Source: Catellatospora methionotrophica
GTDB lineage: Bacteria; Actinomycetota; Actinomycetes; Mycobacteriales; Micromonosporaceae
Assembly: GCF_011297335.1 (NCBI RefSeq)
Contig: NZ_JAAOTJ010000001.1
Coordinates: 1,488,001-1,552,000, forward strand
Length of the DNA stretch: 64,000 nucleotides
Direction: 5' to 3'
In this document: positions 1-64,000 of the stretch, piece after piece
Layout: every line of letters begins with the position of its first letter
How positions within the stretch are numbered: the first letter of the stretch is position 1
Made by a program: the position numbers and the translations under genes
Notes under the pieces: generated by a model
What the model was told of the DNA's origin: nothing
The model's input: the letters and a program-made list of their open reading frames with translations, nothing else
The model's database searches: none

Positions 1-347
1 CTGAGGCGTACGTGTTCCCGGAACTCGCCTGGCCGAGGCTGATCTACGACGGCGACCGGCTGGTCGGCTTCGTGATGGCCATCCTCGCCTACGAATGGGG
101 CGGCAACCCCGACGACGTGCGCTACGGCCTGTGGCGGCTGAACATCGCGGCCGACGCCCAGGGCAAGGGCTACGGCAGGTACGCCGTCGAGGCCGTGGCC
201 GACGAGATCCGCGCCCGCGGCGGCGCGCGGATGTTCGTCACCTGGGCACCTCGCGCGGGTGGTCCCGAGCCGTTCTACCTGAAGCTCGGCTTCCAGCCGA
301 CCGGCGAGCAGTCCGGCGACCAGACCGTCGGTGTGCTGGACCTCTGA
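1..347 (+). CDS. GNAT-family N-acetyltransferase, 5' end missing
   Basis: The reading frame is already open at the window edge (frame of base 3), so only the C-terminal ~114 residues are present. The visible part has the core of a GNAT acetyltransferase: a beta strand ending in GFVMAI, then the acetyl-CoA pyrophosphate loop QGKGYGRYAVEAV, then the late FYLKLGFQPTGEQ strand-helix-strand typical of the fold. It would transfer an acetyl group from acetyl-CoA to an amine. The substrate cannot be told. The first in-frame GTG (base 12) is probably internal. Seen: motif and frame. Inferred: activity. Confidence 0.8.
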   Translation, partial: EAYVFPELAWPRLIYDGDRLVGFVMAILAYEWGGNPDDVRYGLWRLNIAADAQGKGYGRYAVEAVADEIRARGGARMFVTWAPRAGGPEPFYLKLGFQPTGEQSGDQTVGVLDL

Positions 348-351
348 TCCA

Positions 352-582
352 TCATTGGTCTTGCCGCACGGTGGCGATCAGGCGTTGGCGAAACGGATCC
401 CATTCGAGCAGACCAGCCATCGCCAGCAAGGCCTGCGCTTCGGCCCAGCGCGAGCACCGAGACCGCCAGCAGCGCCTGCACCGCCCGACCGCGGGATCGT
501 CGGTGTGCGCGTAGTAGTCGCGCCACAGCCACGCCGCGTACGCGTCACCCACCGGCTCCGTTGCGCCACCTAGGTGGTTCAC
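352..582 (-). CDS. Small Cys-rich hypothetical protein (76 aa)
   Basis: Not recognised as a named family. The 76-residue product has a central Cys/Arg cluster ([11 protein letters not shown], about residues 33-43) that could bind a metal, then an amphipathic stretch AEAQALLAMAGLLEWDPF. I chose the GTG at 582 because it overlaps the stop of the upstream small gene as GTGA, the usual sign of translational coupling; without it the reading frame merges into non-coding sequence. It is second of two co-oriented small genes, divergent from the DUF6879/XRE locus. Function unknown. Confidence 0.5.
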   Translation of the reverse strand: MNHLGGATEPVGDAYAAWLWRDYYAHTDDPAVGRCRRCWRSRCSRWAEAQALLAMAGLLEWDPFRQRLIATVRQDQ

Positions 583-785
583 GGCTTCACGCCAGGTCGT
601 GCAGCCTGCCCACGTGCGTAGGCGATGATCTCTGCGCTGCGGTCGACACGGCAACCCTCGCCCGCACGGTGCCTCAGCGGTAGTGCGCCGCCGCAGTCCT
701 GGCACCAGTGCATGGCCCGGCTCTTGGCAACGAGCCCGGTGACGATGCCCGCGATGAGCCCAGCCGAGAGACAGACGATTTCCAT
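579..785 (-). CDS. Small membrane-anchored hypothetical protein (68 aa)
   Basis: The 68-residue product starts at the ATG at 785 with a hydrophobic helix (MEIVCLSAGLIAGIVTGLVA) followed by a CxxC pair (WCQDCGG) and a basic, His/Cys-containing tail. It may be a single-pass membrane protein with a small cytoplasmic metal-binding knuckle. Its TGA overlaps the GTG of the next small gene (4 bp), so the two are probably made together. No named family recognised. Longer upstream starts are possible but would run through the AT-rich dyad region, so I prefer this ATG. Confidence 0.5.
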   Translation of the reverse strand: MEIVCLSAGLIAGIVTGLVAKSRAMHWCQDCGGALPLRHRAGEGCRVDRSAEIIAYARGQAARPGVKP

Positions 786-821
786 GCATCGAATGTCCGC
801 CACCACTCTCGCACCTGTCAA

Positions 822-898
822 GAATATTTGAGAATATTCTCTTGTGGCGGGAACGATCGCCCGCACCCGCCCAATATTCGATATGGTCGCGAATATTG
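822..898. promoter_or_regulatory. Two AATATT dyads in a divergent promoter region
   Basis: Between the divergent small genes and the DUF6879 locus lie two inverted repeats in otherwise GC-rich DNA: GAATATT-4nt-AATATTC (822-839) and CAATATTCG-9nt-CGAATATTG (872-898). Their centres are about 55 bp apart. Such paired AT-rich dyads fit an operator for a dimeric regulator serving both directions, and the XRE-family protein encoded at 1710 is the obvious candidate. Repeats are seen; the operator role is inferred. Confidence 0.5.
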
Positions 899-958
899 CG
901 CGAAAGATTCTTCGATGCAAGCATGAGATGGCACCGACCAACTGGGAGGGGACGGATC

Positions 959-1168
959 ATGGAACTGCAGTTCATCCGCAAGACTGCCGACTCGGCCGGC
1001 GGCAACTGTCCTTCGATCTACCACACCGACCGCGGCACCTACGTCGTGCAGGGTTGGAAGCTCGACGACGAGACCACCGCGAAGCTACGCGATCTCGGCT
1101 CCGACGAGACCGCAGTGGAGATCCCTGCCGACGTCATCGCCGGGATCGTCGCGGCGGCCGGTGCGTGA
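959..1168 (+). CDS. Small conserved protein upstream of DUF6879 gene (69 aa)
   Basis: The product begins MELQFIRKTADSAGGNCPSIYHTDRG. I chose the ATG at 959 because a strong ribosome binding site (GGGAGGGG) lies just before it, although the frame is open further upstream. Similar small proteins with a GNCPSIY..DRGTYVVQGW core occur beside DUF6879 and XRE-DUF5753 genes in many actinobacteria, as I recall; function is not known. It resembles in role, but not clearly in sequence, the DUF397 proteins that accompany WhiJ-like regulators. It ends at or overlaps the start of the DUF6879 gene, so the two are likely cotranslated. Confidence 0.7.
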   Translation: MELQFIRKTADSAGGNCPSIYHTDRGTYVVQGWKLDDETTAKLRDLGSDETAVEIPADVIAGIVAAAGA

Positions 1169-1169
1169 C

Positions 1170-1700
1170 ATGAGCGAGGTGCTGGCCGGTGAGGACTTCG
1201 AGTCACTGTGGCGTTATTACCGCGTGTCGGCGTTCCGGTTGGAGACTCAGCCGGTCTACACCGTGGCGGGCGAGCAGGACACCCTGCGGCGCTACCTCAC
1301 CGGCCACCCACAGCACCCCGCTGACGTGCCATACCTGGCCACGTGGCTCGACCAGATCCGGCAGGTGACCGCCGAGGGACGCCGCGTCGAGCGGGTCCGC
1401 ATCGTCGACGAACCACCGACCGACTATCAGCGCTGGGAGCGCTGGGTGGGCCAGTGGAACACGGAGGCCGGTGAACGCATCCGATACCTGTCGCGGGCCG
1501 TCGCGGAATCGATCGGCCTTCCGCTCGCCGCAGACTGGTGGCTGTTCGACGAGGAGCGGGTCGCGGTCATGCGGTTCGACGAAACCGGACGTCCGCTGGG
1601 TGGCACGGTCGTGACCGATCCGGCTGTCGTGGTACAACATCTGGCCTGGCGCGACCTGGCAATCAAGCACAGCGCTCTCGACGAGGGCACGGCCCATTAA
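1170..1700 (+). CDS. DUF6879 family protein
   Basis: The 176-residue product has the DUF6879 pattern: an early FESLWRYYRVSAFRLETQPVY strand-helix, a central RRVERVRIVDEPPTDYQRW stretch, and a late WWLFDEERVAVMRFDETG.PLGG segment. The family has no proven biochemical role; it is typically found next to XRE-DUF5753 regulators and has been linked by context to developmental or defence-type regulation. Start choice: ATG at 1170, directly after the previous stop; a GTG at 1161 would add three residues and overlap the upstream gene. Middle gene of a three-gene cluster. Confidence 0.75.
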   Translation: MSEVLAGEDFESLWRYYRVSAFRLETQPVYTVAGEQDTLRRYLTGHPQHPADVPYLATWLDQIRQVTAEGRRVERVRIVDEPPTDYQRWERWVGQWNTEAGERIRYLSRAVAESIGLPLAADWWLFDEERVAVMRFDETGRPLGGTVVTDPAVVVQHLAWRDLAIKHSALDEGTAH

Positions 1701-1709
1701 GGCAGATCC

Positions 1710-2600
1710 GTGAAGTCCATGCAGGAATGGCTCACCCAGCCGGGCGGGCTTGCTACCCGGTTGCGCCAGATGCGCAGGGCCGCTGCGCTCACCGGTGACC
1801 GGCTCGCCGTTGACGCTGGCTGGACCCAGTCCAAGGTCAGCAAGCTAGAGAACGGCCACCAGCTGCCGACGGACGATGATCTCGCGGTCTGGGCTCGCGC
1901 GTGCGGCCAGCTATCCGCAACAGCCGAACTGCGTGCTCAGCTCGCCGAAGCGCTCGGCGTGCATCGCGAGTTCCGCATGCGGATGCGGCTCGGCCAGGTC
2001 GCGGTGCAACGTGACCACGACGAGCTGGCTCGCGCCGCGAGGGTCATCCGCAACGCGGAGACTGTTCTGGTCCCCGGCCTGCTACAGGTGCCCGGATATG
2101 CGCGCGCCCGCATCGAGGAGAACGCCCGCTTCTACAAAACCGACGCTGGCGAGATCGACGCCGCCGTGGCGAGTCGGCTGCACCGCCAGCAGGTGCTCTA
2201 CGACACCGCCAAGTCGTTCACGTTCGTGGTGACCGAAGCCGCGCTGCGGATCCTGCTGTGCCCGCTGTCGGACATGCTCGCCCAGCTCGACCGGCTCGCC
2301 GTGATCGCCGCTGGCGGCATGAGCCACGTGCAGTTCGGCGTCATCCCGTTCGGTGTGCAGCTTCGAACCACTCCTCAGCACGGGTTCCTGCTACTAGACG
2401 ATCTTGCGGTCGTCGAGACGATCAGTGGCGAGACCGTGTACGAGGGCGAGGAGGCAGCGACTTACGCAGCCGCCATGGACGACCTGCTGGCGGAGGCGCT
2501 GACCGGCGACCAAGCTGCCGAGATCGTCACTCGGGCAGCGACCGACCTTCGCCTTAAGAGTAGGCATTCGGCCAACCCCACGAAGAAGTCGCGACCCTGA
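1710..2600 (+). CDS. XRE-family transcriptional regulator with DUF5753 domain
   Basis: The 296-residue protein has an N-terminal helix-turn-helix (about residues 14-68; LRQMRRAAALTGDRLAVDAGWTQSKVSKLENG cut here as the HTH) and a C-terminal DUF5753 domain with the usual VLVPGLLQVPGYARA entry motif and late ETISGETVYEGEEAATYAAAMD segment. These WhiJ-like actinobacterial regulators act with small partner proteins to control development or secondary metabolism. It follows the DUF6879 gene by 9 bp. GTG at 1710 is used; the ATG at 1719 is an alternative. It is the likely DNA-binding partner for the AATATT dyads upstream of this cluster. Confidence 0.85.
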   Translation: MKSMQEWLTQPGGLATRLRQMRRAAALTGDRLAVDAGWTQSKVSKLENGHQLPTDDDLAVWARACGQLSATAELRAQLAEALGVHREFRMRMRLGQVAVQRDHDELARAARVIRNAETVLVPGLLQVPGYARARIEENARFYKTDAGEIDAAVASRLHRQQVLYDTAKSFTFVVTEAALRILLCPLSDMLAQLDRLAVIAAGGMSHVQFGVIPFGVQLRTTPQHGFLLLDDLAVVETISGETVYEGEEAATYAAAMDDLLAEALTGDQAAEIVTRAATDLRLKSRHSANPTKKSRP

Positions 2601-2630
2601 TGGTTTTCAAGACCACTCGTGGCGCTCCCC

Positions 2631-3461
2631 TCAGCCAAGGCCGTCCTCGAAGCGGGTTCCGATCGCCGCCAGGCGCACGCGGGCGTCGGCGTCGCCGTTG
2701 AGGCGCCAGCGGAGGAAGTCCGTGGTGGACTCGGCGACCACCTCGAAGTCCGGGTCGGCCGGGGACATGAACGGGTTGCGGTGGGTGCCCGACGGCAGCG
2801 TCAGGAACGCCTTCGGCCAGGGCACGGCGTCATACGCCGCACGCCCCTGGTCGATCGTCACGACCTGGTCGCCCGTGCCGTGGATGAACAGCATCGCGGC
2901 CGGTTCGCCCCGGAACTCCGCACCCACCTCCCGAGCGCTGCCCGCGAGCACGATCCCGGCCTTCAGTCGAGGGTCGCGCCACTTCCCCAGCGCCCCGACC
3001 GTCGTCATCCCGCCCAGCGAGTGCCCACCCGCCGCGATCCGGTCAGCGTCGATCCGCCCGTACAGCGGATCGCCTGCCTTCGCCGCTCGCGCCAGCAGCC
3101 CGTCGAGCACCGCCGTCACGTCCTGCGGCTGGTTGAGCAGGTCCATCACGTCGAGTTTCGCCGCCGCCCCGTTCGTGTACGGAAACGTCGGCGCGGCCAC
3201 CGCGAACCCGGCCACCACCCAGTTGGCGATCAGGTCCGCGTACTCCGACACGTGACAGGTGTACCCGTGCACGAACACCACCAGCGGATGCCTGCCCCGC
3301 CCCGGCGGCAGGTGCACCTCGGTCGGCAGCGGCCGGTCCGCGCCCCGGGCGAAGTCGATGCGCACCACCGACGACGGCGCGGTCTCCTGCTCCGATGTCG
3401 GCGAACCGCATCCGGCCAGCAGCAACAGTCCCGCAGCGATGATCGCAGTCCGGCGGCGCAA
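2631..3461 (-). CDS. Secreted lipoprotein alpha/beta hydrolase (PET hydrolase/chlorophyllase-like)
   Basis: The 276-residue product has a lipoprotein signal (RRRTAIIAAGLLLLAGC, lipobox LAGC), then an alpha/beta-hydrolase fold: oxyanion loop VVFVHGYTCH, nucleophile elbow GGHSLGG, acid residue in HGTGDQVV and a late GTHRNPF histidine. It is probably a cell-surface esterase on an ester or polyester substrate. The start is a TTG at 3461, chosen because GGGGAGAG lies immediately upstream and it gives a clean signal peptide; the open frame continues upstream over the divergent gene but without such signals. Confidence 0.8.
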   Translation of the reverse strand: MRRRTAIIAAGLLLLAGCGSPTSEQETAPSSVVRIDFARGADRPLPTEVHLPPGRGRHPLVVFVHGYTCHVSEYADLIANWVVAGFAVAAPTFPYTNGAAAKLDVMDLLNQPQDVTAVLDGLLARAAKAGDPLYGRIDADRIAAGGHSLGGMTTVGALGKWRDPRLKAGIVLAGSAREVGAEFRGEPAAMLFIHGTGDQVVTIDQGRAAYDAVPWPKAFLTLPSGTHRNPFMSPADPDFEVVAESTTDFLRWRLNGDADARVRLAAIGTRFEDGLG

Positions 3462-3597
3462 GGCGCTCTCCCCGTCGTCGTATGGCGTCCCGCAAGGGAG
3501 TACGCGCCGACCCCCGGCCGAGGTTGCCCCGCTACGGCGCTCAACGCCGAAACTGCGGCCTTCCGCCCTGCCCCGCCTGCCGTTATGCTCCCGCACC

Positions 3598-4623
3598 ATG
3601 ATCTTCTCCCGGAAGCGGCGTCCCGACGGCTCCGCGGCGATCGTCGCGTTCTGGTCGGCGTGGCCGCAGCTGCGGGCCCGGTCCGAGGCCGCCATCGCCG
3701 CCCGCGACTTCCCCGAGGACCTGGTCGCCGACCTGTCGAACCGGGTCAACGACATCCATCCTGAGCTGGAGTGGGAGTTCAGCAGGGGCCGGGTCGCCGA
3801 GCACGCGTTCATCGTCAGCGCGGCCGGGGACATGGCGCTGCGCGCGCTGGCCTACCGCTGGCGGCAGGCCGCGCCCCGGGCCGACGAGACCTGGGAGTTC
3901 CACGACGTCCGGCAGGCCGAGCCGGAGATGTTCGAGGCGACCTTCGAGGCGGACGGCCACCGGGTGGCGCTGGCCGAGCTGCGTTACGCCTTCACCCTCG
4001 ACGAGCCACGCAGCGAGTACGACGTCGTGGTCTTCCACCCGGCCTTCGCCGCGATGACCGACGAGCAGCGGGCCCGGGTGGCGTTCCTGTCGCTGGCCTG
4101 GCTGCTGGGCGAGGACGCCGTCGAGATCTGGATCGGCGGCGTGGACATCACCGCAGCACCCTCGGACGGGGCACGGACGCCGCAGGAGCTGGCCACGGCG
4201 GTGGCGGAGCTGGCCGACCAGTACCGCGAGGAGACGTGGGTGCTGATGGGCAACGGCCCCGACGCCGAGGTCCCGCACCTCGCCTCGGCCCAGCGGCCGC
4301 TGAAGCCCGCCCGCTGGCCCGCGCTGGACACGCACGTCGCGGTCACCCTGGCCTTCCGTGGCCGCGACAACGGCATGCCCGACGCGGACTCGCTGACCGC
4401 GCTGCGCGACTTCGAGGACCGGCTGCGCGAGCTGCTGGCCGACGCCGAGCTGATCGCGCATGAGACCAGCGAGGGCATGCGGACCTTCCACGTGTACGCC
4501 GACTCGGCCCGGTTCTCCGCCGACCCCGTCGAGAAGCTGACGAAGGGCTGGTCGAGGGGCCGGGTGAAGGTCAAGGTCAGCACGGATCACGACTGGGCGG
4601 GCGTGCGGCACCTGCGCCCGTGA
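3598..4623 (+). CDS. DUF695 domain-containing protein
   Basis: The 341-residue protein has two parts. Residues 1-200 show a repeated WP/WR-rich alpha-beta pattern found in the N-terminal half of many DUF695 proteins. Residues ~240-341 look like DUF695: HVAVTLAFRGRDNGMPDADSL, DFEDRLRELL, RTFHVYADSARF and the closing KVKVSTDHDWAGVRHLRP cut after the conserved W. The function of DUF695 is unknown. ATG at 3598 is preferred over the longer open frame, which overlaps the divergent lipoprotein gene. It stands alone, convergent with the next gene. Confidence 0.7.
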   Translation: MIFSRKRRPDGSAAIVAFWSAWPQLRARSEAAIAARDFPEDLVADLSNRVNDIHPELEWEFSRGRVAEHAFIVSAAGDMALRALAYRWRQAAPRADETWEFHDVRQAEPEMFEATFEADGHRVALAELRYAFTLDEPRSEYDVVVFHPAFAAMTDEQRARVAFLSLAWLLGEDAVEIWIGGVDITAAPSDGARTPQELATAVAELADQYREETWVLMGNGPDAEVPHLASAQRPLKPARWPALDTHVAVTLAFRGRDNGMPDADSLTALRDFEDRLRELLADAELIAHETSEGMRTFHVYADSARFSADPVEKLTKGWSRGRVKVKVSTDHDWAGVRHLRP

Positions 4624-4628
4624 CGTGA

Positions 4629-5126
4629 TCAGTCCTGGGCGTACGCGACGACCAGCGCCCGGTAGGCGAAGCCGTCCTGCTCGGCGGCCTCCCACGCGAA
4701 GTCGACGGCGGTGCCCGGCTCCAGGTAGCCGTATCCGCGCAGCCCGAGGTGGCGGAAGTGGACCCAGCAGCCGCCGGGCGTCTCCGGGGCGTCCAGCACG
4801 CCCCAGCCCTCATTGGGGTGCCAGACGCGAACAGTGCCGCGTACCAGCCGGGCGGCCTGGGCCAGGTCGTCGGAGAGGACCGAGATCCGGGTGGTGCCCG
4901 TGCCACGCCCGCAGAGCAAGTCGATGCGGATGTAGCCGGGCAGCCCGATGATCCTGCCGCCGACGGGGCGGCCCGCCACGACCGGGGTGGCGATGCGCAT
5001 CGCGGTGAGGGTGCTGGTGGCCCGCGCCCATGCCTCTTCCCCGGTCTCGCCGGAGCCGAGCACGATCCACCCGGGCAGGGCGTGGCCTGCCCACCGCTCG
5101 CGATCCGCGGGCTGTTCGGCGTCCAT
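4629..5126 (-). CDS. Protein with divergent C-terminal cold-shock domain
   Basis: The 165-residue protein has an N-terminal ~85-residue alpha/beta part of unknown role, followed by a cold-shock-like OB fold (about residues 95-160): GTVRVWHPNEGWGVLDAPE, then CWVHFRHL, then a final VDFAWEAAEQDGFAYRALVV strand. The RNP1 (KGFGFI) and RNP2 (VFVHF) nucleic-acid motifs are altered to EGWGVL and CWVHF, so binding may be weakened or changed. ATG at 5126 is chosen because GGAGG sits 5 nt upstream; a GTG two codons earlier would overlap that site. Confidence 0.65.
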   Translation of the reverse strand: MDAEQPADRERWAGHALPGWIVLGSGETGEEAWARATSTLTAMRIATPVVAGRPVGGRIIGLPGYIRIDLLCGRGTGTTRISVLSDDLAQAARLVRGTVRVWHPNEGWGVLDAPETPGGCWVHFRHLGLRGYGYLEPGTAVDFAWEAAEQDGFAYRALVVAYAQD

Positions 5127-5188
5127 GGCCACCTCCGCCGACGACGGTAGCGCCGCGTGCCCGGCGCCGCGCGCCCTTATCGGATGCC

Positions 5189-6172
5189 TCAGGTGCGCAG
5201 GGTCTGGCGGGGTGAGCGGCCGTACTCGTCGCGGTAGACGGCGGCGAAGCGGCTCAGGCTGGTGAAACCCCAGCGGCGGGCGACGGCGGCGACGGTGTCG
5301 CCGCGGGTCGGGTCGGCGTTCTGCAGGTCGCGGTGGGCGCGGGACAGGCGTACCCGGCGCAGGTACGCCATGGGGGTGCTGTCGGCGTGCCGGGCGAACG
5401 CGGCCTGCAGGCCCCGGGAGGAGATCCCGGCGGCTTCGGCGATGTCCTCGACGGTGACCGGCTCGTGGGCGTGCGCGTCGATGAAAGCGACGGCGCGGCG
5501 CAGCGCGGCGGGGGCGACCCGGCCGGGTTCGCCGACGTAGCCGGTGGCGGTGGCCGTGTTCGGGAAGGTCGCGATGGCGGCCGTCGCGGCGAGGTCGATC
5601 GCGGCGGCGTGCACGAGCGGGTTGGCCAGGGGCGTGTCGGCGGCGTTGAGGGTGTGGAACAGGTACGCCATGGTGTCGCGCCAGTGGCGGCCCGCCTCGG
5701 CGGACACCGGGGTCATGCCGTCGAAGCGGAAGTCGGCCAGGGCGATGCCGGCGCGGGCGGCGACGCGGGCGACCCGGTCGACGGGCAGGCGCAGCAGGCG
5801 CAGGTCGAGGTCGTTCCAGCGTACGGTCAGCGGCACGCCGACGGGGTAGAGGAACGCCTCGCCGCGCATGGGGCGCAGCTCGTCGCGCCCGGCCCGTACG
5901 GTCACGTCGGTGTTGAGCGAGACGACGAACATCAGGTACGGCAGCGGGTCGGTGACCGTCTCGACGGCCGCGCTGTGCCGCACGCTGTCCATGCCCAGCT
6001 CGCCGGCGACGACCATGTGCTGGCGGAACTGGAACTCCTGCGCGCCGCCGAACAGCCGGTGCCGGTGTTCGACGTACGAGTCGCGCAGGACCTCGTGGGC
6101 GACCTCCACGTCGCCGGTCGTGAACTCGCGTGCGCGTACGCGCAGCGCCACACCCTCAGCCATGTCACCCAT
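5189..6172 (-). CDS. AraC-family transcriptional regulator
   Basis: The 327-residue protein has an N-terminal cupin-like sensor of the AraC_binding_2 type (about residues 15-200) and a C-terminal double helix-turn-helix (about 225-327; VEDIAEAAGISSRGLQAAF then the second helix pair ending WGFTSLSRFAAVYRDEYG). It likely activates or represses a nearby catabolic or stress gene; no ligand can be read. Two in-frame ATGs (6172 and 6163) are close together; neither has a clear ribosome binding site. It is followed on the same strand, across a 92-bp gap upstream, by the oxidoreductase gene. Confidence 0.9.
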   Translation of the reverse strand: MGDMAEGVALRVRAREFTTGDVEVAHEVLRDSYVEHRHRLFGGAQEFQFRQHMVVAGELGMDSVRHSAAVETVTDPLPYLMFVVSLNTDVTVRAGRDELRPMRGEAFLYPVGVPLTVRWNDLDLRLLRLPVDRVARVAARAGIALADFRFDGMTPVSAEAGRHWRDTMAYLFHTLNAADTPLANPLVHAAAIDLAATAAIATFPNTATATGYVGEPGRVAPAALRRAVAFIDAHAHEPVTVEDIAEAAGISSRGLQAAFARHADSTPMAYLRRVRLSRAHRDLQNADPTRGDTVAAVARRWGFTSLSRFAAVYRDEYGRSPRQTLRT

Positions 6173-6264
6173 CCCCGGTGGCGGCCGTCCGGTGCCGGTC
6201 GCCTAACCAGCAAACGACGCTGCCGGGGACCTGGTGTTGCCGGGCCGCCGGACGCGAGACGGGT

Positions 6265-7524
6265 TCACGGCCGGGCGACGGTGACGACGGTCCCCTCGTG
6301 CCGGGCCTGCTCGGCGGCGAACGTGGCCAGGTGCGAGTTGAGGGTCTGCGCGGGGCCGGACAGGATCCGGGACGGGTCGCCGGTGGCGACGGCGGCGGTG
6401 AAGGCGTCCATCAGCCCGGCGTCGCCGCCGCCGTGCCCGCCCGCGGCGTCCGCGCCACCGGCGGTCGCGGGGTCGTGGCTGGTCGCGGTGCCGGTGGTGA
6501 AGTCGTGCACGGTGACACTGACGGCGTCGCAGACGAGTTCGCCGCGGGTGCCGAAGACGCGGGTGCGGCGGTGGCCGCCGGTGTTGAACGCGTTCATGGT
6601 GAAGCTCGCGGTGACGCCGCCGTCGAACTCCATCGCGACGACCTGGTGGTCGACGACGTCGTTGTCGCAGGCGTACACGCAGCGGCCGTAGGGTCCTTCG
6701 CGCAGCGCGGCGGTCAGGGCCTGTTCGGTGAAGACGGGAGTGACCACCGACAGCGGCCAGCCGTGCTCGCCGCGGGCGAGCCGGTCGCGGTAGAGGCGCG
6801 GGGCCGAGTACGGGCAGTCGGGTTCGACGGCGCAGTCCAGGCAGCGGTCGGCGGCCGCGGCGGGGCGGTTTTCGGGGCGGAAGTGGCGCAGGCCGCCGAA
6901 GCTGGACACGCGGGCGATGTCGCGGCCGACGACGTGCTGCAGCCAGTCCATGTCGTGGCAGCTCTTGGCCAGCAGCATGAAGCTGGACAGGTCCTCACGC
7001 CGCCAGTTGCCGCGCACGAACGAGTGCGCCTGGTGCCAGAAGCCGACGGGCTCGTGGTGCTGCACGGACACCACGTCACCGATCGCGCCGCTGTCGATCA
7101 GGTGCTTGACCAGCCGGGTGTACGGCGCGTACCGCAGCACGTGGCAGACGGCGAGCATGACGCCCGCGTCGCGGACCGCGTCGACGATGCGCACGCACTC
7201 CTGCGGGGTGGGCGCGAGCGGCTTCTCCAGCATGATGTGCAGGCCGCGCGCGGCGGCGGCGACGGCCGGGTCGGCGTGCCCGGCGTCCTGGGTCGCGATG
7301 ACGACCGCGTCGGCGGCCAGGTCGCCGTCGGCCAGCAGCGCCCGCCAGTCGTCGTGCTGGTCGGCGGGATCGATGCCGTGGGCGGCGGAGAAGCGGGCGC
7401 GCCGGTCCGGGTCGGGTTCGGCGACGGCGACGAACCGCGCCCGGCCGGGATGAGCCAGGGCCCATCGGGCGTACGCGTTGCCGCGGTCACCCGCGCCGAT
7501 CAGCGCCAGCCGCACAGGGTCCAC
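6265..7524 (-). CDS. Gfo/Idh/MocA family NAD(P)-dependent oxidoreductase
   Basis: The 419-residue protein opens with a Rossmann nucleotide-binding motif (ALIGAGDRGNAYA), contains the EKPLAPT motif of the Gfo/Idh/MocA family (Lys of EKP being the catalytic candidate) and has an unusual cysteine cluster CLDCAVEPDC near the middle that could hold a metal. It probably oxidises a sugar or cyclitol. The GTG at 7524 is supported by GGGAGG upstream, a TATAGT -10 element and an AACCGGTT operator-like sequence. This looks like a sugar-responsive single-gene transcript. Confidence 0.88.
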   Translation of the reverse strand: MDPVRLALIGAGDRGNAYARWALAHPGRARFVAVAEPDPDRRARFSAAHGIDPADQHDDWRALLADGDLAADAVVIATQDAGHADPAVAAAARGLHIMLEKPLAPTPQECVRIVDAVRDAGVMLAVCHVLRYAPYTRLVKHLIDSGAIGDVVSVQHHEPVGFWHQAHSFVRGNWRREDLSSFMLLAKSCHDMDWLQHVVGRDIARVSSFGGLRHFRPENRPAAAADRCLDCAVEPDCPYSAPRLYRDRLARGEHGWPLSVVTPVFTEQALTAALREGPYGRCVYACDNDVVDHQVVAMEFDGGVTASFTMNAFNTGGHRRTRVFGTRGELVCDAVSVTVHDFTTGTATSHDPATAGGADAAGGHGGGDAGLMDAFTAAVATGDPSRILSGPAQTLNSHLATFAAEQARHEGTVVTVARP

Positions 7525-7558
7525 GATGAGCCTCCCGCCCGAAGATCAGTTCCCGGCC

Positions 7559-7576
7559 ACTATAGGAACCGGTTAC
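7559..7576 (-). promoter_or_regulatory. Promoter with LacI-type operator for the oxidoreductase gene
   Basis: On the minus strand a near-consensus -10 box TATAGT (complement of 7559-7564) is directly preceded by GTAACCGGTTCC (7565-7576), a palindrome around AACCGGTT of the kind bound by LacI/GalR repressors. It lies about 35-50 nt upstream of the GTG at 7524. No LacI gene is in the window, so the regulator would act from elsewhere. Confidence 0.45.
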
Positions 7577-7592
7577 TCCGCAGGGCAAGAGT

Positions 7593-7621
7593 GTGGCGGG
7601 GCCCGGTCCGGACCCCGCCAC
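7593..7621 (-). terminator. Hairpin terminator after the metallopeptidase gene
   Basis: GTGGCGGGG and CCCCGCCAC form a 9-bp stem around a short GC-rich loop, 17 nt after the metallopeptidase stop and before the promoter of the oxidoreductase gene. No U-tract follows, as is common in actinobacteria. Confidence 0.6.
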
Positions 7622-7637
7622 GGCTGTGGTGACGCGC

Positions 7638-8552
7638 TCAGACGCCCTTGCTGAAGGTGTCGCACTGGCGGCCGTCGCCGCTGCTGAAGCCGTTGTTGAA
7701 CCAGTCTTTGCGCTGCTTGGCGGTGCCGTGGGTGAACTTCGACTCGTCGATCGGGCTGCCCGACTTCTCCTGGATCTTGTCGTCGCCGATCGCGGCGGCC
7801 GCTTCGAGGGCCTGGTCGATGTCCTGCTGAGTGACCGACTTGAAGATCGCGGTGCCCTTGGCGTCCTTGGTCTCGGTGGCGTGCTTGGCCCACACCCCGG
7901 CCAGGCAGTCGGCCTGCAGTTCCAGCTTCACCGACAGCGCGTTCGCGCCGGACGGGTCACGCTCGGACTGGCGCTGCACGTCGGCCGAGATGCCGAGCAG
8001 GTTCTGCAGGTGGTGGCCGTACTCGTGGGCCAGCACGTACGGCTGGGCGAACTGGCCGTCGGCGCCGAAGCGGGTGGCCAGCTCCTCGTAGAACGACAGG
8101 TCGATGTACACCAGCTTGTCCGGCGGGCAGTAGAACGGGCCGACGCCACTGTCGGCCGCGCCGCAGGCGGTGTTCACGGACTGCGAGAAGAACACCGTGT
8201 CGGTCTGCTCGTAGGGCTTGCCGAACGTCTGCGGCAGCGCGTCGCGCCAGTACGCCTGGATGGAGTTGATGTAGAGAGCGTTGCGGCACTCGGCCTTGTC
8301 CAGGCGGTCCGGGTTCGCCGTCGAGCAGGTCTCGTTCACGCCCGGACCGCCGTCGTCGCCGCCGCCGAACATCTGCGGGCCGAGGAACGTGCCGACCAGC
8401 GCCAGCCCGATCACGATGAGCGTGCCGACGATGCCGCCGCCCATCGGGATCGGGATGCCGCCGAGCCCGCCGCCGCCGACGCGACCGCCCCCGGATCCCC
8501 GGGCGTCGGTCACCTGGCTGGTATCGATGTCCGCGTTCTCATTGAGGGTCAT
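7638..8552 (-). CDS. Membrane-anchored neutral zinc metallopeptidase (YpfJ-like)
   Basis: The 304-residue protein has a glycine-rich cytoplasmic lead, one membrane helix (GIVGTLIVIGLALVGTFLG, about residues 40-58), then a soluble domain with the zinc-binding HEYGHH motif (about residues 176-181) and a downstream ELQADCLAGVWA helix that supplies the third ligand region. This matches the neutral zinc metallopeptidase family of YpfJ, whose substrates are unknown. ATG at 8552 gives a natural start; a further upstream start would overlap the neighbouring region. Followed by a hairpin terminator. Confidence 0.88.
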   Translation of the reverse strand: MTLNENADIDTSQVTDARGSGGGRVGGGGLGGIPIPMGGGIVGTLIVIGLALVGTFLGPQMFGGGDDGGPGVNETCSTANPDRLDKAECRNALYINSIQAYWRDALPQTFGKPYEQTDTVFFSQSVNTACGAADSGVGPFYCPPDKLVYIDLSFYEELATRFGADGQFAQPYVLAHEYGHHLQNLLGISADVQRQSERDPSGANALSVKLELQADCLAGVWAKHATETKDAKGTAIFKSVTQQDIDQALEAAAAIGDDKIQEKSGSPIDESKFTHGTAKQRKDWFNNGFSSGDGRQCDTFSKGV

Positions 8553-8582
8553 GGCGCGGCGATACCCCGCGCCGGTCACCCG

Positions 8583-10244
8583 TTAACCGCTGAACTCCTT
8601 CATCGATACCCGGCACACCGGCTCGCCCTCGACCACGACCGCGTGCACCTCCCGGTAGCCGGGACCGGCCTCCTTCGTGGTGATCCGGAAGAACGGGTCG
8701 CCGTCGCCGACGGAGGCGAAGTTGTCCGGCAGGTCGACCTCGGCCAGCGAGTTCCACTGGTGCTCGTCGCGGAACGTCGGGGCGGCGTCGTCGGTGAACT
8801 GCCGGTAGTTCTCCCCCAGCCAGACGGCCGCGGCGCGGGTGCAGGAGCCGTAGTAGGTGCTCTCGTAGTCGTGGCGGGCCGAGGCGTAGCCGCCGACGAG
8901 CGGGCTGAAGTAGGAGTACTCGTACGGGTAGATGCGGGCGGAGGCGTACAGGGCCTCGCCCTGGCCGAGCACGGCCGCGCCGATGAGCGCCCAGGCCAGC
9001 GCCGTGCGCCCGGAGTCGAACGACTCCCGGGCCCAGCGCACCAGCAGCACCGCCGCGAGCACGATCATGCCGGGCGCGACGAACAGGAACTGGCGCAGGC
9101 TGTTGTACAGCGTCGAGTGCGCGCCGATGATCAGCGCGAGCGGCAGCAGGATGTACGCCCCGACGAGCAGCATCCGCCCGTCCAGCCGCTGCCGCCGGAC
9201 CAGCGCCACGACGGCGGCGACCGCGGCGGCCACGGTCAGCGCGACCACGGGCAGCGGCGAGCCGATGACCAGCCACCAGGGGGCGTAGTACCAGGGCAGC
9301 TGGGTGGACCGGACCATCTCGCCGCCGAACAGGATCTCGTTGTCCCAGTCGTACTTCGCCATCGACTCGACCGACGACATCAGGCCGTCGGTCGGGTTGG
9401 TCAGCAGGAACGGCCAGAACAGCGACATCACCAGGTATGCCGTGGTGCCGATGGCGAGAATCGCGGTGAGCTGGTTGGTCAGCTCGGTACGCAGCTCGCG
9501 CCCGCGCAGCCGGTGGCCGCGCCGGACCCAGAACCCGAGGCCGACCAGCCCCAGCAGCCCGAACCAGAGCAGCGCGTTGACCCGGATCGAACCGGCGAAG
9601 CCGATCGCCGCGCCGATCCCGGCCAGCTCCAGCACCTCGAACCGGCGGTTCGGCTCGGACCAGCGGCGCATCAGCCGCAGCACCAGCCACAGCACCAGCA
9701 CCATCGCCGCGGCCAGCGGGATGTCCTTGGAGTTGTTCATCATCTGGCCGGTGTAGCGGGGGTACAGCGCCAGCCCGACGGCGGCGGCCAGGCCCGCCCA
9801 CGCGCCGAGCCGCCCGCGCCCGGCCAGCTCGCGCGCCGCCAGCGCGGTGACCAGCATGCCGAGCACGCCGAACAACCCGCAGACGATGGTGCGTGTGGTC
9901 CAGATCTCACCTGACAGGTGCTGGAAGAACGCCACGATCAGCTCGAACCCGGCGCCGTGCTGGGGCATGTAGATGTAGTCCGGGAAGTCGAGGAACGAGC
10001 GGTCGGCGGTGCCGGACAGGTAGAACTTCAGCACCCGGGCGCCGTAGTCGTCCTGCATGTACTCGTCGTAGGTGCGGCCGTGGAAGCGGCCCTGCGCGAC
10101 GGTGAACCAGGCCATCACCAGCAGCAGGGCACCCAGCAGCAGGTGCGGCAGCCGCTCGCGCCACCACGGGGCGGCAGGCGGGGCGGCGGGCTCTGGGGCG
10201 TCGTCCGGGCTCGCGGTCACCGGCTCGACGTCGACATCGGACAC
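8583..10244 (-). CDS. Polytopic membrane glycosyltransferase (GT39/ArnT-like fold)
   Basis: The 553-residue protein has a short acidic-proline N-terminus, then about eleven membrane helices and a C-terminal extracytoplasmic domain. After the first helix comes RTYDEYMQDDYGARV, an acidic DE pair in the first external loop as in GT39/GT83 lipid-linked sugar transferases. It would transfer a sugar from a polyprenyl carrier to a cell-envelope acceptor. The GTG at 10244 is chosen because CAGGAG lies 6 nt upstream; the frame upstream lacks a signal. It stands 30 bp upstream of the metallopeptidase gene on the same strand. Confidence 0.7.
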   Translation of the reverse strand: MSDVDVEPVTASPDDAPEPAAPPAAPWWRERLPHLLLGALLLVMAWFTVAQGRFHGRTYDEYMQDDYGARVLKFYLSGTADRSFLDFPDYIYMPQHGAGFELIVAFFQHLSGEIWTTRTIVCGLFGVLGMLVTALAARELAGRGRLGAWAGLAAAVGLALYPRYTGQMMNNSKDIPLAAAMVLVLWLVLRLMRRWSEPNRRFEVLELAGIGAAIGFAGSIRVNALLWFGLLGLVGLGFWVRRGHRLRGRELRTELTNQLTAILAIGTTAYLVMSLFWPFLLTNPTDGLMSSVESMAKYDWDNEILFGGEMVRSTQLPWYYAPWWLVIGSPLPVVALTVAAAVAAVVALVRRQRLDGRMLLVGAYILLPLALIIGAHSTLYNSLRQFLFVAPGMIVLAAVLLVRWARESFDSGRTALAWALIGAAVLGQGEALYASARIYPYEYSYFSPLVGGYASARHDYESTYYGSCTRAAAVWLGENYRQFTDDAAPTFRDEHQWNSLAEVDLPDNFASVGDGDPFFRITTKEAGPGYREVHAVVVEGEPVCRVSMKEFSG

Positions 10245-10457
10245 GAACTGCTCCTGAGGTATGGGAACGGGCGGGCCGGTCAGCGCCAGGCCCCCGGCGT
10301 GCGGGAACCGCGTCGCCCGGATCGACGGGATTGCCCACCGCAAGATTGTCGCCCAGCCCGCCGCCGAGCACCAGCCGCACGGGCGAGCGTCCCCCGCCCC
10401 GCCGCACCACGAGCAGCGGCGCTGCTCACGTGCGGGCGCCACGCGCAGCCACGCTGC

Positions 10458-11420
10458 TCAGTGAGGCAGTGCTCCGCCGAGCAGCCGGACCGTGAAGGCG
10501 CCGGGCTCGCGCTGCAGGGAGACGTACGCGCAGACCTGGTGGGCCAGCCACATGCCCCACCCGCCGGGGGCGCGGCCGGGCATCAGCCCGACGAACGGGT
10601 CCGCCGGGCCGGTGCCGCCATCGGTCACGGTCACCACGATGCGGCCCGGGGACGCCCACAGCCGCAGCCGCACCGGCGGGCCGCCGTACAGCAGCGCGTT
10701 GGTGACCGTCTCGGTGGTCGCCAGCATCAGGCCGCTGAGATCGTCCTCGGCCAGGGCCGCGGTCGCCTGCACGGCCGCGAGCGCCCCGCGGGCCTGCGCG
10801 GTCGTCGGGTCGCCCAGTTCGATCGCGGGCGCGGTGTCCTCCAGCGGGTCACGCCAGGACGCGACCCCGGCGACCGCCGCGGACGGGTCGCCGTAGGCGA
10901 GGTTGGCGTGGTGGCCCCGCGGCGTCGCGATGTGCGCGTGGGTACGCCGTACGTGGTCGAGCACGTCGTCGGGCGCGGTCCGGGTGTCGTACGGGCACAG
11001 CCCCCACATCGGGAAGTCGTCGTACGCGTGGTTCACGGCGGCCTCGTAGCGCGCCCACCACTCCCACGGCACGCCCGTGCCCGGATGCGGCACGTCGCCG
11101 GTGACCCGGATCTGGGCCGCCCCGGCCGCGACGTACGAGGTCATCAGCTCGCGGTAGCGCTTGATCGCCAGCGCCGGGCGGCGGTACTGGTCGTCGCCCC
11201 GGACGAAGGTCACGCCACTGTCGCGGCCCATCGCGTCGCGGACCAGGCGTTCCCGGGGCTCGTCGAACACGGCCAGCGTGGGCTCGCTCGCGGCGACGCC
11301 GTCGGCGAGGAAGGGCACGACGACGGAGAGGAACTCGTCGTCGGAGGCGTAGAAGGCAGTCTCGTGGAAGAAGCCGCGGTGGTCTGCCGCCGCGCCCGTT
11401 CTCACGGCCCCTGCTTCCAC
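10458..11420 (-). CDS. MEDS-domain sensor with HATPase (anti-sigma/RsbW-like kinase)
   Basis: The 320-residue protein joins an N-terminal MEDS (DcmR-type sensory) domain (about residues 10-190, GFFHETAFYASDDEFLSVVV opening) to a C-terminal GHKL ATPase (about 200-320) with the N-box LMLATTETVTNALLYGG and the G-box GGWGMWLAHQVC. Such proteins phosphorylate or hold STAS anti-anti-sigma partners; the STAS gene just upstream is the evident partner. Start: GTG at 11420, with AGGGAG 8 nt upstream; GTGs at 11438 and 11447 are alternatives. Confidence 0.8.
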   Translation of the reverse strand: MEAGAVRTGAAADHRGFFHETAFYASDDEFLSVVVPFLADGVAASEPTLAVFDEPRERLVRDAMGRDSGVTFVRGDDQYRRPALAIKRYRELMTSYVAAGAAQIRVTGDVPHPGTGVPWEWWARYEAAVNHAYDDFPMWGLCPYDTRTAPDDVLDHVRRTHAHIATPRGHHANLAYGDPSAAVAGVASWRDPLEDTAPAIELGDPTTAQARGALAAVQATAALAEDDLSGLMLATTETVTNALLYGGPPVRLRLWASPGRIVVTVTDGGTGPADPFVGLMPGRAPGGWGMWLAHQVCAYVSLQREPGAFTVRLLGGALPH

Positions 11421-11523
11421 ATGCTCGACTCCCTGCACGTCAGGCACGTACCCATGACGCGTGCGCCCAACCTAGCACAGGCATGTGAGCCTGCTTCCGG
11501 TTCGCCCACCAGGGGGAACGGCC

Positions 11524-11859
11524 TCAGCTGAGCGGTTCGCCGCACAGGTGCGCGTAGACCCCGGCGACCTGCAGCACCCGCAGCGCCATCCCGGCCGTGT
11601 TGACCAGGCGCAGGCCGCGTCCCGCGCTGACCGCGTCGTTACGGGCCCGGACGAACGCCCTGATACCGGACGAGTCGATGAAGGTCACCTCGGTCATGTC
11701 CACCTCGACGGCCAGACCCGGGTGCTCGGCCGCCGCCGTGGCCAGCCAGCCGAGCAGGTCGTCGGCGACGGCCAGGTCGACCTCACCGGCCAGCGCCACG
11801 CGCACCACGCCGCCGGTGGCGAGGACGTGGTGGCTCAGCTGGGGTGGTGGCACGCTCAC
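11524..11859 (-). CDS. STAS-domain anti-anti-sigma factor
   Basis: The 111-residue protein is a single STAS domain: VRVALAGEVDLAVADDLL, then VEVDMTEVTFIDSSGIRAFV with the conserved phosphorylatable serine in DSSG. It should bind the MEDS-HATPase protein encoded downstream on the same strand and so free a sigma factor when unphosphorylated. The GTG start lacks a ribosome binding site, and a -10-like TACAAA lies about 7 nt before it, so translation is probably leaderless. Confidence 0.85.
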   Translation of the reverse strand: MSVPPPQLSHHVLATGGVVRVALAGEVDLAVADDLLGWLATAAAEHPGLAVEVDMTEVTFIDSSGIRAFVRARNDAVSAGRGLRLVNTAGMALRVLQVAGVYAHLCGEPLS

Positions 11860-11904
11860 GCGAAAGTTTGTAGCACACCTTACCGGCGGGGCGCTCCTGC
11901 CGGG

Positions 11905-13905
11905 TCACCCGCCGACGTGGATGCCGGGCCGCCGGGCGGGGTCGGCGTCGCGCTCACGCAGGATCTCCCGGACCACCGGCGGGGTGTCGCCACGGCCGAG
12001 GAACAGGTAGCGCAGCAGGTGTGTCAGCGGCGAGCCCTCCGACCACTCGAAGTAGCAGTGCGGGCGTACGCCGGTGGTGTCGCGCAGCGCGAGCAGGATC
12101 GCGGCGATGGCGTTCGGCGCGGCCGGAGCCGACGCCCGCAGCACCCGGTAGGCGCCGATCTGTACGCCCTTGACCTGCAGCACGTCGGCGAACATCGACG
12201 GGTCGACCACCTCGATCTCCAGGAACAGCACGTCGGCGGCCCCCGGCACGGGGTTCATGCCGCGCTGCTCGCGCTCCTTGGCGGAGTACTCGGCGACGTC
12301 GCCCGCCTGGCGGCGGTTGGCGATCAGGTTGAGCTGCCCGTCGTGGGCGATCGAGTCGGTGACGTACTGACGGGCGCGGGTGTCGAACTCGATGTGCTTG
12401 ACGCGCAGCTCGGTCGTCCGGGCGGCCCGCGAGATCAGGGAGATCACGACGATCGCGAGGATGAACAGGGCCGAGATGGCGATGCCGTCCGGCTTCTCCC
12501 GGATGTTCTCCCCCAGCGCGTACACCAGCACGAGCGTGAGCACCGCGAACCCGGCCGAGGCCAGCTTGCGGCGGTAGCGGATGGCCGAGATGGTGACCGC
12601 GACACTGCCGGAGACCATCATCGCCAGGATGCCGGTGGCGTACGCCCCGGCCTGCGCCTCCACGTCCGCGCCGAAGGCGATCGTCACGCCCACGCAGACG
12701 ACCGTGTAGACCAGCACCACCGGCCGGACCGCGCGGGCCCACTCCGGCGCCATGCCGTAGGACGGCAGGTAGCGGGGCACGATGTTGACCAGTCCCGCCA
12801 TCGCCGACGCCCCCGCGAACCACAGGATCAGGATCGTGCTGATGTCGTAGACGGTGCCGAAGCCCTCGCCCAGGTGCTCGTGCGCGAGGTAGGCCAGCGC
12901 CCGGCCGTTGGCGGGCCCGCCGGGCTGGAACGCGGCCGCCGGGATCAGCACCGTGGTCACGAAGCTGGTGAGCAGCAGGTACACCGACATGATCAGAGCG
13001 GCGACGGTGAGCAGCTTGCGGGTGTTGCGGACCCGCGACGCCATGCGGGCGCGGCCGTCCTCGCCGGCGGCGGCGACCAGGGGCATCATGCTCACGCCGG
13101 TCTCGAAGCCGGACAGGCCCAGCACGAGCAGCGGGAACGCCAGCACCGCCGGGCCGAGCATGCCGCCGAAGCCCCGCCCGCCGGTGGTCAGCGCATCGGT
13201 CCAGGACGACCACGCGCCGGGCGTGGTGAACACCTCGACCAGGCCGTACACCGCGATGATCGCGTTGAGGCCGAGGAACACCGCGACCAGCGGGATCGCG
13301 ACGCCGACGGCCTCGCTGAAGCCGAGCAGGAACACCCCGCCCAGGATCAGCAGCAGGACCACGGTGATGGTGACCGCGTGGCCCTCCAGGAAGTGCGGGG
13401 CGAGCGGGTTCTCCAGCAGGTGCACGGAGGCGTCGGCGGCCGACAGGGTGATCGTGATGATCCACGAGGTGGCCACGAACCCGAGCAGGACCAGCACGAA
13501 CGCCTTGCCCCGCCAGAACGGCAGCAGGTCCTCCAGCATCGCGACCGAGCCCTGCCCGTGCGGGCTCTCCTTGGCCACCCGCCGGTACATCGGCAGCATG
13601 CCCAGCAGCGTCAGCGCCACGATCAGCAGCGTCGCCAGCGGGGACAGCGCCCCGGCGGCGGTCGCCGCGATCGCGGGCAGATACGCCAGGGTGGAGAAGT
13701 AGTCGACGCCGGTCAGGCACATCACCTTCCACCAGGACTGTGGCTTGGCGTGGCTCTCGTCGGCCTCGGGGCCGACCGGCTGCACCCGGTGCTCCAGCAG
13801 CCAGCCGCCGAGCCGCCCGGCGGGCGCGTGCGCCCCCTCGGGGCTGTCGACGACGGCGGGAACGGCGTACTCGACGGCCTTGCCGGTGGCGGTGTCGCTG
13901 CTCAT
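11905..13905 (-). CDS. APC-superfamily amino-acid permease
   Basis: The 666-residue membrane protein has about twelve helices. After a cytoplasmic lead (~70 residues) the first helix region reads [20 protein letters not shown], the unwound TM1 of APC-fold transporters, and a long hydrophilic C-terminal domain of about 170 residues follows the last helix. It probably imports amino acids with protons. ATG at 13905 is preferred to the longer open frame because it gives the typical start MSSDTATGK. Divergent from the lipoprotein gene. A potassium (KUP) transporter is less likely. Confidence 0.8.
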
Positions 13906-14114
13906 GACTTCGGATACCCCAGTGAACGAACCTGACTCGCGAACAGGCCACACCCTAGGCCGACCCGTCACGCCCCACGCACCCGGTACACCGCCGTTCA
14001 AGATCGCTCGACGCACTGCTGTCGGGCTCGCGACGACGCGTCGTCCGGGTGGCCCCGCCGCCCCTATCGTGCAGTGGCCCCACCTCGTATCCCGTTGCCG
14101 CAGAAGGACCACCC

Positions 14115-14759
14115 ATGCCGCTCCACCCCCGCCGCGCCGCCCTGCTGCTGATCCCGATCCTCGCCCTGACCGGGGCGGCGTCGGCCTGCAAGTCCGGCGG
14201 CGACGCCCCGTCGGCCGCGCCGAGCGCCGTCACCGTGCTGACCCCGTCGCCGGAGGCCCCGGCCAGCGCCGCGCCCCCGGCCGTGCCCACGCCCACCTGC
14301 GCCGAGGTCAAGGACGCCATGGTGCGCGGCCTGATCGACCCGTACTACGCCTTCGGCAAGGACGGCGCGCCGCTGACCGAGGGCATGTTCTCCGGCGAGG
14401 ACGGCCTGGTCCTGGCGGTGCAGAAGCCGTGCGCGACCGGCGACCTGGGCGGCGAGATCGGCACCGTCACCGTCGGCACGATCATGAGCAGCATCGTCGA
14501 CACCACCGGCCGCTACTGGGGCGTCATGCTGTGCGCCAAGCCGGAGGACCGGGCGCAGTGCGTGGTGCACTTCGTGCTCGGCGACCGCGACCCGATCGAG
14601 TCGGTCAGCGTCGCCGACCGGAAGCTCACCCTGGTCTACCTGACCCGCCCGGCCGACGCCGGATCCGCCGTGGTCAGCGTCAAGCGCACCGCCGTGTACG
14701 CCGTCGACGGCTCCATCCTCAAGGAGCAGTCCCACACCGACGAGCCGTACACGCCGTGA
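14115..14759 (+). CDS. Putative secreted lipoprotein, unknown function
   Basis: The 214-residue product has a lipoprotein signal peptide ([20 protein letters not shown]), a Ser/Ala/Pro-rich linker, then a ~140-residue beta-rich domain with paired cysteines ([27 protein letters not shown]). AGAAGGA precedes the ATG by 6 nt. No family recognised. It ends just before a strong hairpin shared with the convergent NRPS operon. Confidence 0.7.
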
Positions 14760-14763
14760 CCGC

Positions 14764-14803
14764 CGCCTGGCAGGTCCCGCGTCGTCACGGGACCTGCCAG
14801 GCG
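14764..14803. terminator. Bidirectional 16-bp hairpin between lipoprotein and NRPS genes
   Basis: A perfect 16-bp inverted repeat (arm CGCCTGGCAGGTCCCG) around an 8-nt loop lies between two convergent stop codons (14759 and 14805). It is positioned to end transcription from both sides. Confidence 0.85.
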
Positions 14804-14804
14804 A

Positions 14805-17729
14805 TCACCGGTCCGCGGCGGCGACGATGCCGTTGATGGTCGGGGTGTCGAAGAAGACGTGCAGCGGCAGGTCGACGCCGAGCCTGCGGCGCAGCCGGGC
14901 CGCGATCTTCGTGACGGTCAGCGAGTGCCCGCCAAGGTCGAACAGGTCGTCGTCGGGCCCGATCTCGCCGTGCCCGAGCACCTCCCGCCAGATCTCGTAC
15001 ACCTGCAGGGCCAGTCCGGTGTAGGGCCGCTCCGGCGCCTGCGGCACCAGCGGCGCGCCGGTCAGCCCCACGAGCGCGGCCCGGTCGAGTTTGCCGTTGG
15101 CGTTGCGCGGCAACTGCTCGACCAGGGTGAACACCGACGGCACCAGGTATCCGGGCAGCCCGGCCGCCAGCTTCTCGCGCAACCGGACCGGGTCGGGCGC
15201 GCCGACGACGTACGCGACCAGCGCGTCCCCGTCCGGCGACGCGGTGACCGCCGCGTCCACGACCGACTCCGCCGCCCGCAGGTGCGCCTCGACCTCCCCC
15301 GGCTCGATCCGGTGCCCGCGCACCTTCAGCTGGTCGTCGGCCCGCCCGTGGAACTCCAGTGCCCCGTCGGGCAGCCGCCGCACCCGGTCTCCGGTGCGGT
15401 ACAGCCGCCCCCACGCCGTGTCCACGAACCGCTGCGCGGTCAGCTCGGGGCGCCCCAGGTATCCGCGGGCGACCCCGGACCCGCCCAGGCACAGCTCCCC
15501 GACGACGCCGTGCGGCACCGGCCGCAGGGCCGCGTCCAGCACGTACGCCGTCGTGTTGGCCAGCGGGCGGCCGATGGTCACCTGGCCGTCCCCGGTCAGG
15601 TCGGCGGCGGTGGACCACACCGTCGTCTCCGTCGGGCCGTACAGGTTGACCAGCCGCCGGGTCCGTGACCGCAGTTCGGCTGCCAGCGGCGCGGGTAGTG
15701 CCTCGGCCCCGCAGACCGCGACGACGCCCGGCTCGGCGAATCCGGCGTCGAGCAGCCGCCGCCAGGTCGACGGTGTCAGGTGCGCGTGGGTGACCCCGGT
15801 CAGGCGCAGCAGTTTCAGCAGCAGCTCGCCGTCGCGCGCCTGGTCGGCGGTGGCCAGTACGACCGTGCCGCCGGTGACCAGCGGCAGCCACAACTCCGGC
15901 ACCGACATGTCGAACGCCGCCGACGCCACCGCCAGCCACACGTCCCCGGGCCCGGTCGGCACGACCTCGGGCAGCGCGTGCAGCAGGTTCACCACCCCGC
16001 GATGCTCCACCGCCACACCCTTGGGCTGCCCGGTCGAGCCCGACGTGTAGATCACATAGCAGAGCCCGGGTTCGTGTCGCGCGGACGCGGCGGTCTCGAC
16101 CAGCACGGTCGCGCCGTCGGCGTCGGCGGTGAGCATCAGGGCGGGGCGGGCGTCGGCGAGCAGGCCCTCGCGGCGGGCCGCCGGGTGTTCGGGGTCGAGT
16201 GGCAGGTAGGCCGCGCCGGTGCGCAGCACGCCGAGCAGCGCGGGCAGCAGCCGTGACGTGCGGGGCAGGCACACCGCGACGAGGTCGCCGGGGCCGGTGC
16301 CGCGTTCGCGCAACTGGGCCGTGATCGCGGTGGCCTCCGCGTCGAGCTGGGCGTACGTCATCGCGCTGTCGGCGGCGACGACCGCGATGGCGTCCGGCCG
16401 GGCCGCGATCCGCGCGTCGACCAGCTCGTGCAGGGTCTGCGGCCCGGCGACGGCGCGGCTGGTGTCGTTCCACAGGGTGAGCAGGTCGTGTTCGGACGCG
16501 TCGAGGATGTCGAGGTCGTGCACGGGTGCGTCGGGACGGCCGGCGAAGCCGTCGAGCAGCGTGCGCAGGTGCCCACCGATCCGGGCCGCGTCGGCGGGGT
16601 CCAGGCGGGACGGGTCGACGTGCAGCAGGACGGGCAGTTCCGCGGCGCCGGGGTCGTCGAGCACCTGGACGTGCAGCGCGTTACGGGCCGCGTGGTGGTA
16701 TGCCGTCCACTCGACCCGCACGACCAGCCCGGCGAAGACCGGCGTGGGCCGGACCCGGCGGCGATAGCTGATCGACACGGGGGTGAGCGCGGCACGCGGA
16801 GCCAGTCCGGACACGGCCCGCGACAGCGGCACCGCGCGCAGCGGGTACGTGGCCCGCAGCCCCTGCCGCACCGCCGCGACCCGTTCGCGGACCGTCAGCG
16901 GGTCCGCCGGATCGGCCGCCGGGATGCCCACGGGCAGCTCGTTGACGTACAACCCGACCCGGTCGTGCGCGTCGGCGGCACGGGTCCCGAGGTCGACCCC
17001 GATCACCGGAACCGGGTCGCCATACCGGTCGAGCAGCGTCAGCAGCCCCGCGAGCACCACCTCGAACGCTGTCGCGCCCAGCTCGGCGGCGGCCGCCCGG
17101 ACCGTCGCCGCGTCCAGGTCCAGCGGCACGACCACGCCCGGCCGCGACCCGGCCGCCGTGGTCCCGCGCAGCCCCGGCAGGCTCGGCTCGCCCGGCGCGC
17201 GGTACACCCGCGCCCAGTGCTCGACGGCCTGCGCCAGCGGCTCCGGCGACACTGCCGCCTCGACCGGGCTCACCGCGGCCCGCTCCGTCGCGGAATACGC
17301 GGCCCCGAGGTCGGCGAGCAGGATCTCCTTGGACTCGCCGTCGAAGACCAGGTGGTGGGCGACGATCAGCAGCAGGTGGCGGTCAGGTCCGGCGGGCACC
17401 AGGTCGAACCGGATCAGCGGCCCGCTCACCAGGTCGAACGGGGCGACGGTGCGCTCCCGGACGAACGCCGCGAGATCATCCGGCGTCCCGCCGACCACCA
17501 GCGACGGCGCGTCGGCTGCCGGAGTCAGCAGCAATTCGCCGTCCAGCTCGGTGAACGTGCACGAGAGCACCGGGTGCCGGGCCACCGCCGCCGTGCACGC
17601 GTCCGCGAGCCGGGCCGGGTCGAGCGGGCCGTCGAGCCATACCGGCAGGGGCATGTGGTAGGCCGTGGCGGCCAGGCCGAGCCGTTCGGTCAGCCACATG
17701 CCGTGCTGGGCGGGGGTGGCGGTGCTCAT
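14805..17729 (-). CDS. NRPS module, C-A-T
   Basis: The 974-residue protein is one peptide-synthetase module: condensation domain (about 1-430, active HHLVFDG), adenylation domain (about 445-850; YVIYTSGSTGQPKGV, LYGPTETT, LYRTGDRVR, NANGKLDR) and a carrier domain (about 885-965; DLGGHSL, Ser for phosphopantetheine). By my manual alignment the A-domain pocket reads D-M-P-H-A-C-L-V-W-K, which I cannot match to an amino acid. No thioesterase, reductase or MbtH gene is present. Its ATG overlaps the stop of the A-T-C gene (ATGA), so it is cotranslated and last in the operon. Confidence 0.9.
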   Translation of the reverse strand: MSTATPAQHGMWLTERLGLAATAYHMPLPVWLDGPLDPARLADACTAAVARHPVLSCTFTELDGELLLTPAADAPSLVVGGTPDDLAAFVRERTVAPFDLVSGPLIRFDLVPAGPDRHLLLIVAHHLVFDGESKEILLADLGAAYSATERAAVSPVEAAVSPEPLAQAVEHWARVYRAPGEPSLPGLRGTTAAGSRPGVVVPLDLDAATVRAAAAELGATAFEVVLAGLLTLLDRYGDPVPVIGVDLGTRAADAHDRVGLYVNELPVGIPAADPADPLTVRERVAAVRQGLRATYPLRAVPLSRAVSGLAPRAALTPVSISYRRRVRPTPVFAGLVVRVEWTAYHHAARNALHVQVLDDPGAAELPVLLHVDPSRLDPADAARIGGHLRTLLDGFAGRPDAPVHDLDILDASEHDLLTLWNDTSRAVAGPQTLHELVDARIAARPDAIAVVAADSAMTYAQLDAEATAITAQLRERGTGPGDLVAVCLPRTSRLLPALLGVLRTGAAYLPLDPEHPAARREGLLADARPALMLTADADGATVLVETAASARHEPGLCYVIYTSGSTGQPKGVAVEHRGVVNLLHALPEVVPTGPGDVWLAVASAAFDMSVPELWLPLVTGGTVVLATADQARDGELLLKLLRLTGVTHAHLTPSTWRRLLDAGFAEPGVVAVCGAEALPAPLAAELRSRTRRLVNLYGPTETTVWSTAADLTGDGQVTIGRPLANTTAYVLDAALRPVPHGVVGELCLGGSGVARGYLGRPELTAQRFVDTAWGRLYRTGDRVRRLPDGALEFHGRADDQLKVRGHRIEPGEVEAHLRAAESVVDAAVTASPDGDALVAYVVGAPDPVRLREKLAAGLPGYLVPSVFTLVEQLPRNANGKLDRAALVGLTGAPLVPQAPERPYTGLALQVYEIWREVLGHGEIGPDDDLFDLGGHSLTVTKIAARLRRRLGVDLPLHVFFDTPTINGIVAAADR

Positions 17730-20700
17730 CGCGGGACCTCCTGCGGTGGTACGGGGACGAGCTCGCGCACCGCGCGCTCGAACAGTTCGGTGACCCGCCC
17801 GGCGAGGTGGTCCATCTCGGACCGGTCGAAGGCGTAGTGGTTCCACAGCAGGTGCGCGACCAGGGAACCGTTCGGGTGCTCGACCACGGCCAGCTCGGGT
17901 GCCTGGAGGTCCGGCAGGCCGCCGGGGGTGGGCCAGTCCGCGTCGAGGGCCCGGGGCAGCTCGAACGACTCCGACTCCAGACCGGGCAGGTGCGCCTGGC
18001 CGCCCCAGGTCTCCACCCGCAGCCAGGCCGCGCCGGTATGCCGCAGGTAGAACTCGGCGAACGGATAGTGCTGGTGGTCCAGCGCGTCCAGCACGATGCG
18101 CCTGGTCCGGGCCAGCAGGTCGGCCGCGGACGGGCCGCCGGAGGTGTCGACCCGCAGCAGCAGCGACTGGCTCAGGCAGCCGATCAGGGTCTCGCTCTCG
18201 GGCCGGGAGCGGCCGGGGACCGGGGACATCAGCACGATGTCGTGCGTGCCGGTACGTTCGGCCAGCGCCGCCGACCAGCACGACGCGATCAGCATGAACG
18301 GGGTCGCGCCGTGGGCCGCCGCGGCCTTGCGCAGGCCGTCGCCGAGCGTGTCCGGCAGCGGGAACTCCAGTGCGGCACTGCGCAGCCGGACCGCCTCCCG
18401 GCGGCCGTGGAACGGCTCCAGGTGGGCGGGCGCGCCGTCGAGCACCCGCCGCCAGTGCGGCAGGGTGGTCTCCCAGCGCTGCCGGGTGTACGCGACGAAG
18501 TCCCGCAACGGCGTGCCCGCCGTGGCGGCCGGGAGCCCGGTGCCGCCGCGCAGCGCCGCGTACGCGACGCCGATCTCGCGCAGCAGCGGCCCCATCGACG
18601 CGCCGTCGCAGACCAGATGGTGTACGGCCAGCCCCAGCACATGGTCGTCGGGCCCGACGGTGGCGAGCACGGCCCGCACCAGCGGCCCGCGTACCGTGTC
18701 GAATCCGCCCTCCCGGTCGGCCCGGCACAGCTGACCCGCATGGTCGAGGTCGCGGGCCGCGACGGCGGTCACCACCGGCGGGCAGTGCGCCAGCACCCGC
18801 GCCCGGTGCCGCCCGTCCGGCGCCCGGTCGAACACCGTCCGCAGCGCCTCATGCCGATCCGCCACCATGGCCAGCGCCCGCTCCAGCACCCCCGCGTCAA
18901 GCTCGTCCCGCACCCGGATCCCGACACTGATCGGCCCGACATCCCGAGGCTCCCCCGTAGCCCACATCCACGCGAGCATGCTCTCCTGCGTAGACGCCAA
19001 CGGCATCTCCCCGCCCGCCGCCGCCCCCGGGGCATGATCGCTGTTTCGGGTCGAAACCTGCGGTCCGACCTCACTTTCTGACCCGAGATACCGATCATCG
19101 CCGCCAGCCGACCCCGCCCCGCCGGACAGGAGTTCGGCCTGGGCGGCAAGGACGGGGGTGTCGAAGATGAGGGAGACGGGGACGTCGCGGGTGAAGTGGG
19201 CGGTGGCGAGGGCGGCGAGGCGGGTGGCGCGCATGGAGTCGCCGCCGAGGGCGAAGAAGTCGTCGCCGACGCCGACCTGCGGGACCCGCAGCACCTCGCG
19301 CCACAGCCCGGCCAGCGCGGTCTCCGCCGCGGTGCGGGGCGCGACCCGGGCCGGGGCCTGCGCGAACACGTCCCGCAGCACGGCCTTGCGGACCTTGCCG
19401 CCGTCGTTGCGCGGCAGCTCGGGCACGACGACGATCCGGGTGGGCAGCTCGTAGGGCGCCAGCCGCTCGGCGAGGAAGCCCCGCAGCCCCGCCAGCGCGG
19501 ACGGGTCGCGCAGTTCGACAGCGGCCGCGACCGTCGCGCCCATCACCGGGTGCGGCAGCCCGAGCACGGCCGCGCCGGTCACGGCCGGGTGCTCGTGCAG
19601 CGCCGCCTCGACCCGCAGCGTGGACACCCGGTGCGCCCCCGCGTTGACCAGATCGGACTCCCGGTCGACGAGGAACAGGTAACCGTCGGCGTCGTGGTAG
19701 CCGAGGTCCCCCATCCGCACCCAGCCGTCCCGGAACACGGCGGCACTCGACGCGGCGTCACCGTGGTACGCCCGCACCGCGTCCCCCGCGCGCAGCCACA
19801 CCTCCCCGGTCTCCCCCACGCCGGCGACGGTCCCGTCGGCGGCGAGAATCCGCAGCTCCGCCCCGCCTTCGGCGCGCCCGACCGACGCGGGCCGGTCAGC
19901 ATCGAAGACCATGCTGGTGTACGCGGGCGCGGCCTCGGTCGACGTGTAGTTGTTGACGATCACGGCTTCCGGCAGGGCGTCGGCGAGCGCGCGGGCCACG
20001 GCGGGCGGCAGCGCGGCGGCAGTACACGACACGAGCTGCACGTCGTCGAGGTCGCAGCGGCTGAACACGCCCGCCTCCAGCAGCGCGCTGGCCATGGCGG
20101 GCACCAGGAACAGGGTGCCCGCGCCCAGGGCCTGCGCCGCGCGGGCGTACGCCCAGGGGTCGAAGGTCGGGACGGTGACCAGCGTGGGCCGCGCGACCAG
20201 CGCGGTGACCAGCATCGTCTGCGCGGCGTTGGTCCCGATCGGGAACGCGTGCAGCGCGTGCCGCGAGTGTGCCAGCGGCGGCCGCGCCGGGTCGAGCCCG
20301 TGGGTGAGGCTGGCGTGGCTGGCCGCGACGCCCTTGGGCGTGCCGGTCGTGCCGGACGTGTAGACGATCTGCGCGGTCTGTTCGGGCTGGACGGTCGGCA
20401 GCGGCCCGGTCTCACCGGCGTCCAGCTCGGACAGCGCCCAGCCGCCCGCGCCGACGACGACGCGCGCCCCCGCGTGGTCGAGCAGTTCCCGCAGCCGGAC
20501 CTCGGGCGAGGCCGCCGACAGCGGCACGGCGACCGCGCCGATCCCGGTGACCGCCGCGTACGCGACCGCGAAGTCCAGCCACCCGTCCCCGCCGAACACC
20601 AGCCCGACCCGGTCGCCGGGCGCGACGCCCTTGCCGAGCAGCCCGTGCCCGGTGGCCACGGCACGGCGGTGCCACTGCGATGAGGTGAGCCCCGCACCCT

Positions 20701-20785
20701 CCCCGCCGGCCAGGCACAGCGCGACGTGTTCGGGTCGCGCCGCCGCCAGAGCGGCCAGCAGTCCGGGGAGGGTGCGAGGCGTCAT
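17726..20785 (-). CDS. NRPS-like protein, A-T-C (loading adenylation domain)
   Basis: The 1019-residue protein starts with an adenylation domain of acyl-CoA-ligase character (about 1-490; IVYTSGTTGTPKGVAASH, NNYTSTEAAPAYTSM in place of YGPTE, MGDLGYHDADGYL, late NDGGKVRK), then a carrier (FFALGGDSMRA, about 505-580), then a condensation domain with HHLVCDG (about 610-1015). It probably activates a starter acid, not a standard amino acid. The linker between T and C (about residues 562-592) is encoded by an imperfect inverted repeat. ATG at 20785 lies 4 bp after the SGNH hydrolase stop. Confidence 0.88.
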   Translation of the reverse strand: MTPRTLPGLLAALAAARPEHVALCLAGGEGAGLTSSQWHRRAVATGHGLLGKGVAPGDRVGLVFGGDGWLDFAVAYAAVTGIGAVAVPLSAASPEVRLRELLDHAGARVVVGAGGWALSELDAGETGPLPTVQPEQTAQIVYTSGTTGTPKGVAASHASLTHGLDPARPPLAHSRHALHAFPIGTNAAQTMLVTALVARPTLVTVPTFDPWAYARAAQALGAGTLFLVPAMASALLEAGVFSRCDLDDVQLVSCTAAALPPAVARALADALPEAVIVNNYTSTEAAPAYTSMVFDADRPASVGRAEGGAELRILAADGTVAGVGETGEVWLRAGDAVRAYHGDAASSAAVFRDGWVRMGDLGYHDADGYLFLVDRESDLVNAGAHRVSTLRVEAALHEHPAVTGAAVLGLPHPVMGATVAAAVELRDPSALAGLRGFLAERLAPYELPTRIVVVPELPRNDGGKVRKAVLRDVFAQAPARVAPRTAAETALAGLWREVLRVPQVGVGDDFFALGGDSMRATRLAALATAHFTRDVPVSLIFDTPVLAAQAELLSGGAGSAGGDDRYLGSESEVGPQVSTRNSDHAPGAAAGGEMPLASTQESMLAWMWATGEPRDVGPISVGIRVRDELDAGVLERALAMVADRHEALRTVFDRAPDGRHRARVLAHCPPVVTAVAARDLDHAGQLCRADREGGFDTVRGPLVRAVLATVGPDDHVLGLAVHHLVCDGASMGPLLREIGVAYAALRGGTGLPAATAGTPLRDFVAYTRQRWETTLPHWRRVLDGAPAHLEPFHGRREAVRLRSAALEFPLPDTLGDGLRKAAAAHGATPFMLIASCWSAALAERTGTHDIVLMSPVPGRSRPESETLIGCLSQSLLLRVDTSGGPSAADLLARTRRIVLDALDHQHYPFAEFYLRHTGAAWLRVETWGGQAHLPGLESESFELPRALDADWPTPGGLPDLQAPELAVVEHPNGSLVAHLLWNHYAFDRSEMDHLAGRVTELFERAVRELVPVPPQEVPR
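19034..19098. repeat. Imperfect inverted repeat inside the NRPS T-C linker
   Basis: Arms of about 23 bp (left ATGATCGCTGTTTCGGGTC, right complementary with a few mismatches and gaps) flank an 18-nt centre. The segment is less GC-rich than its surroundings and is read in frame as a charged, Ser/Gly-rich linker. It resembles the intergenic GATCATGAA hairpins of this window in carrying ATGATC ends, so it may be an inserted palindromic element. Confidence 0.6.
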
Positions 20786-20789
20786 CGGA

Positions 20790-22082
20790 TCACAGCAGCC
20801 AGAGCGGTACGGCCGCGGCCAGTGCCTGCGCGCCGGTGTCGTTCGGGTGGATGTGGTCGCCGCTGTCGTACGCGGGCAGCACCTTGCTCGGCGCGGCCGG
20901 GTCACGCAGGATCTTGTCGAAGTCGACGAGCCCGTCGAACTCGTTGTCGCCCCGCAGCCAGGTGTTGACCGCCTGGCGGACGGCCTCCTTCTCCGGCGTC
21001 CACGTCGAGTAGCCCTCGAACGGGCCGAGCGTCGCGACGACGGTCCGCAGGCCGCGGTCCTTGGCCTGGATCGCGAGCTGGCGCAGCCCCGCGATGATCC
21101 GGTCGGCCGGGTCGCCGGACAGGTGCACGTCGTTGATGCCCAGCTCGACGAAGACGGTGCGCACGCCGGGCTGGCTGAACACGTCGTCGTCGAGGCGGGC
21201 CAGCGCGCTGTCGCCCAGGGCCGGGGAGTTGATGGCCAGGCCGTCGCGGGTGACCTGGTTTCCGGCGAGGCTCACGTTGAGCACGCCGGGGTCGCCCAGC
21301 GCGGGCCAGGTGGTGGTGATGCGCCCGGCCAGGTAGTCCGGCCAGCGGGTGTTCGCGCCGAGCGTGGCGCCCGACCCGTCGCTGATCGAGTCGCCGAGCA
21401 CGACCACGGTGCCCAGGCCGGTGGCGGTGAACGCCTCGATCCCGGCCAGGTAGTAGAAGTGGTTGTACGCGGCGGTCTGCCCGGTGCCGTCCACGCTCTC
21501 GGCCTTGTCACCCGCGTAGACGTACGAGGTCTGGCGGGCGGTCCAGTGCCAGGAGGTGGCCCCGGTGGCGACCGGCAGGTAGAGCGTCACGGCGACTTCC
21601 GTGGTCGCCGACACCGGCAGGTCGATCGGGTCGGTCAGCAGCTCGGCGCCCTTGTAGACGACGGCCGACTCGCTGCCGTTGAAGGTGATCTCGCGGATGC
21701 TGCCGGGCTGCAGCGTCGGCGAGCCGGGCGTGGCCGGCAGGCCGATGCTGGCGTGGCCGATGGTCAGCGGCCCGGTGCCGTGCGCGTTGGTGATCCGCAG
21801 CCGGACCTTCGACCCGCCCAGCGAGACCCGCACGAGCTGGCGGATCGACTGGTCGGCGAAGCCGTTGAGCGAGCTGCCGGTGTTGGCCAGGCTCGGCGCG
21901 GTGAGTGCGGTCCCCCAGGTCCCCACCCAGCGCTCGGGCAGGCCACCGGAGGCCGGGCCGGCCGCGGCGACCAGGGTGGTCGCGAGCAGGCCGAGTCCGG
22001 CGAGACCGGCGGCGACGCGCCGGCCGAACCGGCTCGTCCCGGCACGCGGCGACGTGCCGCGTGACGTGGTTTCTGTGATCAC
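20790..22082 (-). CDS. Secreted SGNH/GDSL hydrolase
   Basis: The 430-residue product has a Sec signal (FGRRVAAGLAGLGLLATTLV), an N-terminal beta domain opening WVGTWGTALTAPS, and an SGNH core: block I VVVLGDSISDGSG, block III GINDVHLSGD, block V SGDHIHPNDTG. It should cleave or transfer acyl esters outside the cell. It is first in the NRPS operon, 4 bp from the A-T-C gene, so it may trim or acylate the exported product. Start: GTG at 22082 with GGAGG 8 nt upstream; ATG at 22097 is the alternative. Confidence 0.85.
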   Translation of the reverse strand: MITETTSRGTSPRAGTSRFGRRVAAGLAGLGLLATTLVAAAGPASGGLPERWVGTWGTALTAPSLANTGSSLNGFADQSIRQLVRVSLGGSKVRLRITNAHGTGPLTIGHASIGLPATPGSPTLQPGSIREITFNGSESAVVYKGAELLTDPIDLPVSATTEVAVTLYLPVATGATSWHWTARQTSYVYAGDKAESVDGTGQTAAYNHFYYLAGIEAFTATGLGTVVVLGDSISDGSGATLGANTRWPDYLAGRITTTWPALGDPGVLNVSLAGNQVTRDGLAINSPALGDSALARLDDDVFSQPGVRTVFVELGINDVHLSGDPADRIIAGLRQLAIQAKDRGLRTVVATLGPFEGYSTWTPEKEAVRQAVNTWLRGDNEFDGLVDFDKILRDPAAPSKVLPAYDSGDHIHPNDTGAQALAAAVPLWLL

Positions 22083-22147
22083 TAGTGGAACCTCCATCGA
22101 TTCCCGAGGGGGATGCGGCGAGCTGCCGACGCGATCACGATGCCAAT

Positions 22148-22165
22148 AAATAGTTAAGTTTCTTA
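22148..22165 (-). promoter_or_regulatory. Site A: AAACTTAAC motif upstream of the SGNH-NRPS operon
   Basis: The minus strand reads GAAACTTAACTATTTATTGG here, about 66-83 nt before the GTG of the SGNH gene. The 9-mer AAACTTAAC (complement of 22153-22161) recurs before two other minus-strand operons in this window. It may include the -10 region or an operator for a shared regulator. Confidence 0.5.
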
Positions 22166-22233
22166 CGTACAAAGAATCGATCACTCATGCCGTTCGGCTG
22201 ATTTAAATGGCCTCATCTATCGATGGCACGTCG

Positions 22234-22271
22234 GCGATGGGCCGCCCGGGGGGCGCCGGGCGGCCCATCGC
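22234..22271 (-). terminator. Hairpin terminator after the MGT glycosyltransferase
   Basis: A perfect 16-bp stem (arm GCGATGGGCCGCCCGG) with a 6-nt loop starts one base after the TAA of the glycosyltransferase gene. It separates that transcript from the SGNH-NRPS operon downstream on the same strand. Confidence 0.85.
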
Positions 22272-23492
22272 TTATCCCTGAGGGGCCAGGGCCCGTGCGC
22301 CCGCGGGCTCCCGCAGGCACGATTCGACGAGGTCGGCGGCGCGGGCCGCACCGCCCGCGGCCAGCACCTCGGCCCGCATAGCGGCGACCCCGGCCGCGAT
22401 GCGCGGGTCGGTGTCGACCCTGGTCACCGCGTCGCGCAGCCGTCCCGGGGTGAGCCCGTCCAGGTTCAGCGACGCGCCGATGGCCGTGTCGACGATGCGT
22501 GCGGCGTTGAGGTCCTGCTCCAGGGTCCGGGCCACGGCCACGTGCGGCACTCCGGCCTGCACGCCCTCCATGACCCCGCCCAGCCCGCCGTGCGAGACGA
22601 ACACCCGCGCGTGCGCCAGCACCGACAGCTGCGGCACCACCGGCATCACCTCCACATTGGGCGGCGGCGACCCCAGCGACGCGGGATCGAGGCGGCGGCC
22701 CACGGCCAGCACCACATGCCATGGCGTATCCGCGAACGCCTCGAACACCAGCCGGTAGAAGTCGGGCCAGTGGTTGTTGAGCGTGCCCAGCGACACCAGC
22801 GCCACCGGCGCGCCGTCGCGGGGCGGCGACCAGTCCGGGTCCCCGGCGCGCGGTGTCGTGCACGGCCCGACGAACCCGAAGTCGTCCCCGAACGCGGCAC
22901 CCGAGTACTGGAACGCGCGCGGCAGGAAGGCCAGGTGACGGGCCACCCGCGGGGCCAGGAACTCATCGGCGGGCAGCGTGCTCAGCCCGCGCCCGGCCAG
23001 GAACCGCTCCAGGCGCAGCGTGTACTCGGCCAGCGTCGGATGGGTGAGGTCGACCGGCACCGCCTCGCCGAGCGACCACGGCCCCGCCGACACGATCATC
23101 GGCCAGAGCTGGACGGCCGGGATGCCGTGGGTGTGCGCGTAGACGTGCCCTGCGAACGCCATCCGGTCGAACAGCACCAGGTCCGGCGGGTCGGCCAGCA
23201 GCGCGGGCTCCAGCTGGGGCAGGGTGTGCTCGGCCTCGGCGAGGAAGTTGAGCAGGCTCCGTCCGATGTGCTCGGCGCGGGCGGGCGTGCGTGCCGCCGG
23301 GTCGGTGTCGCCGGGACGCGTCGAGGTGTACGGGATCACCCGCGCCCCCGCCTCGGCCACGTATCCGGCCCGGTCCGCGGTGGCCGCGTAGCTGACCCGG
23401 TGCCCGCGCCGCACCAGCTCGGACACCACACCCAGGGTCGGGAACAGGTGCCCGAGCGCCGGGATGTTGAAGAACATGATGTGTCTACCCAT
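22272..23492 (-). CDS. MGT/GT1-family glycosyltransferase (macrolide type)
   Basis: The 406-residue protein has the GT-B fold: N-terminal acceptor domain opening IMFFNIPALGHLFPTLGVV with the catalytic-type His in GH, and a C-terminal nucleotide-sugar domain with VSLGTLNN, then VPQLSVLAHARVFVSHGGLGGVMEGVQAGVPHV cut at the HGG donor motif. It likely glycosylates the NRPS product with a UDP- or TDP-sugar. No deoxysugar genes are nearby. Its ATG overlaps the end of the free condensation domain gene by 8 bp. Confidence 0.85.
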   Translation of the reverse strand: MGRHIMFFNIPALGHLFPTLGVVSELVRRGHRVSYAATADRAGYVAEAGARVIPYTSTRPGDTDPAARTPARAEHIGRSLLNFLAEAEHTLPQLEPALLADPPDLVLFDRMAFAGHVYAHTHGIPAVQLWPMIVSAGPWSLGEAVPVDLTHPTLAEYTLRLERFLAGRGLSTLPADEFLAPRVARHLAFLPRAFQYSGAAFGDDFGFVGPCTTPRAGDPDWSPPRDGAPVALVSLGTLNNHWPDFYRLVFEAFADTPWHVVLAVGRRLDPASLGSPPPNVEVMPVVPQLSVLAHARVFVSHGGLGGVMEGVQAGVPHVAVARTLEQDLNAARIVDTAIGASLNLDGLTPGRLRDAVTRVDTDPRIAAGVAAMRAEVLAAGGAARAADLVESCLREPAGARALAPQG

Positions 23493-24798
23493 GCTGCGCT
23501 CCCACCGCGAACACCGCGGGCGTCGCGCCCTCGGACAGGTCCCGCAGCACCGCGACGAGTTCGGCCGCCAGCGCGGCGGCGGTGTCCGCGGTGAACAGGC
23601 CGGTGTCGTAGCGCAGGGTCAGTTCCAGGCCGCCGGGTTCACGCCAGGCGTCCACGCCGAGGTCGTGCAGGATCTGCGGCGCGGCCTGGGCGAACGGCCG
23701 CCAGTGCGGATCGGCCGTCCCTGCGCTGGTATGGGTGTGCAGCGCGGCCGTCACCTGGAAGACCGGCGTGCGGGAGCGGTCGGCGTCCGGATCGACCGCG
23801 GCGACGACCTGCCCGAACGGCACCGCCTGCCGGGCCAGCGCGTCGATGCTCGCGGCGCGTACCCGGCCCAGCAGCTCGCCGAGGTCCGGATCACCGGACA
23901 GGTCGGCCCGCAGCGCGATCGTGTTGGCGAACAGGCCCACCGTGCGCTCGGTCTCCTCCAGCAGACGTCCGGACACCGGCATGCCCACGCACAGGTCGGT
24001 CTGCCCCGAGCGGCGCGCGAGCACCACCAGCAGCGCCGTGACCAGTGCCATGTACGGCGTGACGCGCCGCTGCCGGGCGAAGCGGTCCAGCGCGTCCGCG
24101 ACGGGCGCGGGGACGTGCACGTCGATCTGGGCGCCGCGCAGGGTCTTGGCCGGTGGGCGGGGCAGGTCGGTGGGCAGCGCCAGCGGCGGCACCCCGCGCA
24201 GCCGGTCGGCCCACCAGGCCAGATCCGCGTCGCCGGTGGTGTCGGCGCACTGCCAGGTGGCGAAGTCGGCGTACCCGATGAAGGGCTCGGGCAGCGGCTC
24301 GCCCCGGTAGAGGGCGGCGGCCTCGCGCTGCAGGATCATCGTCGACTCGCCGTCGGCGAGGATGTGGTGCACGGCAAGGCACCAGACGTGGTCGCCGGGG
24401 CCGAGGCGGATCAGCCGGGAGCGCACCAGCGTGCCGCCGTGCAGGTCGAGCAGCGCCCCGGCCAGCTCCGCGACCAGTTCCCGCGCGCGGGCGACCGGGT
24501 CGGCCTCGCCGGACACGTCGAGCAGTTCCGTCGCCAGGCCGCCGGGCGGCGCGATGACCTGCCACGGCCCGTCGGGACCGACGGCGAACGTGGTGCGCAG
24601 GACGTCGTGCCGGTCGGCGAGCGCGTCGACGGCCGCCGTGAACGCCGGGACGTCCAGGGGCGCGGTGATGCGGTCGGCGATCACCACGATCGGCGACGCG
24701 TCACCGTCGTACGCGGTGCACAGGTGCCACCAGCGCTGCTGGAGCAGGGACAGCGGAGCGGTGCCGGACGGGGTGGCGCGACGCGGGATGACCTGCAC
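23485..24798 (-). CDS. Free-standing NRPS condensation domain
   Basis: The 437-residue protein is a single condensation domain with an intact HHILADG motif (about residues 143-149) and the late DFATWQ and PVSGR.. GLFANTIALR latch regions. It is not fused to a carrier or adenylation domain, so it would act in trans: amide or ester formation, or transfer of the acyl-peptide from a carrier to a soluble acceptor, which could replace the missing thioesterase. GTG start with GGAGG 8-9 nt upstream. Confidence 0.85.
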   Translation of the reverse strand: MQVIPRRATPSGTAPLSLLQQRWWHLCTAYDGDASPIVVIADRITAPLDVPAFTAAVDALADRHDVLRTTFAVGPDGPWQVIAPPGGLATELLDVSGEADPVARARELVAELAGALLDLHGGTLVRSRLIRLGPGDHVWCLAVHHILADGESTMILQREAAALYRGEPLPEPFIGYADFATWQCADTTGDADLAWWADRLRGVPPLALPTDLPRPPAKTLRGAQIDVHVPAPVADALDRFARQRRVTPYMALVTALLVVLARRSGQTDLCVGMPVSGRLLEETERTVGLFANTIALRADLSGDPDLGELLGRVRAASIDALARQAVPFGQVVAAVDPDADRSRTPVFQVTAALHTHTSAGTADPHWRPFAQAAPQILHDLGVDAWREPGGLELTLRYDTGLFTADTAAALAAELVAVLRDLSEGATPAVFAVGAQHG

Positions 24799-24932
24799 TC
24801 AGCCCACCTCCTCGTCGCCGCGCGGTGCTTGCAGATCCATCGACGTCCTGCCTGTCCTACGGCGGAACCGGCGGTCGCCCCGCGCCGGAGGTCATCCACG
24901 CATGGGCATATAACTGATAGCACGTTTGACGC

Positions 24933-26033
24933 TTACTGCAAAGATTCTTTCCAGAACTGATCCCCGATCCGGACGGCATGTAGGCATCCGTCCGATATGG
25001 CCTGTCGCAGCAGCGGCTCGACCCGTCCGGGGAGCGCGCCGAGCCGGTGCACGGGCACGAAGCGCCGCAGCGCGCCGGGCGCGAGGGTGCGCAACGCCGC
25101 CGCGCCGCGTACCGAGCGCAGGGCCCGCTCCACCGCACCGGCGTCGCCCAGCACCGCCCACGCCGCGATCCCGTAGCAGAACGCGGCCAGCCAGAGCTGG
25201 AGCAGCAGCGAATCGGCGACCACCCGGCGCAGCCTGCCGGTGGGATCGGCCCTCGCGACGGTTTCGGCATACCGCTCCAGCAGGTCCGGCACGGTCAGGC
25301 CGGACGGGGCGAGGAAGGCGTCGGCCAGCACCGAGCGCCAGCCGTCGCCGTCGGGCACCTGGCACACCACCACCCCCTCGAACAGCGGCAGGTGCGGGAC
25401 CATCGGAGGCACGAGGACCCGGGACCAGTCGCCGGGCGGGCCGCCGAACAGCGCCGACCGGCGAGGCCCCATCAGCACGTCGTTGCCGACCAGCGAGTCG
25501 CCCTGCTCGTGCTCGGCCAGGTTCGGGCAGCTCACCAGCGGGGTCAGCCCGTTCGCGCGGGCGAATCGCAGCAGCAGCACGTCGTCGGGCTCGCCCGGCT
25601 CGGCCGGGAACGCCGCGAGCGCGTGTGCGACCGCGGTCGGCAGGACCACGGCGGTCGTCGGCACGTACGGGTCGAGCAGCGGCACCCAGCCCGCCCCGGC
25701 CAGCGCGGCCAGCCGCACCGCCGGTGCGGTGCGCGAACCCCACTCGGTGAACAGGCACAGGACGCTGTCCGGCTGGGCGGCCACCGCCGCGCGGACCAGG
25801 CGCGCGAAGCCGGGCGCGAGCCGCATGTCGTCCTGCACCAGCAGCCGGTGCGTACAGCCGGGATCGGCGCCGCGCCAGGCCAGCCGCGCGACCCGCAGCG
25901 CACTGCGCGGACCGTCGGGCTCGGGGTCCTCGACGACCTCGAAGTCCAGCCCGGGCTGGCTCGCGGCCAGGGCTTCGGCCTCCGGCCGGCGGCGCGGGTG
26001 CCCGGTGACCGCGGCCGAAATCGACGCGTGCAT
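24933..26033 (-). CDS. Glycosyltransferase-like protein of the biosynthetic cluster
   Basis: The 366-residue protein has an alpha/beta N-terminal half with a DxD-like acidic site (HRLLVQDDMRLAPGFARLV) and a NLAEHEQGDSLVGN segment reminiscent of nucleotide-sugar transferases of the GT2/GT25 type. The C-terminal half is helical. The family assignment is tentative. The ATG at 26033 sits only 6 nt after a -10-like TAAGAT within the AT-rich site B, so it is probably translated from a leaderless mRNA. It is first in the line of genes running into the free C domain. Confidence 0.5.
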   Translation of the reverse strand: MHASISAAVTGHPRRRPEAEALAASQPGLDFEVVEDPEPDGPRSALRVARLAWRGADPGCTHRLLVQDDMRLAPGFARLVRAAVAAQPDSVLCLFTEWGSRTAPAVRLAALAGAGWVPLLDPYVPTTAVVLPTAVAHALAAFPAEPGEPDDVLLLRFARANGLTPLVSCPNLAEHEQGDSLVGNDVLMGPRRSALFGGPPGDWSRVLVPPMVPHLPLFEGVVVCQVPDGDGWRSVLADAFLAPSGLTVPDLLERYAETVARADPTGRLRRVVADSLLLQLWLAAFCYGIAAWAVLGDAGAVERALRSVRGAAALRTLAPGALRRFVPVHRLGALPGRVEPLLRQAISDGCLHAVRIGDQFWKESLQ

Positions 26034-26060
26034 TTAACTATCTTAACTGTTAAGTTTTTT
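26033..26060. promoter_or_regulatory. Site B: TTAAC-rich operator/promoter between divergent cluster genes
   Basis: The 28 bases hold a perfect 13-bp palindrome CTTAACTGTTAAG (26042-26054), an adjoining TTTAACTAT and the 9-mer AAACTTAAC on the minus strand (complement of 26049-26057). It separates the glycosyltransferase-like gene from the divergent ABC exporter genes and overlaps the presumed leaderless start of the former. Confidence 0.6.
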
Positions 26061-26090
26061 GATGTTACCGGCTGTCGAGAGGACGTCACT

Positions 26091-27890
26091 ATGAGGCCCC
26101 GACTGCGCCGGTGGCTCGACCTCGTCGGCCTGCTCCGCCACGCGGGCACCGGGCCGGTCGCCCTCGCGCTGGTCGTCAGCGTCGCGTTCGGGCTGGCCCC
26201 GATCGTGTTCATCGTCAGCATGGCGGTGCTGCTGGCCAGGGTGCCCGCGGTCGCCCGGGGCGAGGCCGCGCTGGGTGCCGCCGTCGCGCTGACGCTGGCC
26301 GCCCTGGTCGCCCAGCAGCTGCTCGGCCCGTTGCAGACCGCGCTGGCCGAGCTGGTCTCGCGGCGCGTCGACGGGCACTGCGTGCAGCGGGCGCTACGGG
26401 CGGCGTACACCGACGCGCCGGTCGCGGCCCTGGAGCGGCCCGGCACGCTGGACCTGCTCGCCGACGTGCGCACCGCGATCGACCGGGCCAGCCCGTCACC
26501 CGGCGACGCCGCCGCGGCGCTGCCCGCGCTGCTGGCCCGCTACACCGGGCTCGCCGGGGCGGTCGTGCTCATCGGGGTGGTGCTGTCGCCGCTCGCCGGG
26601 CTCGTCGTCGCGGTGACCGCACTGGTCATCCGGTTCGGGCAGCGCGGCTCGCTGGGGCGGTTCGCCGCCGCGTGGGACGCGCTGTCGCCGCAGCGGCGAC
26701 GGCTGGCGTACACCCGCACGCTGACCACCGGCACCGACGCCGCCAAGGAGATCCGGGTGCTGGGACTGCTCGGCTTCCTGACCGCGCGGCTGGAGACCGA
26801 GCACCGCGGCTACCTCGATCCGATCTGGAGCATGCGGCGGCGGCTGCTGCTGTGGCCGTTCGTCGGCTTCACGCTGGCCGGTCTCGTCGGCGCGACGCTG
26901 GCGCTGACCGCCGTCGCACGGGCGACCGCCGGTGGCGAGCTGGACCTGCTCGGCTACGCGGTCGCGGTGCAGGCGGTGCTGATCCCGATCCGGTTCGGCG
27001 TCTACTTCCCCGAAGCCGACGTGCAGACCCAGTTCGGCGGCCGCGCGCTGGCCGCCCTGACCGGCTTCGAGCAGGCCGTGCGCGGCGAGGCCCTGCCCGG
27101 CAGCGCCGCCGCGCCCGCGCCGCGGCGCGAGATCAGGTTCAGCCGGGTCGGCTTCGCTTACCCCGGTGGGCGGCGCGTGTTCACCGACCTCGACCTGAGC
27201 ATCCCCGCCGGGCGCTGCACCGCGATCGTCGGGCTCAACGGCGCGGGCAAGACCACCCTGGTGAAGCTGCTGACCCGCTGCTACGACCCCGACAGCGGCG
27301 CGGTCACCGTCGACGGCCTCGACCTGCGCGGCTTCGACGCCGCCTCCTGGCAGCGCCAGCTCGCCGTCATCTTCCAGGACTTCAACCGGTACGAGCTGAG
27401 CGCGGGCGAGAACATCGGCCTCGGCGCGGGCACACCGGCCGACTGGCACGCCGCCGCCGCGCGCGCCGGAGCGGGCGACCTGCTCGACGACCTGCCCGCC
27501 GGGTGGGACACCCCGCTGCACGCCCGCTACACCGGCGGCCGCGACCTGTCCGGCGGCCAGTGGCAGCGCGTCGCCCTGGCCCGCGCCCTGCACGCCGTCG
27601 ACCGGGGCGCCCGCCTCCTGGTGCTCGACGAACCCACCGCCGCCCTCGACGTACGCGCCGAGGTCGAGTTCTTCGACCGCTTCCTCACCCAGACCGAGGG
27701 CCTGACCAGCGTGATCATCTCGCACCGCTTCTCCACCGTGCGTCGCGCCGACCAGATCCTGGTGCTGTCCGACGGGCACGTCGTCGAACGCGGCGACCAT
27801 GACACGCTGCTCGCGGCGGGCGGACACTACGCCGAGATGTTCGCGCTGCAGGCCAGCCGGTTCCGCGACGACGTGGCGGCCGTCGCATGA
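26091..27890 (+). CDS. Half-size ABC exporter, subunit 1
   Basis: The 599-residue protein fuses a six-helix membrane domain (about 1-330) to an ATPase: Walker A GLNGAGKTT, Q-loop IFQDF, signature LSGGQ, Walker B RLLVLDEP with the catalytic Glu, and H-loop IISHRFSTV. GAGAGGA precedes the ATG by 8 nt. It is cotranslated with the next gene (ATGA) and should form a heterodimeric exporter, most simply for the NRPS product made by the divergent genes. Confidence 0.88.
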   Translation: MRPRLRRWLDLVGLLRHAGTGPVALALVVSVAFGLAPIVFIVSMAVLLARVPAVARGEAALGAAVALTLAALVAQQLLGPLQTALAELVSRRVDGHCVQRALRAAYTDAPVAALERPGTLDLLADVRTAIDRASPSPGDAAAALPALLARYTGLAGAVVLIGVVLSPLAGLVVAVTALVIRFGQRGSLGRFAAAWDALSPQRRRLAYTRTLTTGTDAAKEIRVLGLLGFLTARLETEHRGYLDPIWSMRRRLLLWPFVGFTLAGLVGATLALTAVARATAGGELDLLGYAVAVQAVLIPIRFGVYFPEADVQTQFGGRALAALTGFEQAVRGEALPGSAAAPAPRREIRFSRVGFAYPGGRRVFTDLDLSIPAGRCTAIVGLNGAGKTTLVKLLTRCYDPDSGAVTVDGLDLRGFDAASWQRQLAVIFQDFNRYELSAGENIGLGAGTPADWHAAAARAGAGDLLDDLPAGWDTPLHARYTGGRDLSGGQWQRVALARALHAVDRGARLLVLDEPTAALDVRAEVEFFDRFLTQTEGLTSVIISHRFSTVRRADQILVLSDGHVVERGDHDTLLAAGGHYAEMFALQASRFRDDVAAVA

Positions 27891-29662
27891 CGACCCTGCG
27901 CACCGCGCTGCGTTTCGTGTTCGGCCTGGCCTGGGCCGCCGACCGGCGCAAATTCACGATCGGGCTCGGCCTGATCACCGGCGGCTACCTGGCCACCCCG
28001 TTCATCGGCTTCCTGCTGCGCGACTTCACCGACGCCGCGCTGTCCGGCGCGACCGGGCCCGCCACCGCGCTGGCCGCAGGGGTCGCCGCGCTGCTCGTGG
28101 TGGAACTGATGCTCGGCCACTTCGCGCACCTGTACTACTTCGAGGTCGGCGAGCAGGCCGGGACCGTGCTCGACCAGCGGCTGCTGACCCTGGCCCACGG
28201 CCAGGCGACCCTGGCCCACCTGGACGACCCCGGCTACGCCGACACCCTCGCGCTCGCCGCCCAGGACGCCGCCCAAACCCGGCAGTCCCTGGAAGGGCTG
28301 CTGCACCTGGGCGGCCTCGTGCTGCGGGCGGCGGTCACCACCGTCATCCTGGCCGCCGTCGACCCGTGGCTGGCCCTACTGCCGGTGGCCGCCGTGCCAC
28401 CGGTGCTGGTCGCCCGCCGCGCCGCGAAGCTCGCCGAGCAGGCCCGCGAGCAGACCGCCGAGGCCGGGCGGCTGTCCAGTCACCTGCTGGCGCTGGCCGC
28501 CGACGCCGACGCGGTCAAGGAGATCCGGCTGTGCGGGGCGGACGAGTTCCTGCTCGCCCGCCAGGCCGACTCCTGGGCACACGCCACCGACGTGCGCTGG
28601 GCCGCGTACTGGCGGGCCGGGCTGCTGCGCGGCTGCGGGCAGCTGCTGTTCGCGTTCGCGTACGGCGGGGCGATCCTGCTGGTGCTCAGTCGGGCCGTGG
28701 ACGGCACCGCGACCGTCGGCGAGGTCGTGCTCGTGGTGACCCTCGCCGTGCAGATCAGCGTGCAGGTGGCCGGGGCGATCGGGCTGCACGCCACTGTCGC
28801 CGCCGCGGCGCGCACCGCCGAGCGTTTCGCCGAACTGGCCGCCGCCACACCCGAGCCGGCACCCGCGGCAGCACCGGCTCCCCGGCGGCTGCGGCACGGC
28901 ATCCGGCTGTCCGGCGTGACGTTCGCCTACCCGGGCGCGGCCACCCCGACGCTGCGCGACATCGACCTCATCCTGCCCGCCGGGTCGACGGTGGCCCTGG
29001 TGGGCGAGAACGGCGCGGGCAAGAGCACCCTGGTCAAGCTGCTCTGCGGCCTGTACGCCCCGACCTCCGGCACGCTCACCGTGGACGGCGTGGACCTGGG
29101 CCGCCTGGCGGCCGGATCGTGGCACCGCCGGATCGCGATGCTGTTCCAGGACTTCGCCCGGCTGCACTGGACCGTCCGCGAGAACGTCGGTGTCGGCGAG
29201 CTCACCCACCTCGACGACGACGCCGCGCTGCAGGCCGCGATCCACCGGGCCCGCGCCGGGCGCGCCGTCGACCAGGCCGGCGGCCTCGACGGCATGCTCG
29301 GCCGGGGGTACGCCGACGGCACCGAACTGTCCGGCGGCCAGTGGCAGTCACTCGGCCTGGCCCGGTCGCTGATGCGGCCGCGGCCGCTGCTGCTGGCCCT
29401 GGACGAGCCAGCCGCCGCGCTCGACGCCCACGCCGAGAACGCCCTGTTCACCCGCTTCGCCACGGCTTCGCGCCGGGCAGCCCGGGGCACCGGGGCGATC
29501 ACCCTGTTCGTCTCGCACCGCTTCTCCACGGTGCGCGCCGCCGACCTGATCGTCGTCCTTCGCGACGGCACCGTCGCCGAACTGGGCGACCACGACGAGC
29601 TGATGGCCCGCCGCGGCCTCTACCACGACCTGTTCACCCTCCAGGCCAAGGCATACGCCTGA
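27887..29662 (+). CDS. Half-size ABC exporter, subunit 2
   Basis: The 591-residue partner has a membrane domain (about 1-320) and an ATPase with Walker A GENGAGKST, Q-loop LFQDF, signature LSGGQ, Walker B LLLALDEP and H-loop FVSHRFSTV. All catalytic residues are intact, so unlike the 38701-42380 pair both sites should hydrolyse ATP. Its ATG overlaps the previous stop by 4 bp. Both subunits resemble the fused transporters often found in peptide natural-product clusters. Confidence 0.88.
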   Translation: MTTLRTALRFVFGLAWAADRRKFTIGLGLITGGYLATPFIGFLLRDFTDAALSGATGPATALAAGVAALLVVELMLGHFAHLYYFEVGEQAGTVLDQRLLTLAHGQATLAHLDDPGYADTLALAAQDAAQTRQSLEGLLHLGGLVLRAAVTTVILAAVDPWLALLPVAAVPPVLVARRAAKLAEQAREQTAEAGRLSSHLLALAADADAVKEIRLCGADEFLLARQADSWAHATDVRWAAYWRAGLLRGCGQLLFAFAYGGAILLVLSRAVDGTATVGEVVLVVTLAVQISVQVAGAIGLHATVAAAARTAERFAELAAATPEPAPAAAPAPRRLRHGIRLSGVTFAYPGAATPTLRDIDLILPAGSTVALVGENGAGKSTLVKLLCGLYAPTSGTLTVDGVDLGRLAAGSWHRRIAMLFQDFARLHWTVRENVGVGELTHLDDDAALQAAIHRARAGRAVDQAGGLDGMLGRGYADGTELSGGQWQSLGLARSLMRPRPLLLALDEPAAALDAHAENALFTRFATASRRAARGTGAITLFVSHRFSTVRAADLIVVLRDGTVAELGDHDELMARRGLYHDLFTLQAKAYA

Positions 29663-29725
29663 CGGGGAGGTCGGATTTGCGACGGGGCCTAGGCAACTCG
29701 GGTCGATCAACTTACCGTGTCGGCC

Positions 29726-30583
29726 ATGACCGCCTCTCCGCTGCGCCACGCCGCCCCTGGCGACGGCACGCGTGCCCATAGCCGTCCGCACCGCAACGCC
29801 CGCACCGCCGTCGCCGTCGCCGGTGTGCTCGCCATCGCCCTGCTGGGCACCGCCGCCTGCGGCAAGAAGGGCGACCCGCAGGCCACCGCCAGTGCCAACA
29901 CCGTGATCACGGACAGCCCCGGCACGAGCGCGAGCGCCCTGCCCTCCGCCTCGGCCGCCGCGACCGCGCAGTCGTCGCCGACCAGCGGCAGCGGTAACGG
30001 CAACGGCAACGGGGCGCCGAGCTTCCCGAAGACGGCCAAGGACTACGGCCTGGCCACGCTGGCCGCGTGGGCGTCGGGCAGCAAGTCCAAACTCGACCAG
30101 TACGCCGTGCAGGCCGCGGTGGCGCAGTTCATGGGCCACGGCAAGCCCAACACCCAGTGGACCAACCTCAACTGCGAGGTGTCGGGCTCCGGGCGGACCG
30201 CCTGCAACTACCGCAACGCGCACGGCGACGACGCCCGGCTGACCATGGAGGACACCCAGCTCGGCCACCCGACGGCGACCGTCGACGTGTTCCTCAACCG
30301 CACGGACTACGCGACCAACGCCGCCGGTTACGTCGGCTACTTCATGGCCGCCTGGGGCGACGGGAACAAGCAGCGGATGGCGCGCTTCTCCAGCTCGTCG
30401 ATCGCGAACATGTTCTCCGGCAAGACCCCGCCGACCGGCAGCCAGACCGAGGCGACGCAGAACGGCGGCACCTGGACCGTGAAGGTGACCGGACTGCCGC
30501 TCGGCTCCGGGAACTGGACGTTCACCGTCAGCGGCGGCAAGCTCGGCAACGGCAACGCGATCACCGCGGTGAAGTTCGACTGA
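29726..30583 (+). CDS. Putative lipoprotein with Ser/Gly-Asn linker
   Basis: The product (285 residues from the ATG at 29726; a GTG at 29717 would add three) has a lipoprotein signal with lipobox GTAAC, a low-complexity Ser/Ala linker ending in GSGNGNGNG, then a soluble domain of ~190 residues with one probable disulfide (NCEVSGSGRTAC) and a late beta-rich WTVKVTG..WTFTVSGG pair. No clear ribosome binding site precedes the start, so it may be leaderless. Function unknown. Convergent with the broken GNAT gene. Confidence 0.65.
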   Translation: MTASPLRHAAPGDGTRAHSRPHRNARTAVAVAGVLAIALLGTAACGKKGDPQATASANTVITDSPGTSASALPSASAAATAQSSPTSGSGNGNGNGAPSFPKTAKDYGLATLAAWASGSKSKLDQYAVQAAVAQFMGHGKPNTQWTNLNCEVSGSGRTACNYRNAHGDDARLTMEDTQLGHPTATVDVFLNRTDYATNAAGYVGYFMAAWGDGNKQRMARFSSSSIANMFSGKTPPTGSQTEATQNGGTWTVKVTGLPLGSGNWTFTVSGGKLGNGNAITAVKFD

Positions 30584-30584
30584 G

Positions 30585-31024
30585 TCAGGCCAGCCGCAGG
30601 GTGACGTAGGCGACGTCCTCGTCGTCCGGCAGATACCGCGAGACCTCGACGAACCCGGCGGCCTGCGCGAACCGCAGGCCGCCGGTGTTGGCCTCCCACA
30701 CGATCGTTTCGATTCCGTCCCCGCCCAGCTCCCGCGCGTGCCCGAGGGCGTGGTCGTAGAGCTGCCGCCCGATCCCTGCCCGCGATGCTCCGGCAGCACG
30801 CGGACGATCACGACGGCCGCCGCGCCGGGCTCGGCCGGGGGCCGCACCGTGCTGTTGCCCACCAGCACCTCGTCCCGGTACGCCACGTCGAGGCGGTTGC
30901 GGCCCAGCCGCTCGCGAACCTCGTCGAGGCTCAGCGGATCGTTCGGGATGACCACGTTGTGCGCGTACCGCCAGTCCGCGATCTCGGTGTCGGTGCGCAC
31001 CGGGCGGACCTGAAGAGCTGCCAT
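30585..31024 (-). pseudogene. GNAT acetyltransferase with a frameshift
   Basis: From the ATG at 31024 the first frame reads MAALQVRPVRTDTEIADWRY and runs to the acetyl-CoA loop VLPEHRGQG near 30775. The next part of the GNAT fold, IGRQLYDHALGHARELGG, FAQAAGFVEVSRYLPDDED and VTLRLA, continues only in another frame and ends at the TGA at 30585. One base appears to be missing at about 30771-30777, in the run corresponding to GGGATCGGG on the minus strand. Either the gene is broken or the base call is wrong. An intact version would be ~146 residues. Confidence 0.8.
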
Positions 31025-31148
31025 GGGGGCAGCGAACCGCATGGCCCCTGTCATGGTCAACGCCATTCGGCTCGGCAGGGCCGTCGTCGCGCGGATCGGC
31101 CGCATAGACTGGTCATGATCGGATGACGGATGACGCGAGGGGCGACAG

Positions 31149-32324
31149 GTGTCCGCAACTGACCGGGAGCAGGCGCTGCCCGACGCCCCGCCGATCCTGA
31201 GCGACGTGCCGGGTTCGTTCACGTGGCGGGTGCTGCACGACCGGCATCCGGCGATCATCGAGCAGGTCACCGCGGCGTTCCCGTACCCGCCGCGCATCCG
31301 GGCGGCGCTGGCACGGCTCGCGACAGACGCCGTGTCGGGCACGGTCGAGCCGCTGCCCGCCGACGCGCACGACGCCGCCGACTGGGCCCGCTGGAGCGCG
31401 CCATACCTGGGCATGAGCTGGTACGACGTGCCGTTCCTGTGGGCCGAGAACTACTTCTACCGGCGGCTGCTGGAGGCCGTGGAGTACTTCCGGCCCGGCC
31501 CGTGGCGGGGCCTCGACCCGTTCACGCCGCAGAAGTCGGCGGAGCTGGCCGACCCGGCACTCGACGCCGACCTCGCCGCACTGGCCGGGCTGCATGGCAG
31601 GCCCGCCGAGGAGCAGCTGACCGCCGCCGTCGACGCCGCGCTGTGGGGTAACCGCGCCGACCTGGCGACCCGCGTGTCCGACCCGGACGCCGAGCACCGC
31701 AAGCAGGCCGCCGACCTGGTCGCCGACGACAGCGCGGCGCTGCGCGGGTTCCTGACCCCCGGCACCGGCGGCACGGTGTGCCTGGTCGCCGACAACGCCG
31801 GGCGCGAACTCATCCCCGACCTGGTGCTGGTCGACGTGCTGCTGCGCAACGGCCTGGCCGACCGGGTCGAGCTGCACCTCAAGCCCCAGCCGTACTTCGT
31901 CTCCGACGCGATGCTGCACGACCTGCTGTCCTGCCTGCGGCGGCTCGCCGACGCCGAACCGGCGCTGCGCGAGCGGCTGTGGGCGGCGCAGCGCGACGGG
32001 TCGCTGGAGGTCGTCACCGACGCGTTCTACTGCGAGCCGCTGAGCTATCACGACCTGCCGGAGGAGCTGGCCGGGCGGTTCCGGGCGGCGAAGCTGACGA
32101 TCGTGAAGGGCGACCTGAACTACCGCCGCCTCGTCGGGGACCGGCACTGGCCGGCGGCGACTCCGTTCGCGGCGGTGACCGGCTACTTTCCGGGGGCGGT
32201 GGCGGCGCTGCGTACGCTCAAGTCTGAGGTCCTGGTGGGTGCGCCGGACGTCGCGGCGCTGGACGCCGCCGGGGTGGGCTGGCGGTTGGACGGCACGCAC
32301 GGGCTGATCCAGGTGCGGGGCTGA
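31149..32324 (+). CDS. DUF89 damage-control phosphatase (ARMT1-like)
   Basis: The 391-residue protein shows the DUF89 metal-phosphatase pattern: a helical N-terminal third, WGNRADLA, then the metal-binding VADNAGRELIPDLVLVD with its DN pair, and the late TIVKGDLNYRRL motif. Family members hydrolyse damaged or excess phosphorylated metabolites such as sugar phosphates. GTG start with GAGGGG upstream. It abuts the convergent membrane-protein gene, the two stop codons sharing TGATCA. Confidence 0.85.
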   Translation: MSATDREQALPDAPPILSDVPGSFTWRVLHDRHPAIIEQVTAAFPYPPRIRAALARLATDAVSGTVEPLPADAHDAADWARWSAPYLGMSWYDVPFLWAENYFYRRLLEAVEYFRPGPWRGLDPFTPQKSAELADPALDADLAALAGLHGRPAEEQLTAAVDAALWGNRADLATRVSDPDAEHRKQAADLVADDSAALRGFLTPGTGGTVCLVADNAGRELIPDLVLVDVLLRNGLADRVELHLKPQPYFVSDAMLHDLLSCLRRLADAEPALRERLWAAQRDGSLEVVTDAFYCEPLSYHDLPEELAGRFRAAKLTIVKGDLNYRRLVGDRHWPAATPFAAVTGYFPGAVAALRTLKSEVLVGAPDVAALDAAGVGWRLDGTHGLIQVRG

Positions 32325-34154
32325 TCAGCGGCGGCCGAACAGGTTGCGCAGGTTCGCCACACCGATCGCCACGGCGGCGGCCACGGCGAGCACGCCGAAC
32401 GCGAAGCGCAGGTTGGTGACCAGCAGCCAGGTCAGCCAGCCCACGGCGATCAGGATCAGCAGGCTGAGTCCGAACACCAGCAGGCGGCGGCGCAGCACGG
32501 CCTCGATGCCCATCACCAGCAGCACTGCCAGCGTGCACGCCACCACCAGCGAACCCTGCTCCAGCAGCAGCGCCAGGCCGATGAGCAGCAGCAGGACCGA
32601 CAGCGAGGCACCCGACCAGAAGCGCAGCAGCGCGTTGGCAGGCGCGGCGACGTCGGGCACCTCGCGGTTGCGCAGGTGCGCGTGCGGCGGCGGCAGCGGC
32701 GGCAGCCCGCCGACCGCACGGAGCTGGTCGCGTTCGTTGACGGCGGCGCGGCGGCGGGCGCGCAGCACGGATACGGCCTGCTCCTGGGCGACCAGCGCGG
32801 CGGCCGCGCCGTCACCGCCGCGGCGGTTCGCGGTCACCGTCGGCGGCAGCAGTTCCAGCCCGGCCGACATGCGGCGCAGCTCCTCCTGCCCGTCGGCGAT
32901 CTTCACGTCCAGCTCGCCGATGGTGTCCGTCAGCTGCTGCACCCGGTCCGCCCCGGCCCGGACGGCCCGCGCGGGGGTGGGCGGCACCTTGTCCAGCCCG
33001 GCCCAGCCGACCGGATCGCCCCACGAGGCCCGGATCGCGCCGCTGCGCTCGTAGCGTGGACCGGCGGGCGCGCGCTCGCCGCCGAACGGATCCGCGGTGT
33101 CCAGCCCCCACAGGCCCCGGTAGTCGCGCACCCACGGAGTAGCCGAGTCGATCAGGATCGGGGTCCAGGGGCGGCCGGTGCCGGGCCCGATGCGCGCCCC
33201 GTCGCCGCGCCGGTAGTCGACGTACGGGATGCCCAGGCCCTCGGCGACCTGGCCGCGCGTCCACGGGAACAGCAGCGCCCGGATACGGGTGACCACGGCG
33301 AGCACCCGTTCCAGCGCGGGCGGCTGCACCCGCACCAGGTAGTCGCCGGGCAGGTACGCCCCGGAGTGCGAGCCCGCGCCCGCGTTCGCGATCAGGTGCG
33401 TGCCGTCGACCCAGGTCAGGTCGGGGTCGTCGGGGCGGCGGCGCAGCTCGTCGCCGACCTCGTCGTGCGAGGACAGCGCCACCCAGGCCAGCTCGAACCC
33501 GTCGGGGCCGTCCGGCGAGGGCACCAGGTACAGGGTGAGCTGCTCCCAGTCGGACTCGTGGTCGTTGACGCCGCTGAAACTGGAGCGCCAGTCGTTCATC
33601 GCGTACAGGAACCAGTACTGCACGACGACGTAACCGCCGTCGGAGCTGACGTGGGCGTGGTACGTGTCGGTCTGCGGACCGGCGGCGGCGTACTGGCGCT
33701 GGACGGCGGCGGTCAGCCCGCCCGGGACCCGGCCGCGCAGGGTCAGCGACAGGCGCAGCAGCGAGTCGATGACCCGGCCGAGCAGCCCGACCGCGGCCAG
33801 CCGGGACACTCCGGTGAACTTGGGCCGGTCCGGCCTGCGCCGCCAGTCGCGCAGCTCACGGCGTTTCAGGCCGCGCGGGGCGTAGCGCAGGAACAGCGCC
33901 GCCTCGGGGTGGGCGCGGGCGGTGGCGGCCAGCCGTTCGGGGTCCAGCTCGCCGTGGTCGGCCAGCAGCGTCGGCGCGCCGCGCGAGGTGTGGTGCGAGG
34001 CCCACAGCGCCGCCCCGGCCAGGTAGGTCCCGACCGGCATCGGGAAGAACATCTCACCCGCGGTGAAACACAGCACCGGCTCGTAGCGCCGCACCAGCGC
34101 GCGCAGGTCCACTCCTGCGAGCAGCCCCGCACGGTCGTCTACGCCGGTCACCAC
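32325..34154 (-). CDS. Vps62-like membrane protein of unknown function
   Basis: The 609-residue protein has an N-terminal soluble domain of ~400 residues with a Vps62/NPP1-like pattern: YVVVQYWFLYAMNDW, then NDHESDWEQLTLYL, and HSGAYL. A coiled-coil stretch (about 415-490, QQLTDTIGELDVKIADGQEE) follows and three to four membrane helices lie near the C-terminus. It may sense or cleave a cell-surface component. The Vps62 link is from motif memory only. Start GTG at 34154, with a second GTG next to it. Confidence 0.5.
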   Translation of the reverse strand: MVTGVDDRAGLLAGVDLRALVRRYEPVLCFTAGEMFFPMPVGTYLAGAALWASHHTSRGAPTLLADHGELDPERLAATARAHPEAALFLRYAPRGLKRRELRDWRRRPDRPKFTGVSRLAAVGLLGRVIDSLLRLSLTLRGRVPGGLTAAVQRQYAAAGPQTDTYHAHVSSDGGYVVVQYWFLYAMNDWRSSFSGVNDHESDWEQLTLYLVPSPDGPDGFELAWVALSSHDEVGDELRRRPDDPDLTWVDGTHLIANAGAGSHSGAYLPGDYLVRVQPPALERVLAVVTRIRALLFPWTRGQVAEGLGIPYVDYRRGDGARIGPGTGRPWTPILIDSATPWVRDYRGLWGLDTADPFGGERAPAGPRYERSGAIRASWGDPVGWAGLDKVPPTPARAVRAGADRVQQLTDTIGELDVKIADGQEELRRMSAGLELLPPTVTANRRGGDGAAAALVAQEQAVSVLRARRRAAVNERDQLRAVGGLPPLPPPHAHLRNREVPDVAAPANALLRFWSGASLSVLLLLIGLALLLEQGSLVVACTLAVLLVMGIEAVLRRRLLVFGLSLLILIAVGWLTWLLVTNLRFAFGVLAVAAAVAIGVANLRNLFGRR

Positions 34155-34326
34155 CGTAGTGTCACAGCTCCGGCGCGCTCAAAGCGTCGAAACCGGCTCA
34201 TACCAATCGGCCGGGCAGGCCTCGAACGGTCCGCTCACACCAACCGGCCGTCCGGGTCCCGCACGGTGGGCCGAGGACGGCCGTCCGGTCGAGCCGTGTC
34301 GGCCCGACCGGACGTGCAGGCCCCTG

Positions 34327-35118
34327 TCAGAAGCCGCGGAACACCTGGCGGAGCAGGTCCAGGTCGGCCGCGCCCTCGGTCGTGACGGCGGCCGGGGTGT
34401 GCTGCGGTGAGAGCCGCCCGACGATCAGGCGCAGCCAGGCCTCGGCGGGCAGCCGGAGCACCCCGTCGGCCTCGGCCGGGGCCTCGGTCACCTCGACCTT
34501 GTCCGCCAGCCGCAGGCCGTACACGCCGGCGGGGTCCGTGGTCTCCACGCGCAGGGTCAGCTCCCGGCCGTCGAGCGCCTCGGACTTGGCCAGCCAGCCG
34601 AACATGCCGCCGAGCGTGCCCGTGAGCAGCGGCACCGCCTCGTCGGCGAGCACCGCCTGCGGGTCACGGCCGACCCGCACGTCCCAGGAGTGGAACGCGT
34701 ACTCGCTCAGCCGCAGGCTCGCCGCGGTGGCCACGTCGACCGGCGCGGGCAGGAAGCCCAGGTCCACCCGCAGCGTGTCGAGGGTGGCCGCGTCCAGCGA
34801 CTCGTACCTGGCCAGCAGCGTGTCGTTGGCGGTGGCGAAGCCCGCGGCCCGCTCGGCGGGCGCCATCGCGTCCCAGCGCGCCCAGACGCCCTTGTTGAAC
34901 TCGAACCCGGGGTTGGGCTCGCCCTTCAGCGCCGCCTCGACGGTGGCGAGGTGGATCTCGGCCCCGCTGCCCAGGTGGCTGAGCACCTGCGACACGTCCC
35001 ACTCGGCCGCGCCCGACGCGCCGGTCAGCTCCGTTTCCGGCAGGTCGCGCACGTGGGCGGCGAGCGTGTCGTGGCCGGACCGCAGCGCGGCGATGACGGC
35101 GTCGGCGGAACTGGTCAT
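34327..35118 (-). CDS. Maleylpyruvate isomerase-like mycothiol-dependent protein (DinB-2 fold)
   Basis: The 263-residue protein has the four-helix DinB-like N-terminal domain of the actinobacterial TIGR03083/MDMPI family (EWDVSQVLSHLGSGAEIH with the metal-binding His, and LSEYAFHSWDVRVG with a second His) and a C-terminal ~90-residue SCP2-like part. Such enzymes isomerise or transfer mycothiol conjugates. GAGGAG precedes the ATG. It stands alone. Confidence 0.8.
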   Translation of the reverse strand: MTSSADAVIAALRSGHDTLAAHVRDLPETELTGASGAAEWDVSQVLSHLGSGAEIHLATVEAALKGEPNPGFEFNKGVWARWDAMAPAERAAGFATANDTLLARYESLDAATLDTLRVDLGFLPAPVDVATAASLRLSEYAFHSWDVRVGRDPQAVLADEAVPLLTGTLGGMFGWLAKSEALDGRELTLRVETTDPAGVYGLRLADKVEVTEAPAEADGVLRLPAEAWLRLIVGRLSPQHTPAAVTTEGAADLDLLRQVFRGF

Positions 35119-35185
35119 GGGTACTCCTCGGTGATCGCAGACGGCTTCCGCTGGATCAACCGCGTACCCGCCCCGCTTGTTCCGG

Positions 35186-35830
35186 TCACACCGACGCGAC
35201 CGGGCCGTACCTGGTCCTGGCCGCGCGGGTCTGCAGTGCCCAGTAACGGTCGCCGTAGGACCAGTGCCACCACTCGGTGGGGTAGTTGACCAGGCCCACT
35301 CCCGACAGCGCGAGCCCCAGCACGTCCCGGTGCTCGCGGGCCAGCGCCGAGACGCGCGGCGACCCGGTGAAGCAGGCGTCCGCGCTGGCCAGCGGGCTCG
35401 CGTTGACGGCCGTGCCCATGTCCAGCTCCATGCCGTCCTCGGTGCACAGGGTCAGGTCGACGGTGCCGCCGGTGCTGTGCGGCGCGACGTCGGGCGGGGA
35501 CACGTACTTGCTGGCCTCGGTGTGCAGCCGCGCGTCGTCCCACCCCGGATGGGCGGCACGCAGTTCCTCCTGGTACCCCTCGAAGTACGCGGTCTGCAGG
35601 CTCAGCGGCCGGTACGCCTCGATCAGCAGCAGCCGGAGCCCGTCGGGCAGCGCCCGTTGCGCGTCCAGCAGCCGCTGGGCGACGCCCTCGCGCAGGTGGG
35701 CGTACGCCCCGGCAGGGTCGGCCAGCCGGGAGTCGATCCGCAGCTCCGGCACCTCACGCAGGTCGATCATGGATTCGCCGGTGTCGCCGAGGGCGATCTC
35801 GGCGATCCGGCGGTCGGACAGCAGGATCAT
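35186..35830 (-). CDS. D-Ala-D-Ala dipeptidase, VanX/M15D family
   Basis: The 214-residue protein has the M15D zinc-site motifs: EAYRP (Arg of the active site), SPPDVAPHSTGGTVDLTL with the His and Asp ligands, and EWWHWSYGDRYWA with the catalytic Glu and third His. It would split D-alanyl-D-alanine in the cytoplasm. No vanH/vanA genes are nearby, so a role in wall-precursor recycling is more likely than glycopeptide resistance. Confidence 0.85.
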   Translation of the reverse strand: MILLSDRRIAEIALGDTGESMIDLREVPELRIDSRLADPAGAYAHLREGVAQRLLDAQRALPDGLRLLLIEAYRPLSLQTAYFEGYQEELRAAHPGWDDARLHTEASKYVSPPDVAPHSTGGTVDLTLCTEDGMELDMGTAVNASPLASADACFTGSPRVSALAREHRDVLGLALSGVGLVNYPTEWWHWSYGDRYWALQTRAARTRYGPVASV

Positions 35831-35974
35831 GCCGCCGCCTCGTCAGTCAGGTCGGTCACGGCACCCAGTCCACCCGACCGGCTGCGACGGGGACGTGAGC
35901 GGAAGTCCTCACACTCCGCTCACACCGCATGCGCGTCACCGGGCGATGACACACCGACCGGCTAGCATCCGGAA

Positions 35975-36439
35975 ATGACGATTCTCGCGGACGCGGCCGG
36001 GACCTGGACCGGGGCGAACGGCTTCCGGCTGATGCCACAAGACCCGTTCGCCGAGTCGCCGGCCACGCTGACACTGGCCACGGCGGCGGGCGGCCACCTG
36101 ACCACCGTCGCCTACACCTGGGCGCATCCGACCGACGGCCCGCAGCAGGGTCTGCTCGCCCTCGGCGCGGGCGAGGAGCCCGGCACTGTCACCGGTCTGT
36201 GGAGCGACTCGTGGCACCAGCAGCCCGCGTCGCGGGTCATGCCGGGCACGCGGCGCGAGGACGGCGTGGTCGAACTGGAGGCCGACTACGGCGGCGGCTG
36301 GCTGTGGCGGATCATCATCGACGCGACCGGCGCGACCCTGCAGCTGCGGATGGACAACGTGATCCCCGCCGAGCACGCCACGGCCGAGATCGCCGCCGGG
36401 CCGTACCCGGCGATGCTGATGACCCTGCGCCGCAGCTGA
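35975..36439 (+). CDS. DUF1579-like lipocalin-type protein
   Basis: The 154-residue protein has a beta-barrel pattern: AGTWTGANGFRLMP, TVAYTWAHPTDGPQQGLLALG, VTGLWSDSWHQQPASRVM and a terminal strand PYPAMLMTLRRS. This resembles the DUF1579 or THAP4-like heme-binding barrels, but no heme ligand is clear. Function unknown. Confidence 0.55.
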   Translation: MTILADAAGTWTGANGFRLMPQDPFAESPATLTLATAAGGHLTTVAYTWAHPTDGPQQGLLALGAGEEPGTVTGLWSDSWHQQPASRVMPGTRREDGVVELEADYGGGWLWRIIIDATGATLQLRMDNVIPAEHATAEIAAGPYPAMLMTLRRS

Positions 36440-36464
36440 GCCGGTCAGTCACCCCACCCGGCGG

Positions 36465-36545
36465 GTACGCGGGCGCGACAAGCTCACCGTCGTCGCCACC
36501 CGCGACGGGCTCGACGAGCTGACCATGCGCAACCGCCGCCGCTGA
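36465..36545 (+). pseudogene. Possible gene remnant (27 codons)
   Basis: Between two genes an open stretch reads V-R-G-R-D-K-L-T-V-V-A-T-R-D-G-L-D-E-L-T and ends at a TGA at 36545. It has the look of the C-terminal end of a protein but has no start codon, no ribosome binding site and no upstream body. It may be the tail of a deleted gene. Chance cannot be excluded. Confidence 0.25.
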
Positions 36546-36630
36546 GCACCCCGAACGGGTCACGTCCATCACCAGCGCGCCCGGCCGCAGTTGAGACCGG
36601 TGGTGCCGGACGTACACGGGGAGCTTTGAG

Positions 36631-37884
36631 ATGTGGATTCGCAGGTCGCTGCTGGCCGCCGCAGGTACGGCGTACGCGCTGCTGCCGCTGACCGCCGCCA
36701 TGGGCGCGCCCGTTCCGGTGCCCGGCGCACCCGAACCGGTCGTGCCTGACGCGGTGCACCCGCTGGTCGCGTACGCCGACCCGGACCTGGGCGGGGCGTC
36801 GCAGGCGTTCGGCGCGGGCGTGTACGACGCCGACCTCGGCGGGCTCGGCGCGGTCGGCGGTGACGCCGTCTCCTCGCTGCGCGTCGCCGAGGGCTACCGG
36901 GTGCTGGCCTGCGACCGGACCGCCGCGCGGAGCGTGGACGCGGTCGACGGCCTGGGGTCGTGCCGCTACTTCGACGCGGGCTGGTACGACCGGGTCGGCG
37001 GGAACCTCGACGACACCATCTCCCTGCTCACGGTGGTCGCCGCGAAGGAGAGCGGCCAGGGCGTCACCGTGTACGGCGAGCCGTCGCTGACCGGCGGCGC
37101 GCTGCGCTTCGGCCCCGGCCGGTACGAGGCCGCCGCGGGCGACCTGGAGCGGCTCGACGCGGTCCGTTCCCTGTCCGTGGCCGACGGCCACCAGGCCGTG
37201 CTCTGCGACAGCGACCGCTCCACGGCCACCGCCAGCGGCAACCCCGGCCTGTGCCAGGTGTTCGGGCCCGGTGAGCACCCGACGGTGGGCGCGGGCCTGG
37301 ACGGCGCGGTCTCCCTGGTCGCCGTCGGCGGCCCTGCCGTCACCGCCGCCGACGGGGCCGCCCTGGGCGGGGCGGCGCAGACGTTCGGCTCCGGCGTACA
37401 CCAGGCCGCCGCCGGTGACCTGGTCCAGGTCGGCAACGACGCGATCAGCTCGCTGCGCGTGGCGGCCGGGCACCGGGTGCTGGCCTGCGCCGACGACCAG
37501 GTCGCACCGGCCGTGCTGGGCGCGTGCACGCTGCTCGGCTCCGGGGTGCACGAGCTGGCCGGGACGGGTCTCGACGACGGCATCTCCCTGCTGGCCGTGT
37601 CGGCCGGACCGGCCACGGGCCAGGTCCTGACCGCGTACGCCGACGGGGGGCTGAGCGGGTCGTCGGGGGCGTTCGGGGCGGGGATGTTCGCGGCGGGCGA
37701 TCTCGGCGGGGTGGGCAACGACGCGATCAGCTCGCTGCGCCTGGCCGACGGGGCACGGGCCGTGCTGTGCGAGGACGCGAAGCCGGGCGCGGTCGGCGCG
37801 TGCCGCCTGTTCACCGCGGGCGACCACGGCACGGTCGGCACCCCCCTCAACGACCAGACCTCCCTCATCTTCGTAGCCGCTTGA
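36631..37884 (+). CDS. Secreted protein with four beta/gamma-crystallin-like domains
   Basis: The 417-residue product has a signal peptide (about residues 1-25) and four repeats of ~90 residues. Each repeat has an aromatic YADPDLGG..QAFGAG strand pair, then a motif of the type N/D-N/D-x-x-S-S (GDAVSS, degenerate LDAVRS, NDAISS, NDAISS), a paired-Cys stretch and a second motif such as LDDTISLL or LNDQTSLI. The N/D-N/D-x-x-S/T-S motif is the calcium-binding signature of beta/gamma-crystallins. GGGGAG lies 7 nt before the ATG. It could be a calcium-binding coat or matrix protein. Confidence 0.7.
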   Translation: MWIRRSLLAAAGTAYALLPLTAAMGAPVPVPGAPEPVVPDAVHPLVAYADPDLGGASQAFGAGVYDADLGGLGAVGGDAVSSLRVAEGYRVLACDRTAARSVDAVDGLGSCRYFDAGWYDRVGGNLDDTISLLTVVAAKESGQGVTVYGEPSLTGGALRFGPGRYEAAAGDLERLDAVRSLSVADGHQAVLCDSDRSTATASGNPGLCQVFGPGEHPTVGAGLDGAVSLVAVGGPAVTAADGAALGGAAQTFGSGVHQAAAGDLVQVGNDAISSLRVAAGHRVLACADDQVAPAVLGACTLLGSGVHELAGTGLDDGISLLAVSAGPATGQVLTAYADGGLSGSSGAFGAGMFAAGDLGGVGNDAISSLRLADGARAVLCEDAKPGAVGACRLFTAGDHGTVGTPLNDQTSLIFVAA

Positions 37885-37949
37885 CCGTTGCCCCGCCCCG
37901 CCGCTGTCCCCGCTGCTCGGCCTGGCACCGTCACATGCCCGCCTTTTCC

Positions 37950-38014
37950 ATAGACGTTGGCCTATCTGGATGAGTTTGATCTTCCCTTTTTCATCCAGAT
38001 AGGCCAACGTCTAT
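37950..38014. repeat. Perfect 24-bp inverted repeat
   Basis: Arms 37950-37973 and 37991-38014 are exact complements (ATAGACGTTGGCCTATCTGG plus four bases), with a 17-nt T-rich loop. It follows the crystallin-like gene and precedes the TetR promoter, so it may end transcription. The arms are less GC-rich than the genome, unlike an ordinary actinobacterial terminator. Confidence 0.75.
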
Positions 38015-38064
38015 CGCGATCGGGGGCCGGGGCCCCGCCGGACGGCCGCTGTCGGAAAATGGCG

Positions 38065-38093
38065 TTGCGGAGTGAGTGCTCACTCATTTAGAG
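38065..38093 (+). promoter_or_regulatory. TetR promoter with operator in the spacer
   Basis: A perfect 14-bp palindrome TGAGTGCTCACTCA (38073-38086) fills the space between TTGCGG (-35, 38065-38070) and TTTAGA (-10, 38087-38092). The -10 lies only ~9 nt before the GTG at 38102, so the mRNA is leaderless. A bound repressor here would block the promoter, i.e. autoregulation of the TetR and exporter genes. Confidence 0.6.
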
Positions 38094-38101
38094 TCGCCGC
38101 C

Positions 38102-38707
38102 GTGACTGACGCCTCCCCCAGGCGCCGGGTTTCCCCGTTGACCCCCGAGGACCGGCGCGCCGCGATCATCGCGGCGACCCTGCCCCTGCTGCGTGCCGAA
38201 GGCCTGCACGTGAGCAGCAAGCGGATCGCCGAGTGCGCGGGTGTCGCGGAGGGGACCATCTTCCGCGCCTTCCCCGACAAAGCCGCCCTGATCTCGGCCA
38301 CGCTCTCCCACGCCTTCGACCCGGCTCCCACCATCGAGTCGATCAAGGCCGTGGCGGGTGACCCCGATCTCAGGTTCCGGCTCAAGACCGCGGTGCGGAT
38401 CCTGACCCGCCGCTTCCGCGACAACGCCCCGCTGATGATGTCGCTGCGCAGCAGCGGCCTGGCGGTGGTCACCACCGCGCCCGTGTTCGATCCGCGCGAG
38501 GCGCTGACCGGAATCTCGGATGCGGTCGCCGAACTGATCGCCGATGATGCCGATTCGTTCCGGCTGCCCCCGCAGACCGTCGCGTCCCTGCTCATCTCGA
38601 TGGTGTTCTTCAACAACCGCAGCGAGATCCTGCCCGAAGACCAGATCGTCGACGTCGTCCTGGACGGCGTGCTCTCCCCCGAGGCGAAGAAAGAGCCCGC
38701 ATGCTGA
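38102..38707 (+). CDS. TetR-family repressor
   Basis: The 201-residue protein has an N-terminal helix-turn-helix (VSSKRIAECAGVAEGTIFRAFPDKAALI region, about residues 37-64) and a helical ligand-binding domain. It overlaps the first exporter gene by 7 bp, so it is the operon's own regulator. The palindrome in its promoter is the likely operator and a transported drug or lipid the likely ligand. GTG at 38102 is preferred over an upstream start that would lie inside the operator. Confidence 0.85.
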   Translation: MTDASPRRRVSPLTPEDRRAAIIAATLPLLRAEGLHVSSKRIAECAGVAEGTIFRAFPDKAALISATLSHAFDPAPTIESIKAVAGDPDLRFRLKTAVRILTRRFRDNAPLMMSLRSSGLAVVTTAPVFDPREALTGISDAVAELIADDADSFRLPPQTVASLLISMVFFNNRSEILPEDQIVDVVLDGVLSPEAKKEPAC

Positions 38708-40434
38708 TCACACTCGTACGCCGCCAGCTGCGGCCATACCGGCGGCACATCGCGCTCGTGGTGCTGCTGCAGTTCGTGCAGACGGTGGCCAACCTGTACC
38801 TGCCCACGCTCAACGCCGACATCATCGACCAGGGCGTGGTCAAGGGCGACACGGATTACATCCTGCGCATCGGCGCCGCCATGATCGGCGTCTCGCTGGT
38901 GCAGATCATCTGCTCGATCGGCGCGGTGTACGTCGGCGCGCAGGTGGCCAGCGCGCTGGGACGCGACATCCGGGCCGCGATCTTCGACCGGGTGCAGTCG
39001 TTCTCCGCCCGCGAGGTCGGCCACTTCGGCGCGCCGTCGCTCATCACGCGTACGACCAATGACGTGCAGCAGGTCCAGATGCTGGCGCTGATGACCTTCA
39101 CCATGATGGTCAGCGCGCCGATCATGATGGTCGGCGGCATCGTGCTGGCGCTGCAGCTCGACGTGCAGCTGTCCGGGCTGCTGCTGGCGGTCATCCCGGC
39201 GCTGGTGCTGGGCATCGGCTTCATCGTGTACCGGATGCGGCCCCTGTTCAGGGCCATGCAGACCAACATCGACGACGTCAACCGGGTCATGCGTGAGCAG
39301 ATCACCGGCATCCGGGTGATCCGCGCGTTCGTCCGCGACCGGCACGAGCAGGAGCGCTTCGCCGGGGCGAACACCGAGCTGACCAACGTGGCGCTGGCCG
39401 TCGGCAAGCTGATGGCGTCGATGTTCCCGTTCGTCATGCTCGTCATCAACGTCTCGACGGTGGCCGTGCTGTGGTTCGGCGCGCACCGCATCGACAGCGG
39501 CGGCATGGAGATCGGCGCGCTGACCGCGTTCCTGAGCTACCTGATGCAGATCCTGATGGCCGTCATGATGGCGACGTTCATGTTCGTCATGCTGCCGCGC
39601 GCCGAGGTCTGCGCCGAGCGCATCGAGGAGGTGCTCGGCACCGACTCCAGCGTCGTCCCGCCGTCGGCCCCGGTCGTCCCGGAGGGCATGCGCGGGCACC
39701 TGGAGCTGCGCGACGTCGAGTTCAGCTACCCGGGCGCGGAGGAGCCGGTGCTGCGCAGCATCGCCTTCAACGCGCTGCCCGGCGAGACCACGGCCATCAT
39801 CGGCAGTACGGGCAGCGGCAAGTCCACGCTGCTGCACCTGGTGCCGCGCCTGTTCGACGCGACCGGCGGCCAGGTGCTGGTCGACGACGTCGACGTGCGC
39901 GACATGGAGCCGCAGGCCCTGTCCCGGGCGATCGGTTTCGTCCCGCAGAAGCCGTACCTGTTCTCCGGCACGGTCGCCTCGAACCTGCGATACGGCAAGG
40001 CCGACGCCACCGACGAGGAGCTGTGGCGGGCCCTGGAGGTCGCGCAGGCCAAGGACTTCGTGCAGGAGATGCCCGAGGGCCTGGACGCGCCGATCGCGCA
40101 GGGCGGCACCAACGTGTCCGGCGGCCAGCGCCAGCGCCTGGCCATCGCCCGCGCGCTGGTCAGCCGCCCCGAGATCTACCTGTTCGACGACTCGTTCTCG
40201 GCACTGGACTACGCCACCGACGCCGCGCTGCGCCGGGAGCTGTCCCACGAGACCGCCGACGCGACGGTCGTGATCGTCGCCCAGCGCGTCAACACCATCC
40301 GCGACGCCGACCGCATCCTCGTCCTCGACGACGGGCAGGTCGTCGGCACCGGCACGCACAGCGAACTCATGAACAGCAACGTGACCTACCGCGAGATCGT
40401 GCTGTCCCAGCTCACCGAGGAGGAGGCGGCGTGA
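38701..40434 (+). CDS. Heterodimeric ABC exporter, degenerate-site subunit
   Basis: The 577-residue half transporter has six membrane helices (about 1-320) and an ATPase with Walker A GSTGSGKST, signature VSGGQ and Walker B IYLFDDSFSALD. The residue after the Walker B Asp is Asp, not the catalytic Glu. This is the pattern of TM287/LmrC-type subunits whose own site does not hydrolyse ATP. It follows the TetR gene and shares a GTGA overlap with its partner. Probably a multidrug or lipid exporter. Confidence 0.88.
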   Translation: MLITLVRRQLRPYRRHIALVVLLQFVQTVANLYLPTLNADIIDQGVVKGDTDYILRIGAAMIGVSLVQIICSIGAVYVGAQVASALGRDIRAAIFDRVQSFSAREVGHFGAPSLITRTTNDVQQVQMLALMTFTMMVSAPIMMVGGIVLALQLDVQLSGLLLAVIPALVLGIGFIVYRMRPLFRAMQTNIDDVNRVMREQITGIRVIRAFVRDRHEQERFAGANTELTNVALAVGKLMASMFPFVMLVINVSTVAVLWFGAHRIDSGGMEIGALTAFLSYLMQILMAVMMATFMFVMLPRAEVCAERIEEVLGTDSSVVPPSAPVVPEGMRGHLELRDVEFSYPGAEEPVLRSIAFNALPGETTAIIGSTGSGKSTLLHLVPRLFDATGGQVLVDDVDVRDMEPQALSRAIGFVPQKPYLFSGTVASNLRYGKADATDEELWRALEVAQAKDFVQEMPEGLDAPIAQGGTNVSGGQRQRLAIARALVSRPEIYLFDDSFSALDYATDAALRRELSHETADATVVIVAQRVNTIRDADRILVLDDGQVVGTGTHSELMNSNVTYREIVLSQLTEEEAA

Positions 40435-42380
40435 CTCAGACCCCTGTACGCCGTGATTCGGGCCCTCGTTTCGGACCCGGCGCGATGATGGCCGGCCCGC
40501 CGCAGGGCAAGTCGCTCAACTTCAAGCAGTCCAGCCGCCGCCTGCTCAAGCTGCTGGTGCCGCACCGGGTCGCCGTCTGGACGGCCGTGGTGCTCGGCGT
40601 CATCGGCGTCGGCCTGTCGGTGATCGGCCCGCGCATCCTCGGCCACGCCACCGACGTGCTGTTCACCGGCATCATCAGCGGCGGCATCGACGAGGGTGTC
40701 AGCAAGGCGCAGGTCGTCGAGCACGTCCGCGCCGAGGGCAACGGCACCCTCGCCGACATGCTCAACGCGATGGACCTGGTCCCCGGCCGGGGCGTCGACT
40801 TCGACGCGCTGGGCCGGGTGCTGCTCATCGCGCTCGGCGTGTACGTCGCCGCGTCGCTGTTCTCGCTGATGCAGTTCCGGATCATCACCACCGTCGTGCA
40901 GCGCGCCGTCTACGCGCTGCGCGAGCAGGTGGAGACGAAGCTGTCCCGGCTGCCGCTGAGCTACTTCGACGGCCAGCAGCGCGGCGAGGTGCTCAGCCGG
41001 GCGACCAACGACATCGACAACGTCGCGCAGACGATGCAGCAGTCGCTGAGCCAGCTGATGAACTCGGTGCTCACCATCGTCGGCGTACTCGCGATGATGT
41101 TCTGGATCTCGCCCTTGCTGGCGCTGATCGCGCTGGTCACCGTGCCGATCTCGGTGTGGGTGACGATGCGTGTCGGCAAGAAGGCGCAGCCGCAGTTCAT
41201 CGCGCAGTGGGCCGTCACCGGCAAGCTCAACGCCCACATCGAGGAGATGTACACCGGCCACTCGCTGGTCAAGGTGTTCGGGCGGCAGCAGGAGGCCGCC
41301 GAGCAGTTCCGGGAGCACAACGAGGCGCTGTACACGGCCGCGTTCAAGGCGCAGTTCATCTCCGGCATGATCCAGCCGGCCATGTTCTTCATCGGCAACC
41401 TGAACTACGTGCTGGTCGCGGTCGTCGGCGCGCTGCGCGTGGCGTCGGGCTCGCTGTCGCTGGGCGACGTGCAGGCGTTCATCCAGTACTCCCGCCAGTT
41501 CAGCCAGCCGCTGAGCCAGGTCGCCGCGATGTCGAACCTGGTGCAGTCCGGCGTCGCCTCGGCCGAGCGGGTGTTCGAACTGCTCGACGCGACCGAGCAG
41601 AGCCCCGAGCCGGTCCCCGCGGCCCGCGTCGAGCACCTGCGCGGCCAGGTCAGCTTCGAGCACGTGGCGTTCCGGTACACCGAGGACAAGCCGCTGATCG
41701 AGGACCTGTCGCTGGTCGTCGAGCCGGGGCAGACCGTCGCCATCGTCGGGCCCACCGGCGCGGGCAAGACCACGCTGGTCAATCTGCTGATGCGCTTCTA
41801 CGAGGTGACCGGCGGCCGGATCACGCTCGACGGCGTCGACATCGCCGCGATGGACCGCGAGGACCTGCGGTCCAAGACCGGCATGGTGCTGCAGGACACC
41901 TGGCTGTTCGGCGGCACCATCGCCGACAACATCGCGTACGGCGCGGACTCCCCCACCCGGGAGCGGATCATCGAGGCGGCCAAGGCGGCCCACGTGGACC
42001 GCTTCGTGCGTACGCTGCCCGACGGCTACGAGACGGTGCTGGACGAGGACGGCACGAACCTCAGCACCGGCGAGCGCCAGCTGATCACGATCGCGCGGGC
42101 GTTCCTCGCCGAGCCGAGCATCCTCATCCTCGACGAGGCGACCAGTTCCGTCGACACCCGCACCGAGGTGCTGATCCAGCGGGCGCTGAACTCGCTGCGC
42201 AGCGGACGGACCAGCTTCGTCATCGCGCACCGGCTGTCCACCATCCGCAACGCCGACGTCATCCTGGTGATGGAGCACGGCTCGATCGTCGAGCACGGCT
42301 CCCACGACAAACTGATCGCCTCCGGCGGCGCGTACGCCCGCCTCTACGAGGCCCAGTTCGCCGGCGCGGCCACCGACTGA
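40431..42380 (+). CDS. Heterodimeric ABC exporter, catalytic-site subunit
   Basis: The 649-residue half transporter has a ~55-residue basic lead, six helices with an extra loop of about 50 residues after the first helix, and an ATPase with Walker A GPTGAGKTT, signature LSTGE and Walker B ILILDEATSSVD with the catalytic Glu. The altered signature (LSTGE for LSGGQ) would face the degenerate Walker B of the partner, as known for TM287/288-type pairs. GTG start overlaps the partner's stop by 4 bp. A perfect hairpin follows the stop. Confidence 0.88.
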   Translation: MTQTPVRRDSGPRFGPGAMMAGPPQGKSLNFKQSSRRLLKLLVPHRVAVWTAVVLGVIGVGLSVIGPRILGHATDVLFTGIISGGIDEGVSKAQVVEHVRAEGNGTLADMLNAMDLVPGRGVDFDALGRVLLIALGVYVAASLFSLMQFRIITTVVQRAVYALREQVETKLSRLPLSYFDGQQRGEVLSRATNDIDNVAQTMQQSLSQLMNSVLTIVGVLAMMFWISPLLALIALVTVPISVWVTMRVGKKAQPQFIAQWAVTGKLNAHIEEMYTGHSLVKVFGRQQEAAEQFREHNEALYTAAFKAQFISGMIQPAMFFIGNLNYVLVAVVGALRVASGSLSLGDVQAFIQYSRQFSQPLSQVAAMSNLVQSGVASAERVFELLDATEQSPEPVPAARVEHLRGQVSFEHVAFRYTEDKPLIEDLSLVVEPGQTVAIVGPTGAGKTTLVNLLMRFYEVTGGRITLDGVDIAAMDREDLRSKTGMVLQDTWLFGGTIADNIAYGADSPTRERIIEAAKAAHVDRFVRTLPDGYETVLDEDGTNLSTGERQLITIARAFLAEPSILILDEATSSVDTRTEVLIQRALNSLRSGRTSFVIAHRLSTIRNADVILVMEHGSIVEHGSHDKLIASGGAYARLYEAQFAGAATD

Positions 42381-42387
42381 CCGAAGC

Positions 42388-42439
42388 GAAGGAAGGGCAC
42401 CTTCCTAACGGATGTCCGTTAGGAAGGTGCCCTTCCTTC
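42388..42439. terminator. Perfect 25-bp hairpin with AAGGGCACCTTC core
   Basis: Arms 42388-42412 and 42415-42439 are exact complements around a 2-nt loop, directly after the exporter stop and before the convergent 42450 gene end. The core AAGGGCACCTTC is itself nearly palindromic and recurs at 49684-49735. It is likely a bidirectional terminator belonging to a dispersed family. Confidence 0.85.
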
Positions 42440-42449
42440 TGCCTTCTGC

Positions 42450-42923
42450 TCAGCGTGAGAAGGCGGCGTCGGGTGCCCAGAGGGTCGCCGAAGTGAAGCA
42501 GCCGTGGCCTGCGGGGCGATCGAGGTCCAGCACGCGGGTGATCCGGACGCCGGTCTCGCCCTCGTTCACCTCGTGGCCGCAGGCGCGCAGGAAGTCGGCG
42601 ACCTCGGCGGCAGGCCAGTAGAACAGGTCGACGTCGTCGAAGACCACCGGCTCGTACGGCCGCAGCCCCTCGCGGCCCGGCTCGTGAAAAACACCCAGCC
42701 GGGAGACCTGCACGAGGCCGAGCCGCTGCTCGTCGTCACCGGACACCCCGATGCCGACCCCGGTCAGGTCGACGCCGACCGACCAGCTCGTCCCGCAGAC
42801 GAAAGGCCGGTGCAGGCGCTGCCCGGACCACGCGGCCAGGACCTCGTCACGGCTCATACCGAACGTGACGTCCGGCAGCTCGGACAGCCGTAACCCGTAT
42901 CCGGCGATCAGCTGCACGGCCAC
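42450..42923 (-). CDS. Hypothetical protein (157 aa)
   Basis: No family recognised. The product opens LSELPDVTFGMSRDEVLAAW, which recalls the start of small immunity-like or SUKH-neighbouring proteins, and has an alpha/beta pattern with FDDVDLFYWPAAEVADFLRACGHEV near the C-terminus. It has no signal peptide or membrane segment. It lies between two hairpins and is transcribed alone. Confidence 0.6.
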   Translation of the reverse strand: MAVQLIAGYGLRLSELPDVTFGMSRDEVLAAWSGQRLHRPFVCGTSWSVGVDLTGVGIGVSGDDEQRLGLVQVSRLGVFHEPGREGLRPYEPVVFDDVDLFYWPAAEVADFLRACGHEVNEGETGVRITRVLDLDRPAGHGCFTSATLWAPDAAFSR

Positions 42924-42991
42924 GGCGGCGAGCTTAGCGACTCCACCTCGCCGTGACGAGAACGGTGGCCCGGAGTACCCATATGCCGTCA

Positions 42992-43039
42992 GCGGGTGCT
43001 CGTTTCGGGACGCTCATGCGTCCCGAAACGAGCACCCGC
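42992..43039. terminator. Perfect 22-bp hairpin
   Basis: Arms 42992-43013 and 43018-43039 (starting GCGGGTGCTCGTTTCGGGA) are exact complements around the loop TCAT. It lies downstream of the winged-helix regulator gene and upstream of the 42450 gene, separating the two minus-strand transcripts. Confidence 0.75.
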
Positions 43040-43077
43040 CGGAACACACAGGTACGTCGGGCCGCTCGTGTTCCGGC

Positions 43078-43737
43078 TCACCGCGACTCCCGGTGCCGGA
43101 TCTCGGCGGCGCACACACCAGGCCGTACGAACGGGTACAGCTGCGCGTCGAACGCCCCAGGAGCGGCCCCTTCGACGGTGCCGCGCAGCAGCCCCAGGTG
43201 CACACCGCACACGACGCCCGGATGCCGCCGCGCCACGTCGAGGAACGGACAGGCCCGCAGCTCGATCCGCACACCTTCGTCCTGCCCCGCGCGTACGGGG
43301 TCGAAGCCGAGTTCGGCGAACAGCGCCGTGGCCCTGACGGCGGCCTCATCGAGCGTGGCCGGGGTGCCGGAGCCCGCCTCGGGCGACGGGCGGCGTCCGA
43401 GACCAAGCCAGCGGCGACCCGCGGCCTGGGCCAGGTCGGCGCCCCGCGCCTCGTCGAGCTGCCCGGCGAGCATCTCCGCGAGCAGTGCGTACCCGCCTTC
43501 GCCGACCGAGGGCGCTGCCGGGGCGTAGAGCGCCTGCGGGCGGCCGGGTCCGGCGCGCTGTCCTGTGGCCTGCACCACGTACCCGGCCTCGATCAGCACT
43601 TTCAGGTGGAAACGGACTGTATTCGGGTGCAGGTCGGTGGCGAGCCCGAGCGCGACCGCGTCCTGGGGCGCTCCGGCCTGGCGCAGCGCGTCCAGCACGC
43701 GGCGACGGCTGGCGACCGCGAGTGCGCCATAGGTCAT
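43078..43737 (-). CDS. Winged-helix regulator with SufR-like cysteines
   Basis: The 219-residue protein has an N-terminal winged helix (about residues 5-75; ATDLHPNTVRFHLKVLIEAGYVV) and a C-terminal domain with Cys residues in ELRACPFLDVARRHPGVVCGVH and PGVCAAEIRH, i.e. C-x13-C then a later C. This spacing resembles the SufR/IscR-like Fe-S regulators. Divergent from a truncated hemoglobin gene across 55 bp, it probably controls that gene in response to NO, oxygen or Fe-S status. ATG at 43737; GTG at 43749 is possible. Confidence 0.65.
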   Translation of the reverse strand: MTYGALAVASRRRVLDALRQAGAPQDAVALGLATDLHPNTVRFHLKVLIEAGYVVQATGQRAGPGRPQALYAPAAPSVGEGGYALLAEMLAGQLDEARGADLAQAAGRRWLGLGRRPSPEAGSGTPATLDEAAVRATALFAELGFDPVRAGQDEGVRIELRACPFLDVARRHPGVVCGVHLGLLRGTVEGAAPGAFDAQLYPFVRPGVCAAEIRHRESR

Positions 43738-43792
43738 ATCGTCAGGCACGGCCCGAATATATATGATGACGGTAGTAAAAAAGGAGCAGCCC
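43738..43792. promoter_or_regulatory. Divergent promoter of regulator and hemoglobin genes
   Basis: The 55-bp gap contains the AT-rich GAATATATATGATGACGG stretch and a ribosome binding site AAAAAAGGAG 7 nt before the hemoglobin GTG. One regulator could control both directions from this short region; no clear inverted repeat other than ATATAT is seen. Confidence 0.4.
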
Positions 43793-44206
43793 GTGCGCAC
43801 CGACATCACCGACCGCGCCGACGTCACCGGCGTCGTGACCGACTTCTACACCCGGGTGTACGCCGACGACCTGCTCGGCCCGATCTTCATCGACGTCGCC
43901 CGGATGGACCTGGCCGCGCACCTGCCGATCATGACGGACTTCTGGGAGACGGTGCTGCTGCGCACGGGCAGCTACCGCCGCAACGCGCTGCAGTCGCACT
44001 TCGACCTCAACCGGCTGGTGCGCCTCGAACAGGCCCACTTCGACCGCTGGCTGCGGCTGTGGCGCGCCACCGTCGACGAGCGCCACGCGGGGCCCGTCGC
44101 CGAACAGGCCAAGACCCAGGCCGACCGGATCGCCGGCTCGATCGGGCGACGCCTGGCCGGGTCGACCGGCAGCGAGTACGTCACCATCACGACCGGAGCC
44201 CGCTGA
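43793..44206 (+). CDS. Group III truncated hemoglobin
   Basis: The 137-residue protein has the group III pattern: TDFYTRVYADDLLGPIFID, HLPIMTDFWETVLLRTG and the F-helix HFDRWLRLWRATVDERH with the proximal heme His. It lacks the GlyGly motifs of groups I and II. Likely binds heme and reacts with NO, O2 or peroxide in the cytoplasm. GTG start with GGAG 7 nt upstream. Paired with the divergent Cys-bearing regulator. Confidence 0.85.
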   Translation: MRTDITDRADVTGVVTDFYTRVYADDLLGPIFIDVARMDLAAHLPIMTDFWETVLLRTGSYRRNALQSHFDLNRLVRLEQAHFDRWLRLWRATVDERHAGPVAEQAKTQADRIAGSIGRRLAGSTGSEYVTITTGAR

Positions 44207-44277
44207 CAGACGTCGAGGCTGCCGTGAGCACGGCGCCTTCCCCGTCGCAACAGCGGCGGGAAGGCGCCGCGCCTTCG

Positions 44278-45033
44278 TCAGGAGCCGAGGCGGCGGTAGC
44301 GGCGGACGGACAGCGGCAGGAAGATCGCCGTCAGCAGGAGCGGCCAGAGCACCGCGAGCAGGAGCGCCTGCTCCGGCACCACACCGGGGTTGCCGAACAG
44401 CTCGCGGGACGCGGCAGCGGTGGCCGACAGCGGGTTCCACTGGGCGATCGTGCCGAGCCAGACCGGCATGGTCTCCGGGTCGACGAAGACCCCGGACAGG
44501 AAACCCACCGGCCAGACCAGGATCTGCACCATCATCACCGACTCCGGGCCCTTCACGAGCAGGCCGAGGAAGATGCCGACCCACAGCAGCGCGAAGCGCA
44601 GCAGCAGGAGCAGCCCGAACGCCACCAGCGCCGAGGCCAGGCCCTCGTGCCAGCGCCAGCCCAGCGCGGCCGCCGCGCCGACCAGCACGAGCAGGCCGAC
44701 GGCCGAGTTCATCAGGTCGGCCAGGCAGCGCCCGAGCACCACCGACGCCGAGTTGATCGGCAGCGAGCGGAGCCGGTCGGTGACCCCCTTGGCGGCGTCG
44801 GTGGACACCGCGGTCATGGTGGCCTCCACCCCGAAGAACATGGCCAGGGCGAACATGCCGGGCATCAGGTAGTCGAAATAGTCCTCGCCGATCGCCCCGC
44901 CGAACAGGCCGCCGAACATCAGCGCGACCATCACGGTGAACAGCCAGTTGACGATCACCCCGACGGGCTGCTGCCGCCAGTGCGTCAGTTCCCGGCGCGC
45001 GAGCACCCAGGTCTCGCCCAGTACGGCCGTCAC
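44278..45033 (-). CDS. ABC-2 type permease (DrrB-like)
   Basis: The 251-residue membrane protein has six helices in the ABC-2 arrangement, with YLMPGMFALAMFFGVEATMTAVSTDAAKGVTDRLRSLP (cut at the conserved loop) and a late VWPVGFLSGVFVDPETMP. It is the channel for the ATPase encoded just upstream; GTG overlaps its stop by 4 bp. DrrAB-type pairs export drugs or lipids. Confidence 0.85.
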   Translation of the reverse strand: MTAVLGETWVLARRELTHWRQQPVGVIVNWLFTVMVALMFGGLFGGAIGEDYFDYLMPGMFALAMFFGVEATMTAVSTDAAKGVTDRLRSLPINSASVVLGRCLADLMNSAVGLLVLVGAAAALGWRWHEGLASALVAFGLLLLLRFALLWVGIFLGLLVKGPESVMMVQILVWPVGFLSGVFVDPETMPVWLGTIAQWNPLSATAAASRELFGNPGVVPEQALLLAVLWPLLLTAIFLPLSVRRYRRLGS

Positions 45034-45992
45034 GCCGCCACCTCCTGCTTGTCGCCCTGCCTGCGGTGCAGGTCCAGGAACACCTCGTCGAGCGTCGGCC
45101 GGCGCAGGTTGACCTCGACCGGCTCGATGCCCTCGGCGGCCAGCGCCGTGCTGATGGCGATGAGTGCCCTGGTGCGCTGCCGTACGGGCACGCTGATCCG
45201 CAGCCGCTCCGTACGCGGCTCGCCGTCGGCGTGGGCCGCCGCCACGGGCAGCGCCCGCCGCGCCTGGTCCTCGTCGGCGAAGGCCAGGTCGATCCAGTCG
45301 TCGCCGATGGCGGCCTTGAGCTCGTCGGGCGTGCCCTCGCTGACGACGCGGCCGTGCCACAGCATCGCGATCCGGTCGGCCAGCTGGTCGGCCTCGTCCA
45401 GGTACTGCGTGGTCAGCAGGATGGTGGTGCCGCCCGCGACCAGCTCGCGCAGCGCGGACCAGACCTCCTGGCGGCCCTGCGGGTCCAGCCCGGTCGTCGG
45501 CTCGTCCACGAACAGCACCTCGGGCGAGACGATCAGGCTCGCGGCCAGGTCGAGCCGCCGCCGCATGCCGCCGGAGTACTTGGCGACCGGCTTGCCGCCC
45601 GCGTCGGCCAGGCCGAACCGTTCCAGCAGCTCGTCGGCGCGCGACGCCGCGCGGGCCCGACCGAGGTGGTTGAGGCGGCCGAACAGCACCAGGTTCTGGC
45701 GGCCGCTGAGGATCTCGTCGACCGCGGCGTACTGCCCGACCAGCCCCATGCGTCGCCGGACTTCGGCGGCGCGGGTGGTCACGTCGTGCCCGGCCACGGT
45801 CGCGTGCCCGGCGTCCAGCCGCATCAGCGTCGCGAAGACGCGCACCGCGGTGGTCTTGCCTGCCCCGTTCGGGCCGAGCAGCCCGTACACCGTTCCGGCC
45901 GCCACGTGGAGATCGAATCCGTCCAGTGCCGGTTGCTCCGCCCCTCGATAAGTCTTGCGGACCCCGTCCGCCGATATCGCCAGCTCTGCCAC
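45030..45992 (-). CDS. ABC transporter ATPase (DrrA-like)
   Basis: The 320-residue protein has Walker A GPNGAGKTT, signature YSGGM, Walker B VLFVDEPTTGLDPQGR and an H-loop TTQYLDEADQLADRI, followed by a ~90-residue C-terminal domain with LRRPTLDEVFL, typical of the DrrA/CcmA_Lip class. GTG at 45992 follows GGGAGGAG; the open frame upstream covers a dyad-rich promoter and is not used. Forms an operon with the permease. Confidence 0.88.
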   Translation of the reverse strand: MAELAISADGVRKTYRGAEQPALDGFDLHVAAGTVYGLLGPNGAGKTTAVRVFATLMRLDAGHATVAGHDVTTRAAEVRRRMGLVGQYAAVDEILSGRQNLVLFGRLNHLGRARAASRADELLERFGLADAGGKPVAKYSGGMRRRLDLAASLIVSPEVLFVDEPTTGLDPQGRQEVWSALRELVAGGTTILLTTQYLDEADQLADRIAMLWHGRVVSEGTPDELKAAIGDDWIDLAFADEDQARRALPVAAAHADGEPRTERLRISVPVRQRTRALIAISTALAAEGIEPVEVNLRRPTLDEVFLDLHRRQGDKQEVAA

Positions 45993-46015
45993 GCGCAGAC
46001 TCCTCCCATCGCTCG

Positions 46016-46042
46016 ACGGTACACCGTACCGTACGTCGTACG
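46016..46042 (-). promoter_or_regulatory. Overlapping GTAC dyads upstream of the DrrAB-type operon
   Basis: Two 13-bp palindromes overlap: GGTACACCGTACC (46018-46030) and CGTACGTCGTACG (46030-46042). They lie 26-50 nt before the GTG of the ATPase gene. This looks like a TetR/MarR-type operator; no cognate regulator gene is adjacent. Confidence 0.5.
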
Positions 46043-46128
46043 CGATGTCGATGCCGCCCGCGCGCACCGGGTCAGGTTCAGGGTCGACACCAGGGTTGAC
46101 ACCTGATCTGCGGATCGTCGCAGGGGTC

Positions 46129-46134
46129 TAGGTT
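46129..46134 (+). promoter_or_regulatory. -10 box of a leaderless promoter for the ABC-2 locus
   Basis: TAGGTT ends 6 nt before the GTG at 46141 and no ribosome binding site is present, the layout of a leaderless actinobacterial gene. Confidence 0.4.
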
Positions 46135-46140
46135 GGCGGC

Positions 46141-47073
46141 GTGGCCCTCATCGCGACCCAGTCGCTGACCAAGACATATCCGGGCGGGGTGACCGCCCTG
46201 TCCGATCTGACCCTGTCCGTGGAGCCCGGCATCATCGGCCTGGTCGGCGCGAACGGCGCCGGCAAGTCCACGATGATAAAGACGCTGCTCGGGCTGCTGA
46301 CGCCGACCACCGGGCGGGCGGAGGTACTCGGCCTGGACCCGACGGCCTCCGGCGAGCAGGTGCGCGCCCGCGTCGGCTACATGCCCGAGCACGACTGCCT
46401 GCCCCCGGACATGATCGCCGCGGAGTTCGTGACGCACATGGGCCGGATGACCGGCCTGCCCCGCACCGTCGCCCGCGAGCGCGCCTCCGAGGCGCTGCGC
46501 CACGTCGGGCTGTACGAGGAGCGCTACCGCCAGATCGGCGGCTACTCCACCGGCATGAAGCAGCGCGTGAAGCTCGCCCAGGCCCTGGTGCACGACCCGG
46601 ACCTGCTGCTGCTCGACGAGCCCACCAACGGCCTGGACCCGGCCGGGCGCGACGCGATGCTGACGCTGATCCACCGCATCGGCACCGAGTTCGGCATCTC
46701 CGTGGTGGTCTGCTCGCACCTGCTCGGCGAGATCGAGCGGATCTGCGACTCGCTGATCGCGATCGAGGGCGGCCGCCTGCTGCGCGCCGACCGGATCGAC
46801 GCGATGACCACGGGCACCGACGTGCTGGCCATCGAGGTCGCCGAGGGCACCGCCGAGCTGTCGGCGGCGCTGGCCCAGCGGGGACTGACCGCCACCGCCG
46901 AGGGCCGGATGCTGCTGGTGCCGCTGACCGACGAGGCCACCTACGACCTGGTGCTGCGTACGGTCGCCGAGCTGGACCTGCCGCTGCACCGCCTCGACCA
47001 GCGCCGCCACCGGGTGGCCGAGCTGTTCTCCACCGCCGTCCCGACCCCGACCCTGGAGGTGAGCCATGTCTGA
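46141..47073 (+). CDS. ABC transporter ATPase, pair 1
   Basis: The 310-residue protein has Walker A GANGAGKST, signature YSTGM, Walker B LLLLDEPTNGLDPAGR and H-loop CSHLLGEIERI. It is first of four genes encoding two ATPase-permease pairs of the ABC-2/NatAB style. It overlaps the first permease by 8 bp. The signature has T in place of the first G, common in this subclass. Function: export or efflux, substrate unknown. Confidence 0.85.
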   Translation: MALIATQSLTKTYPGGVTALSDLTLSVEPGIIGLVGANGAGKSTMIKTLLGLLTPTTGRAEVLGLDPTASGEQVRARVGYMPEHDCLPPDMIAAEFVTHMGRMTGLPRTVARERASEALRHVGLYEERYRQIGGYSTGMKQRVKLAQALVHDPDLLLLDEPTNGLDPAGRDAMLTLIHRIGTEFGISVVVCSHLLGEIERICDSLIAIEGGRLLRADRIDAMTTGTDVLAIEVAEGTAELSAALAQRGLTATAEGRMLLVPLTDEATYDLVLRTVAELDLPLHRLDQRRHRVAELFSTAVPTPTLEVSHV

Positions 47074-47917
47074 GCACAGCGTCATCCACGACATCGGCTA
47101 CCAGCGCTACACCGGCCCCCGGCTGGGCCGCGCCTACGCCGCCCGCTCGCTGTTCGAGCACGGCGTGCGCGTCGCGTTCGGGCTGGGCCGCAGCGCCAAG
47201 GCAAAGATCTTCCCGTGGATCGTGATCGGACTGGTCACCTCGCTGGCCGTCATCGTGGTCGCGGTGAAGGCGCAGAGCGGCGAGATGATCCTGACCTACC
47301 AGGACCTGCCCTCGACGGCGAGCGTGCTGGTGATGGTGTTCCTCGCCGTCGTCGCGCCCGAGCTGGTCTCCCGCGACCTGCGCAACCAGACCCTGCCGCT
47401 GTACTTCTCCCGCCCGATCCGGCGTTCGGACTACGCGCTGGCCAAGCTGGCCGCGCTGACGACGGCGGTGTGGCTGCTGATGGCCGGGCCGCAGCTGCTG
47501 ATGTTCCTGGGCTCGGCGTTCAGCGCCGCCGACACCGCGGGCGTCGCGGCCGAGGCCCGCGGCATGCTCGGCGGCTGGGTCATCGCCACGTGCTACGCCC
47601 TGGTGTTCAGCAGCCTGGCGATCCTGATCGCCTCGATCGCCAGCCGCCGGGCCTTCGCCGCGGGCGCGATCGTGGTCGTCTTCATGATCACTTCGCCGGT
47701 GGTGGGCCTGCTCGCCGTGCTCGGCAAGGGCGGCGCGCTGTCGCAGATCGCCCCGATGTTCAGCCCGTTCTCGCTGCCCGAGGGGGTGCGTAGCTGGCTG
47801 TTCGACACGTCGATCCCGATCGGACCGTACGGCCCGCTGTACGGCCTGATGACGGTCCTGCTCGTCGCCGGCTGCACCCTGCTGCTGCTCCTGCGTTACC
47901 GGAAGGTGTCGCTGTGA
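47066..47917 (+). CDS. ABC-2 permease, pair 1
   Basis: The 283-residue membrane protein has six helices; the soluble lead ends HDIGYQRYTGPRLGRAYAARS, a pattern common to permeases of this class. Its TGA lies within a GTGAGCG sequence that begins the first copy of a 59-bp repeat, so the permease and the second ATPase genes once probably overlapped directly. Confidence 0.82.
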   Translation: MSEHSVIHDIGYQRYTGPRLGRAYAARSLFEHGVRVAFGLGRSAKAKIFPWIVIGLVTSLAVIVVAVKAQSGEMILTYQDLPSTASVLVMVFLAVVAPELVSRDLRNQTLPLYFSRPIRRSDYALAKLAALTTAVWLLMAGPQLLMFLGSAFSAADTAGVAAEARGMLGGWVIATCYALVFSSLAILIASIASRRAFAAGAIVVVFMITSPVVGLLAVLGKGGALSQIAPMFSPFSLPEGVRSWLFDTSIPIGPYGPLYGLMTVLLVAGCTLLLLLRYRKVSL

Positions 47918-48031
47918 GCGCGAGGAGCGTAACGACGTGGAGCCCCGCAAGCCGCGAACGAAAGGCAGCCCCGTGAGCGCGAGGAGCGTAACGAAGTGGA
48001 GCCCCGCAAGCCGCGAACGAAAGGCAGCCCT
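47914..48031 (+). repeat. Tandem 59-bp repeat carrying RBS and GTG start signals
   Basis: Two copies start at 47914 and 47973, 59 bp apart, each beginning GTGAGCGCGAGGAGCGTAAC and ending GCGAACGAAAGGCAGCCC. They differ at only a few positions. Each copy ends with an AAGG ribosome binding site placed before a GTGAGCG. The first copy starts on the stop of the permease and the second leads into the true GTG of the next ATPase at 48032. The unit length is not a multiple of three, so no protein frame runs through it. Confidence 0.9.
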
Positions 48032-48943
48032 GTGAGCGACCTCGACCTGCGCGGGGTGTCCCGCTGGTATGGCAACGTCGTCGCCGTCAACGACGTGACG
48101 ATGACCCTCGGGCCGGGCGTGACGGGCCTGCTCGGCCCGAACGGCGCGGGCAAGACGACCCTGCTGCACATGATGGCGGGTTTCCTCGCGCCGTCGCGCG
48201 GCCAGGTCCTGATCGACGGCGACGCGACCTGGCGCAATCCGGCGATCTACCGCAAGCTGGGCCTGGTCAACGAGCGCGAGGCGGTGTACGGCTTCCTGTC
48301 CGGGCAGGAGTTCGTCCGGGCCAGCGCGAAGCTGCACGGGCTGCCCGACGCCGACGCGGCCACCCGGCGCGCGATCGACCTGGTCGAGATGACCGATGCG
48401 CAGGACCGGCGCATGGACACGTACTCCAAGGGCATGCGCCAGCGGATGCGGGTCGCGGCGGCGCTGGTGCACGACCCGGCGGTGCTGCTGCTCGACGAGC
48501 CGTTCAACGGCATGGACCCGCGCCAGCGCATGCACATGATGGACCTGCTGCACCGGCTCGGCGCGCAGGGCCGCACGGTGCTGTTCAGCTCGCACATCCT
48601 GGAGGAGGTGGAGCAGGTCTCCGGCACCGTGCAGGTGATCGTCGCGGGGCGGCTGGCCGCCTCCGGCGACTTCCGCACCATCCGCCGCCTGATGACGCAC
48701 CGGCCGCACGTGTTCGCGATCCGGTCCAGCGACGACCGGCGGCTCGCGGTGGCGCTGATGGCCTCGGACGCGGTGGCGGGCGTGACGCTGGACAAGGACG
48801 GCCTGACCGTGCACGCCGGGGACTACGGCACCTTCACTCGCGCGCTGCCGCGCATCGCGCTGGACGAGGGCGTACGGGTGCGCCAGCTCATCCCCTCGGA
48901 CGAGTCGCTGGAAAGCGTCTTCTCCTACCTGGTCTCGGCATAG
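48032..48943 (+). CDS. ABC transporter ATPase, pair 2
   Basis: The 303-residue protein has Walker A GPNGAGKTT, signature YSKGM, Walker B VLLLDEPFNGMDPRQR and H-loop FSSHILEEVEQV. I chose the GTG at 48032 because the AAGG of the preceding repeat is 9 nt upstream and the residues before it in the open frame are translations of the repeat. It pairs with the permease 11 bp downstream. Confidence 0.85.
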   Translation: MSDLDLRGVSRWYGNVVAVNDVTMTLGPGVTGLLGPNGAGKTTLLHMMAGFLAPSRGQVLIDGDATWRNPAIYRKLGLVNEREAVYGFLSGQEFVRASAKLHGLPDADAATRRAIDLVEMTDAQDRRMDTYSKGMRQRMRVAAALVHDPAVLLLDEPFNGMDPRQRMHMMDLLHRLGAQGRTVLFSSHILEEVEQVSGTVQVIVAGRLAASGDFRTIRRLMTHRPHVFAIRSSDDRRLAVALMASDAVAGVTLDKDGLTVHAGDYGTFTRALPRIALDEGVRVRQLIPSDESLESVFSYLVSA

Positions 48944-48954
48944 GGAGCACCGCG

Positions 48955-49668
48955 ATGAACATGACCATTGCCTGGATCACCGCCCGCGGTCTGCTCGGCC
49001 GCCGCCGGTCCTGGCTGCTGCTGCCCATGCCGCTCATCCTGATCGGGATCACCGCGATCGGGCTGGGCTTCGACGCCCCGGCCGTCGACCTCGCCGACGG
49101 TGTCCTGATCGGGCTCGGGGTCGCCGTGATCCTGCCGCTGGTGTCACTGATCGTCGGCACCGGCGTGCTCGGCTCGGAGATCGACGACGGCACCGTGGTG
49201 CACATCCTCACCAAGCCCATCCCGCGTAGCCGGATCATCCTGGCCAAGCTGGCGGTGGCGGCCACCGTCAGCGCGGTGACGACGGCGGTGCCGATGTTCG
49301 TGGCGGCGGCCATGGTCGGCGGCGTCAAGCTGGGGCTCGGTTTCGCACTGGCGTGCGCGGCCGGTGCGGTCGTCTACAGCGCGCTGTTCCTGGCGCTGAG
49401 CGTGCTGACCCGGCGGCCGGTGCTGCTGGGCCTGCTCTACGTGGTGATCTGGGAGGGCCTGCTCAGCAACGTGGTGATGGGCACCCGCACCGTGTCGGTG
49501 CAGCACTATGTCATCGAGTTCGCCAGCGAGCTGTCCGGCTCGACGCTGTTCACCGCGACGGTGTCGCTGGGTGTCGCGGCGGCGATGGCGGTCGTCCTCA
49601 CGGTCGCCGGGACCTGGCTGGCCACCCAGCGGCTGCGTTCGTTCTCGGTCGCGGGCGAGACGAGCTGA
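48955..49668 (+). CDS. ABC-2 permease, pair 2
   Basis: The 237-residue membrane protein has six helices and the short loop VLGSEIDDGTVVHILTKPIPRSRIILAKL seen in ABC-2 permeases (cut to the conserved core TKPIPRSRI). AGGGAG lies 9 nt before the ATG. It closes the operon and is followed by a hairpin. Confidence 0.82.
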   Translation: MNMTIAWITARGLLGRRRSWLLLPMPLILIGITAIGLGFDAPAVDLADGVLIGLGVAVILPLVSLIVGTGVLGSEIDDGTVVHILTKPIPRSRIILAKLAVAATVSAVTTAVPMFVAAAMVGGVKLGLGFALACAAGAVVYSALFLALSVLTRRPVLLGLLYVVIWEGLLSNVVMGTRTVSVQHYVIEFASELSGSTLFTATVSLGVAAAMAVVLTVAGTWLATQRLRSFSVAGETS

Positions 49669-49683
49669 CCGGGCCGTCTTCGA

Positions 49684-49735
49684 GAAGCAAGGGCACCTTC
49701 CACAGCGCTCAGCGATGTGAAGGTGCCCTTGCTTC
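49684..49735. terminator. Hairpin with AAGGGCACCTTC core
   Basis: GAAGCAAGGGCACCTTC and GAAGGTGCCCTTGCTTC form a 17-bp stem, extended by CACA/TGTG after a one-base bulge. It lies between the convergent permease and VOC genes and shares its core with the hairpin at 42388. Confidence 0.8.
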
Positions 49736-49744
49736 GTCTCCGGG

Positions 49745-50152
49745 TCAGGAGCCGGCGATGTTGACCATCCAGTTGACGCCGAAGCGGTCCTTGAGGGCGC
49801 CGAACTCGTCGCCCCACATCTGCTTCTCCAGCGGCACGCCGACGGTGCCGCCCTCGGCCAGCTTGGCCCAGTAGCCGCGCAGCCGGTCGCCGTCGTCGCC
49901 GCTGAGGCTGACCGTGATGTTGTCGCCGGGGTTGAACGCCATGCCGGGCGGGGTGTCCGAGGCCATCAGGGTGTATCCGGCGTCGGACTCCAGCTGCGCG
50001 TGCATGATCTGGTCGGCGTACGGCGCGTCCTTGTCGCCGAACTCGCCGAACGTGCTCACCGTCAGGGTGCCGCCGAGGACGGCCTGGTAGAACCCCATCG
50101 CCTCACGGGCGTTGCCGTTGAAGCTGATGTAGGGATTGAGCCGGGACGCCAT
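49745..50152 (-). CDS. VOC-superfamily protein (PhnB/glyoxalase-like)
   Basis: The 135-residue protein has the PhnB-type pattern: NPYISFNGNAREAMGFYQAVLGG cut at FYQ, then GDNITVSLSGDD, MWGDEFGALKDRFGVNWMVNI. These proteins form a metal-binding betaalphabetabetabeta fold; function is often unknown. ATG at 50152 is chosen because GGAGG lies 6 nt before it but directly abuts the earlier ATG at 50158. Confidence 0.82.
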   Translation of the reverse strand: MASRLNPYISFNGNAREAMGFYQAVLGGTLTVSTFGEFGDKDAPYADQIMHAQLESDAGYTLMASDTPPGMAFNPGDNITVSLSGDDGDRLRGYWAKLAEGGTVGVPLEKQMWGDEFGALKDRFGVNWMVNIAGS

Positions 50153-50322
50153 TCGCATCCTCCTTGATCGTCATGGTGGCGCGCGGGTCGCGTCGGTCCA
50201 CGCCGCATCCTCGCAGAACGGGCGGACCGGACGACATGACACGACGGAGTGACGGCCGCCCGTAATCCGTGGTTAAACACCGCAACGGATCACGTTCATC
50301 ATCGTCGGTAAATGTCCCGCGC

Positions 50323-51846
50323 ATGAGATCATTCCATCGCCGTACGTTCGTCCTAGGCGGACTCGCGGTCGCGGGGACCGCACTGACCGGCGCCAGCGCG
50401 TTCGCCGCCGCCCCGTACCCGTTCAAGCTGGGTGTGGCCTCGGGCGACCCCGAGTCCGACAGTGTCGTGCTGTGGACGCGCCTGGCCCCGACCCCGCTCA
50501 ACGCCGACGGCCAGGGGGGAATGGCCAACGCCGACGTCGTCGTCGACTGGCAGGTCTCCACCAGCAGCTCGTTCAGCATGCTGGCCGCCTCCGGCCAGGT
50601 CACCGCCCGGTACGCCGACGCGCACGCGGTGCACGTGATCGCCGGTGGGCTGGCCGCCGACGCCGACTACTACTACCGGTTCCGGGCGCAGGGCCACATC
50701 TCGGCGGTCGGGCGCACCCGCACCGCGCCCGCGCCCAGCACGTTCGGGCGTGACCTGGTGATGGCGTTCGCGTCGTGCTCGAACTGGCAGGCGGGCTACT
50801 TCACGGCCTACCGCCGCCTGGCCGAGGACAACCCCGGCCTGGTGCTGCACCTGGGCGACTACATCTACGAGGGCGGCGCGACGGCCGGCTCGGTCCGCGA
50901 GCACGTGGGCGCCGAGATCGTGTCGCTGGCCGACTACCGCCGCCGGTACGCGCTCTACAAGACCGACCCGGACCTGCAGGCCGCGCACGCCGCCGCGCCG
51001 TGGCTGGTGGTCCCCGACGACCACGAGGTCGAGAACAACTACGCCACCAACACCCGGGCCGACAGCTCCCCCACGCTGACCGCCGCCCAGTGGACCGCCC
51101 GGCGCACCGCCGCGTACAAGGCCTACTACGAGAACATGCCGCTGCGCCCGGCGTCCCTGCCCAACGGCAACAGCATTCCGCTGTACCGGCGCATCCGGTG
51201 GGGCAGGCTGGCCACCTTCCACATGCTCGACACCCGCCAGTTCCGCAACGACCAGGCCTGCGGGGACGGCTGGAAGGTCTGCGCCGACGCCGACCTGCCC
51301 ACCCGCAGCCTGACCGGCGCGGCACAGGAGGCGTGGCTGCTCGACGGCCTCGGCCAGCACCTCGGCACCTGGGACATCCTGGGCCAGCAGGTCTTCTTCG
51401 CCCGCCAGTTCGACGCGGCCGGAGCGTCCAGCATGGACGCGTGGGACGGCTACCGCGGCTCGCGGGCCCGCATCCAGCAGGGCTGGCGCGACCGCGCCGT
51501 GCGCAACCCGCTGGTGCTCACCGGCGACGTGCACAAGTCCTGGGCCAACGACCTCAAGGCCGACTACGCCAACCCGAACTCGGCGACCATCGGCACCGAG
51601 CTGGTCTGCACGTCGATCAGCTCCGGCGGCGACGGCAGCACCACCACGACGATCCCGAACGTGGCCACCAACCCGCACCTGAGGTTCTACTCCGACCGGC
51701 GCGGTTACGTGCGCACCACCATCTCCCAGGCGCAGGTGCGCGCCGACTTCCGCGCGGTCGGCGCGGTCACCGAGCACGGGGCCGCGGTGTCCACGCTGCG
51801 CTCGTACGTCATCCAGGACGGCCTTCCCGGCCTCCAGCAGGTCTAG
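50323..51846 (+). CDS. PhoD-type alkaline phosphatase/phosphodiesterase, Tat-exported
   Basis: The 507-residue protein has a twin-arginine-type signal (HRRTFVLGGLAVAG), then an N-terminal beta domain and the PhoD metal core: MAFASCSNW, LHLGDYIYEG, VPDDHEVENNY, LDTRQFRND and LTGDVHKSW. It would hydrolyse phosphoesters outside the cell to supply phosphate. Upstream at 50294 GTTCATCATCG resembles one PhoP-box half-repeat. The propeller protein follows 11 bp later. ATG at 50323 gives the clean Tat signal. Confidence 0.88.
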   Translation: MRSFHRRTFVLGGLAVAGTALTGASAFAAAPYPFKLGVASGDPESDSVVLWTRLAPTPLNADGQGGMANADVVVDWQVSTSSSFSMLAASGQVTARYADAHAVHVIAGGLAADADYYYRFRAQGHISAVGRTRTAPAPSTFGRDLVMAFASCSNWQAGYFTAYRRLAEDNPGLVLHLGDYIYEGGATAGSVREHVGAEIVSLADYRRRYALYKTDPDLQAAHAAAPWLVVPDDHEVENNYATNTRADSSPTLTAAQWTARRTAAYKAYYENMPLRPASLPNGNSIPLYRRIRWGRLATFHMLDTRQFRNDQACGDGWKVCADADLPTRSLTGAAQEAWLLDGLGQHLGTWDILGQQVFFARQFDAAGASSMDAWDGYRGSRARIQQGWRDRAVRNPLVLTGDVHKSWANDLKADYANPNSATIGTELVCTSISSGGDGSTTTTIPNVATNPHLRFYSDRRGYVRTTISQAQVRADFRAVGAVTEHGAAVSTLRSYVIQDGLPGLQQV

Positions 51847-51857
51847 GAGCACATCAG

Positions 51858-53156
51858 ATGAAGTCCCTCACCATCCTGGCCCTGTCCGCGAGCGCGGCGC
51901 TGGCCGCGACCGCCGTCGCCGGTCCAGCCTCGGCCGCGCCCGTCGCCGTCGCGCGCGCCGCGGCGCTCACGCCCATCGCGGTCACCTGGACCACCGCCAA
52001 CAGCACCGCCACCGGCGACCAGGACGTCTCGGCCGTGGCGGCCAACCGTTCCGGCCACGTCGCCGTCGTCTGGGAGGACGACCGCGACAGCACCGGGCCC
52101 GAGGACGCGGCCCACTCCGAGATCTTCCTGCGCCTGTTCCGCGACGGCGTCGCCGTGTACGAGCTGAAACTGTCCGCGGGCGGCACCGCCGGGACGGCCT
52201 GGCGGCACCTGTCGCCCGACGTCGGCCTCGACGACAAGGGCAACGCCGTCGTGGTCTGGGCGGACGACCCGGACGGCAACGGCTTCTACAACATCCCCTA
52301 CCGGGTCGTCTCGCCGACCGGCACGATCCTGGGCTCCGGCAACGCCAACGCCTCGGCCACCGGCCAGCAGATCGCGCCCGCCGTCGCGGTCGACCCCGAC
52401 GGCACGCCGGGCAGCCCGAGCGCGGTCGCGTTCACCGTGGTCTGGGAGGACGTCCAGGATCCGAACCCGGCCACGGTCAAGGCGTCGGGCTTCACCACCG
52501 TGACCACCAAGGCGTACGAGGTGACCGCGAGCCAGACCACCGGCGCGCACCACCGGCCCGACGTGGCCGTGTCTGCCGCGGGCGACGCGACGATCGTGTG
52601 GACCGAGGACGGCGACGCCAACGGCTTCGACAACATCGGGCTGGTACGCCTGGCCAAGGCCGACGGCGCGGTGACGCTGTCCCGGCGCACCGCCAACGCC
52701 ACCGGCGACGGCCAGCAGCGCAACGCGTCCGTGGCGGCCAACATGACCGGCGAGTTCACGGTCGCGTGGGAGTCCGACCACACCGGCGTGCCGACGGTGT
52801 GGACCCGCTCGTTCACCGCGGCGGGCAACCCGCGCCACGCCGACGTCGAGGTGTCGCCGCAGCCGGGCGCGACCGCGCCGTCGACCGGCATCGACGACCA
52901 GGCCAACGTGGTCGTCGGCTGGACCGTCCCGGCGAACGGCCTCGACGTCTGGGCGCGCGGCTTCAACCCCGACGGCACCACCGCCGGGCGCCTGCCCGCG
53001 CAGTTCTACACCGACCTCACCACCGGCCGTCAGGAGCAGCCCGCCGTGGCCGTCTCCCCGTGGGGCGAGATCGCGCTGACCTTCACCGACGACAACGACG
53101 GCAACCAGTTCGACCAGATCCGCCTGGGCCTGGGCGCGGCCAACTCCGACTGGTGA
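51858..53156 (+). CDS. Secreted seven-repeat beta-propeller-like protein
   Basis: The 432-residue product has a Sec signal (about residues 1-27) and seven repeats of ~50 residues of the form P-x-VAV-x3-G-x3-V-x-W-x-DD-x-D-G-N-G-F (for example PDVGLDDKGNAVVVWADDPD and PDVAVSAAGDATIVWTEDGD). The acidic D-rich loops fit calcium binding. Seven blades would close a propeller. AGGAG lies before the ATG, right after the PhoD stop, so it is cotranscribed and may be a partner or substrate-binding lectin-like protein for that enzyme. Confidence 0.7.
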   Translation: MKSLTILALSASAALAATAVAGPASAAPVAVARAAALTPIAVTWTTANSTATGDQDVSAVAANRSGHVAVVWEDDRDSTGPEDAAHSEIFLRLFRDGVAVYELKLSAGGTAGTAWRHLSPDVGLDDKGNAVVVWADDPDGNGFYNIPYRVVSPTGTILGSGNANASATGQQIAPAVAVDPDGTPGSPSAVAFTVVWEDVQDPNPATVKASGFTTVTTKAYEVTASQTTGAHHRPDVAVSAAGDATIVWTEDGDANGFDNIGLVRLAKADGAVTLSRRTANATGDGQQRNASVAANMTGEFTVAWESDHTGVPTVWTRSFTAAGNPRHADVEVSPQPGATAPSTGIDDQANVVVGWTVPANGLDVWARGFNPDGTTAGRLPAQFYTDLTTGRQEQPAVAVSPWGEIALTFTDDNDGNQFDQIRLGLGAANSDW

Positions 53157-53162
53157 CCCCAC

Positions 53163-53223
53163 CCACCCGGGTGATCATGAAGCGCGGTGTGCCGACCGTA
53201 CGACTTCATGGTCATCCGGGTGG
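53163..53223. terminator. 20-bp hairpin of the GATCATGAA family
   Basis: Arms 53163-53182 and 53204-53223 match with two mismatches (left CCACCCGGGTGATCATGAAG). It separates the convergent propeller and membrane-protein genes and overlaps the 3' end of the latter. Confidence 0.8.
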
Positions 53224-53708
53224 TCCGGCCGCGCGCCGCGCAGCACGAGCACCGCCGGGATCACGGCCAGGACCGCCGCCTGGGTCCAGAACAGGGCGTC
53301 CAGCAGCAGCTTCGCCGGGTCCAGGTGCAGCGGCAGGCGCTCCGGGGCCGCGGCGATCTCCTCGATCTCGTCCAGGGTCGCGGCGCTGGCCCCGCTGTCC
53401 AGCCACCCCCAGGGGTAGCCGAGGCCCCGGTGGTAGCCGAACATGCAGCAGACGTCCTCGCGTACCACCAGCAGACTGGCCAGCAGCCCCGCCACCGCCA
53501 GCACCGCCACCGCCGCCCACACGATCGGGCCGGGGCGCAGGTCGGCCAGCCCGAGCCAGGCCAGCACCGCGCCCGCGCAGCCCAGCACCATCCCGAAGAC
53601 CGTGTAGTAGGCGAGGCCGACGCTCGTCGCGAGCGCGAGCAGCCCGATCGCCGCGCTGGCCACCCCCGCGCACAGGAACACGCCCATCCGCAGCCCGGAC
53701 ATCGACAT
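53175..53708 (-). CDS. Hypothetical membrane protein (177 aa)
   Basis: Three or four hydrophobic segments: MGVFLCAGVASAAIGLLALA, YYTVFGMVLGCAGAVLAWLG, IVWAAVAVLAVAGLLASLLV and a last one near the C-terminus (WTQAAVLAVIPAVLVL). Between the third and last is a soluble loop with CCMFGYHRGLGYPWGWLDSG. The final residues are encoded by the arm of the convergent hairpin. No family recognised. ATG at 53708 is preferred to the upstream open frame, which covers the neighbour's start. Confidence 0.6.
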   Translation of the reverse strand: MSMSGLRMGVFLCAGVASAAIGLLALATSVGLAYYTVFGMVLGCAGAVLAWLGLADLRPGPIVWAAVAVLAVAGLLASLLVVREDVCCMFGYHRGLGYPWGWLDSGASAATLDEIEEIAAAPERLPLHLDPAKLLLDALFWTQAAVLAVIPAVLVLRGARPDHPDDHEVVRSAHRAS

Positions 53709-53773
53709 GCCCCGAGTCTGCCATGGGACTAAACGGGTTGCACCGCTGACGATCCGGGGTTTGACTGCTCGCC

Positions 53774-54730
53774 ATGCCCTCCCCCTCACCCGTCTTCGTC
53801 GCGGGCACGGGTCGTTCGGGAACGTCGCGGATCGCCGACATCATCGGCGAACACCCGCAGATCCACCGGATCCCCATGGAGACCAGGTTCATCATCGATC
53901 CGGGCGGGCTGCGCGACGTCGCCGACGCGCTGTCCAGCCGATACGACCCCACCGGCGGCGAGGACGCCCTGCACCGGCTGAGCGACTTCCTCACCGTGCG
54001 GGTGCCCGGCCGGCGCGACGATCGCGGCAAGACCGTTCCCGAGCTGGTCGGCGCGCAGCGCTACCGGGACGCGGTGCAGCGGCTCTGGCCGCGGCTGGTG
54101 GCGTACAGCTTCGACGAGCCCGCCCCCGCGACCGGCTTCGGCGACGGCGACCGTCCCGCCGGGCCGTTCCCGCCGCCGAGCCGCAGCCGGGTGGTCCCGC
54201 GGTACTTCGACGACCGGCGCGAGCTGATCGGGATCCTCCGTGACCTCGTCGACACGACGTTCGGCGGGGCGGCCGCCGACGCGGGCAAGCCGACCTGGTG
54301 CGAGAAGACGCCGTTCAACCTGCTGTGCATGGACTTCCTCTGGGAACTGGTCCCCGAGGCGGCCATCGTGCACATCAAGCGCCACCCGGTGTCGGTGCTC
54401 GCCTCCCACCTGGCCCAGCCGTGGGCGCCGTCCACCGTCGACGGCGTGCTCGCCTATCTCATCCCGATCTACCGCCGGTGGCTGGCCTGGAAGGACACGG
54501 CCGAGCTGACGGGTCGGCGATACGTCGAGGTGAAGGCCGAGGATCTGGCCGCGGACTGGCCCGGTCAGCGCCGCGCGCTGTTCGCCCGGCTCGACGTCGA
54601 CGACTTCGCCACCACCAGGACGTTCGAGGCGCACCGGCTGACCGGCCGCGACGACCAGCTCGACCGCGCGACCCGCGCGTACGTCACCGAGGCGCTCGGC
54701 GACGTCATCCGGGCCATGGGATACGAGTGA
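53774..54730 (+). CDS. Sulfotransferase family protein
   Basis: The 318-residue protein has the PAPS 5'-phosphosulfate loop near the N-terminus (FVAGTGRSGTSRIADII), a WCEKTPFNLLCMDFL segment and the 3'-phosphate site IVHIKRHPVSVLASH. It would transfer sulfate from PAPS to an alcohol or amine. The long insertion around residues 110-150 is proline-rich. No PAPS synthesis genes are adjacent. Substrate unknown; it stands alone upstream of the HAD gene. Confidence 0.8.
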   Translation: MPSPSPVFVAGTGRSGTSRIADIIGEHPQIHRIPMETRFIIDPGGLRDVADALSSRYDPTGGEDALHRLSDFLTVRVPGRRDDRGKTVPELVGAQRYRDAVQRLWPRLVAYSFDEPAPATGFGDGDRPAGPFPPPSRSRVVPRYFDDRRELIGILRDLVDTTFGGAAADAGKPTWCEKTPFNLLCMDFLWELVPEAAIVHIKRHPVSVLASHLAQPWAPSTVDGVLAYLIPIYRRWLAWKDTAELTGRRYVEVKAEDLAADWPGQRRALFARLDVDDFATTRTFEAHRLTGRDDQLDRATRAYVTEALGDVIRAMGYE

Positions 54731-54771
54731 CGCCGTGCCGGGCCGTACCTGATCAGCGGTAGGGTGCGGCG

Positions 54772-55590
54772 GTGATCCGCGTCGTCGCCGTCGACCTCGA
54801 CGGCACCCTGCTCCGCTCGGACGGCACCGTCTCGCCCCGCACCGTGGCCGCACTGCGCCGGGCCGACCGGGCCGGGGCCCGGATCGTCATCTGCACCGCG
54901 CGGCCGCCACGGGAGATCGGCGAGATCGCCGCGGCGGCGGGCGTCGGGGGGACCGCGGTGTGCGCCAACGGCGCGGTGACGTACGACCTGGCCACCGGCG
55001 CGATCGCCATCGTCGGCCCGCTGCCGCTCGACCTCGCCGAGCGGGTCGCGGCGGTGCTCGGCCCGGCCCTGGACGGCGTGGGCTTCGCGGTGGAGACCGG
55101 GCGCCGGGCGCTGATCGCCCCCGGCTTCGATCACGTCAGCTCGCGCAGCATCGTCCGGGTGGCGGTGGCGAGCGTGTCCGCGCTGTGGGCCGAGGCGGAG
55201 AGCTGCGTGAAGCTGCTGGCCTGGTCACCGGCACCGGTCACCGGCGAACTGATCGCCCGGCTGCAGGCGCTCGTGCCCGAGGTGACGGTCACCTGGTCGG
55301 GCGGCAAGGGCATGCTGGAGATCAGCGCGGCCACGGTGTCCAAGGCGGACACGCTCACTCGGCTGTGTGCGGGCTGGGATGTCCCGGCCGATCAGGTGAT
55401 CGCGTTCGGGGACATGCCCAACGACGTGCCGATGCTGCGCTGGGCGGGTGTCGGGGTCGCCGTCGCCAACGCTCAGACGCAGGCCCTGGCCGCCGCCGAC
55501 CGGGTCACCGCTAGCAACGACGACGACGGCGTCGCCGTGGTGCTGGAGGAGCTGTTCCCCGGCGGCAGTGGTGTCGTACCCGCCCGCTAG
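54772..55590 (+). CDS. HAD-superfamily Cof-type phosphatase
   Basis: The 272-residue protein has the HAD motifs in order: VAVDLDGTLLRSDG (nucleophile Asp), TARPPRE, the substrate-facing SGGKGMLEIS cap segment, the KADTLTRLC lysine and AFGDMPNDVPML with the metal-binding acids. This is the Cof/YbiV class that dephosphorylates sugar phosphates or flavin nucleotides. GTG start. Independent of its neighbours. Confidence 0.88.
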   Translation: MIRVVAVDLDGTLLRSDGTVSPRTVAALRRADRAGARIVICTARPPREIGEIAAAAGVGGTAVCANGAVTYDLATGAIAIVGPLPLDLAERVAAVLGPALDGVGFAVETGRRALIAPGFDHVSSRSIVRVAVASVSALWAEAESCVKLLAWSPAPVTGELIARLQALVPEVTVTWSGGKGMLEISAATVSKADTLTRLCAGWDVPADQVIAFGDMPNDVPMLRWAGVGVAVANAQTQALAAADRVTASNDDDGVAVVLEELFPGGSGVVPAR

Positions 55591-55629
55591 CGTCGCCCGC
55601 GACACGACGGTCGGCTGTGGAGTGTGGTC

Positions 55630-55950
55630 ATGTTTCGACAGGGCGATGTGCTGGTGGTCCCGATCACGCGGGAGGAGCTGCCGCCGGACCTGATGCCCGC
55701 GCCGCGTGACCGGCGCAACCGCATGGTGCTGGCGCTGGGCGAGGCGACCGGGCACGCGCACGTGGTCACCGGCGAGCGGGTCGCGATGCTGTGCCCGCCC
55801 GACGACCCGGGCAAGTTGTACCTGCTGATCGAGGGCTACGGCCGCCTGGTGCACGAGGAGCACGGGCCGATCTCGCTGGCCGCGGGCGCCTACCGGGTGG
55901 TCCGCCAGCGTGAGTACTTCCCGGGCGCGATCCGCCCGGTCGCGGACTGA
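55630..55950 (+). CDS. Small conserved protein associated with DUF6745 (106 aa)
   Basis: The 106-residue product opens MFRQGDVLVVPITREELP and has GEATGHAHVV and the C-terminal LAAGAYRVVRQREYFPG. It looks like a small beta-barrel. From memory such proteins sit beside DUF6745 genes in distant bacteria; function unknown. It is 13 bp upstream of the DUF6745-type gene. GGAG lies 7 nt before the ATG; a GTG two codons earlier is possible. Confidence 0.65.
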   Translation: MFRQGDVLVVPITREELPPDLMPAPRDRRNRMVLALGEATGHAHVVTGERVAMLCPPDDPGKLYLLIEGYGRLVHEEHGPISLAAGAYRVVRQREYFPGAIRPVAD

Positions 55951-55963
55951 GCGCGCCGTGGAC

Positions 55964-57124
55964 ATGAGCACGCAGACGACGGCGACCACGCAGGCCGCGA
56001 GCGACGGGCAGCGGCCGAACCGGCGCGAGGCCCGCCGGAACGAGGACATGGCCCTGGCCGCGCGGGCCGAGCGCTGGATGGCGACCGGCCTGAGCACCGA
56101 GCCCGCCGACCGGGCGGGCGCCGAGGCGGGCGTGCGGATCGCGTACGCGCTGGCGGGGCTGCCCGCGCCGGGGCGGATGCTGTGGCTGGGCTCGCCCGCG
56201 GCGGGCGCGACGGCGGTGGCGATGCTGCGCACCGGCCTGCCCGGAGACCCGAAGGTCCGCGAGGCACTGGCCGCCCAGGGCGTCCACGACCTCCAGCTCG
56301 GCCGCAGCGTACGCCCCCAGGTGCGCACCCGCCCCTGGGCACAGGCACGGTCCGCGCTGGCCGAGCGGCGCGGCGCGGTCGGCTTCGCCCGGCACTGGGC
56401 CGCCACCGCCCGGCGGCCCTGGCAGCAGCTCGTCGACCAGCTCGCCACCCCGCTGCGCACCCGGCTGACCGAGCAGTTCGGCGCGGTCGGCGGCGAATTC
56501 GGCCGCGCGCAGCAGGACGCGCTGCTCGACGTGGTCTACGGCCAGCACGACGCGGCCTGGCTGGGCGCGTTCGACAGCGATCCCGACGTCGACGGCCTGG
56601 CCCGGGTGGCCGCCAGCGCGGGCTGGTGGTGGGCGTTCGAGCACGTCGCGATCCTCACCGAGCGCCCGCGCGCGGTGCACCGCGACAACCTGGGCCGCCT
56701 GCACCACGGCGACGGCCCCGCGCTGTCCTACCCGGATGGCTTCGGCCTGCACGCGTGGAGCGGCATGCCGATGCCCGCCGAGATCGCCGCCGAGCTGCCG
56801 ACGCTGACCGTGGCGCGGATCCGCCGCGAGTCCAACGCCGAGATGCGCCGGGTGATGCTGGAGCACTTCGGGTTCGACCGCTACCTGCGCGAGTCCGGGG
56901 CGGTGGAGACGCAGTCCGACCGGTTCGGCAAGCTGTGGCGCGTCGAGCTGCCCGGTGACGAGCCGCTGGTGATGGTCGAGGTCCTCAACGCCACCGCCGA
57001 ACCCGACGGCACCTTCCGGACGTACTTCCTGCGGGTGCCGCCGGACACGCAGACCGCGCGGCACGGCGTTGCCTGGTCGTTCGGCCTCAGCTCGCGGGAG
57101 TACGCGCCGGAGCAGGAGACCTGA
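55964..57124 (+). CDS. DUF6745-type protein
   Basis: The 386-residue protein has a basic/charged lead, a helical N-terminal half (GLPAPGRMLWLGSPAAGATAVAML cut), and a C-terminal domain with ILTERPRAVHRDNLGRLHHGDGPAL.YPDG.GLHAW and VARIRRESNAEMRRVMLEHFGFDRYL. This HRD..G.LHH.DGPA..YPDG pattern is what I recall as DUF6745; function unknown. The last 38 bp overlap, convergently, the 3' end of the radical SAM gene, linking the two loci closely. ATG at 55964. Confidence 0.7.
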   Translation: MSTQTTATTQAASDGQRPNRREARRNEDMALAARAERWMATGLSTEPADRAGAEAGVRIAYALAGLPAPGRMLWLGSPAAGATAVAMLRTGLPGDPKVREALAAQGVHDLQLGRSVRPQVRTRPWAQARSALAERRGAVGFARHWAATARRPWQQLVDQLATPLRTRLTEQFGAVGGEFGRAQQDALLDVVYGQHDAAWLGAFDSDPDVDGLARVAASAGWWWAFEHVAILTERPRAVHRDNLGRLHHGDGPALSYPDGFGLHAWSGMPMPAEIAAELPTLTVARIRRESNAEMRRVMLEHFGFDRYLRESGAVETQSDRFGKLWRVELPGDEPLVMVEVLNATAEPDGTFRTYFLRVPPDTQTARHGVAWSFGLSSREYAPEQET

Positions 57125-58001
57125 GCACCGACACCGGCACGCCCCAGGTCGGCGGGGGCCCGGCGGGGATGCGCTCGGGCACCCCGCCGGCGAAGACCTG
57201 GTGCAGCTTGAGGCGCTTGAGGTGCACGTACCCGATGTGGCAGTCACAGGTCGCCTTGCCGCAGGGGCGCGGGCGCAGCGCGGCGCGGTAGCTGCCGTCG
57301 TACAGGCTGCCCAGCGGCTCGGGCAGGAAGTGGCAGCGGCGCACCGTGCCGTCGCCGAGCACCGACAGCGACGTCTCGCCCGCCCCGCACTCGTGCCCGG
57401 CTGACGCGTGCGGGCGCACGCTGTACCCGAACAGCGGGTCGATGGCCGTCCACGCCGCCTCGGCCCCGGCGTCGTAGGTGTGCCCGTCGGCGGCGTTGAT
57501 CCACAGGTAGGTCGCCGGGGGCAGCTCGGCCCGCAGCGCGACCGCCTCGGCGTGGTGCTCGGGCAGGCCGACCATGCCGACCGAGTGCCGGATGCCGTGC
57601 CCGCGCAGCGTCGCGCACGCCGCCAGGAAACGTTCCCGGCGCACCTGGCCCGGGTGGTAGGTCGCCCACAGCGCGAGCCGGTCCGGGTCGGCGTCGGCGA
57701 CCCAGCCCAGGCGCCCGGCCAGGTTCGTCTGGATGGCCACCTTCGCCACGTGCGGCAGGTGCGACAGGCGCACCAGCGCGTCGCGATACCAGGACCGGGT
57801 CAGCCCCTCGCCCCACGGCGTGAACAGCACCGACAGCGTGTCGCCGGCGGGGTTGTCGGCGACCCAGCCGGTGAACCGGGCCAGCGCGGCGCGGTCCTCG
57901 GCGAGCTGCGCCCGGCTGTCGCGCCGCTTCGCGAACGGGCAGTACGGGCAGTCGAAGTTGCAGCTCGCCAGCGGCCCGCGATACAGCAGCAGCAGGTTCA
58001 C
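57087..58001 (-). CDS. Radical SAM protein, STM4011 family
   Basis: The 304-residue protein has a CxxxCxxC cluster site (SCNFDCPYCPF, about residues 12-22) and a C-terminal set of cysteines (ECGAGETS, VRRCHF, CGKATCDCHIG) able to hold a second Fe-S cluster, as in SPASM-type enzymes. It matches the conserved but uncharacterised STM4011 family. It is last in a five-gene operon; GTG overlaps the stop of the STM4012-type gene by 4 bp. It would make a carbon-centred radical on an unknown substrate. Confidence 0.82.
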   Translation of the reverse strand: MNLLLLYRGPLASCNFDCPYCPFAKRRDSRAQLAEDRAALARFTGWVADNPAGDTLSVLFTPWGEGLTRSWYRDALVRLSHLPHVAKVAIQTNLAGRLGWVADADPDRLALWATYHPGQVRRERFLAACATLRGHGIRHSVGMVGLPEHHAEAVALRAELPPATYLWINAADGHTYDAGAEAAWTAIDPLFGYSVRPHASAGHECGAGETSLSVLGDGTVRRCHFLPEPLGSLYDGSYRAALRPRPCGKATCDCHIGYVHLKRLKLHQVFAGGVPERIPAGPPPTWGVPVSVLRSPAPARTPAS

Positions 58002-59389
58002 CGCAGCACCGCCCGCGCCATCGCCGCCCGCACCGGCCCCGACACCAGCCACGGCCCGATCGCGTCGCCGTGCGCCAGCCCCTCGTCGGTCAGCGCCACC
58101 CGGTGGCCGTCGTCCTTGGCCCAGCCACGGTCGGCCAGCTCGGCCAGGTGCGGGAAGTCGGCGTCCACCGTGGACCCGAACCGGGCCGCATAGCCGGGCA
58201 GGTCGACGCCCTCGGCCCGCAGCAGCGACTTCACCAGCCAGCGCAGCCGCTGCTCAGCCTCGTCGAGCGCGAACCCGAACTCGGCGTACGCGAAGTCGGC
58301 GGCGGGCCGGGACACGTAGTCGTCGATGATCGCGCGCACCTCGCGCACGCTGACCGCGTAGTCGAACGAGTAGTGCAGGTCGGCGGTGTACGACCGGGCC
58401 CCGCAGCCCACGCCGACCATGCCGTCGTCCTGGCAGCAGTAGTCGGCCCCGTCGGGGTCGGGCACGTCGGCGCGGCGGAACTGGCGCATGGACAGCTGCC
58501 GGTAACCGGCCTCCCGCAGCAGGTCACGGCCATGGCGGTAGAGGTCGAGGCGCTGGGCGTCCCACGACGCGTCGCGATCCGGCACGGCAGCCGGCGTCGG
58601 CGGCAGGTCGGGTGCCCGCCCGGCGGCGGCCGGGCCGGGCAGCGACAGCAGGCCCTCCCGGCGGCCCAGCCCGGTCAGCGGGCGCACGTACAGCGGGTAG
58701 AGGTAGACCTCCTCGGGTCGCCAGGTCAGAGCCTCGCGCAGCGAGTAGGTCCAGGTGTCGCGGGTCTGGCCGGGGATGCCGTAGATCAGGTCGACGTTGA
58801 GCAGCGGGAACGCGGCTTCGCGTAGCGCGGTCAGGGCCCGGTCGACGTCCGCGCGGCGCTGCGGCCGCCCGGCGGCGTGCGCCTCGGCGTCGAGGAAGCT
58901 CTGCACGCCCATGCTGACCCGGTGGGTGCCGTGCGCGGCGAGCACCGCGAGCCGGTCCGGGGTCGCCGTCGCGGGTGAGGTCTCCACGGACAGCTGCGCT
59001 GCGGCCGGGTTCAGACCGAGCACGCCGTTGGTGATCGCGAACAGGTCGGCCAGCTCGTCGGCGGTCAGGTGGGTCGGGGTGCCGCCGCCGATCGCGGCGC
59101 GGGCGTAGCGGGCCGGGCCGAGTGCCGCCGCGACCTGCTCGGCCTGCACCCGCAGCTGGCGCAGGTACGCGCCGACCTGCTCGGCGGGCGGCTGGGCGCG
59201 GGTGAACAGGTTGCAGAAGCCGCACCGCATCTCGCAGAACGGGATGTGCAGGTACAGGAACAGGGCGTCGCGGGGCTGACCGGCCCACACGTCGCGCAGC
59301 GCCGGGCGCGGGCGCAGCGGCCGGTACGCCGTCTTGTGCGGGTACGCGTACAGGTAACCCTGGTACGGCGACCCGTCCAGCCCCGTCAC
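57998..59389 (-). CDS. Radical SAM protein, STM4012 family (HemW-like)
   Basis: The 463-residue protein resembles the coproporphyrinogen-oxidase/HemW branch: LFLYLHIPFCEMRCGFCNLFT with CxxxCxxC, IGGGTPT SAM-binding glycines, and NVDLIYGIPGQT. A Cys pair CCQDDGMVGVGCGARSYT lies later. It matches the STM4012 family. GTG overlaps the previous gene's stop (GTGA). Function unknown; it may act on the same substrate as the second radical SAM enzyme. Confidence 0.83.
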   Translation of the reverse strand: MTGLDGSPYQGYLYAYPHKTAYRPLRPRPALRDVWAGQPRDALFLYLHIPFCEMRCGFCNLFTRAQPPAEQVGAYLRQLRVQAEQVAAALGPARYARAAIGGGTPTHLTADELADLFAITNGVLGLNPAAAQLSVETSPATATPDRLAVLAAHGTHRVSMGVQSFLDAEAHAAGRPQRRADVDRALTALREAAFPLLNVDLIYGIPGQTRDTWTYSLREALTWRPEEVYLYPLYVRPLTGLGRREGLLSLPGPAAAGRAPDLPPTPAAVPDRDASWDAQRLDLYRHGRDLLREAGYRQLSMRQFRRADVPDPDGADYCCQDDGMVGVGCGARSYTADLHYSFDYAVSVREVRAIIDDYVSRPAADFAYAEFGFALDEAEQRLRWLVKSLLRAEGVDLPGYAARFGSTVDADFPHLAELADRGWAKDDGHRVALTDEGLAHGDAIGPWLVSGPVRAAMARAVLR

Positions 59390-60201
59390 CACTCCCCCGG
59401 CGACAGCGCGAACTCGGCATACGGCACCGTCCACACCACGTCGTGCCCGACCCGGTGCCCGTGGTGACCGTCCTCGCCGTACGCCGTGCCGTGGTCGGCG
59501 CACAGCACCACGAAACACGGCCGCCGACGCCAGGTGAGCAGCGTGAACAGGCGCGGTAGCAGCGTGTCGACGTAGCGCAGCGCGGCCGCGTGACTGTCGG
59601 GGCCGTCCTCGGTCGCGCCGGGCAGGTAGTGCCGGTTGGGCTGGTGCAGGGCCGACACGTTGAGGAACGTGAACAGCGGCCTGGCCGCCGGGGCGGCGAC
59701 GACGCTCTCTTCGAGCTGGTCGAGCTGGTGGCTCAGCGAGTCCGGCTCGGTCACCCCGAACGACGGCCGCCAGTGGTCCTCGGCGAACAGGTCCGGCAGC
59801 ACGCTGCCCAGCGGCGACAGCCGGTTGAAGAAGCCCACCCCGCCCAGGCACAGCGTGTGATACCCGGCCTTCGCCAGCCCCGTGACCAGGTCAGGCGCGT
59901 CGAACACCCAGGTGCCCTCGGCGGTGCTCTCACTGCCGGGAAAGCGCGCCGCGAACAGCCGCTCGTGCGGCCCCGGCGTCACCGGCGTCGGCAGAAACCC
60001 CGCGAAGAACGCATGATGTGCCGCATACGTGAAGCTCGCCGGCGTATGCCGCGCCTCCCACCGCCCACCCGGCAGCACCTTGACCACGTGGGGCGTACGC
60101 CCCGCCGCCGCCTCCCCCGCCGCGACGTCATACCGCAACGTATCGACCGTGACCAGCGCAATATCCCACGCCCCCACCATGGACGCCATGTCGACGCTCA
60201 C
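59386..60201 (-). CDS. STM4013/SEN3800-family hydrolase (sulfatase/alkaline phosphatase fold)
   Basis: The 271-residue protein has a metal-binding Asp in LVTVDTLRYDVA, a FTYAAHHAFFAGFLPTP region where the nucleophile Thr/Ser would lie, and the C-terminal metal site VLCADHGTAYGEDGHHGHRVGHDVVWTVP with DH and H..H pairs. It belongs to the alkaline phosphatase superfamily and to the STM4013 family by context. No signal peptide. GTGA overlap with the ATP-grasp gene. It may remove or transfer phospho- or sulfo-groups. Confidence 0.82.
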   Translation of the reverse strand: MSVDMASMVGAWDIALVTVDTLRYDVAAGEAAAGRTPHVVKVLPGGRWEARHTPASFTYAAHHAFFAGFLPTPVTPGPHERLFAARFPGSESTAEGTWVFDAPDLVTGLAKAGYHTLCLGGVGFFNRLSPLGSVLPDLFAEDHWRPSFGVTEPDSLSHQLDQLEESVVAAPAARPLFTFLNVSALHQPNRHYLPGATEDGPDSHAAALRYVDTLLPRLFTLLTWRRRPCFVVLCADHGTAYGEDGHHGHRVGHDVVWTVPYAEFALSPGEW

Positions 60202-61268
60202 GCCGCCACCCCGGTGCGGGTGAGGAGGGCGGCGACTTCGGCGTCGTAGGTGTCGCGGCCGTCGACGAGGAGGCCGGGGAGCAGGTCGCCGAAGGCGTTG
60301 ACCTCGGCGACGGCGTGGGAGCGCCAGCCCGCGGCGAACATCAGGTCGATGCCGGTGTGCAGGCTGCCGGGGAAGCGGGCGGCGACGGCGCGGCAGGTGT
60401 CCAGGCCTTCGGCGTAGTGCCGCCCAGCGGCGGCGCGCAGCGCGCACAGGTCGCCGCGTACGCCGCCCAGGTGCAGGTTCGTCATCGGCGAGCGGCTGCC
60501 GCGCACCACCACGTGCGACGGTTCGCCCGCCACGGTGACCACGCGCAGGTCGACGACGCGGCCGTCCAGCCCGGCCTTGGGCAGCCAGCGCTGCACCTGC
60601 AGCCCGTCGGGGGCGAGTGCGTCCACGATCGCGGCGACGTCGCGCTCGTCGCGGTAGTGCCGCACCCGCAGCGAGTTGAACAGCCGCCCGCCGGACAGCT
60701 CCACCGACGTGGTCGCCAGGACCCGGCCGCCGCTGCCGAGCTGCAACGCGATCACCCCGGAGGCCGACGAGCCGTGGCACGGCTTGACGAACACCCGCCG
60801 CCAGCCGGTCTCGTCCAGCCACGATCGCAGCTGCGCCCAGCTCGCCGGGGAACCGGGCAGTGCGGCGGGCACGGGGATGCCCGCCGCGAGCAGGCGCGCG
60901 TGACAGGCGGCCTTGTCGAACATGACCAGGATCTCGGCCGGGTCGGCCAGCAGCGACGCGCCCTGCTCGCGGGCGGTGTACGCGACCCGGTCCAGGGCGG
61001 CGGCGAACCCGGTGTACCAGGCCCGGCCGCCGACGATCTCGCCCGGCTCGGCGACCGCGACGGCACCGCGCAGCAGCCGGTCGACCTCGGCGTCCTCGCC
61101 GGGCGACTCGACGCGTACGACGGTGCCGGGCCGCAGCCGCAGCGGAACGCCGGTGAGCACGTCGCGCCAGGACACGATGTCGGGTTCGGACAGCCCCGCG
61201 CGTACGGCCGCTGCGGCGAACAGGGTGACGCGGCGGTGGCCGGGGTTGCCGACGACGGTGACGTGCAT
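60198..61268 (-). CDS. STM4014-family protein, ATP-grasp-like
   Basis: The 356-residue protein shows ATP-grasp features: RRVFVKPCHGSSASGVIAL with Lys and the flexible glycine-rich loop, DLRVVTVAGEPSHVVVR and the late metal-binding AVAEVNAFGDLLPGLL. ATP-grasp enzymes join a carboxylate to an amine or thiol through an acyl phosphate. This fits the STM4014 family. Its ATG follows the TAG of the LRR gene directly. In the operon it could ligate an amino acid to the substrate of the radical SAM pair. Confidence 0.8.
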   Translation of the reverse strand: MHVTVVGNPGHRRVTLFAAAAVRAGLSEPDIVSWRDVLTGVPLRLRPGTVVRVESPGEDAEVDRLLRGAVAVAEPGEIVGGRAWYTGFAAALDRVAYTAREQGASLLADPAEILVMFDKAACHARLLAAGIPVPAALPGSPASWAQLRSWLDETGWRRVFVKPCHGSSASGVIALQLGSGGRVLATTSVELSGGRLFNSLRVRHYRDERDVAAIVDALAPDGLQVQRWLPKAGLDGRVVDLRVVTVAGEPSHVVVRGSRSPMTNLHLGGVRGDLCALRAAAGRHYAEGLDTCRAVAARFPGSLHTGIDLMFAAGWRSHAVAEVNAFGDLLPGLLVDGRDTYDAEVAALLTRTGVAA

Positions 61269-62192
61269 CTACTCGGAGACCGCGATGTAGCGGTCGTCCC
61301 AGTCGCGCTCGTCGGCCCCGGAGGCGTCCAGCTCCACGCCGGACGCGGCCAGCTCGGCGGTCAGCCGTTCCAGCACCGGCGCGCCGATGAAGTGGTGGTG
61401 CAGGTCCAGTTTGCGCAGGTGGGTGAGCGGCTGCCCGGCCAGCAGCGCGGCTGCGCCCTCGTCGCTGAGCATGCCCAGCGACAGGTCCAGCTCGCGCAGC
61501 CGGGCCACCACCGGCGCACCGGCCAGCGCCACCGCGACCAGGTCGGCGATCTCGGCGTCGCGCAGGGCCAGCGAGGTCAGCGCGGGCAGCCGGGTGCCGG
61601 CCAGGATCGGCGCGAGGTCGTCGACGGTCGCGTCGCCGCCGTAGTTCTCGGTGCCGAGCCACAGCTCCAGGTGGGTCAGCGCGGGCAGGTCGCACTCGGC
61701 GACGGCGCGCACGACGTCGGCGGGCAGTCCGCCGGACTCGATGGTCAGCGAGCGCAGCGCGGTGTGCCGCAGCGGCTTGAGGCCCAGGCCGGTGGCACCG
61801 CGTACGGTCAGCACCTCCAGCAGCGGCAGCGCCTCCAGCAGCGGAGTGATGTCGGCCTGCTGGATCCAGGAGATCTCGCACTCCTCGTACGTCATCTCGC
61901 CGAGGAACAGCGCCCGCAGCCGGGTGAACCGCGGCAGCAGGGCAGCGAGCCGCTCGATCGGCGGGGCGCTGTCGTATGCCCCGCCCCAGTTGCCGACGAT
62001 CAGCGCGGTCACCTGGTTGGCCCATTCCTGCGCAGCCAGCGCTTCGAGCCGTTCCAGGAACTGGCCGGTGTTGTCGTAGTCCGGGTCCTCCAGCCGCCAG
62101 GCGGTGCCCGCGTGGGACGCCTTGCCCAGGTCGGCCGGATACTCCGCGACGGGTTTCCCGGCGAACGTCGTGATGTGGGAGCCGATCGTCAT
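61269..62192 (-). CDS. STM4015-family leucine-rich-repeat-like protein
   Basis: The 307-residue protein is made of degenerate leucine-rich repeats, for example LTSLALRDAEIADLV, LRELDLSLGMLSDEG and LRKLDLHHHFIG, with a ~70-residue lead (ITTFAGKPVAEYPADLG). It matches the STM4015 family and would provide a binding scaffold. GGAGG lies 8 nt before the ATG at 62192. It is first in the operon and the only gene with a separate promoter region. Confidence 0.8.
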   Translation of the reverse strand: MTIGSHITTFAGKPVAEYPADLGKASHAGTAWRLEDPDYDNTGQFLERLEALAAQEWANQVTALIVGNWGGAYDSAPPIERLAALLPRFTRLRALFLGEMTYEECEISWIQQADITPLLEALPLLEVLTVRGATGLGLKPLRHTALRSLTIESGGLPADVVRAVAECDLPALTHLELWLGTENYGGDATVDDLAPILAGTRLPALTSLALRDAEIADLVAVALAGAPVVARLRELDLSLGMLSDEGAAALLAGQPLTHLRKLDLHHHFIGAPVLERLTAELAASGVELDASGADERDWDDRYIAVSE

Positions 62193-62287
62193 GCGCTGCC
62201 TCCGCCGGGCCGCATCGGGTCTGGGACGAGGGACATTAACACCCGCCACCGACGCCGCCGCCAAGCGTCCGGCACTCATTCATTGCA

Positions 62288-62312
62288 TTAGATAGTTAAG
62301 TTTACTAAACTC
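62288..62312 (-). promoter_or_regulatory. Site C: AAACTTAAC motif upstream of the STM4015-4011 operon
   Basis: The minus strand reads TAAACTTAACTATCTAATGC here, ~100 nt before the ATG at 62192, and includes a 13-bp palindrome AGTTTAGTAAACT. It shares AAACTTAACTAT with site A. The surrounding 300-bp gap (62193-62492) holds no other recognisable gene; I looked for a short precursor-peptide ORF and saw none that is convincing. Confidence 0.5.
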
Positions 62313-62492
62313 CAGGCGTTCCACTCGGAGCGAGCCGCTTCCTCGTCCGAACCCGCACCCGATCGGGCCGCCGCGTGCCCCCGGTCGCCGCCTGCCATCA
62401 GGCCGCGCCGGGGAGGGGCGCACCTGCCTGTCCGGTCAGTCGATGTGCCGTGACACCACGTCGCCACGGCACCGGACACTGAAGGGACCCCC

Positions 62493-63890
62493 ATGTCCGA
62501 CACCACCCAGACCCGCCGCGGTCGCTGGGCCGCCGCCGGGCTCGCCCTGGCCACCGCGGCCGTCGGCGCCGCCGTCGCGCTGGCCCCGGCCACGGCGCAG
62601 GCGGTCGTGCTGCCCAACGGCTTCAAGAGCGTGGGCTACATGCCCTCGTGGGCAGGCAACGTCAACACCGTGCAGTACGGCAAGCTGACGCACATCAACT
62701 ACGCCTTCGTCCTGCCGAACTCCAACGGCAGCCTGCAAGGGCTGGACAACCCGTCCAAGCTGTCCTCGCTGGTCTCGCTGGGCCACGCCAACAACGTGAA
62801 GGTCTCCATCGCCGTCGGCGGCTGGAACGACGGCAACGACCAGGCCTTCGAGGACCTGGCCGCCAACGCCACGGCCCGCACCGCGTTCGTCAACAACCTG
62901 GTGAACCTCGTCAACCAGTACAACCTCGACGGCGTCGACATCGACTGGGAGTACCCGGACACCACCGCCGAGAGCAACAACTACACGGCGCTGATGAACC
63001 AGCTCAGCACCGCCATGCACACCCGGGGCAAGCTGCTCACCGCCGCCGTGGTGTCCGAGGGCAGCACCGCCAACTTCGTGCAGCCCGCGGTGTTCAGCGC
63101 GGTCGACTGGCTGAACATCATGGCGTACGACGGCGGCAGCCCGCACGCCAACTACAACTGGTCGATCAACGCGGTCAACTCGTGGAAGTCCCGCGGCCTG
63201 CCCGCCAGCAAGGCCGTGCTGGGCGTGCCGTTCTACAGCCGCCCGACGTACTACACGTACAGCCAGCTCGTCGCGATAGACCCGGCCAACGCCAACCGCG
63301 ACTGCACCACGGTCAGCGGTGTGCAGCAGTGCTACAACGGCCTGCCGACCATCCGCAGCAAGACCGCGTGGGCCAAGGCCAACGCCGGCGGCATCATGAA
63401 CTGGGAGCTGTCCCAGGACACCACCGGCTCGACGTCGCTGGTCAGCGCGATCTACGAGGTCGCCATCGGCGGCACCACCCCGCCGTCGTCGCCGCCCCCG
63501 GGCGGCCGCACCGGCCGCATCGTCGGCCAGGCGTCGGGCAAGTGCGTCGACGTCGCCGCCGCCTCCACCGCCAACGGCACCGCGATCCAGCTCTACACCT
63601 GCAACGGCACCACGGCGCAGAACTGGACCATCGGCACCGACGGCACCGTCCGCGCGCTGGGCAAGTGCATGGACGTCACCAGCGCCTCCACCGCCAACGG
63701 CGCCCTGATCCAGCTCTGGGACTGCAACGGCTCCGGCGCCCAGGTCTGGCAGCCGCAGTCCAACGGCAACCTGCGCAACCCCGTCTCCGCCAAGTGCCTG
63801 GACGCCAAGGACCTGGGCACCGCCGACGGCACCCGCCTGCAGATCTGGACCTGCGCCGCCTCCGGCAACCAGATCTGGACCCTGCCCTGA
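62493..63890 (+). CDS. Secreted chitinase: GH18 with ricin-type lectin domain
   Basis: The 465-residue protein has a Sec signal (about residues 1-37), a GH18 catalytic domain (about 42-325) with DGVDIDWEYPD carrying the catalytic Glu, and a ricin/CBM13-like lectin (about 345-465) with three QxW repeats (QNWTI, QVWQP, QIWTL). It would degrade chitin or N-acetylglucosamine polymers outside the cell. GAAGGGA precedes the ATG. Ends just before a hairpin. Confidence 0.9.
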   Translation: MSDTTQTRRGRWAAAGLALATAAVGAAVALAPATAQAVVLPNGFKSVGYMPSWAGNVNTVQYGKLTHINYAFVLPNSNGSLQGLDNPSKLSSLVSLGHANNVKVSIAVGGWNDGNDQAFEDLAANATARTAFVNNLVNLVNQYNLDGVDIDWEYPDTTAESNNYTALMNQLSTAMHTRGKLLTAAVVSEGSTANFVQPAVFSAVDWLNIMAYDGGSPHANYNWSINAVNSWKSRGLPASKAVLGVPFYSRPTYYTYSQLVAIDPANANRDCTTVSGVQQCYNGLPTIRSKTAWAKANAGGIMNWELSQDTTGSTSLVSAIYEVAIGGTTPPSSPPPGGRTGRIVGQASGKCVDVAAASTANGTAIQLYTCNGTTAQNWTIGTDGTVRALGKCMDVTSASTANGALIQLWDCNGSGAQVWQPQSNGNLRNPVSAKCLDAKDLGTADGTRLQIWTCAASGNQIWTLP

Positions 63891-63896
63891 TTTGTC

Positions 63897-63952
63897 GATC
63901 ATGAACTTATGGGCGTGTTCAACGGCGTGTCACCACCCATAACTTCATGATC
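63897..63952. terminator. 17-bp hairpin of the GATCATGAA family
   Basis: Arms GATCATGAACTTATGGG and CCCATAACTTCATGATC (one mismatch) flank a 22-nt loop, directly after the chitinase stop. Confidence 0.85.
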
Positions 63953-63963
63953 ACCCGAAAGGG

Positions 63964-63995
63964 ACGGGCCCGCACCGGCGACGGTGCGGGCCCGT
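63964..63995. terminator. 14-bp GC hairpin at window end
   Basis: ACGGGCCCGCACCG and its exact complement surround the loop GCGA. It may end transcription of the chitinase or of a gene entering from beyond the window. Confidence 0.7.
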
Positions 63996-64000
63996 TCGCG

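What the first reader, a model, noticed from the sequence alone, without database searches (positions are those of the whole stretch)
57087..62192. Five-gene STM4015-4014-4013-4012-4011 operon: conserved system with no known function
Seen: five genes in one direction, four junctions overlapped or abutting (TAG then ATG, and three GTGA overlaps), encoding an LRR-like scaffold, an ATP-grasp-like ligase, an alkaline-phosphatase-fold hydrolase and two radical SAM enzymes, one of HemW type and one with extra SPASM-like cysteines. Known: these match the families named after Salmonella STM4011-STM4015, which have no assigned pathway. Inference: a modification pathway that ligates, then radically alters, a small molecule or protein. 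No precursor peptide was seen.
Basis: partly seen in the sequence, partly recalled or inferred. Interest (0 to 1): 0.85.

Follow-up and report, generated by a model that had tools for sequence, protein, structure and literature searches.

The report
Radical-SAM operon tagging leucine-rich-repeat proteins
A five-gene bacterial operon that databases know only by number looks like a machine that joins a chemical group to the last amino acid (a glutamate) of leucine-rich-repeat proteins and then remodels it with radical enzymes, which would give a system of unknown function its first testable mechanism.

Summary
In detail: window 57087-62192 (minus strand) carries STM4015-4014-4013-4012-4011, and all five exceed their NCBIfam cut-offs. 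The families are named; I found no functional account in the papers I could search. New here: the LRR protein STM4015 looks like the substrate, the 'missing precursor'. 134 of 137 STM4015 frames end exactly in glutamate, mostly as [YF]xxVxE after a variable acidic linker; in the other four families 5 of 356 do. The three exceptions are N-terminal pieces of interrupted genes. STM4014's top-ranked solved fold is ArgX with the carrier LysW, whose C-terminal glutamate is the known attachment site (PMC10433800). Among 66 Myxococcota genomes with a STM4015-like protein, 60 have tail and ligase gene, 4 neither, 2 only the tail, 0 only the ligase; one has a single ligase gene and 11 LRR proteins ending in this glutamate. 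Proposed: STM4014 ligates a group to that glutamate; STM4012, STM4011 and STM4013 remodel it. The group is unknown, and so is whether it is released. DUF6745 plus a ~100-aa protein is a frequent partner (61 of 77 loci). No biochemistry was done.

The parts
61269..62192 (-). STM4015: 307-aa leucine-rich-repeat protein with acidic linker and C-terminal tail ...WDDRYIAVSE; proposed substrate or carrier
   Evidence: NF038076 360.8 bits; C-terminal Glu in 134 of 137 homologous frames, invariant in 50 of 50 aligned; AF2 pLDDT 95.0, last two blocks 70 and 73; Foldseek top 2ra8
61269..61292 (-). C-terminal tail codons of STM4015 (RYIAVSE and stop TAG); terminal Glu 307
60198..61268 (-). STM4014: 356-aa ATP-grasp ligase, RimK/LysX-like; proposed to activate and ligate the STM4015 C-terminal Glu
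   Evidence: NF038074 424.2 bits; Foldseek top ArgX-LysW 3vpb, E 1.5e-13; best PDB match of its profile 1uc8 'lysine biosynthesis enzyme', E 1.4e-4; pI 8.43 against 4.59 for STM4015
59386..60201 (-). STM4013: 271-aa alkaline-phosphatase-superfamily hydrolase with invariant Thr58, H62 and metal-ligand-like D20, D236, H237 (roles recalled); no formylglycine-sulfatase motif
   Evidence: NF038075 400.6 bits; profile hits NPP 2gsn/7n1s, E ~5e-8; [CS]xPxR in 0 of 93; conserved columns
57998..59389 (-). STM4012: 463-aa HemN-like radical SAM enzyme, C52xxxC56xFC59
   Evidence: NF006067 607.1 bits; PDB HemN 1olt E 4.5e-25 and NocN 9p2u E 1.7e-19; CxxxCxFC in 90 of 90
57087..58001 (-). STM4011: 304-aa radical SAM enzyme with SPASM/twitch-like second cysteine set C205, C223, C247, C252, C254
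   Evidence: NF038073 383 bits; CxxxCxxC and Cx9-15Gx4C in 83 of 83; conserved columns
55910..57124 (+). DUF6745 protein, convergent with the operon; frequent partner
   Evidence: PF20530 316 bits; present in 61 of 77 five-gene loci; high-scoring form in 27 of 45 operon genomes and 0 of 66 others, p 3.5e-14; a low-scoring form also occurs without the operon
55624..55950 (+). ~108-aa conserved protein (ending QREYxPxxxxxVxD), upstream partner of DUF6745
   Evidence: present in 61 of 77 five-gene loci; PHROG phrog_27831 E 5.6e-16, unknown function
54772..55590 (+). Cof-type HAD-IIB phosphatase; tentative accessory
   Evidence: TIGR00099 152.1/137 bits; a Cof-type HAD follows STM4011 in Salmonella (174.5/137) and a Cof-like HAD domain, below that cut-off (70.1), is fused to STM4011 in a Bacteroides finegoldii record; by my three-seed profile beside the small gene only in the window and L039, L040

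Best explanation
STM4015 proteins are protein substrates. Their LRR body ends in a flexible acidic linker and a short tail, mostly [YF]-x-x-V-x-Glu-COOH. STM4014, an ATP-grasp enzyme of the RimK/LysX/ArgX kind, activates a carboxylate of that terminal glutamate with ATP and joins it to an amine-bearing building block. The two radical SAM enzymes (STM4012, HemN/NocN-like; STM4011, SPASM/twitch-like) and the alkaline-phosphatase-fold hydrolase STM4013 then build or trim the attached group. Because one ligase gene can coexist with several diverged tail-bearing LRR proteins, and no peptidase is among the five genes, I lean to the finished group staying on the LRR protein (about 55:45) over release as a small molecule. 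Shown by sequence: the families, the operon, the fixed terminal Glu, its link to the ligase gene, the fold match. Inferred: ligation itself, the order of steps, the building block, retention or release.
For: Terminal Glu in 134 of 137 STM4015 frames against 5 of 356 in the other four families; the three misses are N-terminal pieces of interrupted genes whose C-terminal piece, in a separate frame, ends in the tail. In 134 sequences Glu307 (132 of 134) is the only polar or charged column conserved at 97% or more, in a part the model shows as coil. Top-ranked solved folds of STM4014 are ArgX with LysW, then LysX/ArgX with LysW-gamma-AAA, with RimK-RpsF at rank 9 and PsnB with its precursor at rank 14; rimK_fam matches 37 of 42 and LysX_arch 27 of 42 members. 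LysX/ArgX join an amino group to the C-terminal Glu of LysW/ArgW, and replacing that Glu by Ala in ArgW gives an arginine auxotroph (PMC10433800, passages). The carrier logic and its charge pairing are described in PMC9303977 (passages); here the median pI is 4.47 for STM4015 and 8.88 for STM4014. A 4015 frame sits directly upstream of 81 of 86 4014 genes, and the pair stays together where it is split from 4013-4012-4011 (L073, L110; L167). 1-6 STM4015 frames per locus. Myxococcota: 60 genomes have tail and ligase, 4 neither, 2 tail only, 0 ligase only, p 2e-5. LRR paralogues away from the operon, L152, L154, L155, L156 and L157, lack the tail.
Against: No chemistry was observed. Many ATP-grasp enzymes match STM4014 (562 PDB chains at E <= 0.001; identities of the 50 listed 12-18%), and DcsG (rank 5) and Ddl (rank 15), which act on small molecules (recalled), score nearly as well. 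STM4014 stays under the RimK cut-off (19 against 143.4 bits). G625 and G788 have the tail without a detected ligase (completeness unknown), and my prediction for G625 was wrong. L158 keeps the tail away from the operon (its genome has the ligase elsewhere). Two weak LRR relatives away from the operon in Myxococcus genomes, L134 and L137 (95 and 96 bits), also end in E, as ...YVRE. A lone STM4015-like gene on a Calothrix plasmid ends in Glu (the rest of that genome was not searched). Eleven of 119 Myxococcota STM4015-like proteins in ligase-bearing genomes do not end in Glu, five of them beside the ligase gene. No amide hydrolase explains release.
Confidence: 0.62

Rival explanations
1. Carrier-protein reading: STM4015 only carries an intermediate, as LysW does; the finished small molecule is hydrolysed off and the LRR protein is recycled.
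For: Same C-terminal Glu plus ArgX/LysX-like ligase anatomy and charge pairing; STM4013 occurs without the operon beside MoaA-like, dTMP-kinase-like and NUDIX genes, so its substrate may be a small phosphorylated molecule.
Against: No peptidase among the five genes; up to 6 diverged STM4015 frames in one operon and 11 scattered copies with one ligase gene are more than a carrier should need.
Confidence: 0.28
2. Graspetide-like reading: STM4014 forms an internal lactam or lactone from the tail Glu within STM4015, with no external building block.
For: PsnB, a graspetide ligase solved with its precursor, is at rank 14 of the fold search.
Against: No Ser, Thr or Lys is conserved in the tail: position -2 is mostly S, A, G, T or D, so there is no fixed nucleophile nearby.
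Confidence: 0.07
3. RimK-like reading: STM4014 only adds glutamates to the STM4015 C-terminus and the radical SAM enzymes work on something else.
For: rimK_fam is the most frequent outside family (37 of 42); RimK with RpsF is at rank 9.
Against: STM4011 and STM4014 pass their cut-offs in exactly the same 45 of 111 genomes, which argues for one pathway.
Confidence: 0.1
4. Docking-tag reading: the tail is only a recognition or sorting signal; STM4014 acts on a free small molecule and STM4015 is a scaffold.
For: The tail would be conserved for binding too; DcsG and Ddl folds are close to STM4014.
Against: Conservation is strictest at the last residue itself with nothing after it, the pattern of an attachment site.
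Confidence: 0.15
5. Haem-type reading: STM4012 is a HemW/HutW-like haem enzyme and the operon serves haem metabolism.
For: Best outside NCBIfam hits of STM4012 are HutW (1.2e-36) and HemW (4.2e-36).
Against: Both are far below cut-off (126.5/400, 124.8/205.4); HNxxYW in 0 of 90 (motif recalled); the LRR and ATP-grasp genes have no obvious place there.
Confidence: 0.03

Closest known systems
LysW-LysX/ArgX amino-group carrier protein (AmCP) system
   Same: Protein ending in Glu paired with an ATP-grasp ligase; ArgX-LysW is the top-ranked solved fold for STM4014; C-terminal Glu is the attachment point (PMC10433800, PMC9303977, passages)
   Different: STM4015 is a ~300-aa LRR protein, not a zinc-binding protein with an EDWGE end; two radical SAM enzymes and a phosphatase-fold hydrolase in place of the LysZ/Y/J/K set; several substrates per ligase gene
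Pearlins (TglA/TmoA carrier peptides with PEARL ligases)
   Same: Building block joined to the C-terminus of a genetically encoded peptide and then modified, in the tmo pathway by a radical SAM enzyme (PMC9303977, passages)
   Different: PEARL ligases are not ATP-grasp enzymes (recalled); none was hit among the proteins scanned; the proposed carrier is a large folded LRR protein
RimK / ribosomal protein S6 C-terminal glutamylation
   Same: ATP-grasp relatives (rimK_fam matches 37 of 42); acts on a protein C-terminus ending in Glu (S6 detail recalled)
   Different: RimK score far below cut-off (19 against 143.4 bits); linked radical SAM genes
NocN / HemN-like radical SAM enzymes
   Same: STM4012 matches HemN 4.5e-25 and the methyltransferase NocN 1.7e-19
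   Different: Own family (NF006067); reaction unknown
PDB 2ra8, Bacteroides fragilis Q64V53 (structural genomics, uncharacterized)
   Same: STM4015 homologue, profile E 2.5e-70; its sequence aligns to the last profile position with a Glu (...SYPMITE, residue 354 of a 362-residue chain)
   Different: Deposited without a function; no paper holding its names was found

Membership tests
NCBIfam STM4011-STM4015 set | Each protein above its curated cut-off | tested here: met
   Five of five above cut-off
NCBIfam STM4011-STM4015 set | Genes co-occur across genomes | tested here: met
   4014 and 4011 in the same 45 of 111 genomes, 4015 in 46, 4013 in 48; 4012 not searched in that set
AmCP (LysW-LysX) system | Carrier ends in glutamate | tested here: met
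   134 of 137 STM4015 frames
AmCP (LysW-LysX) system | Carrier is a zinc-binding protein with EDWGE end | tested here: not met
   307-aa LRR model; tail mostly [YF]xxVxE
AmCP (LysW-LysX) system | Ligase is LysX/ArgX | tested here: not met
   TIGR02144 matches 27 of 42 members only weakly, best E 1.1e-7, and the window's protein not at E 0.01; fold match only
AmCP (LysW-LysX) system | LysZ, LysY, LysJ, LysK enzymes in the cluster | tested here: not met
   None among the nine window proteins scanned or named in the annotated operon regions
Pearlins | PEARL (dehydratase-like) ligase | tested here: not met
   No such hit among the nine window proteins scanned
Graspetides | Conserved internal nucleophile and acidic acceptor in a core peptide (recalled) | tested here: not met
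   No conserved Ser/Thr/Lys in the tail
HemW | TIGR00539 cut-off and HNxxYW motif (recalled) | tested here: not met
   124.8 against 205.4 bits; motif in 0 of 90
ChuW/HutW | TIGR04107 cut-off | tested here: not met
   126.5 against 400 bits
SPASM radical SAM | Cx9-15Gx4C then Cx2Cx5Cx3C (recalled signature) | tested here: inconclusive
   First part 83 of 83, second part 0 of 83, with Cx4CxCH in 81; PF13186 not hit in the window protein, weak in the Bacteroides one, 18.3 against 21.5 bits
Formylglycine sulfatase | [CS]xPxR active-site motif (recalled) | tested here: not met
   0 of 93, although PF00884 is reached (28.3/25 bits)
Radical SAM enzyme function | 4Fe-4S cluster and SAM cleavage | not testable with these tools
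   Only family matches and cysteine motifs were seen

The most novel reading that the evidence does not exclude
A trans-acting arming system: one ATP-grasp/two-radical-SAM machine installs a permanent, enzymatically built prosthetic group or warhead on the C-terminal glutamate of a whole family of diverged LRR (in some phyla WGR-LRR) proteins scattered through the genome. The LRR surface would choose the partner and the common tail would carry the chemistry: ribosomally made, C-terminally conjugated LRR effectors or sensors. No paper holding all of leucine-rich repeat, radical SAM, ATP-grasp and carrier protein was found.
Probability: 0.35. Interest if true: 0.88.

Novelty: new variant of a known kind. 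Interest (0 to 1): 0.74.

Why it matters
The five families were seen here in Salmonella, Paenibacillus, Deinococcus, Methylobacterium, actinobacteria and planctomycetes, and most of them in Bacteroides and myxobacteria, yet I found no paper that gives them a role (mostly open-access papers searched). Naming the probable substrate residue turns 'unknown radical SAM operon' into one mass-spectrometry question on one peptide. If right, carrier-type chemistry on a C-terminal glutamate, known from lysine and arginine biosynthesis, also runs on large LRR proteins, and many proteins annotated merely as leucine-rich repeat may carry an unseen modification. It would also give a meaning to an uncharacterised structural-genomics entry (2ra8).

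Tried and rejected
Papers: searches for STM4011-4015, PRK08208, SEN3800, DUF6745, Q64V53/2RA8, WGR with LRR and myxobacteria, and LRR with radical SAM, ATP-grasp and carrier protein gave no functional account. In PMC3844500 and PMC2784778 I saw single table passages; PMC11964587 and PMC4632510 only as listings. PMC9303977 and PMC10433800: passages.

DUF6745 as a second tagged substrate: its C-terminal Thr is in 62 of 63 copies near the operon, but also in 10 of 13 copies away from it (L294-L306), so it is a trait of the wider family and no sign of this operon. HAD phosphatase as constant partner: only scattered links, so tentative. Defence role: PADLOC gave one weak hit, PDC-M51A to STM4012, E 9.1e-7, which I take for a generic radical SAM match. 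Presence in E. coli: the Salmonella operon has no near (megablast) match in the collection of 5,426 genomes. Viral contigs: 7 relatives of STM4013; my profiles found no other operon gene in the stretches held.

Corrections of my own: the '4014 near' column is too low because stop-to-stop frames overlap; one search replaces it. Frames without a stop inside the locus and frames below the score limit were left out. STM4015 'copies' per locus are frames: L043's two are halves of one interrupted gene. G760 had no frame over the limit and is missing from the 66 genomes. The high-scoring DUF6745 set (over 290 bits) was picked after seeing a gap in scores (next 150); at E <= 1e-20 32 of 111 genomes have DUF6745, 5 of them without the operon (G299, G315, G321, G336, G397).
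Full report
What is there. All five exceed the NCBIfam cut-offs. The window lies in an 8.39-Mb, 56-contig genome, and the best named relatives by STM4013 are Catellatospora and Hamadaea (82 and 79% identity).

The genes form one system. Of 111 genomes of the window's family, STM4014 and STM4011 pass their cut-offs in the same 45, STM4015 in those plus G372, STM4013 in those plus G372, G326 and G386. The three extras belong to one genus (g229); in G372 only weak STM4014 (30 bits) and STM4012 (136 and 35 bits) matches remain, and no other operon gene was found beside STM4013 in the 13-kb stretches of G326 and G386, so these look like decaying operons. Annotated five-gene operons were seen in Salmonella, Paenibacillus, Methylobacterium, two Deinococcus and one Streptomyces record, and 77 fetched loci hold all five by my profiles. 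A Bacteroides finegoldii record holds STM4015, STM4014 and STM4011, with a damaged STM4013 and no STM4012 match at the locus.

The finding inside the finding: a fixed last residue. When I translated operon genes from distant phyla, each of the STM4015 proteins read ended in glutamate. Over all loci then held, 134 of 137 STM4015 frames (score above 55, with a stop) end in E, with V (126), I or L in most at -3 and mostly S, A, G or T at -2; the same count for STM4014, 4013, 4012 and 4011 gives 1 of 86, 1 of 95, 0 of 90 and 3 of 85. The three misses (L042, L043, L106) are N-terminal pieces of interrupted genes (profile positions 4-242, 1-157 and 3-125); in each case a separate frame covers the C-terminal part and ends in the tail. 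In an alignment of 50, only 14 columns are invariant and E307 is one. In 134 sequences it is the only polar or charged column at 97% or more (132 of 134), while positions -9 to -17 are variable and 27-56% acidic. The AlphaFold2 model is confident over the LRR body (mean 95.0) and drops to 70 and 73 in the last two blocks, with no secondary structure there.

Why this points to STM4014. STM4014 models well (pLDDT 94.1). Its top-ranked solved structures are ArgX complexed with LysW (3vpb, E 1.5e-13) and LysX/ArgX with LysW-gamma-AAA (5k2m), then DcsG, with RimK and its substrate RpsF (5zk6) at rank 9 and the graspetide ligase PsnB with its precursor at rank 14; 562 chains match at E <= 0.001, so the fold alone is not specific. 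By sequence the 42-member alignment matches rimK_fam in 37 and LysX_arch in 27 members, the best PDB match of its profile is 1uc8, 'lysine biosynthesis enzyme', E 1.4e-4, and E. coli RimK aligns with E 2.1e-6 (probability 89%), placing D240-x-R242, N264-L-H266 and E322-V-N on RimK's equivalents. LysX joins the amino group of its substrate to the gamma-carboxyl of the last glutamate of LysW, whose end is EDWGE; Glu-to-Ala there in ArgW makes the haloarchaeon an arginine auxotroph (PMC10433800, passages). PMC9303977 (passages) describes the same for AmCPs and notes positively charged residues on the enzymes meeting negatively charged ones on the carriers; here the median pI is 8.88 for STM4014 and 4.47 for STM4015. 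The tail and the fold are two separate lines of evidence; the tail was noted first.

Gene neighbourhood. A STM4015 frame lies directly upstream (within 400 bases) of 81 of 86 STM4014 genes. Of the five others, L003 and L004 are short loci cut upstream, L083 has a gap of about 410 and L074 of about 1,900 bases, and L060 has none in the locus by my profile (the genome has one, L122). In Myxococcus (L073), a Myxococcales bacterium (L110) and a planctomycete (L167) the 4015-4014 pair lies in the other orientation from 4013-4012-4011 but stays together. Loci carry 1 (53), 2 (25), 3 (4), 4 (3) or 6 (1) STM4015 frames over 100 bits.

Test on new data. The hypothesis was formed and counted. In ten further loci of the window's family 17 of 17 STM4015 frames end in Glu (some are the same genomes as named loci). 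In Planctomycetota the new copies beside the ligase gene, L148, L149, L150 and L151, end in Glu, while L152 and L154, away from it, do not, and L153 is interrupted by a stop. In the window's family, paralogues away from the operon, L155, L156 and L157 (the last a partial match), lack the tail and L158 keeps it. Two weak relatives in Myxococcus genomes, L134 and L137, end in ...YVRE; three others (L133, L135, L138) do not end in E. In Myxococcota 67 of 193 genomes have a STM4015-like match at E <= 1e-15, none over the cut-off. I wrote down predictions before searching STM4014 in these 67 genomes and 13 without STM4015: 60 of 67 and 0 of 13 have it. Predictions were right for G772, G773, G778, G792 and G737 and wrong for G625. 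Reading 126 distinct C-termini in 66 genomes: tail and ligase 60, neither 4, tail without ligase 2 (G625, G788), ligase without tail 0; Fisher p 2e-5 (G405-G408 had been looked at, and related genomes are not independent). Terminal Glu is in 76 of 81 proteins beside the ligase gene, 32 of 38 apart from it in ligase-bearing genomes, and 3 of 7 in genomes without it. G792 has eleven STM4015-like proteins, each on its own contig and all ending in Glu (ten with the strict motif), and one ligase match.

The other enzymes. STM4012 has CxxxCxFC in 90 of 90; it resembles HutW, HemW and HemN and in the PDB HemN and the methyltransferase NocN, but fails the HutW, HemW and HemN cut-offs. STM4011 has the radical SAM motif and a second set of five conserved cysteines in a SPASM/twitch-like order. 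STM4013 belongs to the alkaline phosphatase superfamily, nearest nucleotide pyrophosphatase/phosphodiesterases and sulfatases, with an invariant threonine at the place where NPPs have their nucleophile (placement recalled) and the sulfatase motif in 0 of 93. It also occurs without the operon, in a Streptomyces albidoflavus plasmid beside MoaA-like, dTMP-kinase-like and NUDIX genes, a hint that its substrate is a small phosphorylated, perhaps nucleotide-derived, unit (inference).

Partners. DUF6745 plus a ~100-aa protein lie beside the operon in the window, Methylobacterium, three Deinococcus and Streptomyces records, and each is in 61 of 77 five-gene loci. In the family sample the high-scoring form of DUF6745 is in 27 of 45 operon genomes and 0 of 66 others, p 3.5e-14; by the coordinates 25 of the 27 lie within about 8 kb of STM4011. 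It is not essential: 18 of 45 lack it, and a low-scoring form occurs in five genomes without the operon. In Deinococcus ficus the pair stands on a plasmid stretch without the operon next to a VWA protein, with a glutathionylspermidine synthase family protein (ATP-grasp; recalled) three genes on. A Cof-type HAD phosphatase is linked in Salmonella, in the Bacteroides fusion and in the window's group, but in few loci. Some STM4015 relatives carry an N-terminal WGR domain (myxobacterial L174, planctomycete L101, Bacteroides L037).

Mechanism. Best reading: STM4014 makes an acyl phosphate at the C-terminal Glu of STM4015 and couples an amine; STM4012, STM4011 and STM4013 transform what is attached. 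Retained adduct is slightly preferred to release because of many diverged substrates per ligase gene and the lack of a peptidase. Building block, order and product are unknown.

Verdict. Observation confirmed, interpretation sharpened. The protein families are already catalogued; the proposed substrate, ligation site and trans-acting tail are new as far as the searches named here show (subscription papers mostly not covered).

Noticed in passing
window 55624-57124 (+): Small protein and DUF6745 pair convergent with the operon; both families have fixed C-terminal residues near operons (VxD in 63 of 63, Thr in 62 of 63), but DUF6745 keeps its Thr in 10 of 13 copies away from it.
   Followed up: yes
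L173 (Deinococcus ficus pDFI2) 8453-14779: Small protein plus DUF6745 without the operon, followed by VWA, two hypotheticals, a glutathionylspermidine synthase family protein and an ion transporter: a possible second system using the pair.
   Followed up: no
L035 (Streptomyces albidoflavus plasmid) 5842-9883: STM4013 without the operon among MoaA-like radical SAM, dTMP-kinase-like, NUDIX and lasso-peptide B2 genes.
   Followed up: partly
L140-L145 (IMG/VR contigs): Distant STM4013-like genes (27-32% identity) on viral contigs, no other operon gene found by my profiles in the stretches held.
   Followed up: partly
L037 (Bacteroides finegoldii) 3882-7899: STM4015 with N-terminal WGR domain, STM4011 fused to a Cof-like HAD domain, STM4013 damaged and STM4012 not found at the locus.
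   Followed up: partly
L159, L160, L161 (genus g229): Decaying operons: STM4013 alone or with STM4015 left over; why STM4013 persists is unexplained.
   Followed up: partly
L146 (Calothrix plasmid) 2014-3288: Lone STM4015-like gene in a cyanobacterium that still ends in ...DRYCSVAE.
   Followed up: no
L134, L137 (Myxococcus genomes G405, G406): Two weak LRR relatives away from the operon end in ...YVRE without the full motif; tagged or chance is open.
   Followed up: no
window 62493-63890 (+): Divergent neighbour: GH18 glycosyl hydrolase with ricin-type lectin domain; ordinary.
   Followed up: yes
window 53774-54730 (+): Open frame that looks like a sulfotransferase (recalled motif, not searched).
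   Followed up: no
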